A stretch of 43,745 nucleotides of DNA from a virus, in the IMG/VR virus record IMGVR_UViG_3300001460_000036, positions 4,674-48,418 of that record; one strand, given 5' to 3'. Below are positions 1 to 43,745 of this stretch, piece after piece. Each line of letters starts with the position of its first letter. The stretch's first letter is position 1. Made by a program: the position numbers and the translations under genes. The notes under the pieces are model-generated. The model did not search any database and was not told the origin of the DNA. It saw nothing but the letters and a program-made list of their open reading frames with translations.

Positions 1-105
1 TACATCTTCTATTGTTTGAGCATTACTGTTTATTGTAAAAGCTAAAATCGTTAATAACGTTAAAAGAAATAATAGTTTGTTTTTGTAATCTTCAAAATTT
101 TTCAT
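1..105 (-). CDS. Secreted protein, N-terminal fragment (cut by window edge)
   Basis: Only the first 35 codons are present; the gene runs off the left edge. The start is the ATG at 105. The visible protein is a classic Sec signal peptide: a short charged start with several lysines, a hydrophobic core LLFLLTLLTILAFTI and the cleavage-like end NSNAQ, with Ala-Gln as is common in Flavobacteriia. The mature part is not visible, so no function can be given. It lies four bases downstream of another signal-peptide gene in the same late operon. Confidence 0.6.
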   Translation of the reverse strand, partial: MKNFEDYKNKLLFLLTLLTILAFTINSNAQTIEDV

Positions 106-108
106 AGT

Positions 109-447
109 TTAAAATTTGCTTTTTATTATTTTATTAATATGAAATTGTATTGTGTCTAATGTGTTATTAGGTAATTTTAATGTTATATCGCTTTCAATAA
201 ACAAAACAGTTTTTCTGTTATGAAACAAAACAACGGTTGGTAAAAATTTTATTTTTTCCTTTTCAAAAATTTTTGGATGGTCAGTTAAAAATAATCGCAG
301 TTGATCTGCTCCTTCTAACTTATCAAGATTTACTTCTGAACCACTAACAAAATCTGCAGTAAATTGTATAACAACTACACCGTCTTTATAGGATTGAGCA
401 AATGTAAGTGATGGTATTAAAAATAATATTACTATCCATAGTTTCAT
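109..447 (-). CDS. Secreted thioredoxin-like protein without CxxC
   Basis: 112 aa. Residues 1-18 are a signal peptide ending LTFAQ, so the mature protein is likely periplasmic. The rest has the rhythm of a thioredoxin fold: an early strand VVVIQFTADF, then the helix ending KIFEKEKIKFLPTVVLFHN, which matches the cis-Pro strand of thioredoxins (here L-P-T). The place where CxxC should lie, after VIQFTADF, reads VSGSEV, so a redox role is unlikely. The start at 447 overlaps the stop of the upstream gene (ATGA), showing translational coupling. The fold assignment comes from pattern reading only. Confidence 0.5.
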   Translation of the reverse strand: MKLWIVILFLIPSLTFAQSYKDGVVVIQFTADFVSGSEVNLDKLEGADQLRLFLTDHPKIFEKEKIKFLPTVVLFHNRKTVLFIESDITLKLPNNTLDTIQFHINKIIKSKF

Positions 448-728
448 CTGTCTTTTGTTAATTCGTAGAGACGTTCTTCTAATTTAGATAATGTTTCTTT
501 CATCTCCTTAACATCTCCTTGCGTTGTCATTATCGCATCTCTAATTATTTGATCTTTATATGTAAATTCTGTTTTAGTAACTTCTGGTTTAGGAAGCTCC
601 ATTGCTTTTGCAATATCTGCCTGTAGAATAAAATACATAGAAGATAATGATACTGCAAACCCTACAATCATAGAGATTGTTTTTAAATCTAAAGTGACTT
701 TTGTATCTTCTCCTATTTGCTGCGCCAT
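444..728 (-). CDS. Small membrane protein with one TM and coiled coil (holin/spanin candidate)
   Basis: 94 aa. A soluble N-terminus of about 15 residues is followed by a hydrophobic segment (about residues 18-37, including MIVGFAVSLSSMYFIL). A charged stretch and a heptad-like coiled coil (about 72-92) end the protein. One TM with a helical tail in a late operon that also carries an amidase endolysin suggests a holin or inner-membrane lysis factor. No family signature was recognised, so this is inference from context. It is four-base coupled to the secreted thioredoxin-like gene downstream. Confidence 0.45.
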   Translation of the reverse strand: MAQQIGEDTKVTLDLKTISMIVGFAVSLSSMYFILQADIAKAMELPKPEVTKTEFTYKDQIIRDAIMTTQGDVKEMKETLSKLEERLYELTKDR

Positions 729-729
729 A

Positions 730-1263
730 TTACCAAATTGCTATACAACTATTACGAGATGCAGCATCTGTGCCTGTGGTGTATAATTTTAATATTTGAA
801 TTGGAAGGTAGTTTCCTACTGGAAAGTTTGCAAATGTTATATCACTCCCTGCTGTTGTTTGAACCTTAATGTCAACATAAGATTTTTCTACATCCATAGT
901 TGCGTCATTGCTTCCAACATATAATAAACATCCGTCAGAAGAATTTATTCTTGATGAACCATTAGGGCCACCTAAAAATATAGTATATGCTTCTGGAGAT
1001 GTAAATATATCAGCACTTACTTCTAATATAGTAGAACTATCTATTGCTACTACTGTTGCTGAAGTGTTATCTGTTGTGTTGTAAACTATATCTCCGATTT
1101 CAACTTCACTGAAGTCAGCTCCAACGTCAACTAATTTATCTGTTGTAGCGGCTGTAGTTGTTCCAGATATTACTGGTAGTCCAGGTGATGGGATAGGTAA
1201 TGTGTCACTGGCTATTATCTCTAATGATAATCCAGTATTTACGGTAATTTTTGGGTATGCCAT
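730..1263 (-). CDS. Putative virion protein, beta-rich
   Basis: 177 aa, Thr/Ser/Ala-rich, with alternating hydrophobic residues typical of phage structural beta proteins, and no signal peptide. Residues 41-96 resemble residues 127-186 of the virion protein encoded at 40356-41351: IGDIVYNTTDN against IGSIIVNNTTG, then VVAIDSSTILEVSADI against VTAVDNATTLSISSNI, both ending YTIF/YTIY. This shared module supports a virion role such as decoration or a fibre-like part. It lies immediately upstream of the one-TM protein gene (1-base gap). Confidence 0.5.
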   Translation of the reverse strand: MAYPKITVNTGLSLEIIASDTLPIPSPGLPVISGTTTAATTDKLVDVGADFSEVEIGDIVYNTTDNTSATVVAIDSSTILEVSADIFTSPEAYTIFLGGPNGSSRINSSDGCLLYVGSNDATMDVEKSYVDIKVQTTAGSDITFANFPVGNYLPIQILKLYTTGTDAASRNSCIAIW

Positions 1264-1302
1264 TTTTTTGTTTTGAGGGTTAAAAATCTCTTTTGTTACT
1301 AT

Positions 1303-1461
1303 TTATTTTTGGTATGGAAACATCCTATTTAATGTATCTCTACGCTTGTCGCAACCGCACCCACCTTTCGTGACTTTGTTTACAACTTGTTTTATTCCTG
1401 TTGCTCTTGTAAATTTTTCTATTGAATCACCAAAGCCTCTGGATGTTTTTGTTCTTTTCAT
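1303..1461 (-). CDS. Small conserved phage protein with CGC motif
   Basis: 52 aa. Translation from the ATG at 1461 begins MKRTKTSRGFGDSIEKF and ends with GGCGCDKRRDTLNRMFPY. A Cys-x-Cys next to a basic KRR and an LN..FPY ending is, from memory, a recurrent small protein in marine phages; its function is unknown. The start overlaps the stop of the upstream 79-aa gene by four bases (ATGA), which strongly supports that it is a real gene. The two cysteines might bind metal or pair with another chain; that is speculation. Confidence 0.6.
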   Translation of the reverse strand: MKRTKTSRGFGDSIEKFTRATGIKQVVNKVTKGGCGCDKRRDTLNRMFPYQK

Positions 1462-1697
1462 TTATTCAATTCTTTACTTTTTTTATAATAAGGATCTTCA
1501 TCTATGTTTCCACCCATATTTACTGGATCAGGCATGTTTACCTCTGGAATACTTGATCCTGGTTTACAAAGGCATTGTGAAACTGGACATTCATCCACTT
1601 CAAATATTAATTTAGATATAAGCCAATTCCATTTACATTGAAACTTACACCATACGTTCTGCATCCAGATTCCTAATTTTACTAATAATTTCCCCAT
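1458..1697 (-). CDS. Hypothetical protein, Trp/Cys-rich amphipathic N-terminus
   Basis: 79 aa of unknown function. The N-terminal half (1-32) is rich in Trp, Leu, Ile, Lys and Cys and looks like a membrane-associated amphipathic helix. A Cys cluster follows (CPVSQCLCKPG, about 37-47), then a Pro/Met/Asp-rich tail. It is four-base coupled to the downstream CGC-motif gene. A plus-strand reading frame covers the same bases but has no operon context, so the minus-strand gene is preferred. Confidence 0.5.
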   Translation of the reverse strand: MGKLLVKLGIWMQNVWCKFQCKWNWLISKLIFEVDECPVSQCLCKPGSSIPEVNMPDPVNMGGNIDEDPYYKKSKELNK

Positions 1698-1701
1698 AAT
1701 T

Positions 1702-1872
1702 CTATTTTTTTGGTGACGGCACTTTATCTATTCTTCGTGGTACATAAGGTACGTGTTGAACATGTGTGTTGCTATCGATAAACATTTCTGCCTTTTCTTT
1801 TTCAACTTTTACTTTAATTGGCTTTGGTTTGTCTAAAGCCTTTTTTTTTGTTTTAACAATTTTTTTTGCCAT
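1702..1872 (-). CDS. Small Lys/Pro-rich basic protein
   Basis: 56 aa from the ATG at 1870-1872. The N-terminal half is almost all Lys with Ala, Val and Pro (MAKKIVKTKKKALDKPKPIK); the C-terminal half contains VPYVPRRIDKVPSPKK. No domain was recognised. It is the first of two adjacent very basic mini-proteins, followed upstream by a third His/Ser/Lys-rich one. Such proteins may be nucleic-acid-binding virion or condensation factors; only composition supports this. Confidence 0.5.
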   Translation of the reverse strand: MAKKIVKTKKKALDKPKPIKVKVEKEKAEMFIDSNTHVQHVPYVPRRIDKVPSPKK

Positions 1873-1889
1873 TAGATTAAATTTAAATT

Positions 1890-2048
1890 TTATTTTTTAG
1901 CCTTACCTTTTACTTTTTTTAGTTTTGGGTTTTTCTTTTTAGCCTTAGGACTTGCTTTTCGTGTAGAAGACGCTAAGATTGCTGATGCAGCTTTTTTAGA
2001 TATCTTCTGTTTTTTTGCTATTTTAGATGCTACTGCTTTGAAACTCAT
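1890..2048 (-). CDS. Small Lys/Ala-rich basic protein
   Basis: 52 aa from the ATG at 2046-2048, starting MSFKAVASKIAKKQKISKKA, then AAILAS-like helix residues and a tail of KAKKKNPKLKKVKGKAKK. About two-fifths of the residues are basic. From memory, proteins of this pattern recur in marine phage late regions without a known role. The composition resembles histone H1 tails and SAP-like DNA binders, so DNA or RNA binding is a reasonable inference. Confidence 0.55.
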   Translation of the reverse strand: MSFKAVASKIAKKQKISKKAASAILASSTRKASPKAKKKNPKLKKVKGKAKK

Positions 2049-2051
2049 AGT

Positions 2052-2246
2052 TTATTTTCTAAAACTGTGTTGATGAACTTTTTGTGAGTGTCTGTAAGAC
2101 ATTGATTTGTCTGCACCATACGAGTGTCCATACATTTTTTTAGACATAGCTTTTGATTCATTACGTCTGCTTTTGTAAGATTGAGATTTTTTTCCATGTC
2201 TCGATCCTAAAGACTCATCGAGTCTGTCGTTATAACCTTGTTTCAT
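2052..2246 (-). CDS. Small His/Ser/Lys-rich phage protein
   Basis: 64 aa, starting MKQGYNDRLDESLGSRHGKK and rich in Ser, Lys, His and Tyr, with the segments SKKMYGHSYGADKSMSYRHS and QKVHQHSFRK. The MKQGYNDRLDESLG start is, from memory, a conserved opening in small phage proteins of unknown function. A TAnnTTTG box lies about 31 bases upstream of its start (2277-2284), so this gene probably begins its own transcript for the small-protein run. Confidence 0.6.
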   Translation of the reverse strand: MKQGYNDRLDESLGSRHGKKSQSYKSRRNESKAMSKKMYGHSYGADKSMSYRHSQKVHQHSFRK

Positions 2247-2276
2247 GATTTTATTTTTTTTATTATTAGTTATTTA

Positions 2277-2284
2277 CAAATATA
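2277..2284 (-). promoter_or_regulatory. Bacteroidota-type -7 promoter box TATATTTG
   Basis: The minus strand reads TATATTTG, an exact match to the TAnnTTTG -7 consensus of Bacteroidota. It lies in the only gap of this stretch, about 31 bases before the ATG at 2246. No clear TTG was found at -33. Confidence 0.5.
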
Positions 2285-2296
2285 AGAATATTAAAA

Positions 2297-2608
2297 TTAG
2301 TTCCATTTGCCATCAAAATTTCTTCTTTTCTGACCTCTTATAGAGTCCAACTTCTTTTTTTGTTTCTTTAATGCTTTTCTTTTTGCTAATGCACTTTCAA
2401 TTTTTTGTTGTATTTTAGTTTTTTTCTTTTTCTTTTCTTGGAAGTCAGTACCTCTTGTAGTACTTGTGTTTCTTGTCAAGCGTGATTTAGGATTATCCAT
2501 ATTATTGTCTTTCAAATATTTCTGATAACCCGCTTTTAGTTTTGCACACGCATCTTTAGTTCCAGCTGTGTGTATTTTTCCATCATATCTGTATGTACAA
2601 TTTCCCAT
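2297..2608 (-). CDS. Hypothetical Lys-rich protein
   Basis: 103 aa. The start MGNCTYRYDGKIHTAGTKDA forms a short module with two Cys residues (4 and 21). The remainder is a very basic helical region (about 57-95, many KKKK runs) ending RRNFDGKWN. No family was recognised. The N-terminus looks like a small folded domain and the C-terminus like a coiled, nucleic-acid-binding tail. It lies between the endolysin and the small-protein run. Confidence 0.5.
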   Translation of the reverse strand: MGNCTYRYDGKIHTAGTKDACAKLKAGYQKYLKDNNMDNPKSRLTRNTSTTRGTDFQEKKKKKTKIQQKIESALAKRKALKKQKKKLDSIRGQKRRNFDGKWN

Positions 2609-2637
2609 AATTATTTATTTTTATTTGCTATAATTTA

Positions 2638-3072
2638 TTATATATTACAATACTCAGTAGTTGCATCAAAACTTGGACATGCCTTCGCAGCAAAGTCTCG
2701 ATGAGAATGAATTTTTGCATCTGGATACATTTTACGTAACACATGCAATAATTCTAACAATGTTTCTTTTTGTTCTGATGTTCTTGTATCCTTTGCAGGA
2801 TATTTTCCTTTTGAATCTTTTTCAGATTCTACTCCTCCCACATAACAGATCGATATTGAACTGCAATTCAAACCTTTAGTATGAGCTCCACACTTGTCTA
2901 TCATTCGTCCAGTTTCAATAGAACCGTCTATTAAAACTAAAAAATGATATCCTATTCCTTTCCATCCTCTTTTTTTATGCCACCGATCTATAACCTCAGC
3001 ATTGATAGAGTCATCTCCCTCTCTTGTTGCGGAACAATGAATAATGATTTTACTTACATTCTCTTTTCTCAT
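2638..3072 (-). CDS. N-acetylmuramoyl-L-alanine amidase (T7-lysozyme-like endolysin)
   Basis: 144 aa, a single Amidase_2/PGRP-fold domain; T7 lysozyme is about 150 aa. It cleaves the bond between N-acetylmuramic acid and L-alanine in peptidoglycan and serves as the phage endolysin. Zinc ligands appear to be His12 (IIIHCSATR), His124 (HSHRDFAAK) and Cys132 (KACPSFD). Tyr42 (GYHFLV) and Lys130 fit the catalytic Tyr and Lys of T7 lysozyme. There is no signal peptide, so a holin or membrane factor should be needed; the one-TM protein at 444-728 is a candidate. It is transcribed from its own promoter divergent to the winged-helix gene. Confidence 0.93.
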   Translation of the reverse strand: MRKENVSKIIIHCSATREGDDSINAEVIDRWHKKRGWKGIGYHFLVLIDGSIETGRMIDKCGAHTKGLNCSSISICYVGGVESEKDSKGKYPAKDTRTSEQKETLLELLHVLRKMYPDAKIHSHRDFAAKACPSFDATTEYCNI

Positions 3073-3085
3073 CGCATTACTTTTG

Positions 3086-3101
3086 TATCTTTACAAAGAT
3101 A
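3086..3101. promoter_or_regulatory. Shared dyad covering divergent promoters
   Basis: TATCTTTACAAAGATA is a perfect inverted repeat (7-bp arms, AC centre). Read on the minus strand it contains TATCTTTG (3094-3101), the -7 box for the endolysin gene starting at 3072. Read on the plus strand it gives TATCTTTA (3086-3093), a near-match -7 box for the winged-helix gene starting at 3115. Either both promoters overlap, or the dyad is an operator for the adjacent winged-helix protein. Confidence 0.6.
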
Positions 3102-3114
3102 ACAAATTAATCTA

Positions 3115-3579
3115 ATGAAATTTAAAGGGGTGTCTAACAGAAGACAAACATCTCGTGTTAAACCGAGTCACGACTATTTAAAATATTGGCGTGTAGTAAG
3201 GTATTGGGTAAGAGCTAAATATAATTTAGGGACTCCTGAATTAGAAATGCTTTTATTTTTATACAGTGAGCAGATATTTAACAAAAGTCAATTCAAAAAT
3301 TTTGAAGAATTAATGTCCTGGGATATTAAGAGATTTAATTATCTTCTCAAAGAGGGATGGATACACGTGTGGAGAAAACGAAAAGGAAATGAATCAACTC
3401 TCTATGAATTAACTTACAAGTCTAAACGAATTGTAAATACTATTTATAAAAAATTAAATGGAGATATTATTGCAGAAACTTCTAAAAACAATCCACTGTT
3501 TAGAAATGATGCTTCATACATGGATAAAGTTTATAGAAATATGATTGTTGAAATGAATAAAGAAATTAAAGAACAATAA
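3115..3579 (+). CDS. Putative winged-helix (MarR-like) DNA-binding regulator
   Basis: 154 aa. It is the only plus-strand gene inside the leftward late block. The N-terminal basic stretch (1-20) is followed by helices and a wing-like segment: ELEMLLFLYS, then FEELMSWDIKRFNYLLKEGWI, then HVWRKRKGNESTLYELT, the usual order of a MarR/PadR-type winged helix with a recognition helix and beta-wing. The C-terminal third is helical and could dimerise. It is divergent from the endolysin gene across a perfect dyad and converges on groES with a 14-bp overlap. It may regulate the endolysin or late genes and itself; this is inference. Confidence 0.6.
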   Translation: MKFKGVSNRRQTSRVKPSHDYLKYWRVVRYWVRAKYNLGTPELEMLLFLYSEQIFNKSQFKNFEELMSWDIKRFNYLLKEGWIHVWRKRKGNESTLYELTYKSKRIVNTIYKKLNGDIIAETSKNNPLFRNDASYMDKVYRNMIVEMNKEIKEQ

Positions 3580-3823
3580 CTACATTGCGTTCTTCTATGA
3601 TAGTATAACTCTCATCTTCAAGAAACATAGTGTGCCCAGAAGACTTATCAAAATAAATTACATCACCTTGTTTAATCACTTCTACATTTGTTCCAGGATT
3701 AATTACTTCACCCTTATGATATCTAAATGATTCTATGTCAGCACTCGATAATAATAATCCAGAGTCTGATTTATATTCCTCGTTTATTTTTTTTATTACT
3801 ATGTATTTACCTATTGCCTGCAT
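3566..3823 (-). CDS. groES: Co-chaperonin GroES (Cpn10)
   Basis: 85 aa, slightly shorter than bacterial GroES (94-97 aa). It caps the GroEL ring. The start MQAIGKYIVIKKINEEYKSD matches the Cpn10 first strand followed by the mobile loop (about 18-34, SGLLLSSADIESF). The KGEVINPG segment and the QGDVIYFDK..G strand pair are typical, and the end YTIIEERNVVIVL matches the closing strand of Cpn10. It lies directly after groEL on the same transcript (1-bp gap). The loop is poorly conserved, so specificity for the phage GroEL is possible. Confidence 0.85.
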   Translation of the reverse strand: MQAIGKYIVIKKINEEYKSDSGLLLSSADIESFRYHKGEVINPGTNVEVIKQGDVIYFDKSSGHTMFLEDESYTIIEERNVVIVL

Positions 3824-3824
3824 A

Positions 3825-5435
3825 TTACTTTTCTTTAATTCTTGCGTGGGTTACTATTGCATTGGTGCTTAAAATTGTAGTAGCAACTGATACTGCATTT
3901 ATTAATGCGTTCTTAGTTACCTTTAAAGGATCGATGATTCCCATTTTATACATGTCACCCCATTCATTGCTTTTAACATCCAATCCCCAACTGTTGCCAT
4001 CCCAGTTGTTAGCCATATTCTTTTCTGTGTTTGCGTTTGGTATTCCTGCGTTCTCCCATATTTGAAGTAGAGGAGATTGTAAAGCGTCACTAAGTATTTT
4101 CTTTGCAATTGGTAATTCAAATTCATAATCATTATCAGAAGGTTTGAGCCACCAAGCAGCTCTCCACAAAGATAGTCCCCCTCCTGCAAGAATTCCTTCT
4201 TCCAGTGCGGAACGCACTGCACACACCGAGTCATCGACTCGGTCAAATTTTTCTTTTTGTTCTACGTCAGAGTTTCCACCAACATATATACAACCAATTG
4301 CACCAGCTAAACTCGCAATTCTTTGATTGATATAATCTATCTCGGCTTGTTGAGTACAACCCTTTTGGTATTCTTTTAGTTCTTGGATACGATTATTAAT
4401 CTGCTCCGTAAGTGCTGAGTGTTTAATAATTACAGATGAACTCTTTCCAATAATAATTTTATCTGCGTTACCAAGATCTGAAGGCTCGATCAAACTTAAA
4501 TCATCTCCAGTCTTTTCAGAATAATAAGTTGCACCAACTGATATAGCAATATCTTGCATTAACTCATGTTGCTTATAGCCAAAGTTTGGTGGCTCAATGT
4601 TACAAAACTTCAAACCGTTTCGCATAACATTCGCGGCCAATGTGTTTATTACATTCTGAGAACACTTTCCTATTATAAGAAGTTTCTGATTGTTTTGTAT
4701 AACTGGTTTAAGTATTTTTTCTATTTGTAGTATGTTACTAATTTCAGTATCACAAACTAAGACCTTAACATCTTCTAAGATACACTCGTCTTTTCTTTGA
4801 TTGTTTATAAATAAATTAGATGTATATCCTCGGTCAACTCTAATTCCATTAGTTACTTCTGCATATGTCTCTGAAGTCATAGACTTTTCTACTGTAACAA
4901 TTCCACTATGCCCAACCTTGTTATAAGCGTCAGCTATAATAGTACCTATTTCTTTATCACCGTTTGCAGAAATTGTAGCAACATCTAATAACCTGGCTTT
5001 TGTTATCTTCCTACTTTGGCGTTTTAACTCTTTAACAACCTCCTCTGTGAAGTTATTTATATGTTTAATAACCTCAGTCACATTATGACTTTCGTCTAAT
5101 CTTTTGTTTCCAGCTTTTACTAATGCTTCGGTTAATACAATAGCAGTAGTCGTTCCATCACCCGCGGTGTTAGCAGTTCTTAATGCTGCATCCTTCATCA
5201 TTTGGATTGCAAGATTCTCTACGGCATCATCTAAATAAATTGAATGTGCAACAGTAACTCCATCTTTTGTGATTGTAATTCCACCAAGGTGATCAGCAGA
5301 TTCTATTAATACGGTTTTACCGCGTGGGCCTAACGTACTCTTAACGGCTTTTGAAATTTTAGATATTCCTGAAATTAACTTTGTTCTTGCCTCTGAATCG
5401 AAATCAAGATTTTTTGGTATATAGCCTTTTGACAT
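3825..5435 (-). CDS. groEL: Chaperonin GroEL (Cpn60), phage-encoded
   Basis: 536 aa from the ATG at 5435 (MSKGYIPKNLDF). A TTG thirty bases upstream is in frame but would lie at the transcription start, so the ATG is preferred. All chaperonin regions are present: TLGPRGK (34-40) and DGTTT (93-97) at the nucleotide site, an apical domain from about 190 to 370 (GYTSNLFINN, KLLIIGK), and Asp402 in RVDDSV matching E. coli Asp398 for ATP hydrolysis, then LAGGG. The Gly-Gly-Met tail is absent (ends THARIKEK). It probably folds capsid or tail proteins in the host cytoplasm together with the adjacent GroES. Confidence 0.95.
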   Translation of the reverse strand: MSKGYIPKNLDFDSEARTKLISGISKISKAVKSTLGPRGKTVLIESADHLGGITITKDGVTVAHSIYLDDAVENLAIQMMKDAALRTANTAGDGTTTAIVLTEALVKAGNKRLDESHNVTEVIKHINNFTEEVVKELKRQSRKITKARLLDVATISANGDKEIGTIIADAYNKVGHSGIVTVEKSMTSETYAEVTNGIRVDRGYTSNLFINNQRKDECILEDVKVLVCDTEISNILQIEKILKPVIQNNQKLLIIGKCSQNVINTLAANVMRNGLKFCNIEPPNFGYKQHELMQDIAISVGATYYSEKTGDDLSLIEPSDLGNADKIIIGKSSSVIIKHSALTEQINNRIQELKEYQKGCTQQAEIDYINQRIASLAGAIGCIYVGGNSDVEQKEKFDRVDDSVCAVRSALEEGILAGGGLSLWRAAWWLKPSDNDYEFELPIAKKILSDALQSPLLQIWENAGIPNANTEKNMANNWDGNSWGLDVKSNEWGDMYKMGIIDPLKVTKNALINAVSVATTILSTNAIVTHARIKEK

Positions 5436-5462
5436 TATATTAGAATTAATTAAATTATAATG

Positions 5463-5470
5463 CAAAGGTA
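5463..5470 (-). promoter_or_regulatory. -7 promoter box TACCTTTG for groEL-groES
   Basis: The minus strand reads TACCTTTG, matching TAnnTTTG. It is 28 bases before the GroEL ATG at 5435, giving a leader of about 20-25 bases. This position decides the start: the upstream in-frame TTG (5463-5465) is part of the promoter box. Confidence 0.6.
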
Positions 5471-5490
5471 CAAAAATTAATTAAACGGTT

Positions 5491-5660
5491 GTGTACGTTA
5501 TGCTCGTTTTTTTCTATTCTATATATATATATATAACTTACAATATATATATATTTTATTACTCTATATATTTACTTTAAAATGAACATAATGAACATAA
5601 TAAATATAATATACTGAAAATCAGATAATTAGTTTGTGTTCGTTTTTTTTTAAATGAACA
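5491..5660. repeat. Iteron element, copy A (candidate origin or control region)
   Basis: The parts in order are: GTGTACGTTATGCTCG (5491-5506), an inverted form of the iteron; a core of almost pure A/T with runs of alternating TA (5517-5580); a tandem iteron TGAACATAATGAACATAA (5583-5600); ACTGAAAATCAGA (5613-5625); GTGTTCG (5636-5642); and AAATGAACATA (5652-5662). A further TTTGAACATAA lies at 5674-5684. The same parts recur at 13049-13208 with the same 92-base spacing from the inverted motif to the tandem iteron. The element lies just upstream of the groEL promoter and of all early genes. Confidence 0.65.
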
Positions 5661-5759
5661 TAGTTATGTTAGGTTTGAACATAAGTCAATAAAAAAAAGG
5701 AAGCTCGATTTACGAACCCCCTCTTTTCACATGATCAAAACAGAACAATCGGGAAAGTC

Positions 5760-5972
5760 TTAATACTTTAATATATTTTTACTACCATCCATACGCATCT
5801 TAGCTCTTTCGATACCATCAGCTATACAGTCGATTTTATATTGTTTTTTCATTTGGTTTCTATACATTGAAGCTTGTTCAATACCAGACACACCTTCAGC
5901 TCTCATGTTGATGAGCCTACCGTTTTTAATATACAAGCCGTCACCTGCATTGTGGGATTTATTATATGACAT
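5760..5972 (-). CDS. Small hypothetical protein
   Basis: 70 aa, starting MSYNKSHNAGDGLYIKNGRL and ending AKMRMDGSKNILKY. It is basic and mostly helical in its second half (SGIEQASMYRNQMKKQYKID). No family was recognised. It is the only convincing gene in the early/late junction; a near-consensus -7 box (TACCTTTA on the minus strand, about 5986-5993) lies shortly upstream. It would be read toward the iteron element and groEL. Confidence 0.45.
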   Translation of the reverse strand: MSYNKSHNAGDGLYIKNGRLINMRAEGVSGIEQASMYRNQMKKQYKIDCIADGIERAKMRMDGSKNILKY

Positions 5973-6493
5973 ATCTCTAATTTTTTGTAAAGGTAAAAAA
6001 AAAATTTCACATATGTTGGGGTTGAGGGTTATAGTAGGTTATACGTTGACCAGCCCTAAAAATAAAATCAAAACTTTTTTGTCTTCGAGAAACAATTTCT
6101 AATTTTTTCTTCAGACTTTTTCAGAATTCATGAGGGGGTAACACCTTACTCCCTTGCTCCACATTGGTGGTGCTTGTTGCATCCCTTATCCGTTAGTCTT
6201 ACGGTACTATATCTGCTTACATATTCCCCTATCACCATAGTCCTTCCCCCAATATAATTAAAGAGAGACAGAGAGACATCTCTTAACCCCAGTCCGAGCC
6301 AGTCAGAGAGTAAACGTTTCATCCTCACTAAAGCTGCGAAGAGAGAGTTGTGTAACTTACTGTCTACCAGGACATTAGCAAAGAGAGAACTGGTGGTTCG
6401 AGTTGTGCATCAAGTCATCCTCTACGAAGGGATTTGGTCGGTTCAAGAATTAATAGTATATTGCACATATATTAATAATTAAATACACACAAA
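5973..6493. other. Non-coding, hairpin-rich junction before the early genes
   Basis: About 520 bases without a convincing gene. Its base composition is visibly richer in G and C than the surroundings between 6130 and 6450. It contains several potential hairpins: GGGGGTAA/TTACTCCC with loop CACC (6134-6153), CCGT/ACGG near 6190-6204, and a GTCT..AGAC structure followed by a T-run near 6081-6124. Possible roles are a structured non-coding RNA, an early leader or a packaging site; none can be decided by eye. A 60-codon minus frame inside (6146-6328) shows no gene-like features. Confidence 0.5.
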
Positions 6494-6844
6494 ATGAACA
6501 ACAAATTACACGCTCAGATGAGCACCGAAACAACAAACGTTAAACACGCAACAACTCCATCAGAGTATGCATTTCACGAGTCTAACGCAATCATTACATT
6601 CACTTACTACGCTAACAATTTTCACTACGATTTCATCGAAAGAGTATGGGGTGTTGACACAATGTTATCCAATCACTTACAGTCTAAATGGGATGTATTA
6701 GTTGGCTATTTGACAGTAGCGAGAAAAGAGACAGACAACAGATTCATAAAGAATTTAACTGGAACAGAGTTGTTCTACAAGTTTTATATGATGTTGGATT
6801 CCTCTAACAAAGAACTATTAAATGAATTTATACTTAAACAATAA
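6494..6844 (+). CDS. Hypothetical early protein
   Basis: 116 aa of unknown function, soluble and mainly helical, with an aromatic stretch ITFTYYANNFHYDF at about 35-48 and a helical C-terminus. It is the first gene of the rightward early block. The leader reads AATTAAATACACACAAA directly before the ATG, a motif shared with the next early genes. No signal peptide or TM. Confidence 0.6.
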   Translation: MNNKLHAQMSTETTNVKHATTPSEYAFHESNAIITFTYYANNFHYDFIERVWGVDTMLSNHLQSKWDVLVGYLTVARKETDNRFIKNLTGTELFYKFYMMLDSSNKELLNEFILKQ

Positions 6845-6866
6845 TTAATCTTAAACACACACAATC

Positions 6867-7484
6867 ATGAGTACAATTAAAACAAACAAATCAACAGTAA
6901 AACACACAACATTTCGTCAACTTGTAGAGTTGATATTATCAAGACAAACTGAAGAAGGATGGGGACACCAAACCTTTACACGTCAAGACATCCATAAAGC
7001 AATATGGGTTGCTCAAGGCAATGACATTGAGACTTACGTGGTTCGTCAAGGTAACTACGCAACTGCAATTAAGTCATGGACAGATGATGAGAAACTACTT
7101 GAGCGTATTGATAGAGGACTATATCGTCTAAGCGACAACGGTTTTAAGTTCGGTATGGGAACTTATAAAGAAGGGGTTAAACTCATCCGAACTATTAATG
7201 AAGACAGATTGAAAGCAAGACGTAAAGCACGTGAGGAGCGAAACAATCTACCACACTTTAAACATGCAAAGAAATTCCAACACTTAGTTGGGTTATCTAT
7301 AGTGAAGGTTAGATACTGTACACCATCAGAAAGAGATAGTTTAGGGTGGTATAATTCACCAATCATATTACATATGTCAGATGGTTCTTTAATGTTTCCA
7401 CAAACAGATGATGAAGGGAATGATGGTGGTGCATTGGCGTTATTTAACGACAGAGGTAATTTAGATTGTGCTTACACAATATAA
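6867..7484 (+). CDS. Hypothetical early protein with two apparent modules
   Basis: 205 aa. The N-terminal part (about 15-100) has helix-turn patterns (FRQLVELILSRQTEEGW, FTRQDIHKAIW, LLERIDRGLYRLSDNG) like a winged-helix fold. A basic linker (RLKARRKAREERNN) follows. The C-terminal part (about 140-195) contains LGWYNSPIILHMSDGSLM then PQTDDEGNDGGALAL; this GW..P....DG...PQsDdEGNDGGAL pattern recurs, from memory, in phage and plasmid proteins of unknown role. A DNA-binding N-terminus is inferred. Confidence 0.6.
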   Translation: MSTIKTNKSTVKHTTFRQLVELILSRQTEEGWGHQTFTRQDIHKAIWVAQGNDIETYVVRQGNYATAIKSWTDDEKLLERIDRGLYRLSDNGFKFGMGTYKEGVKLIRTINEDRLKARRKAREERNNLPHFKHAKKFQHLVGLSIVKVRYCTPSERDSLGWYNSPIILHMSDGSLMFPQTDDEGNDGGALALFNDRGNLDCAYTI

Positions 7485-7490
7485 TATAAC

Positions 7491-7535
7491 GGTATGCATG
7501 GTGCATTGGGGAGTTCGATTCTCCCCATACCACGA
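7491..7535 (+). other. tRNA-like minihelix (acceptor stem plus T-arm only)
   Basis: GGTATG (7491-7496) can pair with CATACC (7526-7531). Between them lies a perfect T-arm: GGGGAG (7508-7513), the loop TTCGATT (7514-7520) matching the tRNA T-loop consensus TTCRANY, and CTCCCC (7521-7526). The end reads ACGA, one base from a discriminator plus CCA. The D-arm and anticodon arm are missing; only 11 bases separate acceptor and T-arm. It sits between two early genes. It may be a tRNA remnant, a tRNA mimic or a 3'-end structure. Confidence 0.6.
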
Positions 7536-7565
7536 CAATAATGTCAAACAATTAAATACACAATT

Positions 7566-7970
7566 ATGAACAAATCAGTACAGTCCTTTGATGACTTAAA
7601 CTTCAACAAACACAAAGCGTGTAAAGGCGTTCAAGCGTTTCACGAGTTCCCTAACGGCAACACAATCTCAGTAGTAGGTGGTGAAGGCTTATATGGTGAT
7701 GGCGTAGTCTCATTTGAGGTTATGACTAACATAGAGTCAATTAACGGTGAGTCTGGAGTTTTATCATGGCAATCACGTGATGAGGTAACTAACATCATTA
7801 ATTCACTTCAATATACTATGGGGATTACACCCAAAGCTGCGAAGGATCTTTTAGAACAAGCAATTGACAATCTATTAATATTAGAAGAATTAGGTGAGTC
7901 ATATGCACACTTTCAAAGTGCTAAATACACGCACACACAAATCAAAAAAGCAATTAAAATTTTAAGATAA
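7566..7970 (+). CDS. Hypothetical early protein
   Basis: 134 aa of unknown function. The N-terminal half is beta-rich (GNTISVVGGEGLYGDGVVSF); the C-terminal half is helical (AAKDLLEQAIDNLLILEELG). The leader CAATTAAATACACAATT before the ATG matches the motif seen before the two preceding genes. No TM or known motif. Confidence 0.6.
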   Translation: MNKSVQSFDDLNFNKHKACKGVQAFHEFPNGNTISVVGGEGLYGDGVVSFEVMTNIESINGESGVLSWQSRDEVTNIINSLQYTMGITPKAAKDLLEQAIDNLLILEELGESYAHFQSAKYTHTQIKKAIKILR

Positions 7971-7976
7971 ATAACT

Positions 7977-8408
7977 ATGGAAAATACATTTAAACACAGA
8001 CAAATACAGTTGACAAAAGAGTCAACACTAATGGAAGCATTTAAGTTTAATCTTGACTGTTATGACGATGAAGTCATAGACAAAGAAGATTTTATCAATG
8101 CTATGGAACAGTGGATATCACACCTTACACTCCCTAATCTTAAACGAGAGATAGACGTTGTAATAGATAAAGTAAAAGAAGAGATAGTAGAAGTATACAC
8201 TGACGATGATGTTCTGCCTAAAAACTGGGTAGAAATGCAAAAACACTTTGATACAAATGAGTTCTTTGCAGACTACTTAACAGACTTGAGTTTTGACTGT
8301 GCAACAGTCATTACAAATAAAGTTGATGAGTGGTTGAGAGAACAACGAAATCAAGTAGAGAGTATTAACAATTGGAGCAGTCTTTACTACAAACGAAAAG
8401 ATAATTAA
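7977..8408 (+). CDS. Hypothetical acidic early protein
   Basis: 143 aa, acidic and helical, with many Asp/Glu clusters (CYDDEVIDKEDF, EEIVEVYTDDDVLPKNW). No motif was recognised. It follows the previous gene by six bases and is followed at two bases by the next, so it is part of one early transcript. The strong acidity would be compatible with a DNA-mimic or protein-binding role, but nothing specific supports that. Confidence 0.6.
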   Translation: MENTFKHRQIQLTKESTLMEAFKFNLDCYDDEVIDKEDFINAMEQWISHLTLPNLKREIDVVIDKVKEEIVEVYTDDDVLPKNWVEMQKHFDTNEFFADYLTDLSFDCATVITNKVDEWLREQRNQVESINNWSSLYYKRKDN

Positions 8409-8410
8409 TT

Positions 8411-8605
8411 ATGGCAAATTTAAGTTATTGCAGATTTGAAAATACTGCACGAGATTTAAGTGATTGCGTTGAAGCAATTGACAATCAAGAAATAAGTAAA
8501 GAGTCAAGCGATTCAGAATTAGAAGGACTACGTTGCCTTCTGATTTTGGCTCGTGAGGTTCTGGATAGAGAGCAAGAGATAGAATCAATAATCGAAAACA
8601 CATAG
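8411..8605 (+). CDS. Small conserved phage protein (MANLSYCRFENT type)
   Basis: 64 aa. The opening MANLSYCRFENTARDLSDC is, from memory, a recurrent start in small phage proteins of unknown function. The rest is helical and acidic (SSDSELEGLRCLLILAREV). Three Cys residues (7, 19, 42) are present. It is tightly packed after the previous gene. Confidence 0.65.
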   Translation: MANLSYCRFENTARDLSDCVEAIDNQEISKESSDSELEGLRCLLILAREVLDREQEIESIIENT

Positions 8606-8607
8606 AT

Positions 8608-8721
8608 ATGAAAGAGTTCTTAAAATTTATAAAAGAAGAGCCACTTGAAGCTATAGGTAGCATATTGTTTTTGGCAATACTGTCAATCTTATTCTACGTA
8701 TGTATGTGGATATTTTACTAA
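8608..8721 (+). CDS. Tiny single-TM membrane protein
   Basis: 37 aa from the ATG at 8608, two bases after the previous stop. It has a charged N-terminus (MKEFLKFIKEEPLEAIG) followed by one hydrophobic segment (about 18-37, SILFLAILSILFYVCMWIFY) that ends the protein. An inner-membrane protein with N-in topology is likely. The role is unknown; small early membrane proteins often act on host targets. Confidence 0.55.
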   Translation: MKEFLKFIKEEPLEAIGSILFLAILSILFYVCMWIFY

Positions 8722-8740
8722 TCAATTAAATTAAACAAAG

Positions 8741-9553
8741 ATGAATATATTAGAATTATTTAGTGGTAGCCGTAGCATCGGCAAAGTTGGAACGGATAGA
8801 GGACACACTGTGTTCTCTTCCGATTTCACTGATTTCCCCAACACAGATTATGTTGTGGACATATTAGAATTTGATGTAAACAAAGTACCTTTCGTTCCAG
8901 ACGTTATATGGGCGAGTCCACCATGTGAATCATTTAGTGTAGCGTCTATTGGGCGTCACTGGGTGAAAGGTGAAGTCTTTACACCAAAGACAGAAAATGC
9001 GAAAAAGGGTTTAAAGATCCTACACAAGACAATGGAAATTATAGAGTATTATTTGACTCAAAATCCAAACTTAATTTGGTACGTTGAAAACCCACGTGGA
9101 AAAATGAGAAAGTCACCTCACTGGGCAAAAATTCAACATTCGTTAAACACCGTAACTTATTGTCAGTATGGAGATGACAGAATGAAACCAACTGATATTT
9201 GGAACAACAACGACTCCTGGATTTCCAGAAAAATGTGTAAAAATGGAATGCCTTGTCATACATCTGCTCCGAGAGGTTCTTCGACTGGCACACAAGGTCG
9301 TTCATCGTATTACGACAGAAGTAAAATACCAACAGAACTGTGTGAGGAAGTTATTATTTCAACAGAAAACAAACTTAAAGAACTCAAGCCTTATACAGTA
9401 GAATATTGGTTTTTAGCTTATGTAGGTGCAGACGATATGGGCTATGATTATGAGCATATAGATGTGACTGCAAAGAACGATAATGAAGCCATAGAAATAG
9501 CTAAACGACTGTCACGTTCTTACTCTAAAAACTTTAAAATAGTTAGGAATTAA
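8741..9553 (+). CDS. Atypical DNA cytosine-C5 methyltransferase-like protein
   Basis: 270 aa. Motif I is ELFSGSRSIG (5-14), binding S-adenosylmethionine. Motif IV is ASPPCESFS (58-66) with probable catalytic Cys62, in a PPC form instead of the usual PCQ. Motif VI is VENPRGKMR (115-123). A classical target-recognition region and motifs IX-X are not evident. The C-terminal 55 residues (from about YTVEYWFLAYVGADD to KNFKIVRN) look like a separate small alpha/beta add-on. It probably methylates or modifies cytosine in phage DNA to evade restriction. No restriction enzyme accompanies it. Confidence 0.75.
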   Translation: MNILELFSGSRSIGKVGTDRGHTVFSSDFTDFPNTDYVVDILEFDVNKVPFVPDVIWASPPCESFSVASIGRHWVKGEVFTPKTENAKKGLKILHKTMEIIEYYLTQNPNLIWYVENPRGKMRKSPHWAKIQHSLNTVTYCQYGDDRMKPTDIWNNNDSWISRKMCKNGMPCHTSAPRGSSTGTQGRSSYYDRSKIPTELCEEVIISTENKLKELKPYTVEYWFLAYVGADDMGYDYEHIDVTAKNDNEAIEIAKRLSRSYSKNFKIVRN

Positions 9554-9566
9554 CAACTTAATTAAC

Positions 9567-9574
9567 TAAATTTG
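9567..9574 (+). promoter_or_regulatory. Candidate -7 promoter box TAAATTTG
   Basis: TAAATTTG matches TAnnTTTG and lies in the gap after the atypical methyltransferase, 30 bases before the ATG at 9604. The AT-rich sequence makes a chance match possible. Confidence 0.35.
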
Positions 9575-9603
9575 TACAATAATTAAATAAAATTAAATTC
9601 ATT

Positions 9604-9747
9604 ATGACCTTAGAACAATACCTCAACGACTGTAAAAAACAAATCGAAAATTCTCACAAATCCAGGATAAGACCTTCACAGAATCCTTACACAGAAAACA
9701 AATTAGAAGACACAAAGGGTGAGCCACCCTTGTTTATTGGCTCATAA
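9604..9747 (+). CDS. Small hypothetical protein
   Basis: 47 aa from the ATG at 9604: MTLEQYLNDCKKQIENSHKS at the start and EPPLFIGS at the end. No family recognised. A -7-like box lies upstream and a GNRA hairpin follows, so it may form its own small unit. The short length leaves some doubt. Confidence 0.4.
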   Translation: MTLEQYLNDCKKQIENSHKSRIRPSQNPYTENKLEDTKGEPPLFIGS

Positions 9748-9772
9748 ATAGTTGTGTGTTTATTTATCCATG

Positions 9773-9798
9773 CCTCACTACGAAAGTAGTGGGGTTTT
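9773..9798 (+). terminator. GAAA-tetraloop hairpin followed by T4
   Basis: CCTCACTAC (9773-9781) pairs with GTAGTGGGG (9786-9794) around a GAAA loop, nine pairs with one T-G, then TTTT. It may be a terminator or an RNA stability element; the T-run is short and a gene in the same direction follows. Confidence 0.5.
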
Positions 9799-9825
9799 GG
9801 TGGTACAAAACAAAATTTAAATCAG

Positions 9826-10122
9826 ATGCAAGAAATTAAAATTATTACTCAAAAAGAATTTAGCAAACCATATGGTATTGCTTTCTTAAAAAATGGGAAG
9901 CCAATCCCCTACACACGATGGTACAAGACTGAAGCTGGGAGATCCAGAGCAATTTCTAAAAACAATTGGACTATTGTCTATACCAAAAATGTTCGTAAAG
10001 AACGTCAATATAGAAGTAATCAAGGTAGAAGTCCAGAACGAATGACTAAAATATATAAAAGTATGTTTTGGTGTTTGTTAGGATTAACAATTACTGTATT
10101 AACATTAATTTTATTTAAATAA
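9826..10122 (+). CDS. Hypothetical protein with C-terminal TM
   Basis: 98 aa. The first 75 residues are basic and soluble (KNGKPIPYTRWYKTEAGRSR); the last 20 form one TM segment (FWCLLGLTITVLTLILF), as in a tail-anchored protein. The cytoplasmic part would carry the function. No family recognised. It is one base before the Nmad1-type gene. Confidence 0.55.
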   Translation: MQEIKIITQKEFSKPYGIAFLKNGKPIPYTRWYKTEAGRSRAISKNNWTIVYTKNVRKERQYRSNQGRSPERMTKIYKSMFWCLLGLTITVLTLILFK

Positions 10123-10123
10123 T

Positions 10124-10516
10124 ATGTGGAACACAAATTCAACTCATCCTAACACTGGATATTCAGAACGAATAGAGAGTATGAAAGATGGAGTGTCTTT
10201 AGATACATGTGATATGATTTCAAATGTAGGTCAAGAAGTAATTGACTTGCTTCTTAAAAAGAACAAAGATTACGGAGATACTGCAAACAATCCTCCACAG
10301 ATTTTTAGTAAATTATCTGCAAAAGAGGGAATCTTAGCACGTATTGATGACAAGTTAAGTCGAATAAAAAAAATAGGATTTGACAACCCAAATGACTCAG
10401 AAGACACTTTAAAAGACTTAATAGGATATTTAATGTTGCTAAAAGTTCAAATTGAATTAGAGAAACAAGCAGTATTACAAAAAATATTAGATAATAAACC
10501 TAAACCAAAAAAATGA
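10124..10516 (+). CDS. DUF1599 / nucleotide-modification-associated domain 1 protein
   Basis: 130 aa. From about residue 33 to 115 it follows the DUF1599 (Nmad1) pattern: VIDLLLKKNKDYGDTANNP, then EGILARIDDKLSRIKKIG, then DSEDTLKDLIGYLMLLKV. This family is all-helical, related in layout to MazG-like pyrophosphatases, and often lies with phage nucleotide-modification genes. It may act on nucleotides or DNA bases; the exact reaction is unknown. Its stop overlaps the next start by four bases (ATGA). The neighbouring methyltransferase makes a modification role credible. Confidence 0.7.
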   Translation: MWNTNSTHPNTGYSERIESMKDGVSLDTCDMISNVGQEVIDLLLKKNKDYGDTANNPPQIFSKLSAKEGILARIDDKLSRIKKIGFDNPNDSEDTLKDLIGYLMLLKVQIELEKQAVLQKILDNKPKPKK

Positions 10517-10818
10517 AAAAAGACATCTTTGACAAATATGCATCTGCTGTAGCTGATAAATTTCATGTTAACTTAGATAGTATATTCGAAAAATCAAAAC
10601 GTAGACATTTAGTTGACGCAAGACAAATGTTATATCTGTTATGTAAAGAACGTCCAATATCCGTTGCTTACATTCAACACTACTTAGCCGAACATGGTTA
10701 TGAGGTAGCTCATACAACCATTATGTATAACTATAAAAAAGCTAAAGAACAAGTAAAATCAGATCCTGAATTTAAACAAATTTATAAAATCCTTAGTGCC
10801 GATGAATCCCTTATCTAA
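10513..10818 (+). CDS. DnaA domain-IV-like DNA-binding protein
   Basis: 101 aa. It resembles only the C-terminal DNA-binding domain of the initiator DnaA: VADKFHVNLDSIFEKSKRRH, then VDARQMLYLLCKE (33-45), a helix-turn-helix with EVAHTTIMYNYKKA (64-77) corresponding to the DnaA 'DHTTV' recognition helix. There is no AAA+ ATPase part. It may bind phage origin repeats or act as a regulator. A second protein of this type is encoded at 18663-19316, so the phage carries a pair. Confidence 0.7.
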   Translation: MKKDIFDKYASAVADKFHVNLDSIFEKSKRRHLVDARQMLYLLCKERPISVAYIQHYLAEHGYEVAHTTIMYNYKKAKEQVKSDPEFKQIYKILSADESLI

Positions 10819-11236
10819 ATATTATACAATAGAGGATATTTGGAATGAGGCATATATAGATTCACGTTCATCTATTATACCATTACCTAAAGGTGTTGCT
10901 GTTATTGGAGCTGGTGTAAAGATGCAAAAATTTGGAGAGCATATTGAAATCTTCAACATGAACAAAGGTGGCGATTATTTTAAACCCCTTGACAATGATG
11001 AACTTGGATTGTTTTTAATTTATGGATGGAAAGTAGGATGTATTAAAATATCGCTTTCTAATTGTAAACATAAATTAGATATGATTGAAAAGAAAATACA
11101 GAACGAAGTCAACACAAGAAAAAACGACAAGCATATTCAAAATCTAAAAACTCGCAGAGAAAATATACTTTTAAAGTATACAGACCTTAGAAATAAATTA
11201 AATCAAGTTAAATTAAAATCAAAACACAATGAGTAA
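10802..11236 (+). CDS. Hypothetical protein with C-terminal coiled coil
   Basis: 144 aa from the ATG at 10802; a GTG six bases upstream in frame is less likely. The N-terminal half is a small alpha/beta region (YYTIEDIWNEAYIDSRSSII, KGVAVIGAGVKM). The C-terminal half is a basic coiled coil (IEKKIQNEVNTRKNDKHIQN onward). It overlaps the end of the preceding gene and the first 8 bases of the annealase gene, so it is translationally coupled to both. Function unknown. Confidence 0.55.
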   Translation: MNPLSKYYTIEDIWNEAYIDSRSSIIPLPKGVAVIGAGVKMQKFGEHIEIFNMNKGGDYFKPLDNDELGLFLIYGWKVGCIKISLSNCKHKLDMIEKKIQNEVNTRKNDKHIQNLKTRRENILLKYTDLRNKLNQVKLKSKHNE

Positions 11237-11852
11237 AACAAATGAAAATCCTTTTGTGAAATTGGCTAAAGTCAACATTAAAGGTAAGGTAGAGAAAAAA
11301 GGAAATTTCGACTACCTTTCGTGGGCAACTGCATGGACGTTGCTACAAATAGAGTATCCAGGATCAACAAGAACTATTTACAAAAGACATTTTGAAAATG
11401 GTGATGTAGTAAATTACTTTACGGATGGGAGAACGTGTTGGGTGAGTGTAGGAATTACGGTCAATGGCGTAGAGCATATTGATGAACTTCCAATAACTGA
11501 CAATAGAAACAATTCTATTCATCTAAACAAAATTAATTCTTTTGATATCAATACGGCCATTCAAAGAGCAACGGCTAAAGCGATTGCAATGCATGGATTA
11601 GGCTTACAACTTTGGGTTGGGCAAGATATTATTGCAACTACATCTCCACCAACTAAAACTGTCGGTGAATGGCCAATAAAGTTAGAATTTGGAACAGACA
11701 ACTGGCAGAAAGTTTTGAGTTTTATGGCAAAAAACAAAGATAAAGGTCTTAAAAAAATAATAGATATACTGACAGAAGAAAAGTATATTATAGAAAAGAC
11801 AGAGCATGAAGATTTAGAAGTATATTTTAAAACATTATCAAATGGCAAATAA
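11229..11852 (+). CDS. DUF1071 single-strand annealing protein (Sak3-type)
   Basis: 207 aa. The opening (residues 5-40) with FVKLAKVNIKGKVEKKGNF and DYLSWATAW is diagnostic of DUF1071, a Sak3-type single-strand annealing family of phage recombinases. The central region (WVSVGITVNGVEHIDELPIT then INTAIQRATAKAIAMHGLGL) continues the fold. The protein anneals complementary single strands during recombination-dependent replication. It overlaps the exonuclease gene by 11 bases, giving the common exonuclease-annealase pair, with an SSB-like protein just after. Confidence 0.85.
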   Translation: MSKTNENPFVKLAKVNIKGKVEKKGNFDYLSWATAWTLLQIEYPGSTRTIYKRHFENGDVVNYFTDGRTCWVSVGITVNGVEHIDELPITDNRNNSIHLNKINSFDINTAIQRATAKAIAMHGLGLQLWVGQDIIATTSPPTKTVGEWPIKLEFGTDNWQKVLSFMAKNKDKGLKKIIDILTEEKYIIEKTEHEDLEVYFKTLSNGK

Positions 11853-12588
11853 GTTAGATACACCACAAGTAGCGATAGAGAAACTTCAGGATGATACTTT
11901 TTACTACGGTGATTATGGTAGAAAGTATTTATCTAACTCTGATATTATCAAACTTCTAAAAAATCCTACGCAATTTAGAATTCCACAAGTTAGAACTAAA
12001 CCTATGTTAGTAGGATCGTATTTTCATACGGCTATGTTAGAGCGTGATAAATTAGACAACTTTACAGTTGTTGATGTAGCTTCACGTTCAACAAAAGCAT
12101 ACAAGGAAGTCTGTCCACCTAATGATATTTTACTTCTAAAAAAAGAACAAGAAGAAGTTCTGTCGTGGGTAGATAAAATGACAAGTAATATTGAAATACA
12201 TGACTTAATATATGCAGACAATAATCAGTTTGAAGTTCCGATGGTAGATAACATAATGGGCAACTGGTGGAAAGGTAAAGCTGATATTATTCATGATGAT
12301 TATATTATTGACGTGAAAACGAGCTCTGACATTGATAAATTTATGTACAGTGCAAAGACTTATAATTATGACAGTCAAGCCTATATATACCAACGAATGT
12401 TTAACAAACCTATGTTGTTCATTGTAATATGTAAAACCAGTCAAAGACTGGGCATTTTTGAATGCTCTGCCGATTTTGTGCAAGGTGGTCAAAACAAAGT
12501 ACAAGCTGCAACAGAAGTTTACACTAAATTTTTTAGCGATGAAAAAACTGCAAACATTAATAATTACATACATAAACAAACTCTTTAA
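11842..12588 (+). CDS. PD-(D/E)XK exonuclease (DUF3799/RecE-like)
   Basis: 248 aa. The start includes YLSNSDIIKLLKNPTQF and GSYFHTAMLE (His62), typical of RecE/DUF3799 nucleases. The active site appears as Glu131 (FEVPM), Asp148 (KGKADIIHDD), Asp157 and Lys159 (IIDVKTSSD), with Gln179 (DSQAYIY) completing the fold. It should resect duplex DNA ends to load the annealase encoded directly upstream. The two genes overlap by 11 bases. Confidence 0.85.
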   Translation: MANKLDTPQVAIEKLQDDTFYYGDYGRKYLSNSDIIKLLKNPTQFRIPQVRTKPMLVGSYFHTAMLERDKLDNFTVVDVASRSTKAYKEVCPPNDILLLKKEQEEVLSWVDKMTSNIEIHDLIYADNNQFEVPMVDNIMGNWWKGKADIIHDDYIIDVKTSSDIDKFMYSAKTYNYDSQAYIYQRMFNKPMLFIVICKTSQRLGIFECSADFVQGGQNKVQAATEVYTKFFSDEKTANINNYIHKQTL

Positions 12589-12724
12589 CAACGGTTCGTT
12601 TAGAATAAATGCAAAAGTATTGTGGATGGAAGTTCCAACCATCTGCAACTGTAGAAAAGATAAGGATGAAATTATCATGTCTACAATTGAACATTTGGAG
12701 CAGAACATTAAAATTAAATTATAA
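12539..12724 (+). CDS. Small hypothetical protein overlapping exonuclease end
   Basis: 61 aa from the ATG at 12539, overlapping the exonuclease 3' end by 50 bases in another frame; a longer frame from 12458 is also open. It has a helical N-terminus (MKKLQTLIITYINKLF), then FRINAKVLWMEVPTICNC and a charged helical end. It fills an otherwise empty gap of about 135 bases before the SSB-like gene, which supports it. Function unknown. Confidence 0.4.
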   Translation: MKKLQTLIITYINKLFNNGSFRINAKVLWMEVPTICNCRKDKDEIIMSTIEHLEQNIKIKL

Positions 12725-12727
12725 ATT

Positions 12728-13003
12728 ATGAGTGATTCAACTTATGAAGTAAAACCAGGAACGTTTTCTTTGTTTAAAAATGAAAACAGAACCGACAACA
12801 ACAACCAACCTCATTACAATGGTAATGGAAAAGACTTGAATGGTAATGAATTTCAAGTTTCTGCATGGTTAACAGAAAGTAAAAATGGGAAAAAGTATTT
12901 TTCTTGTAAATTGCAAGAGCCGTACAAAAAGGAGACAGCTCCAAACCAAGTCTCAACTGCTACAGCTTCTGTAGTCGAAGGTGATCCAGATTTACCATTT
13001 TAA
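12728..13003 (+). CDS. SSB-like / DUF736-like single-strand DNA-binding protein
   Basis: 91 aa. It has a beta-rich pattern of GTFSLFKNE, then QPHYNGNGKDLNGNEFQVSA, then WLTESKNGKKYFSCKL, matching the DUF736-type OB-like layout. The C-terminus ends DPDLPF, like the acidic tip of bacterial SSB (DDDIPF) that recruits host repair and replication proteins. With the annealase and exonuclease upstream it forms a recombination cassette. It is the last gene before a terminator. Confidence 0.65.
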   Translation: MSDSTYEVKPGTFSLFKNENRTDNNNQPHYNGNGKDLNGNEFQVSAWLTESKNGKKYFSCKLQEPYKKETAPNQVSTATASVVEGDPDLPF

Positions 13004-13023
13004 TCTATTGGCACAATAAGTTT

Positions 13024-13049
13024 GGGGGTAATTAACCCCCATTCTTTTG
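13024..13049 (+). terminator. Intrinsic terminator after SSB-like gene
   Basis: GGGGGT (13024-13029) pairs with ACCCCC (13035-13040) around an AATTA loop and is followed by ATTCTTTTG. It lies 20 bases after the SSB-like stop and ends the recombination transcript. Confidence 0.7.
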
Positions 13050-13208
13050 TGTTCATTATGCTCATTTTTAGTCTGTATTTTAAATCTCAATAAAATTAAC
13101 TCTTTAATATTATTTTATTTATATATTATTATACTTTATTTGAACATAATGAACATAAAATAAAAGAAACTACTGTAAATCAGAGTTTTATAAAAAATCA
13201 AATGAACA
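13049..13208. repeat. Iteron element, copy B (candidate origin or control region)
   Basis: It has the same parts and order as 5491-5660: GTGTTCATTATGCTCA (13049-13064), an A/T core, a tandem iteron TGAACATAATGAACATAA (13141-13158), ACTGTAAATCAGA (13172-13184) and AAATGAACA (13200-13208). The inverted motif to iteron distance is 92 bases in both copies. One more iteron (ATGAACATAA, 13213-13222) forms the start codon and first codons of the primase gene, so a protein bound here would also cover that start. Confidence 0.65.
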
Positions 13209-13212
13209 CAAA

Positions 13213-15621
13213 ATGAACATAACTATATTTAAAGACATCAAAGACACCTCACAACCGTTCTATAGATCAGTTGATATAATTCTAAATAGAATACAAGAAG
13301 GTGCTTCAAAAGACTTAGTAAAAAAAATCAGAAACACAACAGATAAAACTAAACGAAACGAATACAAGCAACATTTACCTGCTATTTGTTTTTCAGGAAA
13401 GTTTACAAAACGTAATGACAATTCGATAAACGAACACAGTGGTTTAATCTGTTTAGATTTCGATGGTTATCCATCAAACAAAGAAATGTTGCAAGAAAAA
13501 GAAAGGTTAGCTAAAAACAATTATGTATACGCAGCTTTTATTTCCCCCAGTGGCAATGGCATTAAAGCATTAGTTAAAATACCACCTAATCCTGAAATGC
13601 ACAAAACTTATTTTAAAAGTTTAGAAATACATTTTGCATCAGAATATTTTGATAAGACTTCAAAAAACTTGTCACGTGTGTGTTATGAATCTTACGATCC
13701 ATTAATTCATGTGAATGAAAACTCCAGTATATGGGATAAGGTAGAAGAACAAGAATATCAAGAAGTTATAAGAAATGTGGACCTTCCAACACTACCAGTA
13801 ACTGATGAGAATAAAATTGTAGAAATTTTAGTGAAATGGTGGGAGAAGAAATATCCTATGAATGAAGGAGAACGTAACCACAACACTTATGTGTTGGCTT
13901 CAGCATTTAATGATTTTGGAGTTACTCAAACTTTAGCTGAGTATGTTTTAAATAATTATCAATCCAGAAATTTTACTCAAGATGAAATTAAAAGGACTAT
14001 AAAATCTGCGTATTCTAATGTACAAAATTTTGGAACTAAATATTATGAGGATGAAGAAAAAGTAAATCTTATAAAACATAAGTTAAAGAGAGGAGTATCA
14101 AAAAAAGAAATCCGATCTCAGTTAGAAGAGTCGAATATTGAGATTGGGATAGTAGAAAATGTAATCAATCGACTTGAAGAAGAACAATCAAATCAAAAGT
14201 TTTGGACTAAAACAGAAAAAGGCACTATAAAAATTGTCCATATATTATTTAAACATTTCCTGGAAGAGAATGGATTTTATAAATTTAATCCAGTTGGAAG
14301 CAAGAACTATATTTTTGTTCGTGTAACAAACAACTTGATTGATCACACCAGTGAAAAAGAAATAAAAGACTTTATATTAAATTATCTTTTAGATGTTGAT
14401 GATTTAAGTGTATATAATTATTTTGCTGAAAACACAAGATATTTTCGTGAAGAATTTCTTACACTTCTTTCGTCTATTGATGTATATTTTATTGAAGACA
14501 ACAAAGACACATCTTACCTTTACTATCGTAATGGTGCTGTCAAGATTACATACGATAATATTAAAACTATAGACTATCTTGATATAGGTGGTTATGTGTG
14601 GAAAGATCACGTAATAGACAGAGATTTTGAGTTATGTGAAAGTTTTGATTGTGATTACAAAACATTTATAGAAAACATTTGTGGTCGAAATGATAGTCGA
14701 GTTAAGTCGATGCGTTCCACCATAGGCTATCTTTTGCATGGATGGAAAAACTTATCATACAGCCCAGCAGTAATATTAAATGATGAAGTAATATCTGACT
14801 TTCCACAAGGTGGTTCAGGAAAAGGATTGTATATGAACGCTTTGTCTCATATGAAAAAGTTAGTAGTTATTGATGGCAAATCATTCAACTTTGAAAAATC
14901 ATTTGCGTATCAATTAGTTTCTGCCGACACACAGATACTCACGTTTGATGATGTAAAAAAACATTTTGATTTTGAAAGATTGTTTTCTGTAGTGACAGAA
15001 GGATTAACATTAGAAAAGAAAAATAAGGATGCAATAAAGATTCCATTTTCTAAATCACCAAAAGTAGCTATTACAACTAACTATGCAATTAAAGGTAAAG
15101 GTAATTCATTTGAAAGACGAAAGTGGGAATTAGAGTTGGCACACTTTTATACTAAAGATTTTACACCTTTAGAAGAGTTTGGAAAACTAATGTTTGGCGA
15201 ATGGAATGATGAGGAGTGGTGTCAGTTTGATAATTACATGATAGAATGTTTACAAATGTATTTAGAACATGGATTAATAAAAAGTGATTTTGTAAATCTA
15301 AAAATTCGTCAGTTGTCGGCTGAAAGCTGTCATGAATTTATTGAATGGTGTGGGATTATTGGTGGTGTAAAAAACGAAAAACTTTATATTGGAGCGAAAC
15401 TTTATAAAAATGAATTGTATATGGATTTTGTTGAAGAGAATCCAGACTTTGCTCCTAAGGCCAAGATGACAGTCTCAAGGACTAAATTCAATAAGTGGCT
15501 GTTAGCTTATTCAGAATATCAATATGGTTGTCTTCCTGAAGAGGGCAGAGATGGACCAGGTAAATGGCTTAAATTTAGACACAAACAATCATTAATCAAA
15601 CAAACAGACCTTGACTTTTAA
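13213..15621 (+). CDS. Primase-helicase (BT4734/VirE-N domain + DUF5906-type ATPase)
   Basis: 802 aa. The N-terminal BT4734/VirE-N-type primase-like domain (1-190) has HSGLICLDFDGYP (75-87) with Asp82 and Asp84 and SPSGNGIKALVKIP (111-124). A PriCT-like helical linker (about 215-275, GERNHNTYVLASAF) follows. The C-terminal DUF5906/SF3-like helicase has Walker A GGSGKG (533-538) and a Walker B-like ILTFDDV. It probably makes primers and unwinds DNA at the fork. It starts within a repeated iteron. No DNA polymerase gene is seen, so host polymerase is likely used. Confidence 0.9.
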   Translation: MNITIFKDIKDTSQPFYRSVDIILNRIQEGASKDLVKKIRNTTDKTKRNEYKQHLPAICFSGKFTKRNDNSINEHSGLICLDFDGYPSNKEMLQEKERLAKNNYVYAAFISPSGNGIKALVKIPPNPEMHKTYFKSLEIHFASEYFDKTSKNLSRVCYESYDPLIHVNENSSIWDKVEEQEYQEVIRNVDLPTLPVTDENKIVEILVKWWEKKYPMNEGERNHNTYVLASAFNDFGVTQTLAEYVLNNYQSRNFTQDEIKRTIKSAYSNVQNFGTKYYEDEEKVNLIKHKLKRGVSKKEIRSQLEESNIEIGIVENVINRLEEEQSNQKFWTKTEKGTIKIVHILFKHFLEENGFYKFNPVGSKNYIFVRVTNNLIDHTSEKEIKDFILNYLLDVDDLSVYNYFAENTRYFREEFLTLLSSIDVYFIEDNKDTSYLYYRNGAVKITYDNIKTIDYLDIGGYVWKDHVIDRDFELCESFDCDYKTFIENICGRNDSRVKSMRSTIGYLLHGWKNLSYSPAVILNDEVISDFPQGGSGKGLYMNALSHMKKLVVIDGKSFNFEKSFAYQLVSADTQILTFDDVKKHFDFERLFSVVTEGLTLEKKNKDAIKIPFSKSPKVAITTNYAIKGKGNSFERRKWELELAHFYTKDFTPLEEFGKLMFGEWNDEEWCQFDNYMIECLQMYLEHGLIKSDFVNLKIRQLSAESCHEFIEWCGIIGGVKNEKLYIGAKLYKNELYMDFVEENPDFAPKAKMTVSRTKFNKWLLAYSEYQYGCLPEEGRDGPGKWLKFRHKQSLIKQTDLDF

Positions 15622-15623
15622 TT

Positions 15624-16736
15624 ATGAAAAAAATAAACGTATTAGACTTGTTTTCTGGAATAGGTGGTTTTCACTTAGGCTTTGAAAAAGCGGGATATAA
15701 AGTTAAGTCTTTTTATTCAGAAATAGATAAACACGCAATCGCAGTATATAAAAACAATTTTAAAAATAGTACATATGTCGGATCAGTTACAGATGTTCGA
15801 AAAGAACAGTTACCAAGAATTCATGCTATCACCTTCGGAAGCCCTTGTCAAGACTTTAGTGTTGCTGGAAATCGTAAAGGGATGGGAGGACAACGTTCAA
15901 GCCTTATCCTTGAAGCCATTAGACTCATTGATGAGTGCAGACCAAGAGTTTTTATCTGGGAAAATGTTAAAGGAACATTCAGCTCAAACTCTGGCAAAGA
16001 TTTTGCGTCAATCCTCCAAGCCTTTACCAACATTGGGGGTTATAGACTTGAATGGCAACTGTGTAATACAGCGTGGGTATTACCCCAAAACAGAGAGAGA
16101 GTGTACCTTGTCGGATATTCTACAAAAACAAAACGAGATTGGAAAGGAGTTTTTCCTATCAGACTCAGCCCAACAACGTCTTCAGGAGTATCAAAAGGAC
16201 ACGCTCAAATAAGTAATTTTTCGCCACGAGAGTTTGGCTTCAAAGATACTTCACCTGCTTTGTTATCTCGAGACTATAAAGATCCTAAGATAGTTAAAGC
16301 TGCTGACTTTAGAAACGATGAAGGTTTACGAGTAAGACAAAATGGTGACACACCATGCTTATCTGCACGTAGACACAGCGAAAAAGACATAAGCACAATG
16401 CCACCCTTAGTAGTTTCAGGAGCATTAAGAACGTATCCTCGCCAGTCTTCTGAAGAAACAAACAGAATAAAACGCTTAGAAACACGATCTGATAGGCTTT
16501 CTAATGCCTTAACGTCAGCACCATTAGACAGTGTAGTCGTTACTGAAAATGTCAGAAGACTTACGCCTATAGAGTGTGAAAGACTTCAAGGGTTTCCAGA
16601 CAATTGGACTTCTGAAGGTGATTATGATGGAGATATAAAACCAGTTAGTAACACTCAACGCTATAAAATGTGTGGCAATGCTGTTACTGTTGATATAGTC
16701 GCAAAGGTTGTAGAAAAAATTAAGCCACTTTTATGA
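15624..16736 (+). CDS. dcm: DNA cytosine-C5 methyltransferase (Dcm family)
   Basis: 370 aa with the complete C5 motif set: motif I DLFSGIGGFHLGF (8-20), motif IV GSPCQDFSVAG (72-82) with catalytic Cys75, motif VI WENVKG (112-117), motif VIII QNRERVYLVG (154-163) and, at the end, ECERLQGFPDNW and GNAVTVDIV (about 350-358). It transfers methyl from S-adenosylmethionine to cytosine C5. No partner restriction enzyme is present, so it is probably an orphan protecting phage DNA. A 145-codon frame lies inside (15775-16212, +1 frame). Its stop overlaps the helicase start (ATGA). Confidence 0.93.
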   Translation: MKKINVLDLFSGIGGFHLGFEKAGYKVKSFYSEIDKHAIAVYKNNFKNSTYVGSVTDVRKEQLPRIHAITFGSPCQDFSVAGNRKGMGGQRSSLILEAIRLIDECRPRVFIWENVKGTFSSNSGKDFASILQAFTNIGGYRLEWQLCNTAWVLPQNRERVYLVGYSTKTKRDWKGVFPIRLSPTTSSGVSKGHAQISNFSPREFGFKDTSPALLSRDYKDPKIVKAADFRNDEGLRVRQNGDTPCLSARRHSEKDISTMPPLVVSGALRTYPRQSSEETNRIKRLETRSDRLSNALTSAPLDSVVVTENVRRLTPIECERLQGFPDNWTSEGDYDGDIKPVSNTQRYKMCGNAVTVDIVAKVVEKIKPLL

Positions 16737-17962
16737 AGTTAAGAGATTATCAAGAGTCTATAGTAAATAAAGGACTTCCTCAGCTAAAAAAATATAAATT
16801 TTTGTATCTTGCCCTCGAAGTTAGAACGGGCAAGACAATTACAAGTTTGAGTATGAGTAGCCTCTTGCCTGTCTCTAACGCACTCTTCTTAACAAAGAAA
16901 AAAGCTATTAGTAGTATTGAGGATGACTACAAAATGTTAGGACCATCGTTTAAAATTACAGTTATTAATTATGAATCAATCCATAAAATACCTCAGCGTG
17001 GGTATGACATGGTAATTGTAGATGAAGCACATAGTTTAGGTGCATTTCCAAAACCAAGTAAAAGAGCAAAACAAGTTAAGAGTTTAATCCAGGACAATAA
17101 TTGTTACGTAATACTATTGTCTGGAACACCTACTCCAGAATCTTACAGTCAAATGTATCATCAAGTATATGGAATACCAAACAACCCTTTCAAAGATTAT
17201 GTAAACTTTTATAAGTTTTCTAAACACTATGTAAATGTTAAGCAAAGAAAAATCAATTCTCTTTACATAAACGATTACTCTGATGGTCTACAGACTATTA
17301 TAGACGAAATGAAACCATATACCATATCATATACACAAAAAGAAGCTGGTTTTAAAGTAAGCATATCGGAAGAGGTTTGTTATGTAGATATTTGTCCTGA
17401 AGTTTTAGAATTTATAAAACGTTTACAAAAAGACCGAGTAATTCAAGGTAAAGATGAAGTAATATTAGCAGATACTGGAGTTAAATTAATGTCTAAAACA
17501 CATCAATTATATTCTGGTACAGTCAAGTTTGAGAGTGGTAAATCTCAAGTGTTATGTACTGCTAAAGGTAAATTTATTCAAGAAAAGTTTAAAAATAATA
17601 AAATAGCAATTTTTTATAAATTTAAAGCAGAGTTAGAAGCTTTGCAAGAAGTCTATTGTAATCAGTTATGCGAAAATCTTGAGGAATTTAATACTACAAA
17701 TAAATCTATAGCACTGCAAATTGTTAGTGGACGTGAGGGTATTTCCTTACGTCATGCAGAAGCTTTGGTCTATTACAATATAGATTTTAGTGCGACAAGC
17801 TACTGGCAATCAAGAGATAGGATGACAACTAAGGATAGATTAAAAAACAAAATATATTGGGTGTTTGCTAAAGGTGGTATAGAAGATAAAATTTATAAAG
17901 CTGTAGTAAAGAAAAAAGATTACACCTTAAATCATTTTAGAAAGGATTTATTAGATTTGTGA
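16733..17962 (+). CDS. SNF2/SF2-type DNA helicase
   Basis: 409 aa. SF2 motifs are in order: EVRTGKTITSL (29-39, Walker A), VDEAH (96-100, motif II), SGTPTPE (130-136, motif III), GREGISL (333-339, motif V) and QSRDRM (359-364, motif VI with arginines). The short length and the SGTPTPE motif resemble phage SNF2-like helicases beside replication genes. It uses ATP to translocate on DNA, probably for fork restart or branch migration. It is four-base coupled to dcm. Confidence 0.88.
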   Translation: MKLRDYQESIVNKGLPQLKKYKFLYLALEVRTGKTITSLSMSSLLPVSNALFLTKKKAISSIEDDYKMLGPSFKITVINYESIHKIPQRGYDMVIVDEAHSLGAFPKPSKRAKQVKSLIQDNNCYVILLSGTPTPESYSQMYHQVYGIPNNPFKDYVNFYKFSKHYVNVKQRKINSLYINDYSDGLQTIIDEMKPYTISYTQKEAGFKVSISEEVCYVDICPEVLEFIKRLQKDRVIQGKDEVILADTGVKLMSKTHQLYSGTVKFESGKSQVLCTAKGKFIQEKFKNNKIAIFYKFKAELEALQEVYCNQLCENLEEFNTTNKSIALQIVSGREGISLRHAEALVYYNIDFSATSYWQSRDRMTTKDRLKNKIYWVFAKGGIEDKIYKAVVKKKDYTLNHFRKDLLDL

Positions 17963-17963
17963 T

Positions 17964-18161
17964 ATGAGGTTTGCTAAATTTTTAGTAATTTGGATAAGTC
18001 AAAATCTTGCAATACCATTCTGGGTTGTTGGACATATTCATTTGTCTATTCATTCTTTTCATGACATAATAGAAATAAGTTCATCTATAGGAATGAATGT
18101 GATAGTAGCTATAGGGTTTTATTTAGATTATAAAAATGACAGAACAACAGATACAAAGTAA
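17964..18161 (+). CDS. Small membrane protein
   Basis: 65 aa with two hydrophobic segments: about 5-24 (KFLVIWISQNLAIPFWVVGH) and about 37-54 (SSIGMNVIVAIGFYL), ending YKNDRTTDTK. It starts two bases after the helicase stop and overlaps the VRR-NUC gene by 26 bases. Role unknown. Confidence 0.55.
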   Translation: MRFAKFLVIWISQNLAIPFWVVGHIHLSIHSFHDIIEISSSIGMNVIVAIGFYLDYKNDRTTDTK

Positions 18162-18375
18162 AAGAATAAAAGAGTTAGAAGCTGAAGGATATTATGTTTT
18201 AAAGTTAATAAAAACAAATAAAAACGGAATTCCTGATCTTGTCGCTTTCCCAAAAAATTGTGAAGTTTTGTTTTCAGAAGTAAAAAAATTGAAAGGAAAA
18301 GTATCAGCTCTACAAGAGTATAGATTAAAAGAATTACAAGAGCATGGATTACGAACAGAAATATACAGAGGATAG
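18136..18375 (+). CDS. VRR-NUC nuclease
   Basis: 79 aa, a stand-alone VRR-NUC domain of the PD-(D/E)XK fold. Active-site elements are GIPDLVAF (31-38, Asp34), SEVKK (47-51, Glu48 and Lys50) and Gln60 (SALQEYRLKEL), with a helical N-terminus (QIQSKRIKELEAEGYYV). The family nicks or resolves branched DNA such as Holliday junctions. Next to the helicase and primase it likely processes replication intermediates. Confidence 0.88.
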   Translation: MTEQQIQSKRIKELEAEGYYVLKLIKTNKNGIPDLVAFPKNCEVLFSEVKKLKGKVSALQEYRLKELQEHGLRTEIYRG

Positions 18376-18715
18376 TAGTTGGGACATGGAAGATGATTTC
18401 AAAGATTTCTTTCTATCCATTGATCCATTTCTCGCACATAAAATAGCAAAATTTTTAGATGAGAATTTAAAACGTGTTCCATCTAATAAATACATTACAC
18501 ACATCAGAGGGGGGGTGGTAAAACACGAAGATGAGCAAGTCTATTTTGCAATAGAAATTACAAAACTTCCTGGATTTATAATGACACTGTCATTTATATC
18601 TTTCATCGATGTTGACGAATACTTAGACCTCATTAACTTAAATTGTTACATCAAATCAAATCATGAATCCAATAGAAAAATTAATAACCCTAACAGCTTC
18701 AGTATTCAATATTGA
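18344..18715 (+). CDS. Hypothetical early protein
   Basis: 123 aa, acidic N-terminus (SSWDMEDDFKDFFLSIDPFL), then LAHKIAKFLDENL and a beta-rich middle (KYITHIRGGVVKHEDEQVYF). No family recognised. It overlaps the ends of both neighbours (32 bases with VRR-NUC, 53 with the DnaA-like gene), so translation may be coupled. Confidence 0.5.
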   Translation: MDYEQKYTEDSSWDMEDDFKDFFLSIDPFLAHKIAKFLDENLKRVPSNKYITHIRGGVVKHEDEQVYFAIEITKLPGFIMTLSFISFIDVDEYLDLINLNCYIKSNHESNRKINNPNSFSIQY

Positions 18716-19316
18716 CGATATATATTCTAAGTCTCGTGTGACTAAGTATGTATATGCAAGAGCAGTGGTATTTTATTTGTTACGTAAAAATCATTATATG
18801 ACTTTTAAAGATATAGCTGATATATTTAATAAACATCATGCTACTGTAATACATTCAATTAAGGAAATGCCATACATGTTAAAATTCGATAAAAATTTTG
18901 AAGCCAAGTTTAATAAAATAAAATTACTTTGGTTAGATAATGTTGAAAACTTAGATTTTTCTGTTGAAAACAATGTAAAAAACTTGCAGGAACGAAATAA
19001 TTTATTAAATTTGTTAATCAAAGAGTATCAATCGCATACTACAATACTAAAAAACAAAATACTTTTTATGGCATCTAAAGAAGATTGTCCTTATACGATT
19101 CTCGATGTAGATAAAATCTATAATTACTCTACGTGGTCAACAAAAAGAAAAGTAGATGCGTTATTACATATAGATTGTATAATGTACTGTAATTTAGGTA
19201 TAGATTCTACTATCAATGAAAGAAAAGAAGTAAAACAAAAATCAAAACTAATATATCGCACTATAAAAAAATTAGATGAAGCTGCTGGGAAACAGTTTCT
19301 TCTTGCAATGGATTAA
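18663..19316 (+). CDS. DnaA domain-IV-like protein with long helical tail
   Basis: 217 aa. Residues 1-75 match the DnaA C-terminal DNA-binding domain: SRVTKYVYARAVVFYLLRK, then FKDIADIFNKHHATVIHSIK (48-67), where HHATVIHSI corresponds to the DnaA 'DHTTVLHA' recognition motif. Residues 100-217 form helices and a small charged region (LQERNNLLNLLIKEYQSH). There is no ATPase domain. With the protein at 10513-10818 it makes two DnaA-DNA-binding-like factors, possibly reading phage iterons. Confidence 0.75.
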   Translation: MNPIEKLITLTASVFNIDDIYSKSRVTKYVYARAVVFYLLRKNHYMTFKDIADIFNKHHATVIHSIKEMPYMLKFDKNFEAKFNKIKLLWLDNVENLDFSVENNVKNLQERNNLLNLLIKEYQSHTTILKNKILFMASKEDCPYTILDVDKIYNYSTWSTKRKVDALLHIDCIMYCNLGIDSTINERKEVKQKSKLIYRTIKKLDEAAGKQFLLAMD

Positions 19317-19332
19317 GAAAAACAAATAAAAG

Positions 19333-19566
19333 ATGATTAACTCTGGTCGAGAATGGGATTATATAAGTAATCGCAAATCCAAAGTTTCTGCTGAAGACAC
19401 TAATGCAATTAGTCATATTAATCATGTAACTAACAGTATCCACGACCTTGCCAACGACTTGTATGAGGACTTAATGGAGAGAGATCACGACAAAGCAAAG
19501 TTAAAAGCATCTAATATTTGCAAACTTATGTCCGATTTAATTCATAGTATGACCGATGAAATATAA
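19333..19566 (+). CDS. Small hypothetical helical protein
   Basis: 77 aa, helical, starting MINSGREWDYISNRKSKVSA, with His and Asp-rich helices (INHVTNSIHDLANDLYEDLM). No family recognised. It overlaps the metallophosphoesterase start by 11 bases. Confidence 0.5.
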   Translation: MINSGREWDYISNRKSKVSAEDTNAISHINHVTNSIHDLANDLYEDLMERDHDKAKLKASNICKLMSDLIHSMTDEI

Positions 19567-20281
19567 AGAAGATGAAATACGCCCAAGACTTTCAGGAAAC
19601 AAACGCAAAGCGTTTGAGCATCTAAATAAAAAAGAACGAAGAATATTAGTGGTTGGTGATTTACACGCTCCTTTTACCCTACCAAATTATTTAAATCATT
19701 GTATAGAAACTTACTCTAATTTTAATTGTAATCAAGTAATATTTATAGGAGATATTTTAGATAACCACGCTTTTAGTTATCATGAGCCTGATCCTGATGG
19801 GCTATCTCCAGGTTCTGAATTATTGATGGCAAAAAAATTCGTAAAAGATTGGTATAAAGCATTTCCAAAAGCAGATGTTTTAATTGGAAATCATGATCGT
19901 ATGGCTTCACGTAAGGCAATGACTGGTGGTGTACCCTCGGCATGGATAAAGTCCTATAACGATGTCTTAGGCACTCCTAAATGGAACTGGGTGGAGACTA
20001 TAGTGTATGACAATGTATTGTATGAGCATGGAGAAGGTGGACAAGCAAAGGCAAAAGCAAAAAATAATATGATGTCAAGCGTATGCGGTCACACACATAC
20101 AGAAGCTTATACAATGTGGTTCGTAGGAAAGAAGTTCAGAGTGTTTGGAATGCAAGTAGGTTGTGGTGTAGACTCAAAAAGTTACGCAGCAGCTTACGCA
20201 AGAAATTTTAAAAAACAAGCAATAGGTTGTGGTGTTGTAATAGGTGGACACACAGCAATTAATTGTTTAATGAAATTATGA
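19556..20281 (+). CDS. Calcineurin-like metallophosphoesterase
   Basis: 241 aa. All metal-binding motifs of the superfamily are present: GDLHAPF (34-40), GDILDNH (65-71), GNHD (111-114), YEHGEGG (156-162) and GHTH (178-181). The enzyme should hydrolyse phosphodiester bonds with two metals in the cytoplasm; the substrate (DNA ends, cyclic nucleotides or RNA) cannot be read from sequence. It is the second last early gene and is coupled to the next by ATGA. Confidence 0.9.
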   Translation: MKYKEDEIRPRLSGNKRKAFEHLNKKERRILVVGDLHAPFTLPNYLNHCIETYSNFNCNQVIFIGDILDNHAFSYHEPDPDGLSPGSELLMAKKFVKDWYKAFPKADVLIGNHDRMASRKAMTGGVPSAWIKSYNDVLGTPKWNWVETIVYDNVLYEHGEGGQAKAKAKNNMMSSVCGHTHTEAYTMWFVGKKFRVFGMQVGCGVDSKSYAAAYARNFKKQAIGCGVVIGGHTAINCLMKL

Positions 20282-20604
20282 ATAAAAAATTAGTTAAATC
20301 ATTATATGAGTTCGCAGATGTAGTTGCAACTCGTTTTTCTTTCAAAGACAGAGAGGGAAATGTAAACAAAGAATCATTTAAAGTATATGAAGTTATTCCT
20401 ACTTCAGATCAGACAGCAATTGTTTTTTTCCAAAAGTCTACACAAAAAATAGGAATGGGATTTTTTTACTATATTAATAGAGGTTCATCAAAAGGTTGGA
20501 AATATTTCTTTCCTACTGATAGTCATGTTGTAGGTATGATGGCTTGTCACTATTATAAATTAGAAGTGGAGCGTTTTAATTCCATTAAAAATCTTGATAA
20601 GTAA
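20278..20604 (+). CDS. Hypothetical early protein
   Basis: 108 aa from the ATG at 20278, which overlaps the phosphoesterase TGA by three bases; an upstream TTG (20263) is also in frame. It is beta-rich in the middle (FKVYEVIPTSDQTAIVFFQK). No family recognised. It is the last early gene and converges on the late block with a 20-bp overlap. Confidence 0.55.
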   Translation: MNKKLVKSLYEFADVVATRFSFKDREGNVNKESFKVYEVIPTSDQTAIVFFQKSTQKIGMGFFYYINRGSSKGWKYFFPTDSHVVGMMACHYYKLEVERFNSIKNLDK

Positions 20605-20866
20605 TTAGTATCTTTGCAATCCTTTTCGCTTCTACAAGTTCTTTGCAAACACTATATTGTTCTAACTGCTCAAAGTAATTGATAAGAACATCATACGCAT
20701 CATCATTCATTGGTATGTGAAATTCAGTTGGATCGAATATAAAAGCACAGTTCAAATCTTTTTCTAATAAATCTTCGAATGATGCTTTGCCTACTAAAAC
20801 CAAGTAGCTATTATACATACAATTGTATTCATTAAAATCAGATATATTAAACTTGCTTATTTTCAT
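20585..20866 (-). CDS. Hypothetical protein at end of late operon
   Basis: 93 aa, starting MKISKFNISDFNEYNCMYNS, with an acidic middle (FDPTEFHIPMNDDAYDVLIN) and a helical C-terminus. No family recognised. It is four-base coupled (ATGA) to the giant virion protein gene upstream, so it is expressed last in the late operon. Confidence 0.55.
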   Translation of the reverse strand: MKISKFNISDFNEYNCMYNSYLVLVGKASFEDLLEKDLNCAFIFDPTEFHIPMNDDAYDVLINYFEQLEQYSVCKELVEAKRIAKILITYQDF

Positions 20867-23800
20867 TCGTTAAAATATTCTTCTAATGCTTGTTCATACT
20901 CTCTTTTTGCTTCAGCATCAGCCTCTTCACTTTCTCTTATTTCATCGGCATATTCTAATTCATATTCACTCTCAGCTCTCATCATTTCTCTATATTCTTC
21001 TGGCATATACTTTTGCATTTCTGCTTTTGTAAAGTTAGAAGGTCTTGGTTTTTTTGTTTTTTGTTTTTTACCCTCTCTTACATACTCACCAAAACTAAAT
21101 AATCTTAAAATTAAATCCCCCATGTCTTTTGGGCCTTCTGCCAACGCCATATAATTATCAACAAACCTTTTTAATTGAGGTCCAGGAACACCAACTAAAG
21201 TGGTAAGTTCTAAATAAAATTTAGTCTCAAGCTCTTTTTTCCTTAAAGGATCTTTTGTTTGATTCATTTGCGTATAAACTCTACTCAATGTAGCAGCTTG
21301 TTCTAATAGTGGTATGCTTGAAGGAGTTGATGCCCAATACTTACCTGTAGCAGTGTCTTTAACAACATTTAATAAATCTCCTAAAATAAATAAAGCATTT
21401 AAATTCCCCATAATTGCAGATAGAGTCAACTCTTGAGCATCATCCTCTCTACGATCTCTTAACAAACCTGGCATACCCATACTTACATATCTAAACAGTG
21501 TAGGCATTACAAAATGGTATACAAATAAAGTTCTAAGATTTTCTGTATAAGTGCCCTTACCTTGTTTACCACCACTTTTTATTTTTCTATATAAATTTCT
21601 GGATGCGATTATTTCACGTCTTAAATATTGTTTTGGTGTTGTTAAGAACATATTAAATGCACGTTGGAATACATTACCAGTCTGGTAATAATCTTTATCT
21701 TGTAAATCATAAGACTGCTGAGTTCTTAAAGTGTCATCTTCAAATCTTTTTATAGCATAATCAATTGCATCTTGGTCTGTAGCATTTTCATTCTCAGAAA
21801 GATATTTAGCCTTGTAAAATCTATAGTTAGGTAAACCACCCAGCATTATAGCACCTTTATCACCTAACATAGTGAACCCCATTAATATATTTACAAATTT
21901 GTTTTGAGTTTCTTTATTAAACTTTTTCTGTATAATATTGTTTTGAGCATCTAATTCCTTAAATGCTTTGTCTTGGTAGGTTTCAATTACACGTGTTATT
22001 GGTTTTCCATATCTGTCTTGTAATACTACTGAGTTGTCTAATATTTCTCGTGCATCTCGCTTCATTTGTGAAGGAGTCATCGCTGCATACTTAGTCCAGT
22101 TTGCATATCCAATATCATTACCGTATGTAACAAACGAAGTCATCTGTTTTAAAATCAAAGTTGGATTTAAACCTAAACGAGAAAGCAAGAAACTTGTGTT
22201 AAAAAAATTAATTAACTCACTGTTTTTTTGATTTTTTGCACCTTTATTGGCTATTTTTTGGATTTGATCAGAAATATATTTATTTATATTATTTCCAAAT
22301 TTATCTGCTATTACTTCTTTAACAGCAGAGTCTTCGAAAACTTTATTAATATTTCTAATTGGCACTGCATAGGCAGCAAAGTATTCCATATCTCTTGTAT
22401 AGTTTAACAATGCATCTACAGCGTTTGTCTGTCTGATTGGTGATGTGTTTTCTTGTCTGAACTTTGTACTTGCTGCACTAACATTATTAATCCATGAAGT
22501 GTTTCCATCTGCCAATAAATCAATACCAACAATGTCTGTTTCAGACGCTCTATATAACCTTCCTGCATAATACTTATTCCAAGGCATATCTGTCCTATAG
22601 ACTTCGTTATAAGTTTTATTATAGTGTTCATATTGAGATGGGAAAAAGTCTTGAATCATCCAATCTCCTAAAACTATAAGTCTGTCATCTAATTTCTCTA
22701 CTATTTCTTGTTCAATACGAGATTTATATTCATTACTTTCGCCATCAAATTTTTCATTTAAATATGATAGTTCACCATCAAAAACAGTTGGTTTAAATGT
22801 GTTTTCAAAAGACGCAACTAAAGAAGGATCTTGAGCTTGATTTCTATAGTACAACAGTTCATTCTGTGATATCATTATACCATTACTTACACTCTCTTTA
22901 TTTAATGCTTGTAATAAGTCTACTTTTTCTCCTGAAGACATTTTGGTGTCTGCATATATACGTGCTATCTCGTTATCAATTACAGTTTGTTTTGCTTCAC
23001 TAATTACAATGCTTTCATTTAGATTAGAGTTTTCTCTGTTTGCTCTTGTCCATTTTTTACCAAATAACTCTGTCATTTTCATACTAAAATCTAACTCATG
23101 ATTTAACATTCTGCCCTTATAAATTCTTGAAGCTTTACGAACTTCATTACTGACTAAGTCTTGAGAGAACCCACCAAACAATTCTCCAGTTGATAAAGAT
23201 ATTCTGTCCATTAAACCAGCTAAATCTTCTGCCGATCCAAACACATATCTTTCAACAGCTTTAAGATTTGTTTTAATACCTAATGCTAAACGTTTACGTA
23301 CCGTTATTGGTTTTATTAATCCTCTTCCTGCGTCTTTTACTGCTTTATCTTTTAGTTTTTTATATCGTGCTAATATGTCTGCTTGAGTTATATTTTTTTT
23401 GCCCTCATTTATTAAATCTTGTTCTGGATTTATTGTTACACCCATTTCTTTTAACATAGCTATGCTATTATTCATATACATAGTTGCATCTCTTAATAAT
23501 TGCAATTGTAGTCCAGTAATTCCTTGTGATTGTAATTGTTCTAATCCAAATAAAATCTGTTGGTATGCATTAGTTTTTTTAGGGTTGTTTTGCTCCATTG
23601 TTAATGTATTATTATAAGCAATGGCAACACCTAAATCTGCTACACTTTGAGCTTCGTCAGGTGTCAAAGTTTTATTTACTACGGTTTTTACTCCATTAAT
23701 AGTTATCTCTTCTTTTTCTAAAGCATAAATCTTGTCTAATAAACTTTTGTTTTGATTATTTACTTGTTCTGCTGTTAAATTTTTAGGCAGTTGAACTGTA

Positions 23801-26800
23801 CCTCTTTTACCTTTCTTTCCAGGAACATAACCGATTATATTTTTTTGAATAGCATCTAATCTTTTCTTAATTACATTAGATATAGATGTACCTTTAAGTC
23901 TTCCACTTTGAACTGTAGTGTAAGATTTATTTAATATGTTTAAAATAGTATTATCTAAATATTCGTTAGTTATCTCTGTAACTCCATCAGCAATTTCATT
24001 TACAATTAATTCATAGTTCCCTTCATCTACTGCATTTATTTTATCAATTAGAGATATTACCTGACTTTTTTTCATTAAGTTTCTTGGCACTACACTTCTA
24101 ATGTACTGACGTAATTTTCTTTGAAGTCTTTTGCTTTCGCCTTGTGACCACTTAATGTTACGTATGTTTTTATTTAGATTTAATATTCTAATTGCATTTG
24201 TAGAAGATACTTCTGGTGATAGATAATTTAAAACATCTACTTCCATAGCTTGTTGTTGCGATGTTTTACGTGAACCTTTACCACCTTCATTCTTGTATCC
24301 TGAAAGCGTATACATGAACTCTATTGTTTCATTTACAATATCTTCAAGACTACGTTTATTTTTTCTTTTTCTTTTGTTTGCAGCTAATAATTTTTTGTAA
24401 TGTTCATTAATAGTATTAAGTATACCAACTCCTTTTTGTAATCCACCATCTACATTTGCAAAACTTTTTGGAAAATCTGCAAACAAATCCTTATCTATTT
24501 TTAATGCTTCATTTATTTCTTTTGCTTTGAACCCTCGTTTCTGCATGTATTGTTTTAACCCTGAATCTTTAAATCCTTCCATTCTACCATCTATAACTAT
24601 TTTAAATGCAGAGTTAATATTATCTAATTTTTGAAACTTACCTCTTCTTAATGCTTGAGGCTTTAGCATACCACCACGTGGTTTTATAACATACACACCT
24701 CCACCTTGTCCATACTGATTAATCTTGGCTTGTTTTACTTTATATCCAGGAGCAATTTGATCTAACTGTCTTTGCAGATATCTCATGTCAGCTTGAGGAC
24801 TATAAAACCCACTGGTGTTCATTCCAGTTTGTCTCATAAAATCATCAATTGTTTTTTGTTCTTTGCCTTTTCTTGATTCCTTTTGACTTTCTATGTTTCT
24901 TATACCACTTCCGTATGGAGCTAAAACTTGAGATTGTTGAGCTCCACTCAATACTTTTCCATACTTAGCTTTCATAGATGCAGGTAGTAAAAAGTAAGCG
25001 TTAACTAACTTATTAGGAACACCAACTACATCACCTAATATATCATTTGTATATGTGGAATGATTAGACTGTACCCCTGCACCAGTTGGTTTAAGAACCA
25101 ACATAATGTCATTCATTTTAAAATTATTGTCTTTGTAGAATCCATCACGTAATGATTCTAAGTCAACAAACGCATCAGAGTCTTTCATTAGTTTATGTAG
25201 CTCAGTGTTTGGTGTTTGTTCTGAAGCAACTAAACCAGATAAGAATGTTTTTCTAACTGTATTAGATTTAGCATTTCTAATAGCATCCCAACTGTCATAT
25301 TTTGCAAGTATATCTTTTACTGCTTTGATAGGAGGTTTAGCGAAATTATCAACGTTAGTTTTAAATTTTTCAAAACTTCCTAATTTAGAAATAAATAAAT
25401 CGTAGACTTTTTTGTTTGCTAACTTACTTGCTTTTGGAGAACCACTTACTATAAAGATATAGTCGGCTTCTTCTGAGTTTCTTGCTAATGCAGATTCACT
25501 CATACCACTTGCCCAAATAATTTTTTTCTTTTGATTTTCTGGTACATAAGCATAACTTGGACCTCCATCTATAGCCACACCATCTACTGTTCCAATACCC
25601 AACTGATCAGCCATCCAGAACCATACCTTTTGTTTCTTATTAGATATGTCTTCAACTAATGCATCAATATCTAATTCACTTTCTGGGGTAATTAATGAGT
25701 TGTTGTACACTCCATCAAAACTTACTTTCTCTTCTTTACCTTTTCTTTCGTCAACTATTGTTGTGGGGTTTCCGATTGGAGCAGTTCCAACTTCGTTCAT
25801 TTCAGCATTTATATCTTCAAGAACTTGAACATCTTCTTGCAATATTTCTTCGCCTTGTCTTAATCTTGTAGATACTGTATTTAAAAAGTCAATTACTGCT
25901 TCATCTGATTTAGTTAGTCCTTCTCTAAATGGTGATGGAATATTTAATTTTTTTAAAAACCTATTAATTAAATTAATTATTTTATTTTGAGTTGGCTTTT
26001 TTAAAGTTTTATATTCAGATGCCAGTATACCAAACAACTCTGAAACAGCTTCTTCGTTTTGATCTTCTGATTCATATTGTTTAGTGAAATTATCTATACG
26101 TTGTTTTATATTACCCGAAGCGGGTAAAACTTTATCTAAACTTAAAAGCATACGTCCAAATACTTTGTTGGCTGCGGCATCAGTTTTAATTAGTTGATTA
26201 GCCATTGCGTGTACAGCTTCATGAAATGGTGTAGACTTTGTAGCCGTTTCCATATTTATGTGTATGGTATTAGAAGTAGGATTAAAATATCCTCTTCCGT
26301 TTTTACCAGTTTGTTTAGTAAACAAGTCGGTATTATCATGAACAACAATACGTACTTTTGGAAAAAGTTTATTGATTGCTTTAGCAGCCTTTTTTGCATT
26401 CTTTATAATTGTAGTCTGCATATTTGCATCTACATTAGAAGGAGACTTGCCTTTGTTTCTACTAATATTAGGTGATACTATTTCGTTTGTTTCAATAGTG
26501 TCATCGAAAAAAGATTCTATATCTTCTTGTTCGTTTCTGTCTCTTACTTCCTCTTGCGTTTCATTTTGGTTTTCAGATGACTCGGTTTCTTGGTTGAGGT
26601 TTTCTTGCGAACTCTCGTTGGTAGACTCCGACTTGGATACGCTTTCTCCCACCTCGCTGCTATTTTCGGCAGATTTTGGTGCATCCACTCTCGTTGTGCT
26701 TGACTCTTGAAGGGCATCTTGTTTTATTTTTATTTGTTCTGGCGATGGATTTTCCACCCCTTCTTCTTTTAATTCATTTATTGCTTGTTCTTCAGTAACT

Positions 26801-29703
26801 AACGAAGGTAAGCTTTCTTGTTCTTGTTTTAATTTTCCTTTGTTTGACGCTTCTTGACTTCCAATTTCTCCTAATTGTAATTTGATAATATTTAACTCAG
26901 CCTGCTTGTCTTTATATGTACCCAAGTCTGAATCCATACCTTCCATTTCAGTTTGTAATTGTTTCTTTCTGAAAATTAATTGAAGAGCGTCTTTCTTTTG
27001 AGTTGTACTTAAATCTGTAGCCACGTCTAAATCTATAGATGCAGCTCGTAGTGTATCAAACTGTGATTTTTTTTGTTCTCCAGCTCTTTTACTTATTAAT
27101 CCTTGAGCAACTTCTAAATCTACCTTAGTGTAGTAAGCCTGCACATAGGTATCATCATTTTTCATGTTATCAAACAACTCAATCATTTCATCACTAATTG
27201 TGACAAACGATCCATCTTTGTTTCTCATGTTAGCAATACCCATAGGAGTTGCTAAAGCAAACCCACCTACGGCTTCAGCAGCAGCAGAGTGTCCTAACTG
27301 TTTAAAATATTCTAACGACCAACGATCTGGATTCACAAACATTTCCTTGCCTTTGATAGCGTTATAAATGTTTTTACCTTCGATGTCTGTAAATTCTTGA
27401 AATAATCCTGTTTCTGCTTCGGATAATGCTGCTGGTGCAACTCTCTGTCCAAACTTATATAATCCAGACTTTCCTATAGCAGCCGTCATTCTATTGTCCA
27501 TTAAATTAACAACAGCTTTACGAAACATTTGTGGTGTTGCTCCTTTAGGCAAGGAGTTCAACGCTTTTGTTGTAATAGAAGTTATTAGTTGTGTCCCTGA
27601 AGTTCCTTTTAATAAATTTCTAAAACCTAAAGTTTCTAAAATACCAGAAGTAATTGCGAGAGGCAAAACTATTCCTTTTTTTTCTGTCTCAGATACCCAT
27701 TCAAATTCAGGGTTCTGCTCCATTTGTTCATTTAATTTATCAGCATGAAGTAAAGCCATTGCTACTAATGAAGATTGTCTATAACCATCTGTAGCCCATC
27801 TTTTTATAGCTTGTCCCATTCTCTTTAAAGCTGTACCACTTTTACCTTTAGGAACTTTAGGAACTTTTTTTTGTTTGATAGCTTGATAAAGCATTGGTGC
27901 TAAAGCAGGAAGAGATTCAGCCGCGCCATAAAGACCTGTCATTATTATACTTTCGTCTCTTTGTGCCTGCATTCTTTCTTCGCTCACATTTTGAACTCCA
28001 ATCAAATCTTGAAAAAAATCTCTTGACTTATCTTTAAACTCTTCTTTTGTCCCCTTAACCTGTTGATCACCTATTAACTCATCAATTTCATTAAAAGTGT
28101 TAGTTGCTCCAAATACACCTGGTGCATCTACCCAATCGTCTTCTTCTATACTCCACACTTGAGGATTATCATATTGAAGTGTAGGTTGTCCTAATCCTAA
28201 AACACCTGTTCCACCGTAATTATATCGAACACCTCTATCAATATCATAAACTCCATTAGGGAGTTTGCTTAATCGACTGTCATTTTTTTCTATTATAAAT
28301 TGCCCAGTAAATTCATTTCCCTGTAAGTTTTCTGGTCTACCAAAAGATTTAACCATCATTTGATTAAATGCAGCACCAGTTAATTCACCTTCTTTTTTCA
28401 ACCCTTCAAGCCAATCTGAAAAGGCTACTTCTGAATCTTTTATTTCTTGAGGAACTTTAATTCCTTTATAGCCTTCATACACACGTATAAATTCATCTCT
28501 ATACTCTTCATCAGTAAGCCCAAAGTCATTACCTTTTATGCCTTGCATTAAACCATAAAAAGCTTCAATTCCTGTTCCACCAATTGTTGATATTGCAGAA
28601 TCAAAATATCCAACAAAACTATTATACAATCCACCAAATGCCGTACCTAAAGCTGTACCATCCGACTCTTTCATTTTAACATAGTTACCAACGGCAACAT
28701 CTATGTCTTGTGAGTTGTCTTTAAACGTTCCATATTCATCAGATAACTTTGTTCCCATACTCGCTAAGTATTGACCTTCAGCAATTTGTTCTTGATATCT
28801 TTGATAGAATTTAGGATCTTTAAATAATTCTGCAGGTGCAGTGGCATATTTTTCCATTGCAACTTCATGTGCTTCTTTACGTTCAAAATACTCTTTTTGT
28901 CTTTTAACTAAATCAGCAGACGATCCTTGAATGTTTTTTATATCTTTTTTGTAAGCTTCGGCAGTAAAGTATTTTTTTTTGGAATTGCTATACTCGTTAG
29001 ACAAAGTCTCCATAATAGACTTTTCTTGATTTTTTCTGATAAAATCTCTTAATGCTCTTGCTTCTTCTGTGTTATCAGCCGTAAACCATGAGTCCACCGC
29101 AAACTCTTCTTTATTACCATTAGGTGCGGTTACAGTTACGTTGTCTAATATGCCTGACTCTTCAAATGTAAAGCCGTAATCATTAAAATGATAGTTAAGT
29201 CTATTGACTACTGGCTCTTCGTCACGTGTAAATAAATCTCTATTTACAAAAGCTAAAGATCTTTCAAAGGGTGTAGCGTTTTCATCATATGTAATTGAAC
29301 CATCTTCCCCAAGAGAAGTTAAATCAAATACTCCACCTGATTCTTTTTCATCATACTCAACATCTTCTGTAATGGTTGCAACCCCCTGTTGTGGTGTTAT
29401 ATCTGAATTAAGAAAATCCTTATCTCCATCTAATCTTGGAGTCTCAGTATTTACAGTCTCTGTATCAACAGACTCTTGAACAACTTCAGTTTGCCCACCT
29501 TCAGTAACAACATCAGTTGCAGTAAAACCAATATCAGATTTAAAAGTGTCTAAATCTGGTATATCAAAAAATTCAGACATACTATCTCTAAACGCAGATA
29601 GTTTGCCCTCATCTTGCATGTCTATTACAAACTGTTCATAGGGAGGTAAATCAAAAACTCCAGATCCATTCTCATATAATTTTCGTAGTACTTCTTCATT
29701 CAT
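20863..29703 (-). CDS. Giant ejection-type virion protein with metallopeptidase domain (T7 gp16-like position)
   Basis: 2946 aa. It is the last of a gp13-gp14-gp15-gp16-like series, so probably an internal core/ejection protein delivered with the DNA. The N-terminal third is acidic and helical with hydrophobic, membrane-active-looking stretches near 350-390 and 590. A Ser/Glu/Asn-rich linker lies at about 1000-1075. A zincin follows: HEAVH at 1161-1165 with candidate third ligand in NEEAVSELFG (about 1215-1224). A long helical region contains YSPQ-type and GKRGTVQL segments. The C-terminal region (about 2100-2800) has the LGDWMIQDFFPSQY, MLGDKGAIMLGG and FLTTPKQYLRREI segments seen in large phage virion proteins. 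T7 gp16 is only 1318 aa. Confidence 0.8.
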   Translation of the reverse strand: MNEEVLRKLYENGSGVFDLPPYEQFVIDMQDEGKLSAFRDSMSEFFDIPDLDTFKSDIGFTATDVVTEGGQTEVVQESVDTETVNTETPRLDGDKDFLNSDITPQQGVATITEDVEYDEKESGGVFDLTSLGEDGSITYDENATPFERSLAFVNRDLFTRDEEPVVNRLNYHFNDYGFTFEESGILDNVTVTAPNGNKEEFAVDSWFTADNTEEARALRDFIRKNQEKSIMETLSNEYSNSKKKYFTAEAYKKDIKNIQGSSADLVKRQKEYFERKEAHEVAMEKYATAPAELFKDPKFYQRYQEQIAEGQYLASMGTKLSDEYGTFKDNSQDIDVAVGNYVKMKESDGTALGTAFGGLYNSFVGYFDSAISTIGGTGIEAFYGLMQGIKGNDFGLTDEEYRDEFIRVYEGYKGIKVPQEIKDSEVAFSDWLEGLKKEGELTGAAFNQMMVKSFGRPENLQGNEFTGQFIIEKNDSRLSKLPNGVYDIDRGVRYNYGGTGVLGLGQPTLQYDNPQVWSIEEDDWVDAPGVFGATNTFNEIDELIGDQQVKGTKEEFKDKSRDFFQDLIGVQNVSEERMQAQRDESIIMTGLYGAAESLPALAPMLYQAIKQKKVPKVPKGKSGTALKRMGQAIKRWATDGYRQSSLVAMALLHADKLNEQMEQNPEFEWVSETEKKGIVLPLAITSGILETLGFRNLLKGTSGTQLITSITTKALNSLPKGATPQMFRKAVVNLMDNRMTAAIGKSGLYKFGQRVAPAALSEAETGLFQEFTDIEGKNIYNAIKGKEMFVNPDRWSLEYFKQLGHSAAAEAVGGFALATPMGIANMRNKDGSFVTISDEMIELFDNMKNDDTYVQAYYTKVDLEVAQGLISKRAGEQKKSQFDTLRAASIDLDVATDLSTTQKKDALQLIFRKKQLQTEMEGMDSDLGTYKDKQAELNIIKLQLGEIGSQEASNKGKLKQEQESLPSLVTEEQAINELKEEGVENPSPEQIKIKQDALQESSTTRVDAPKSAENSSEVGESVSKSESTNESSQENLNQETESSENQNETQEEVRDRNEQEDIESFFDDTIETNEIVSPNISRNKGKSPSNVDANMQTTIIKNAKKAAKAINKLFPKVRIVVHDNTDLFTKQTGKNGRGYFNPTSNTIHINMETATKSTPFHEAVHAMANQLIKTDAAANKVFGRMLLSLDKVLPASGNIKQRIDNFTKQYESEDQNEEAVSELFGILASEYKTLKKPTQNKIINLINRFLKKLNIPSPFREGLTKSDEAVIDFLNTVSTRLRQGEEILQEDVQVLEDINAEMNEVGTAPIGNPTTIVDERKGKEEKVSFDGVYNNSLITPESELDIDALVEDISNKKQKVWFWMADQLGIGTVDGVAIDGGPSYAYVPENQKKKIIWASGMSESALARNSEEADYIFIVSGSPKASKLANKKVYDLFISKLGSFEKFKTNVDNFAKPPIKAVKDILAKYDSWDAIRNAKSNTVRKTFLSGLVASEQTPNTELHKLMKDSDAFVDLESLRDGFYKDNNFKMNDIMLVLKPTGAGVQSNHSTYTNDILGDVVGVPNKLVNAYFLLPASMKAKYGKVLSGAQQSQVLAPYGSGIRNIESQKESRKGKEQKTIDDFMRQTGMNTSGFYSPQADMRYLQRQLDQIAPGYKVKQAKINQYGQGGGVYVIKPRGGMLKPQALRRGKFQKLDNINSAFKIVIDGRMEGFKDSGLKQYMQKRGFKAKEINEALKIDKDLFADFPKSFANVDGGLQKGVGILNTINEHYKKLLAANKRKRKNKRSLEDIVNETIEFMYTLSGYKNEGGKGSRKTSQQQAMEVDVLNYLSPEVSSTNAIRILNLNKNIRNIKWSQGESKRLQRKLRQYIRSVVPRNLMKKSQVISLIDKINAVDEGNYELIVNEIADGVTEITNEYLDNTILNILNKSYTTVQSGRLKGTSISNVIKKRLDAIQKNIIGYVPGKKGKRGTVQLPKNLTAEQVNNQNKSLLDKIYALEKEEITINGVKTVVNKTLTPDEAQSVADLGVAIAYNNTLTMEQNNPKKTNAYQQILFGLEQLQSQGITGLQLQLLRDATMYMNNSIAMLKEMGVTINPEQDLINEGKKNITQADILARYKKLKDKAVKDAGRGLIKPITVRKRLALGIKTNLKAVERYVFGSAEDLAGLMDRISLSTGELFGGFSQDLVSNEVRKASRIYKGRMLNHELDFSMKMTELFGKKWTRANRENSNLNESIVISEAKQTVIDNEIARIYADTKMSSGEKVDLLQALNKESVSNGIMISQNELLYYRNQAQDPSLVASFENTFKPTVFDGELSYLNEKFDGESNEYKSRIEQEIVEKLDDRLIVLGDWMIQDFFPSQYEHYNKTYNEVYRTDMPWNKYYAGRLYRASETDIVGIDLLADGNTSWINNVSAASTKFRQENTSPIRQTNAVDALLNYTRDMEYFAAYAVPIRNINKVFEDSAVKEVIADKFGNNINKYISDQIQKIANKGAKNQKNSELINFFNTSFLLSRLGLNPTLILKQMTSFVTYGNDIGYANWTKYAAMTPSQMKRDAREILDNSVVLQDRYGKPITRVIETYQDKAFKELDAQNNIIQKKFNKETQNKFVNILMGFTMLGDKGAIMLGGLPNYRFYKAKYLSENENATDQDAIDYAIKRFEDDTLRTQQSYDLQDKDYYQTGNVFQRAFNMFLTTPKQYLRREIIASRNLYRKIKSGGKQGKGTYTENLRTLFVYHFVMPTLFRYVSMGMPGLLRDRREDDAQELTLSAIMGNLNALFILGDLLNVVKDTATGKYWASTPSSIPLLEQAATLSRVYTQMNQTKDPLRKKELETKFYLELTTLVGVPGPQLKRFVDNYMALAEGPKDMGDLILRLFSFGEYVREGKKQKTKKPRPSNFTKAEMQKYMPEEYREMMRAESEYELEYADEIRESEEADAEAKREYEQALEEYFNE

Positions 29704-29705
29704 AT

Positions 29706-31844
29706 TTAATATGCTGTCGGTTTACCACCTTTACGGTTAGCTAATTCATCATTTCTTTTCTTTACAATTTTTTGAGCTGCTTCTGCTAACATTTTATCAA
29801 GGTTTACATATGTCGTGTTATTGTCAAGATCTATGTCAGTCACACCAGGGATAACTACTTTTTTATCTCTATACTTAACTTGTATTTTTGGTGGATTACC
29901 TACCAATTCAATTTTAGAATTTTTTCTAATGGCTGACGGTAGATAAGCTACAAATACATCATTTACTGAGCCTTCAATCTGTGCTTTTCTTCTCGATCCA
30001 GCGCTATAATAAAACGATGGCAATGTAAGAGCAGTTGTATTACCTGGATCTATCTTACTACGCATATGATCCCCTCCAGAAACTGTAGGTAATTTATCTC
30101 CTTGAGCTCTAATTATTTTTTCACCTGCAGTTTTAACTTTGTATGGATTTCGTGCTGCAAAATTAACTGCGTCTTCACCTGCGTAAGTTATATCTAATCC
30201 ATTTGCTTTTGCATCATCAATATCTGCTTGTGCAACAGTAACGTTTACTTTTTCAGCGTCTATTTCGGCTGGCGTAGGTGTTGCGTTACCACCAGCCAAT
30301 AAGTTCGCTTTAGCTTTTTCTGATTTTAATGTTTCAGTAATTTCAGAGTCACTCATTGAACGTGTGTTAAGAGTGTAAGATCTTTTCTTTTCAAACTCTC
30401 TTGTGACATCATCAAAACTCATTGGTTTACCTTGAGAGTCTGTACCAGGAGTTAAAAGTCTCCATAGCTCTCTGGATAAATCTTTTGTACTTCTTATTTT
30501 ACCATTAGCATCTTTTCTATTGACAGGTTCTGTTTTTCCGTTTTGGTAAGTTACAATTATTTGATCACCTTGACGTTTGATAGAATCAATCATTTGAGCA
30601 GGATCATTTTTACCAGCGTTTAGTTGTTGTATACCAGTGGCAGTTTGACTACTAAATACAGCCATGTCTCCTGCAACTATATCATTAACTCTTTGAAGAT
30701 ATCCTATACCCTCTTGGTTTGTCTGCACAATAGCAGCTCCTGTGCTATTTAATTGTGGGAATGACATGCCTCCATCAATTTTCATCATTGAATCCATCTG
30801 TTGGTCAAATGCTGAATCACTGGCAGCACGTACTACTTCCTCAGCAAAAGCTCTATCATTAGGCTCAAACTTAGGTGGGTAACTGTTTGCATCAACTTTA
30901 ATCCAGTATTTTAAATCTTTACCTGGATTGTTTTCTTTAAATTCTTTCTCTGATTGTGCAAAACTAAAATTATTGTCATATTGTCCTGCAGCATTACTTA
31001 ACACTTCATCGTCATAATTAAACTTAGATTGGAACAATGACTCTTTCATTTCTTCAAATCTTGTTTTGTTTTGTCTAACATCGTCTTTAGACACAAAGTA
31101 TATACCTTCTACCCCATTAACCTTACGTGTTGCAGGGAAGGTTGTGATAAGTTTCTGCATCTCATCTTTATACAAAGCAGTTTGTGCTGTAATGTCTGCC
31201 GTTTCTCTATCATACTGATACTTAGACCTATTATTTGCGTAACTTGCAGGAAGATAAGATTCAGGGCTATCTTTATATGATGGCATATCACCATTAGCAT
31301 CTAACCTAACTATATATGCAGTATTTGTTCCTGGATCCATCCAGTTTACAGTACCATTTAAGTTGTTAAATCCTTGATTTGAACCTTGTATATAAGTTTC
31401 ACTTGCTCCTGAAGTATTGTCTTGCTGTCTTTTAACTGCATTGTCTGTATACTCTTGAGCACTCTTGGCCATTATACCAAACTGTGCCATTTGATCTTTA
31501 GCTTTTTGCATTAACTGACGAAACTTTTCAGGAGGAATTCTACCATCCTTCATAAGTTTTTGTTGTAGCATTAAATTCTTTTTTAAATTAGTTGCCATTT
31601 CTAAAACACCATCACTAAATGTTTTATCAGCGTTTAATTCTATTTCTGCTACTTTTGTAAATAAAGCATTTGACTCATCATCTAATTTTTGTTTTTTGTC
31701 TGCTTTATCTTTTTCTATTCCGTCAAAAACACCTTGTAAGTTCTTGCCTATAGTCCCCCATTGGATACGAGTTGAACTGTCACGTGGTTCGTATATACTG
31801 TATAAATCTGGATTGACTGTATTTAGTGTTGGTTTTTCTGCCAT
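29706..31844 (-). CDS. Internal virion protein (T7 gp15-like position)
   Basis: 712 aa, mostly helical and Gln/Asn/Lys/Asp-rich, with no TM or enzymatic motif. The start MAEKPTLNTVNPDLYSIYEP is followed by a long coiled-coil region (about 40-140, including EIELNADKTFSDGVLEMATN). Size, composition and place between the gp14-like and giant genes match T7 gp15, which builds the periplasmic tunnel for DNA ejection. Homology cannot be shown by eye; the assignment rests on synteny and character. Confidence 0.65.
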   Translation of the reverse strand: MAEKPTLNTVNPDLYSIYEPRDSSTRIQWGTIGKNLQGVFDGIEKDKADKKQKLDDESNALFTKVAEIELNADKTFSDGVLEMATNLKKNLMLQQKLMKDGRIPPEKFRQLMQKAKDQMAQFGIMAKSAQEYTDNAVKRQQDNTSGASETYIQGSNQGFNNLNGTVNWMDPGTNTAYIVRLDANGDMPSYKDSPESYLPASYANNRSKYQYDRETADITAQTALYKDEMQKLITTFPATRKVNGVEGIYFVSKDDVRQNKTRFEEMKESLFQSKFNYDDEVLSNAAGQYDNNFSFAQSEKEFKENNPGKDLKYWIKVDANSYPPKFEPNDRAFAEEVVRAASDSAFDQQMDSMMKIDGGMSFPQLNSTGAAIVQTNQEGIGYLQRVNDIVAGDMAVFSSQTATGIQQLNAGKNDPAQMIDSIKRQGDQIIVTYQNGKTEPVNRKDANGKIRSTKDLSRELWRLLTPGTDSQGKPMSFDDVTREFEKKRSYTLNTRSMSDSEITETLKSEKAKANLLAGGNATPTPAEIDAEKVNVTVAQADIDDAKANGLDITYAGEDAVNFAARNPYKVKTAGEKIIRAQGDKLPTVSGGDHMRSKIDPGNTTALTLPSFYYSAGSRRKAQIEGSVNDVFVAYLPSAIRKNSKIELVGNPPKIQVKYRDKKVVIPGVTDIDLDNNTTYVNLDKMLAEAAQKIVKKRNDELANRKGGKPTAY

Positions 31845-31854
31845 CTATTTTTAT

Positions 31855-32478
31855 TTATACTGTTCCTACTACGTTTCCGTACAAACTCTTAAACATCTCT
31901 AATTCCTCATCAGACAACAAATCCTTTTTTGCTTTATATAAAGCTGACGCTTTACCTGCTTCACCAGCAAATGCTCCAACACCTTCAAAACCACTTTTCA
32001 TAGATTCGGCTTGTGCGGTTAAATTGTCTTTCTCTCTCGACAATTCATCTTTGGCTTTACCTACATCCATACCAATAAGTTGTTGTTTAACATTTTCGCC
32101 AGCTTGAGCTTTCATTTGAGCGTTTTCATATAAATCACCTTGCAAATCTGTTCGTATTGCATTAGCATTTTCTGACGCTTCTGCTCCAACTTTAGCAATA
32201 CCACCAATTAAATTACGTGTATCACCCTCTTGTAGTGCTTGAATTCCTTGTTGTTGAGTTTGCATGTTTTGTTTAAACTGTTGTCCAAACGCCTCCATAG
32301 GAACATTCAATCCCTGAAAGAAATTCTTTTGTGCATCTTCTCTTGCTTGTTTCATCAAACGCTCTGATTCTATTCGAGCTTTGTCTGCTGCTTTTCTTTG
32401 TTTCGCTGCCTGCATGAAAGACATACCCCCTTGAGCTAATCCTACACCTGCACCTATTATTGCTGTTGCTGCCGCCAT
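31855..32478 (-). CDS. Internal virion protein (T7 gp14-like position)
   Basis: 207 aa. A short hydrophobic Ala/Gly-rich N-terminus (MAAATAIIGAGVGLAQGGMS) is followed by a long Ala/Gln/Lys-rich helix (FMQAAKQRKAADKARIESER) and further helices up to EELEMFKSLYGNVV. This composition is typical of gp14-type internal core proteins, which insert in the outer membrane after ejection. It precedes the 712-aa gene by 10 bases. Confidence 0.65.
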   Translation of the reverse strand: MAAATAIIGAGVGLAQGGMSFMQAAKQRKAADKARIESERLMKQAREDAQKNFFQGLNVPMEAFGQQFKQNMQTQQQGIQALQEGDTRNLIGGIAKVGAEASENANAIRTDLQGDLYENAQMKAQAGENVKQQLIGMDVGKAKDELSREKDNLTAQAESMKSGFEGVGAFAGEAGKASALYKAKKDLLSDEELEMFKSLYGNVVGTV

Positions 32479-32479
32479 A

Positions 32480-32890
32480 TTATAATTTTTTTATTAGTTC
32501 TGTAGTATATGAAGAAGCTTCTTCATAGCCTTGTTCTTTGTATACATTAACTAATGATTTGTTTTTTACTAATGCGTACATGAATTTTTTATTCATTTGA
32601 GTAGCTCTTTCTTCTAACGACAATAATAGTAAGTTAATAGCTACTTGTCTTTTATATTTATCTTTATATTCAAAATTAGATATTACCCAGTCTGCCCAAG
32701 CTACATCAGAATTCGTATTATAAAGAAATCCTGCTACCACTGGTATTTCTGCGTCATATATCATAAAACCACCTGTACCATTTTCAGGTAAAAAGTTTTT
32801 AGGGGGTGGTGTCCAACGCCATGTTTTCCACCATCCACATAAAACCTCCTCATAATCGCTTTCTTTAAGTGGTAATATATTTAATTTCAT
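32480..32890 (-). CDS. GNAT-fold phage protein (T7 gp13-like position)
   Basis: 136 aa. The GNAT layout is visible: start MKLNILPLKESDYEEVLCGW, then GGFMIYDAEIPVVAGFLYNT, then YKRQVAINLLLLSLEERATQ, then FMYALVKNKSLVNVYKEQGY, the usual acetyltransferase ending. The acetyl-CoA binding loop (Q/RxxGxG/A) is weak, so catalysis is doubtful. T7 gp13, an internal virion protein, has this fold, and here the gene heads the same gp13-16 order. It has its own promoter box (32898-32905). Confidence 0.6.
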   Translation of the reverse strand: MKLNILPLKESDYEEVLCGWWKTWRWTPPPKNFLPENGTGGFMIYDAEIPVVAGFLYNTNSDVAWADWVISNFEYKDKYKRQVAINLLLLSLEERATQMNKKFMYALVKNKSLVNVYKEQGYEEASSYTTELIKKL

Positions 32891-32897
32891 TTACCAA

Positions 32898-32905
32898 CAA
32901 AGATA
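32898..32905 (-). promoter_or_regulatory. Late promoter box TATCTTTG (ejection cassette)
   Basis: The minus strand reads TTTATTATCTTTGTT. It matches TAnnTTTG plus the upstream TTT and downstream T found at 3094 and 41367. It lies 8 bases before the ATG at 32890, giving an almost leaderless transcript. Confidence 0.5.
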
Positions 32906-32913
32906 ATAAATTT

Positions 32914-33738
32914 TTATGGATAAGATTTCATCACACTACTCCCTACAGAATATATCTCTACTGGACTTGTTGAATCATTTGAAAGTTTAAATTGCAGATA
33001 ATACCCACGTGCTCCATGCGATTCTGCTACGGCATCTTTAATGAAGAAAATAAACTGTCCAGTAGTTGGTACAGTTGAACCAGCACCACTGGCATCTATA
33101 GTTATGCTATATGAATTAGGAGTGTTTACAACTAATGTAACAATACCTGCTAATATAGGAGCTGTGGTAGCTACACCCGCATTTACTGTAGCTGCGTATA
33201 CAGTATCACCTTGACTTATAATTGAGCCTACTGGAAGAGCAAAAGTAATTTGTGTTGCGTTTAAAGGTTGACCTGCAGCAATAGTTCCAATACCTATACC
33301 GTTTGCTGATCTTTGTGCCCAGTTTACTGTTCCATCATTAGTTCTTAAAAATGAAAACCATTCTCCTTCTTTTTCTTCAAAATAAGTTTCTAACATTGAT
33401 GATGGTGATCCGTCAGTCAAGTCAGTAAATAATTCTAATGCAGCCCATCTTGCTTGACTTGTGTCACTAACTGTTGTGTTTGACTCATAGGATAATGTTT
33501 TGAATAGTTTGATATCTTCAGTGGGTTTAGGATTCAATGCACTTGTAATAGTTGATGCAGTAAACTGTCCATAGTAAGTATTTCTTGTAGGATTTGTATT
33601 ATGTCTAAACACATTACCACCATTAAACGTGTATAAAAAACTATTCATTCCTTGGATAAACTCAGGATTGTAAGAATAAAACGAAGGCCATCCAGTAAAT
33701 GGTTCTCCAATAGAATATGTAAGTGTGTATGCTGCCAT
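32914..33738 (-). CDS. Tail/virion protein of the 'GWPSFYSYNPEF' type
   Basis: 274 aa. The opening (about 12-55: EPFTGWPSFYSYNPEFIQGM, NSFLYTFNGGNVFRHN) followed by RNTYYGQF and FKTLSYES is, from memory, a conserved pattern in structural proteins of Bacteroidota phages including crAss-like phages. A beta-rich C-terminal half follows, ending GYYLQFKLSNDSTSPVEIYS. It is a tail or head-tail part; the exact position is unknown. It lies in the tail gene series. Confidence 0.65.
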   Translation of the reverse strand: MAAYTLTYSIGEPFTGWPSFYSYNPEFIQGMNSFLYTFNGGNVFRHNTNPTRNTYYGQFTASTITSALNPKPTEDIKLFKTLSYESNTTVSDTSQARWAALELFTDLTDGSPSSMLETYFEEKEGEWFSFLRTNDGTVNWAQRSANGIGIGTIAAGQPLNATQITFALPVGSIISQGDTVYAATVNAGVATTAPILAGIVTLVVNTPNSYSITIDASGAGSTVPTTGQFIFFIKDAVAESHGARGYYLQFKLSNDSTSPVEIYSVGSSVMKSYP

Positions 33739-33747
33739 TTTTTTATT

Positions 33748-34692
33748 TTAAGGACAAGTATTTATTGCAGTTATTACACCATCTGCACTAACTTGCATAT
33801 ATTGTGTTGCACTAATTTTATAAATTCCTGATGCTAATTGATTGACACCATTTGCGTCTGTAAAAACCCAATCATTTACTGCTGGATTTCCTGCAGTTCC
33901 TGAAACTGGTGCGTTGAAATATGTTTGATTTAAAGCAAGATTACATGCAACAGTAACACTCGATCCAATTGCTGATGCTGTAAAACTTGTTAAAGCAGTT
34001 GGACACGTCACTGCTATTGACCAAGCAGTTCCCGTACAAGGACCTTCTATAACAAACGTTACATTTTCTGGACTCGCATTAGGTTTTGGAACTACCATAA
34101 TACAATTTCCTGGTGCGTTAGCAGTAAAATCTACTCCTCCAGCAGCTTGATTTGTATATGGCCCTAATGTTGCTGGTGTTCCAGTATTAACAAATTGAGT
34201 TGATGCTGCATCGTAAAGAAATGATGCTCCTGTTGTGTTTTGATTATTACTACCATTTGCGTTAGTCATAGCTAAACTACACGATCCAGCCGAAGCAATA
34301 GTTCCAATCATACCTTGTAAATAGCCTTCGCTTGGCGATGAATATTCAGATGCACTAACACCATTATATGTCCACGTACATTTATCAGGCACTGATTGAG
34401 GATTAAAAGTTACTAAGGCCGCACCTATTGAGTTTCCTAAATTCATTGTTAATGAATAACTTCCAGTTCCACCACTACCATTGACACCACTACCACAAGG
34501 TACAGTACATCCGTCACAAGGTAATGCGGCTAATAAGGTTGGTGTTCCTGGACCTCCTATTAATTGTCTTACAATACCACCTTGTCCATAATATCCGTTG
34601 GGAGCTACTGTTGATAAATCTGCATTTGTATATAACATACTTGCACTTGCAAAACTAACCCCGTCAAAATAATAATTACCTAATGCTCCCAT
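33748..34692 (-). CDS. Tail fibre/adhesin-like protein
   Basis: 314 aa, rich in Ala, Gly, Thr, Ser and Cys, with repeated immunoglobulin-like beta segments (GSGGTGSYSLTMNLG, CTWTYNGVSASEYSS, CSLAMTNANG). The last 50 residues carry a module (VNDWVFTDANGVNQLASGIY, then MQVSADGVITAINTC) resembling the end of the adjacent 1578-aa protein. Such end modules are common on receptor-binding or surface-exposed phage proteins. Host attachment is inferred. Confidence 0.6.
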   Translation of the reverse strand: MGALGNYYFDGVSFASASMLYTNADLSTVAPNGYYGQGGIVRQLIGGPGTPTLLAALPCDGCTVPCGSGVNGSGGTGSYSLTMNLGNSIGAALVTFNPQSVPDKCTWTYNGVSASEYSSPSEGYLQGMIGTIASAGSCSLAMTNANGSNNQNTTGASFLYDAASTQFVNTGTPATLGPYTNQAAGGVDFTANAPGNCIMVVPKPNASPENVTFVIEGPCTGTAWSIAVTCPTALTSFTASAIGSSVTVACNLALNQTYFNAPVSGTAGNPAVNDWVFTDANGVNQLASGIYKISATQYMQVSADGVITAINTCP

Positions 34693-34701
34693 ATTACAAA
34701 T

Positions 34702-37700
34702 TTAACAATTTCCTACTTGTATTACTATGCCTTGATTATTGACTTGTATAAAGCCATTTTGATATCTATAAAACCCATCTGTCAACGTTGTAGTTACATC
34801 ACAAGTAGTTGATGAGTAAACCAAACTACCCACTACTGGGTAAGTTGTTGTTGGGTTTGTGTTTAAAAAATAATAAGTGTTTACTAATGGTTGAACACAT
34901 GCATCTGTTGAGTTGGTTTGCAGTGATCCACTTTGATATGCTGTACACGTGAAAGAACAGTCACAACATGCGTCAACGGCTGAAGACGCATCATAACATA
35001 GTTGTTGAACTACAGTCGTTCTAAAATCATAAATTAAATATAAATACTGATTATTAATAGGTAAACTAAAAGCAGGTGTTGTGCTTGGAGTTACAGTAGC
35101 TTTATAAATATCCTGTCCAGGATTAGTAATCAAACTATTTGGTATTTCATTGCCAGATGCCGCAGCTACCAAAGCAGGTATACCGTTTGATGTGTTTGTA
35201 GTATTTTGATATTGTGTATTTGTAGATAAAAAACTTAACTGATACGGATTCGATGTTACATCATAATTATCTGAACCAATTTTAGCCGTTCCTAAAAAGA
35301 AATTTACGCCATTATAAGGAAAAACTCCTATAGAGCGTGTTCCAGTTTGTTCGTCAAATAAACTTGCTACAAGTGATGTGTTACCAAACTCTACTCCTGT
35401 ACTTGCTATTGGGCTTATATGCGTAGCTGTACTCCATCCATACTCTGCATGTATAAATTGACCAGCTTCAACAGATGAGTTTAAAACTACTTGTACAATT
35501 TTAATTGGAGTTTCTGTAGGACAATTAGCAGTTATAGTATATGATGCAGTTCCTGATGGTGTAACTGTTATCTTAACCTCTGTTGGTGTGTTTAAAGTTT
35601 TACTATATGTATAAGAACCAGTTGTGTTTGTTATTGTAACTGCCGATCCTGAAACACCATTCCAAGAACCTGTAACTACAACCGTCCCCGTTACTGTTAA
35701 AGTAACACTTGATGTTGTATCTATAACATTTCCAACATCAAAAACAAAACTTTTTGCTTGAGTTTGACTTTTAAACTCTATTGTTGTACCACATGGTATT
35801 GGTGGTGTAGGAAATGGTACTGGTATATCGTTTGTATGTATAACATACTCGCCCATGTAAGGATCAAAACCTCCTATTTTTTGTGTTGTTAATTGAGTAA
35901 TAAATTGATCTCTAAACCAAGAACGCATTCCTACATTAGAAATAACTTCTAATGAATCATTTGAAGCATTACGCCCTTTTAATTTTAATACTGCTAATCT
36001 TTTAGTGTCAGTAAAAAACATATCGTATCCGTATGCTACAAAACTTTCTGGATTAAAACTAATTCCATACTCTTCTATTCGTGCTATTTGCGTTCCTAAA
36101 ATTTCTGGAACTGATGCAATAACACCACCACCAGTAGAATCGCTTATCAAATTTTTAGAAGCCATTACGTAAGTAATCCTATCTTCTTGTAAAACTAATA
36201 TATCAGTTTCACGTGAGTGCATTTTCATAATAGGTCCAAATGAATTTTCACATTCTTTGAAATTAGCTAAACCTAAATTAAATTCATTTAAATTATTAAC
36301 TCCTGAAGTGCTACTATAAACACCACTATATGTGATATCAGAAAACCTATCAGCTTCTTTATAGTTACCTGCCGAAGCTGCTAACGCTCTTTGTCCCATA
36401 ACTACTGATCTTCCAGCTATGGAGTCTTTTACTTTATAACTCTCTACACCATTACCAAAGGTATAACAGTCCATAAAGTTTAAAGTGAAAAATGCATCTT
36501 GAGTTGCAGTTTGATTTTTATCTCCGTCAAAAGTACCAGATTTATGAAAGCCTCCCGCAATATCATACATCTCAGAAGCATCATAAAATATTTCTGTGTT
36601 TGCGTCTGGTGGCACAGATTCAAAAACCATTAAATTATTAGCACGTGTAACAACTATTTCTAAATGTATATATGCGTCTGAATCTTTAGCAGGCCACGTA
36701 TGTCTACATCCTTTAATACCAGAACGTATTGAAAGATACATAGGTTTTGCTAAATCAATTGTACCACTGTATCCGTCCTGCCAAAATTGCCATTGAGGTG
36801 TCCAATTTACACAATTAACGTTTGCCGCACTCGATGAAACAACAGCACTAAATTCAGAATTCCCTACATTACCTTCAGTTACAATACCAGTATTAGGATC
36901 TATACTATCACCAACAAACCAGTCATAAAAAGTAGGGTAGTCAGCAGATGCAACAAATTGTTTTTCAAATACATATCTTTTTCCATCACAACCACAACAT
37001 CTGTCTTGTCTACCGTATCGAGCATTTATATATATAATACTACCAGCCGGGATATCATATAGTTGATAAGTGTCTGGAGTTCCAGGTGTTGTTATAAATA
37101 TTGGATAATTAACTTGTGCATTACAGTATGATTCTGAATCTGATTTATATGTCTCTTCACCTAACTCAACAACTGCATCATTTGGTATAGTAACATTAAA
37201 ATTCTGAGCTTTTATTATCATATATAAGCCTGGTAATTGAAAAGTATCTTCACCTAATTCATTTATTTTAGCTAAGAAATTTTCAGCTTCTGGAACTACA
37301 TCTAAAACTGTACATGTAGTTAGTTGTTCTACTGCACCATCCACATCTCTTTTAACGATTAAATCTTGTCCTTTAGTAACTTTATTTTGATTATCACCTT
37401 CTAATCTAAAATAAATATTATTATTACTTGGTCTTACATAAAAAAAGTTAGAATAAATAGTTTCATATCCTGCTTTACTTGGCTTCACAACCCATTTAAA
37501 TTTTGTAGCCCAAGACGGTGGTAAACTACTCAAATTAACTTGTATTTTATTTTGATTAATACTTGATTGTGACGGAACAAAAACAGTATTGTATTCAGAT
37601 ACTAAAACTGTTGATGCTCTTGCATAGTCATCCATATAAACTAATCCAGTTTCAAAATCTCGATTACTATGTAATGAACTTGTGTCATCCGTAGATGTAA

Positions 37701-39438
37701 AGTTTGCAGTTGCGGTTTCTACTCTAAAATACTCGAACAAATTTGTAGTAAGGTTTGGAGTAACAGTAGTCCTATAGTTCATAGCAATAGGTTGAAACCC
37801 AACTTGATTTGAACCAGGTGTAGTGACAAATCTAAACCCTTGTTGAGATGTCGCATCAGTAATACTACTATTAAATTTAGACCATCCTGAACAATTAGTA
37901 GGTACACTTAAAGCACAATTGAATTCATCAGTTACAGATGATCCATTTGCACATGTAGTTATTGGTTGAAAGTTTGTGTTTAAAACAGTGCCTATTGAAT
38001 TCGCAAAAGAAGGGCTTGAACACATATCATAAACACTTGCAAAATCTTGTGGCAATCTATAAGATAATGATATTCTAATGTCTCCATTACTAAAAGTAGG
38101 TGAATAACATGGATCTGAAGTGCTTCCATTTATTTGATCTGTAGTTAACCTAAAATTAATACCAATGGTTGCATCTTTTTTTAATTTGTTAGCAATTAAA
38201 GTAAAATCAAAAGTTGCTAAAGAATTTTGAACTGTAATACTTGTTCCTGACAATGTATATGCAATACCTGCAGATAGTGTTGCGTTATCTAAAGATTCAA
38301 AATCTATAGTTTTAGAATATAAACTTGTTTGATAGTTAATTGATATATTACTTCCAGATGCATTTGTAATGTTGTACTGATCTACATAATTTGCATACAT
38401 CAAACGATTACCTTGTATAGTTTGAGCTAAAGCAGTGCGTGGCACATTATCATACATTCTAAGTAATTCATCTTGTCCAATAACAGAATAAACTTTACTG
38501 TTAGTAAAACTATATGTTTGAGTGCTGTCGTTTGCCCATCCATAATCGTTTTTATTAAACCTTTCAATTACAGATATATTATTAGTATTAGAATCTTTAA
38601 ATAACAAATCAACCTCTTTAACTCTGTCAGAACCTGTGTTAAAAGATATTCTTGCAGTGTTATAAAAGTTTGTCATACCAATATTGTTATAATTATTGGT
38701 ATCAAAACGAAATGCACCTGGTTGAAAAGCAGGATTAGTAAATAATGAAGTTGCACTATATTCGTCATCTACATATCTATATCTATATGCAAAAGATATA
38801 AACCTGTCTGTTAAAAAATTTTCTTCACCTGGTACAGAAAGAAGTTCTACACCTGGAACTGGAAGTGTATCTGTAGATTCAAATCCAGGAGGTTTTTGTA
38901 TGACATTTAAATCTTCTGCTGTTACATTATCTGCATATGGAGCTGAAGTATTTGGATCGGCATAACTTCTTGTTATGTTTATTTTTCTTGGAGGATTTAT
39001 ATCGTCAGTCCAAAAAAGCATATTCTCTATTAAATCAACCCCTGTAATTAAATATGTTGTATTAAAATTTAAAACTGAAGTAGAAACAACGTGCATTGTA
39101 ACACCAGTTGTTTGTGTGTTATAAGATATAACAGCGTCTAAAACACCACCACCTACTGCTCCGTTTGTTGGATCATGTACAAACCAATAAATAGTTTCAT
39201 GTATACCATCCTCATAGCTACCTATTGTAGTAGCGTTAGCAGAAAAATTAACACCATTCCATGCAATAGTAGTCATTTGCTCATTACCACGTGAGTTTTC
39301 TACAGCACCAACTTCAGTGGTTTCTGTAGCTCCAACACGTACATTCATTGCATCTATATATTCTCCAGGAGGAAGAAGTCTTTCATCAATAGACTTATTC
39401 ATTCTCCCTTTATTGAAATTGGTTGTTAATATTGCCAT
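34702..39438 (-). CDS. Large tail protein (nozzle/stabilisation type)
   Basis: 1578 aa. The opening NFNKGRMNKSIDERLLPPGE and YIDAMNVRVGAT is diagnostic, from memory, of large tail proteins (gp12/nozzle-like beta-propeller or muzzle) in podoviruses and crAss-like phages of Bacteroidota. The long middle is beta-rich with blade-like repeats and a Cys-rich patch (QDRCCGCDGKRYVF, CCDCSFTC). The segment QYLYLIYDFR lies near residue 1450, and the C-terminus (1500-1578) is a small receptor-like module shared with the next gene. It likely forms the distal tail and touches the host surface. Confidence 0.75.
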   Translation of the reverse strand: MAILTTNFNKGRMNKSIDERLLPPGEYIDAMNVRVGATETTEVGAVENSRGNEQMTTIAWNGVNFSANATTIGSYEDGIHETIYWFVHDPTNGAVGGGVLDAVISYNTQTTGVTMHVVSTSVLNFNTTYLITGVDLIENMLFWTDDINPPRKINITRSYADPNTSAPYADNVTAEDLNVIQKPPGFESTDTLPVPGVELLSVPGEENFLTDRFISFAYRYRYVDDEYSATSLFTNPAFQPGAFRFDTNNYNNIGMTNFYNTARISFNTGSDRVKEVDLLFKDSNTNNISVIERFNKNDYGWANDSTQTYSFTNSKVYSVIGQDELLRMYDNVPRTALAQTIQGNRLMYANYVDQYNITNASGSNISINYQTSLYSKTIDFESLDNATLSAGIAYTLSGTSITVQNSLATFDFTLIANKLKKDATIGINFRLTTDQINGSTSDPCYSPTFSNGDIRISLSYRLPQDFASVYDMCSSPSFANSIGTVLNTNFQPITTCANGSSVTDEFNCALSVPTNCSGWSKFNSSITDATSQQGFRFVTTPGSNQVGFQPIAMNYRTTVTPNLTTNLFEYFRVETATANFTSTDDTSSLHSNRDFETGLVYMDDYARASTVLVSEYNTVFVPSQSSINQNKIQVNLSSLPPSWATKFKWVVKPSKAGYETIYSNFFYVRPSNNNIYFRLEGDNQNKVTKGQDLIVKRDVDGAVEQLTTCTVLDVVPEAENFLAKINELGEDTFQLPGLYMIIKAQNFNVTIPNDAVVELGEETYKSDSESYCNAQVNYPIFITTPGTPDTYQLYDIPAGSIIYINARYGRQDRCCGCDGKRYVFEKQFVASADYPTFYDWFVGDSIDPNTGIVTEGNVGNSEFSAVVSSSAANVNCVNWTPQWQFWQDGYSGTIDLAKPMYLSIRSGIKGCRHTWPAKDSDAYIHLEIVVTRANNLMVFESVPPDANTEIFYDASEMYDIAGGFHKSGTFDGDKNQTATQDAFFTLNFMDCYTFGNGVESYKVKDSIAGRSVVMGQRALAASAGNYKEADRFSDITYSGVYSSTSGVNNLNEFNLGLANFKECENSFGPIMKMHSRETDILVLQEDRITYVMASKNLISDSTGGGVIASVPEILGTQIARIEEYGISFNPESFVAYGYDMFFTDTKRLAVLKLKGRNASNDSLEVISNVGMRSWFRDQFITQLTTQKIGGFDPYMGEYVIHTNDIPVPFPTPPIPCGTTIEFKSQTQAKSFVFDVGNVIDTTSSVTLTVTGTVVVTGSWNGVSGSAVTITNTTGSYTYSKTLNTPTEVKITVTPSGTASYTITANCPTETPIKIVQVVLNSSVEAGQFIHAEYGWSTATHISPIASTGVEFGNTSLVASLFDEQTGTRSIGVFPYNGVNFFLGTAKIGSDNYDVTSNPYQLSFLSTNTQYQNTTNTSNGIPALVAAASGNEIPNSLITNPGQDIYKATVTPSTTPAFSLPINNQYLYLIYDFRTTVVQQLCYDASSAVDACCDCSFTCTAYQSGSLQTNSTDACVQPLVNTYYFLNTNPTTTYPVVGSLVYSSTTCDVTTTLTDGFYRYQNGFIQVNNQGIVIQVGNC

Positions 39439-39439
39439 A

Positions 39440-40354
39440 TTATTTTATCCACTTATTTTGACCTCTCATGTTTTGTAACAAACGACCAGGATGTATATTA
39501 CTTAATCTTAATTTTGCATTTCTGAGTAAAGAAGATTTGTCTTTACGTGCTCGGTTTACAATATATTCTTGTACACCAAAACGCCCATTTAAAATAGAAA
39601 ACTTTATATATGCATAAATAAATTCTTCAAACAATTTGTTTACGCTAATTTGTGAATCATTACCTTGCTCCATCCCATCAGAAACATATTCTAATACTAC
39701 AGAATCCATATAACGAGCAGAACTAAAATTTATAACACCACCTTTTTTGTCTATTTTAAAAGTTGGATTTACGTTAGCAGTTTCAGTATTTAATCCAAAA
39801 CGAGAGCCAATTTGATAATCAAAATACCAACACCCATCTAATAAATATCCAGGTTGATTATTAAATGCACTGGCATCATTTAAGTATATGCCACGAGTTG
39901 CTCTTGTTAAGTCTAACTCAGAGTCTTGTGGGCTTAATGCATTACCGTCTTGATCAAATAATATGTTTGAATTATTGTCTTGCAAATAAGCATTTGACCA
40001 ATTTGTTTGGATATTTTCAGTCAATGGATATAGTATGCCATCTTTAAATTGAGATATCCTAACCCAGTTTACAAAATCTGAAGGCAAAACATATCTATAG
40101 TTAGCATCAATATCTATTTGCAATATTTTAATTTCTTTCATCGCATCGTAATTCAATTCTTGAATTCCTCTTTTTGCATGAAAAATAACTTGATATCTAT
40201 CTAAATTATTTATTAACTCATGATTACCTTGATACATTAACATAAAATTATTAACTATATCTTGTAATGATACGTATTGATATGAACCCCAATTTTCATT
40301 AGTTGGGTTGTTACCATTGTTTTGATAATATTCGAATTGTGTTATATATGCCAT
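39440..40354 (-). CDS. Connector/tail-adaptor-like virion protein
   Basis: 304 aa from the ATG at 40354 (MAYITQFEYYQNNG), directly after the stop of the upstream gene; a longer frame from 40399 would overlap it. The sequence is mixed helix and strand with RYQVIFHAKRGIQELNYDAM, then YRYVLPSDFVNWVRISQFKD, then DSVVLEYVSDGMEQ and a basic C-terminus (ARKDKSSLLRNAKLRLSNIH). These patterns fit adaptor or tail-tube-A proteins, which join the portal to the tail. Assignment is from context. Confidence 0.55.
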   Translation of the reverse strand: MAYITQFEYYQNNGNNPTNENWGSYQYVSLQDIVNNFMLMYQGNHELINNLDRYQVIFHAKRGIQELNYDAMKEIKILQIDIDANYRYVLPSDFVNWVRISQFKDGILYPLTENIQTNWSNAYLQDNNSNILFDQDGNALSPQDSELDLTRATRGIYLNDASAFNNQPGYLLDGCWYFDYQIGSRFGLNTETANVNPTFKIDKKGGVINFSSARYMDSVVLEYVSDGMEQGNDSQISVNKLFEEFIYAYIKFSILNGRFGVQEYIVNRARKDKSSLLRNAKLRLSNIHPGRLLQNMRGQNKWIK

Positions 40355-40355
40355 A

Positions 40356-41351
40356 TTATAATGATTCTTGAGTTTCCATTGCTTCTTGATCCGATCCAAA
40401 CTTATACACGTCAGCTTCTCTTATTTCAATTCCTACATACTGGCAAATTTTAGCCACTAACATAGCCTCGTCAGATAATGGTAATTCAAAATCTTGATAA
40501 CTTGTAGAGCCAGGATTAAATAATGGTTCACCAGATACTAAACTCGTATACGTCCATTGTGGAGGTAAGGGATATCGAATGTATTGTACTTTTATTGCGT
40601 ACTGTTGTCTTATAGTCGAAGGATATACATCTACAGTATTTCCTATTACTGCGTTTGGTGTTGCTACATTAGTACTTGCACCACCTAAAACATACGCAGG
40701 ATATTGTGTAGTTGGAGCTGTTAAGTTAGAACTCGTTAATAAAAATATTTTATTTTGATTTACTCTTTCTACTTCTGTTATATTGTTTGCACTATAAATT
40801 GTGTAAGTGTTATTTAAATTCATAATGTTACTGCTAATAGAAAGCGTTGTAGCGTTATCTACTGCCGTAACATAACATTGTTGCCCTGTGGTGTTATTTA
40901 CAATAATACTGCCAATAGGAGGGCTTACCATCGTTGATGGGTTTGATATAAAAGTTTTTGTACTATCAGTTAACTTAAATGCATTTACAACAGTATTTGT
41001 TCCTGTAAACAAAGTGTTTGGATAATAAAATAATTTGTTTATTAAATAATAGTCTGCAGGTAATTGATACTTGTTTGATAAGTTTAAATCTGCAGGCAAT
41101 TGACTTAAAAAAGCTTCAGCAGAAAAACTATCAATAACTTCTTCTAAACTTTTTACAATATTAGCATATCCAGTCCCTGATGTTCTTGAGTTTTCTCTAT
41201 TAATCCAATTGTTATATTGATAAAAATAATCTTCATAAACATCCATTTGGGCCTGTTGTGCATAAAGATTAAAATCTTGAGGTGATATGTAACCGTAATT
41301 GTTTTTATTAGCTATTGCTAAAACAGTATTTCGTACATCGTTTATAGGCAT
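40356..41351 (-). CDS. Virion protein, connector-like
   Basis: 331 aa. The N-terminal helical part (KNNYGYISPQDFNLYAQQAQ, then MDVYEDYFYQYNNWINREN) precedes a beta-rich centre and the segment YAIKVQYIRYPLPPQW; the C-terminus (ELPLSDEAMLVAKICQYVGI) is helical. Residues 127-186 resemble residues 41-96 of the protein at 730-1263. It sits between the 109-aa gene and the adaptor-like gene. A head-tail connection role is likely but not proven. Confidence 0.6.
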   Translation of the reverse strand: MPINDVRNTVLAIANKNNYGYISPQDFNLYAQQAQMDVYEDYFYQYNNWINRENSRTSGTGYANIVKSLEEVIDSFSAEAFLSQLPADLNLSNKYQLPADYYLINKLFYYPNTLFTGTNTVVNAFKLTDSTKTFISNPSTMVSPPIGSIIVNNTTGQQCYVTAVDNATTLSISSNIMNLNNTYTIYSANNITEVERVNQNKIFLLTSSNLTAPTTQYPAYVLGGASTNVATPNAVIGNTVDVYPSTIRQQYAIKVQYIRYPLPPQWTYTSLVSGEPLFNPGSTSYQDFELPLSDEAMLVAKICQYVGIEIREADVYKFGSDQEAMETQESL

Positions 41352-41366
41352 AATAAATTGTTTTTA

Positions 41367-41374
41367 CAAAGATA
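41367..41374 (-). promoter_or_regulatory. Late promoter box TATCTTTG (tail operon)
   Basis: The minus strand reads TTTGTTATCTTTGTAAA, identical over 17 bases to the sequence at the endolysin promoter (3094-3101). It lies right after a terminator and 16 bases before the ATG at 41351. Confidence 0.6.
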
Positions 41375-41376
41375 AC

Positions 41377-41410
41377 AAAAAAAAAGAGGCTACTTTTATT
41401 TGTAGCCTCT
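41377..41410 (-). terminator. Intrinsic terminator after 109-aa gene
   Basis: On the minus strand AGAGGCTAC pairs with GTAGCCTCT (nine perfect pairs, eight-base loop), followed by nine T. It ends the 109-aa gene transcript directly before the next promoter. Confidence 0.85.
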
Positions 41411-41434
41411 CTAATTATAGTTAGTTAGTTTTGC

Positions 41435-41764
41435 TTACGCAGAGTACTCTACTTCTATTTGAGCTACGCCAGTAATAACGTATTTAGGCTCAAGAACAAA
41501 GTATGGTTTTACCCAACTTGTTTGTAATGCTGTTTCAATAGCATCTACAATACTGTTTAACTGCTCTTTAGTTTTAGCGGCGTCACTTGCTGTTGAAGCT
41601 GTAATCTCAAATCCTAAGACTTCAGAAGCTCCTGTCGCTGTGTGACCAACTACATTATAAAGAATTTTAACTTTACTGTTTGCTCCTACTTCTACTCCAA
41701 GAATGTTCTTAATTGGAATTAAGTGATAAGCGTCACTTAGACTGATTTTTAAAAATTTTTCCAT
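41435..41764 (-). CDS. Small virion-like protein, own transcription unit
   Basis: 109 aa, soluble, beta-rich (KISLSDAYHLIPIKNILGVE, then KVKILYNVVGH) with a helix (DAAKTKEQLNSIVDAIETAL) and ending YVITGVAQIEVEYSA. No family recognised. It has its own -7 box upstream and a strong terminator downstream, an arrangement that allows high expression, as for an abundant head or tail component. It lies between capsid and connector genes. Confidence 0.6.
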   Translation of the reverse strand: MEKFLKISLSDAYHLIPIKNILGVEVGANSKVKILYNVVGHTATGASEVLGFEITASTASDAAKTKEQLNSIVDAIETALQTSWVKPYFVLEPKYVITGVAQIEVEYSA

Positions 41765-41807
41765 CGTTATAAAAAAAAATAAATGTTATATGAGATTATT
41801 CTCACTA

Positions 41808-41815
41808 CAAATATA
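41808..41815 (-). promoter_or_regulatory. -7 promoter box TATATTTG for 109-aa gene
   Basis: The minus strand reads CGTATATTTGTAG, matching TAnnTTTG, 44 bases before the ATG at 41764. A TTG (in GCTTGAAGG) about 21 bases upstream could serve as -33. Confidence 0.5.
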
Positions 41816-41818
41816 CGA

Positions 41819-42577
41819 CTAATTATCTTTATCCTTCAAGCGTTTTGATAAACCTTTAAAAGTTTCAAGACCATCTTCAGATTGGAAGTAAGAAGCCACA
41901 ATAAAATTTGCGTCTTCACCAAACGGAACTGTCAACATTTTCTTTTTATTTTTTGGTAAGTTAAAATATACATCACGTTGATTGTTTCTAAATGCTAAAT
42001 ATCCAGCATCAAAAAACTTATACACTGTGTCTTGCAATTCTAACATAGGATCATTTAAAGTCTCAATAAAATCTTGAGGTTCTTGTTTTGCATACAGTAA
42101 TATATCTCTTTTTATTTCAGTTGTCGACATCTTGTCTACTCCTGTTCCTAAAAGTATACGTGAGACTGATAACAGTTTTTCTAAGTTTAAATTTTTGGCA
42201 ACTATTTGTGCTTCTAATTCTAACTCAACTATTTCTAATTCATCTGCTGCATCTCTTGCTGAATCAACTTCTTCAAATATGCTACCATTTTGTGGATGTA
42301 AGTGTAAAAATTTTTGTAACACTTGATTTTGTTTAGGCACAAATAAAACACCGTCCTCAAAAACAATAGGTTCTAAAATGGCATTGCCATCTTGCTCCTC
42401 TTCAAATGGGGATCTTTGGTTTCGTGCATAACGTAAAGGTTTGTTTACACCTTCAGTTTCATCAAAATGTAATAGTGGGAATCTTCGTGAGTTTCGAGAT
42501 GCTAACATAAATGATAATGGTGCAGAATCTCTTTTTAGTCTGTAGAATTTATCTACAAATTTATTTGTGTTTTTCAT
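41819..42577 (-). CDS. Hypothetical protein downstream of capsid gene
   Basis: 252 aa, charged and helical, with the start MKNTNKFVDKFYRLKRDSAP, the segment LHFDETEGVNKPLRYARNQR, a long acidic helix region (EEVDSARDAADELEIVELEL) and FFDAGYLAFRNNQRDVYFNL near the C-terminus. No family recognised. Its place between the capsid and a small virion-like gene suggests a head-related protein. No promoter was found; a hairpin lies in the 87-base gap before it. Confidence 0.5.
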   Translation of the reverse strand: MKNTNKFVDKFYRLKRDSAPLSFMLASRNSRRFPLLHFDETEGVNKPLRYARNQRSPFEEEQDGNAILEPIVFEDGVLFVPKQNQVLQKFLHLHPQNGSIFEEVDSARDAADELEIVELELEAQIVAKNLNLEKLLSVSRILLGTGVDKMSTTEIKRDILLYAKQEPQDFIETLNDPMLELQDTVYKFFDAGYLAFRNNQRDVYFNLPKNKKKMLTVPFGEDANFIVASYFQSEDGLETFKGLSKRLKDKDN

Positions 42578-42621
42578 TGTAATATGATTTAATTTAATTT
42601 AAAATTTATTAAAGTAATAAT

Positions 42622-42646
42622 TACCCCCGTCATTAAGACGAGGGTA
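42622..42646 (-). terminator. Hairpin between capsid gene and 252-aa gene
   Basis: On the minus strand ACCCTCGTC pairs with GACGGGGGT (one T-G pair) around TTAAT. The following bases (AATTATTACTTTAAT) are not a pure T-run, so this may be a partial terminator or an RNA processing site lowering expression after the capsid gene. Confidence 0.5.
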
Positions 42647-42664
42647 AAGATTACATAACTACTA

Positions 42665-43745
42665 TTAATTCTGGAATAAGAAGAAATTGTTTGCACCTAA
42701 AGTACATACAGCTCTTTCACTCAAGAAGTTTACTTCCATTGCATCTAAGTCAGAAGTTCTTGCTCCACCAGCAGAACCAGTGATCCAAGTTTTGTAACGT
42801 CTGTCTTCAGTTTCAGAAGCTCTATATCTAACATGTAAGAATGGTCTTTTAGCGTTCTTACCTAAGATTTGGTCATATACTGTAGTTGAACCAGCAGGAA
42901 CTAAAAGTCCATTTACTGCTCCACCAACAACATCACCTCTCATAGTAGGATCGTTTAAGTATTTCCAATCAGACTTGTAGAAGTCATAACCTCTTCTGAA
43001 TCCTGTGAATCCAAGATTTAAAGCCATTTCTTCATCATTGTCAAATAAACCATATGAAGTACCACCTGCTCCGTAAGAGTTTTGTGCTGCTAACATATCG
43101 TCAATATCAAATGAGAATTCTCTATTTACGAAAATTACATTTTCTTCAATAGAACCTTGCTTGTCAAGTCTTTGAATGATGTTGTCAAACTGAGATAATA
43201 CTTGTGGGTTTCCTCCACCCCAAACATTTCCTCTTTGTCCAACAACGTAGAAAATACCATCAGAACCATTTAAGTTTGCTGCTGAGTTACCAGCTGCAAC
43301 TCCTTGTAAGAAATCACCAGCTCCAGATGCTGCATCTGCAGGTACTGCTTCAATCATTGCAGTCTCAAGATAATCTTCAAATCTTAATCTTGTTTCATGC
43401 TCAGACTTTAAATACCATAAGTATCCAGAAGCACCATTTTCAGTTGTAACTTCAATCCATCCGATTTGTGCCATATCAGAACCAGAAACAGAATACTTGT
43501 CTTTGATGATGATTGGTTTGTTATCGAAGATATAGTCATCAGCTTCTAATGATCCTACCATTCCGTTAGTTCCTTTGTTAAATTCAGAACCATAAACAAA
43601 AATATCACACGCAACACCAGCACCTACTGCTTGTCCTGTTGCTTCATAGTAAGCTATTTGAACTTGGTTTACACCAGTTCCAGCTCCAGCATCACTTGGT
43701 CCTGCCGTTACAATACCTTTGTTTTGTAAGTTTGATCCAGGTGTG
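42665..43745 (-). CDS. Major capsid protein, C-terminal part (cut by window edge)
   Basis: The frame is open from the right edge, with about 61 codons before the internal Met at 43561; they read TPGSNLQNKGIVTAG at the edge and FVYGSEFNKGTNG before that Met. About 359 codons are visible and the true start lies outside. The segments IGWIEVTTENGASGYLWYLK, then HETRLRFEDYLETAMIEAVP, then WKYLNDPTMRGDVVGGAVNG and RPFLHVRYRASETEDRRYKT fit, from memory, major capsid proteins of marine podoviruses (HK97-like fold). It lies at the head of the visible virion block. Confidence 0.75.
   Translation of the reverse strand, partial: TPGSNLQNKGIVTAGPSDAGAGTGVNQVQIAYYEATGQAVGAGVACDIFVYGSEFNKGTNGMVGSLEADDYIFDNKPIIIKDKYSVSGSDMAQIGWIEVTTENGASGYLWYLKSEHETRLRFEDYLETAMIEAVPADAASGAGDFLQGVAAGNSAANLNGSDGIFYVVGQRGNVWGGGNPQVLSQFDNIIQRLDKQGSIEENVIFVNREFSFDIDDMLAAQNSYGAGGTSYGLFDNDEEMALNLGFTGFRRGYDFYKSDWKYLNDPTMRGDVVGGAVNGLLVPAGSTTVYDQILGKNAKRPFLHVRYRASETEDRRYKTWITGSAGGARTSDLDAMEVNFLSERAVCTLGANNFFLFQN

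Follow-up and report, generated by a model that had tools for sequence, protein, structure and literature searches.

The window analyzed here, a stretch of 43,745 nucleotides, corresponds to positions 4,674-48,418 of the 48,418-base IMG/VR record IMGVR_UViG_3300001460_000036, and all coordinates given below are those of the window. A megablast search for the nearest phage DNA gave no match. The window carries two elements that are built from the same parts and are referred to as copy A and copy B (Table 1). In relatives as well as here (synteny), copy A is located immediately upstream of the gene for a phage GroEL, and the promoter-like TACCTTTG upstream of this gene matches TAnnTTTG, the -7 promoter element of Bacteroidota. 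A small ORF adjoining groEL (3566-3823) has a counterpart in phage MW202828 which is annotated as chaperonin 10 kd subunit.

Copy B is flanked by a small gene (12728-13003), which is SSB-like solely with regard to its position, and by the gene for a primase-helicase. The replication module also encodes a Sak annealing protein, a PDDEXK nuclease, and two DnaA-domain-IV proteins, D4a and D4b, which are devoid of an AAA+ domain and are kept in most relatives; D4b has a C-terminal extension. The gene order matches that in MW202828, a complete circular relative of 60,850 bases (repressor, groES, groEL, dnaA-like, exonuclease, VirE/primase, helicase-like, second DnaA-like). The module is followed in the window by a minus-strand ORF coding for 2946 aa (20863-29703), and a giant ORF (741-12320) is found at the equivalent place in MW202828.

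Each copy consists, in this order, of two tandem 9-mers, an A/T core of about 75 nt, two inverted tandem 9-mers (TTATGTTCA when the right arm is read on the minus strand), a site matching the IHF consensus, and further 9-mers. The sequence-only reading, which predates this analysis, had described an inverted motif (GTGTACGTTATGCTCG at 5491, GTGTTCATTATGCTCA at 13049) at a distance of 92 bases from a tandem iteron (TGAACATAATGAACATAA at 5583 and 13141), followed by a box with an offset that differs by one base between the copies (ACTGAAAATCAGA at 5613, 30 nt past the iteron start; ACTGTAAATCAGA at 13172, 31 nt). The 92-base distance proved to be exact in both copies, and the one-base difference was confirmed. 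The inverted motif is not a motif of its own, however. It consists of the same 9-mer, present as a degenerate pair in inverted orientation (TTGTGTACG and TTATGCTCG in copy A, TTGTGTTCA and TTATGCTCA in copy B), and the A/T core is thus flanked by two tandem 9-mers on either side. The last box, given earlier as ACTGwAAATCAGA, overlaps the IHF consensus WATCARNNNNTTR.

All six exact matches to the 9-mer TTATGTTCA in the 48.4-kb record are inside copies A and B. Among all 75-mers of the record, those with the lowest GC content are the cores of the two copies, with 7 G/C among 75 bases each. Downstream, each copy has 2-4 extra 9-mers, which in copy B overlap the primase start codon. Features of iteron-type origins are present, namely tandem 9-mers resembling initiator sites, both in the arms and downstream, and an adjacent A/T-rich region.

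Table 1. Position of copies A and B, their parts, and the associated genes in the window
Feature	Position	Strand	Basis
Phage GroEL (Cpn60)	3825-5435	-	Pfam PF00118 6.2e-61; synteny
Promoter-like TACCTTTG between copy A and groEL	5463-5470	-	match to TAnnTTTG
Copy A left arm, tandem 9-mers TTGTGTACG TTATGCTCG, degenerate, inverted relative to right arm	5489-5506	+	sequence; 9-mer scan; equivalent arms in relatives
Copy A A/T core, about 91% A/T, candidate unwinding element	5507-5582		lowest-GC 75-mer scan of record
Copy A right arm, two tandem 9-mers TTATGTTCA (read on -)	5583-5600	-	sequence; 9-mer scan
Copy A IHF-consensus site AATCAGATAATTA	5619-5631	+	consensus match; position across relatives
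Copy A additional 9-mers at 5634 (+), 5655 (-), 5664 (+), 5676 (-)	5634-5684		9-mer scan
D4a, DnaA domain IV only; considered as binder, not favoured	10513-10818	+	Pfam PF08299 9.3e-09
Copy B left arm TTGTGTTCA TTATGCTCA	13047-13064	+	sequence; 9-mer scan
Copy B A/T core, about 89% A/T	13065-13140		lowest-GC 75-mer scan
Copy B right arm, two tandem 9-mers TTATGTTCA	13141-13158	-	sequence; 9-mer scan
Copy B IHF-consensus site AATCAGAGTTTTA	13178-13190	+	consensus match; position across relatives
Copy B start-proximal 9-mers at 13203 and 13214, 11 nt apart; the second overlaps the primase ATG (13213)	13203-13222	-	9-mer scan
Primase-helicase, 802 aa (BT4734-like_N, PriCT-1, P-loop ATPase with SF3-like motifs, C-terminal winged helix); proposed initiator	13213-15621	+	
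C-terminal winged-helix domain, residues 696-790, proposed box-binding domain	15298-15582	+	AlphaFold model pLDDT 87.7; covariation
Wing residues 779-786 (R-D-G-P-G-K-W-L here), tracking box positions 3, 6, 7	15547-15570	+	covariation
D4b, second DnaA-domain-IV protein; considered as binder, not favoured	18663-19316	+	Pfam PF08299 8e-14

Conservation of the layout and variation of the boxes

The observation is real and reaches far beyond the window. Several hundred IMG/VR contigs belong to this large, uncultured phage family, the relatives of which come from Bacteroidota. Some relatives of the primase (L240-L245, L249, L251) are encoded on GTDB contigs that were binned to Pseudomonadales, Aliivibrio, Gammaproteobacteria, and an archaeon; because most other matches are from Bacteroidota, these are likely mis-binned phage contigs. 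For the comparison, 80 relatives of the primase-helicase were retrieved at first and then about 100 more distinct ones, and about 145 phage contigs were compared.

The sequence-only reading had proposed to search related phages for the 18-base iteron and the 92-base spacing. With the layout defined as a left box, a distance of 70-110 nt, and a right tandem pair, it is present upstream of the primase-helicase gene in 97 of 144 relatives, while first-order Markov shuffles gave a mean of 0.2 and control stretches 5 among 667. The arm distance is 91-93 in 59 of these 97, these being the commonest values. An exact scan of IMG/VR for the 18-mer returned 15 stretches and is of little use, because the motif changes between phages. 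At the position of copy A, upstream of groEL, at least two of the genome's own boxes are found in 20 of 22 relatives and at least five in 15 of 22 (about 1 expected). One of the two relatives without own boxes has a cluster about 430 nt from groEL (L159), and the other has different boxes there (L029). The circular genome of MW202828 has exactly two box clusters, with 7 and 6 boxes (next best 2), and these are at the positions of copies A and B.

The box sequence varies between genomes (TGTTC, TGTTA, TGACA, TGTCG, and others) yet is common to copies A and B within each genome. Arms that are inverted and change together might be taken for a hairpin or RNA element, with pairing in RNA or single-stranded DNA. 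The arms are, however, internally tandem, imperfectly complementary, and ~75 nt apart, and further boxes occur in both orientations. In addition, Rfam returned no match above the gathering threshold near copy A, where only a sub-threshold match to the L20 leader was obtained. We thus regard such an element as barely plausible.

In many relatives, two or three boxes, spaced by 11 nt, are found at the primase start. Some clades are devoid of copy B or have only its start-proximal boxes, which indicates that two copies are not always needed. According to the sequence-only reading, relatives with the same genes that lack both elements would speak against a functional role; those that lost the copy B layout and for which the groEL side was examined retain copy A, at times with quite different boxes. 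Copy A may be the principal site, given that it is retained in the absence of copy B. Two further arrangements were seen at the position of copy B. The region is replaced in L053 (about 9600-9720) by a sequence that is similar to the 3' half of a tRNA (GTTCGATTC ... GGTGCCA), and in L050 and its relatives (L038-L054) the left arm has turned into a short palindrome (GTGACGAATGTCAC or a related variant), the right arm still consisting of tandem boxes.

The IHF consensus WATCARNNNNTTR was found downstream of the right arm in 16 of 22 relatives for copy A (1.3 expected) and in 52 of 144 for copy B (4.8 expected). Relative to the identified right arm, the IHF-like site starts almost only at +9/10, +20-22, or +31 nt, which corresponds to one, two, or three helical turns and thus to a fixed helical phase. 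By itself, the consensus shows no enrichment in the window (10 matches vs. 10.45 expected), so that the weight of this site comes from its position, which is fixed across relatives.

The primase-helicase as candidate reader of the boxes

The helicase part of the primase-helicase has the motifs GGSGKG (Walker A), LTFDD, ITTN, and ERRKW, as read in the sequence, and Pfam assigned PriCT-1 and BT4734-like_N. A D5-like match was returned by Foldseek (E 0.02, prob 0.94) on a low-confidence model, the full-length model being poor over much of the protein. When modeled alone by AlphaFold, the C-terminal domain is a winged helix (mean pLDDT 87.7), and the residues that track the boxes are in the wing hairpin.

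Single alignment columns were tested after a comparison of domain-level distance with motif distance had given no clear signal. For box position 7, all boxes of an element were counted, as the right arm alone is a noisy label. Among the first 50 genomes, residue 784 (K/R) agrees with position 7 (T/C) in 48. When the rule from these genomes was tried on new ones with at least 4 boxes, K was associated with T in 22/22 cases and R with C in 47/57 (Fisher 3e-12, relatedness uncorrected). Over 145 genomes, residue 784 has the highest score for position 7 among all 802 columns (0.60; next 0.47, column 793), and in six neighbouring proteins, the top columns score 0.22-0.34. Independent contrasts on a tree that was built without the C-terminal domain gave 5.6 concordant, 0 discordant, and 5.4 uninformative pairs (p about 0.03). 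Among the top 15 tree-controlled columns for this position, 10 are within residues 696-802, about 13% of the protein. Exceptions are ten genomes with R784 and T at position 7, several of which share F786, and L072/L079, which have K784 and mostly C at position 7; independent changes are few.

Two other box positions are tracked by residues of the wing. Residue 781 is the top column for position 3 (0.55, next 0.28), with N781 being associated with GTG in 15/15 cases. The nucleotide A at position 6 goes with K779 (6/6) or with a residue other than G at 783 (9/10) and is nearly absent otherwise, a link that rests on few independent changes and for which several columns outside the domain score as high. 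In a clade formed by L222, L224, L226, and L232, the nearly invariant W785 of the wing is replaced by Y or F, and the boxes are wholly different (TTTGGAATA, GTCTGCCAT; in L222, TTTGGAATA occurs together with W785Y), the IHF-like site being retained.

The sequence-only reading had named the DnaA-domain-IV proteins as binders, in which case the element would be an oriC-like array of DnaA boxes. The length of 9 nt and the TTRT start of the box resemble a DnaA box, D4a and D4b are both assigned to PF08299, and column 66 of D4a, which aligns to the recognition helix of DnaA, is the best D4a column for position 7 (0.34). For the same genomes, however, primase residue 784 reaches 0.59 and thus explains far more. 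Genomes L071, L079, and L081 share an identical D4a recognition helix (VSHSTIIHGYKKA) yet have different boxes, the D4b helix NKNHATV is kept across different boxes, and the consensus of TTATGTTCA and its variants is not the DnaA box TTATNCACA. We therefore rejected D4a and D4b as readers and consider a DnaA-box array improbable. The box reader is most likely the C-terminal winged helix of the primase-helicase, as judged from covariation and the predicted fold.

On balance, we lean toward the view that these phages form an undescribed twin-origin family in which the recognition sequence drifts fast and the initiator wing residues 779, 781, 783, and 784 drift with it. The pairing of wing residues and boxes would then be a partly readable protein-DNA code, by which the origin sequence of a phage could be predicted from its initiator. 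If this is true, predictions at the level of single residues follow: K784R should move the preference from TTATGTTCA to TTATGTCCA arms (C at position 7). The diversification may be driven by the avoidance of cross-talk (incompatibility, superinfection) among co-infecting relatives.

Twin replication origins as the proposed function

We consider it likely, with a probability of roughly three in four, that copies A and B represent a pair of replication origins, or one origin plus a further site bound by the initiator, and that they are read, melted, and primed by the phage primase-helicase. This protein would bind the inverted tandem 9-mers via the wing of its C-terminal winged helix and assemble on either side of the A/T core. 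An IHF-like protein would bend the DNA beside the right arm, the core would melt, and unwinding and priming would be carried out by the SF3-type helicase and the primase domain, both of them parts of the primase-helicase. The start-proximal boxes of copy B suggest autoregulation, as they would let the primase-helicase repress its own gene. The sequence-only reading had postulated a protein-DNA complex in which a core that melts easily is placed between inverted binding sites, with a replication origin or an early/late switch as candidate roles. Such a complex, most likely at a replication origin, is supported by the conserved layout, the matched motif change, the phased IHF-like site, and the extreme A/T content of the cores. 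The assignment of DnaA-domain-IV proteins as binders is not supported. A check of cumulative GC skew, also proposed earlier, placed the minimum about 1 kb from copy A, a result that is confounded by gene orientation.

The elements might instead be transcriptional operators only, by which the primase-helicase or another regulator controls the groEL-side and primase operons (an early/late switch) and at which no replication starts. This would fit the promoter-like TACCTTTG, which abuts copy A, as well as the copy B boxes that overlap the primase start codon and the 11-nt phasing seen there in relatives. An operator does not need ~75-nt A/T cores, the most extreme ones of the record, between inverted pairs at a fixed distance, however, and the residues which track the boxes belong to the primase-helicase rather than to a repressor. 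We thus consider it unlikely that the elements are operators only. A site for recombination, packaging, or segregation (att, pac, or par-like) is very improbable, even though att and par loci also have an IHF-like site and paired arm sites, since the covarying protein is the primase-helicase, the element resides in the replication module and beside groEL rather than next to the terminase, and there are two copies per genome.

The origins of uncultured phages are rarely known. The present analysis relied on sequence alone and proposes where the origins are, which protein is their initiator, and a specificity code that can be tested. Twin origins of this kind would provide a model for the evolution of origin specificity and a route to mini-replicons for Bacteroidota, a group with few genetic tools.

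Comparison with known systems

The sequence-only reading knew of no described element with this layout, and a paper describing it was not found in the literature searched. Its kind has precedent, though, in origins that combine iterons with an A/T-rich region and IHF, as well as in the two initiator-bound sites of phage SPP1. The mode of action is best read as similar to that of P4 alpha or of SPP1 oriL/oriR.

In phage P4, two sites with iterons, ori and crr, are required, which are separate from each other. The alpha protein of P4 combines a primase, an SF3-type helicase, and a C-terminal winged helix, which binds the origin repeats before unwinding and priming (PMC4234260). The primase-helicase resembles alpha in its predicted make-up, with putative counterparts of these three parts in one phage protein. 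It is nonetheless not a member of the P4 alpha family by the features tested. Alpha has a TOPRIM primase of the bacterial type (PMC4234260), whereas the N-terminus here is BT4734-like, an AEP family (PMC5862659), and a TOPRIM (DnaG-type) domain was not found, Pfam assigning BT4734-like_N instead. The match of the winged helix to the P4 origin-binding domain 1KA8 was not significant (Foldseek rank 42, E 1.2, prob 0.18), and a sequence search of the PDB gave no match. Unlike in P4, the sites are arranged as inverted pairs on the two sides of an A/T core and are accompanied by a phased IHF-like site, and the sequence of the sites diversifies.

Iteron plasmids are autoregulated via promoter-proximal sites. 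The origins of pSC101, R6K, and P1 have tandem initiator sites, an A/T-rich unwinding region, an IHF site, and a winged-helix initiator (PMC4980987). The elements described here differ from these by the fused primase-helicase as initiator, by arms that are inverted on either side of the core, and by usually having two copies per genome.

An AEP primase, an SF3 helicase, and a C-terminal winged helix are also joined in one chain in ORF904 of pRN1 (PMC4234260), as is predicted for the primase-helicase analyzed here, and for other AEP primases, C-terminal winged helices have been suggested to serve origin recognition (PMC5862659). The origin of pRN1 has a large stem-loop and no iterons (PMC4234260), while iterons are present here. 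In SPP1, one initiator binds two sites that are 12 kb apart, and oriL is inside the initiator's own gene (PMC3485210). The likeness is that the same boxes occur at two distant sites of each genome, with binding by one initiator being proposed here; SPP1 has a separate initiator (G38P), loader (G39P), and helicase (G40P), whereas the proposed initiator is fused to the helicase. As in SPP1 (PMC3485210), the two copies could possibly allow bidirectional or early/late use.
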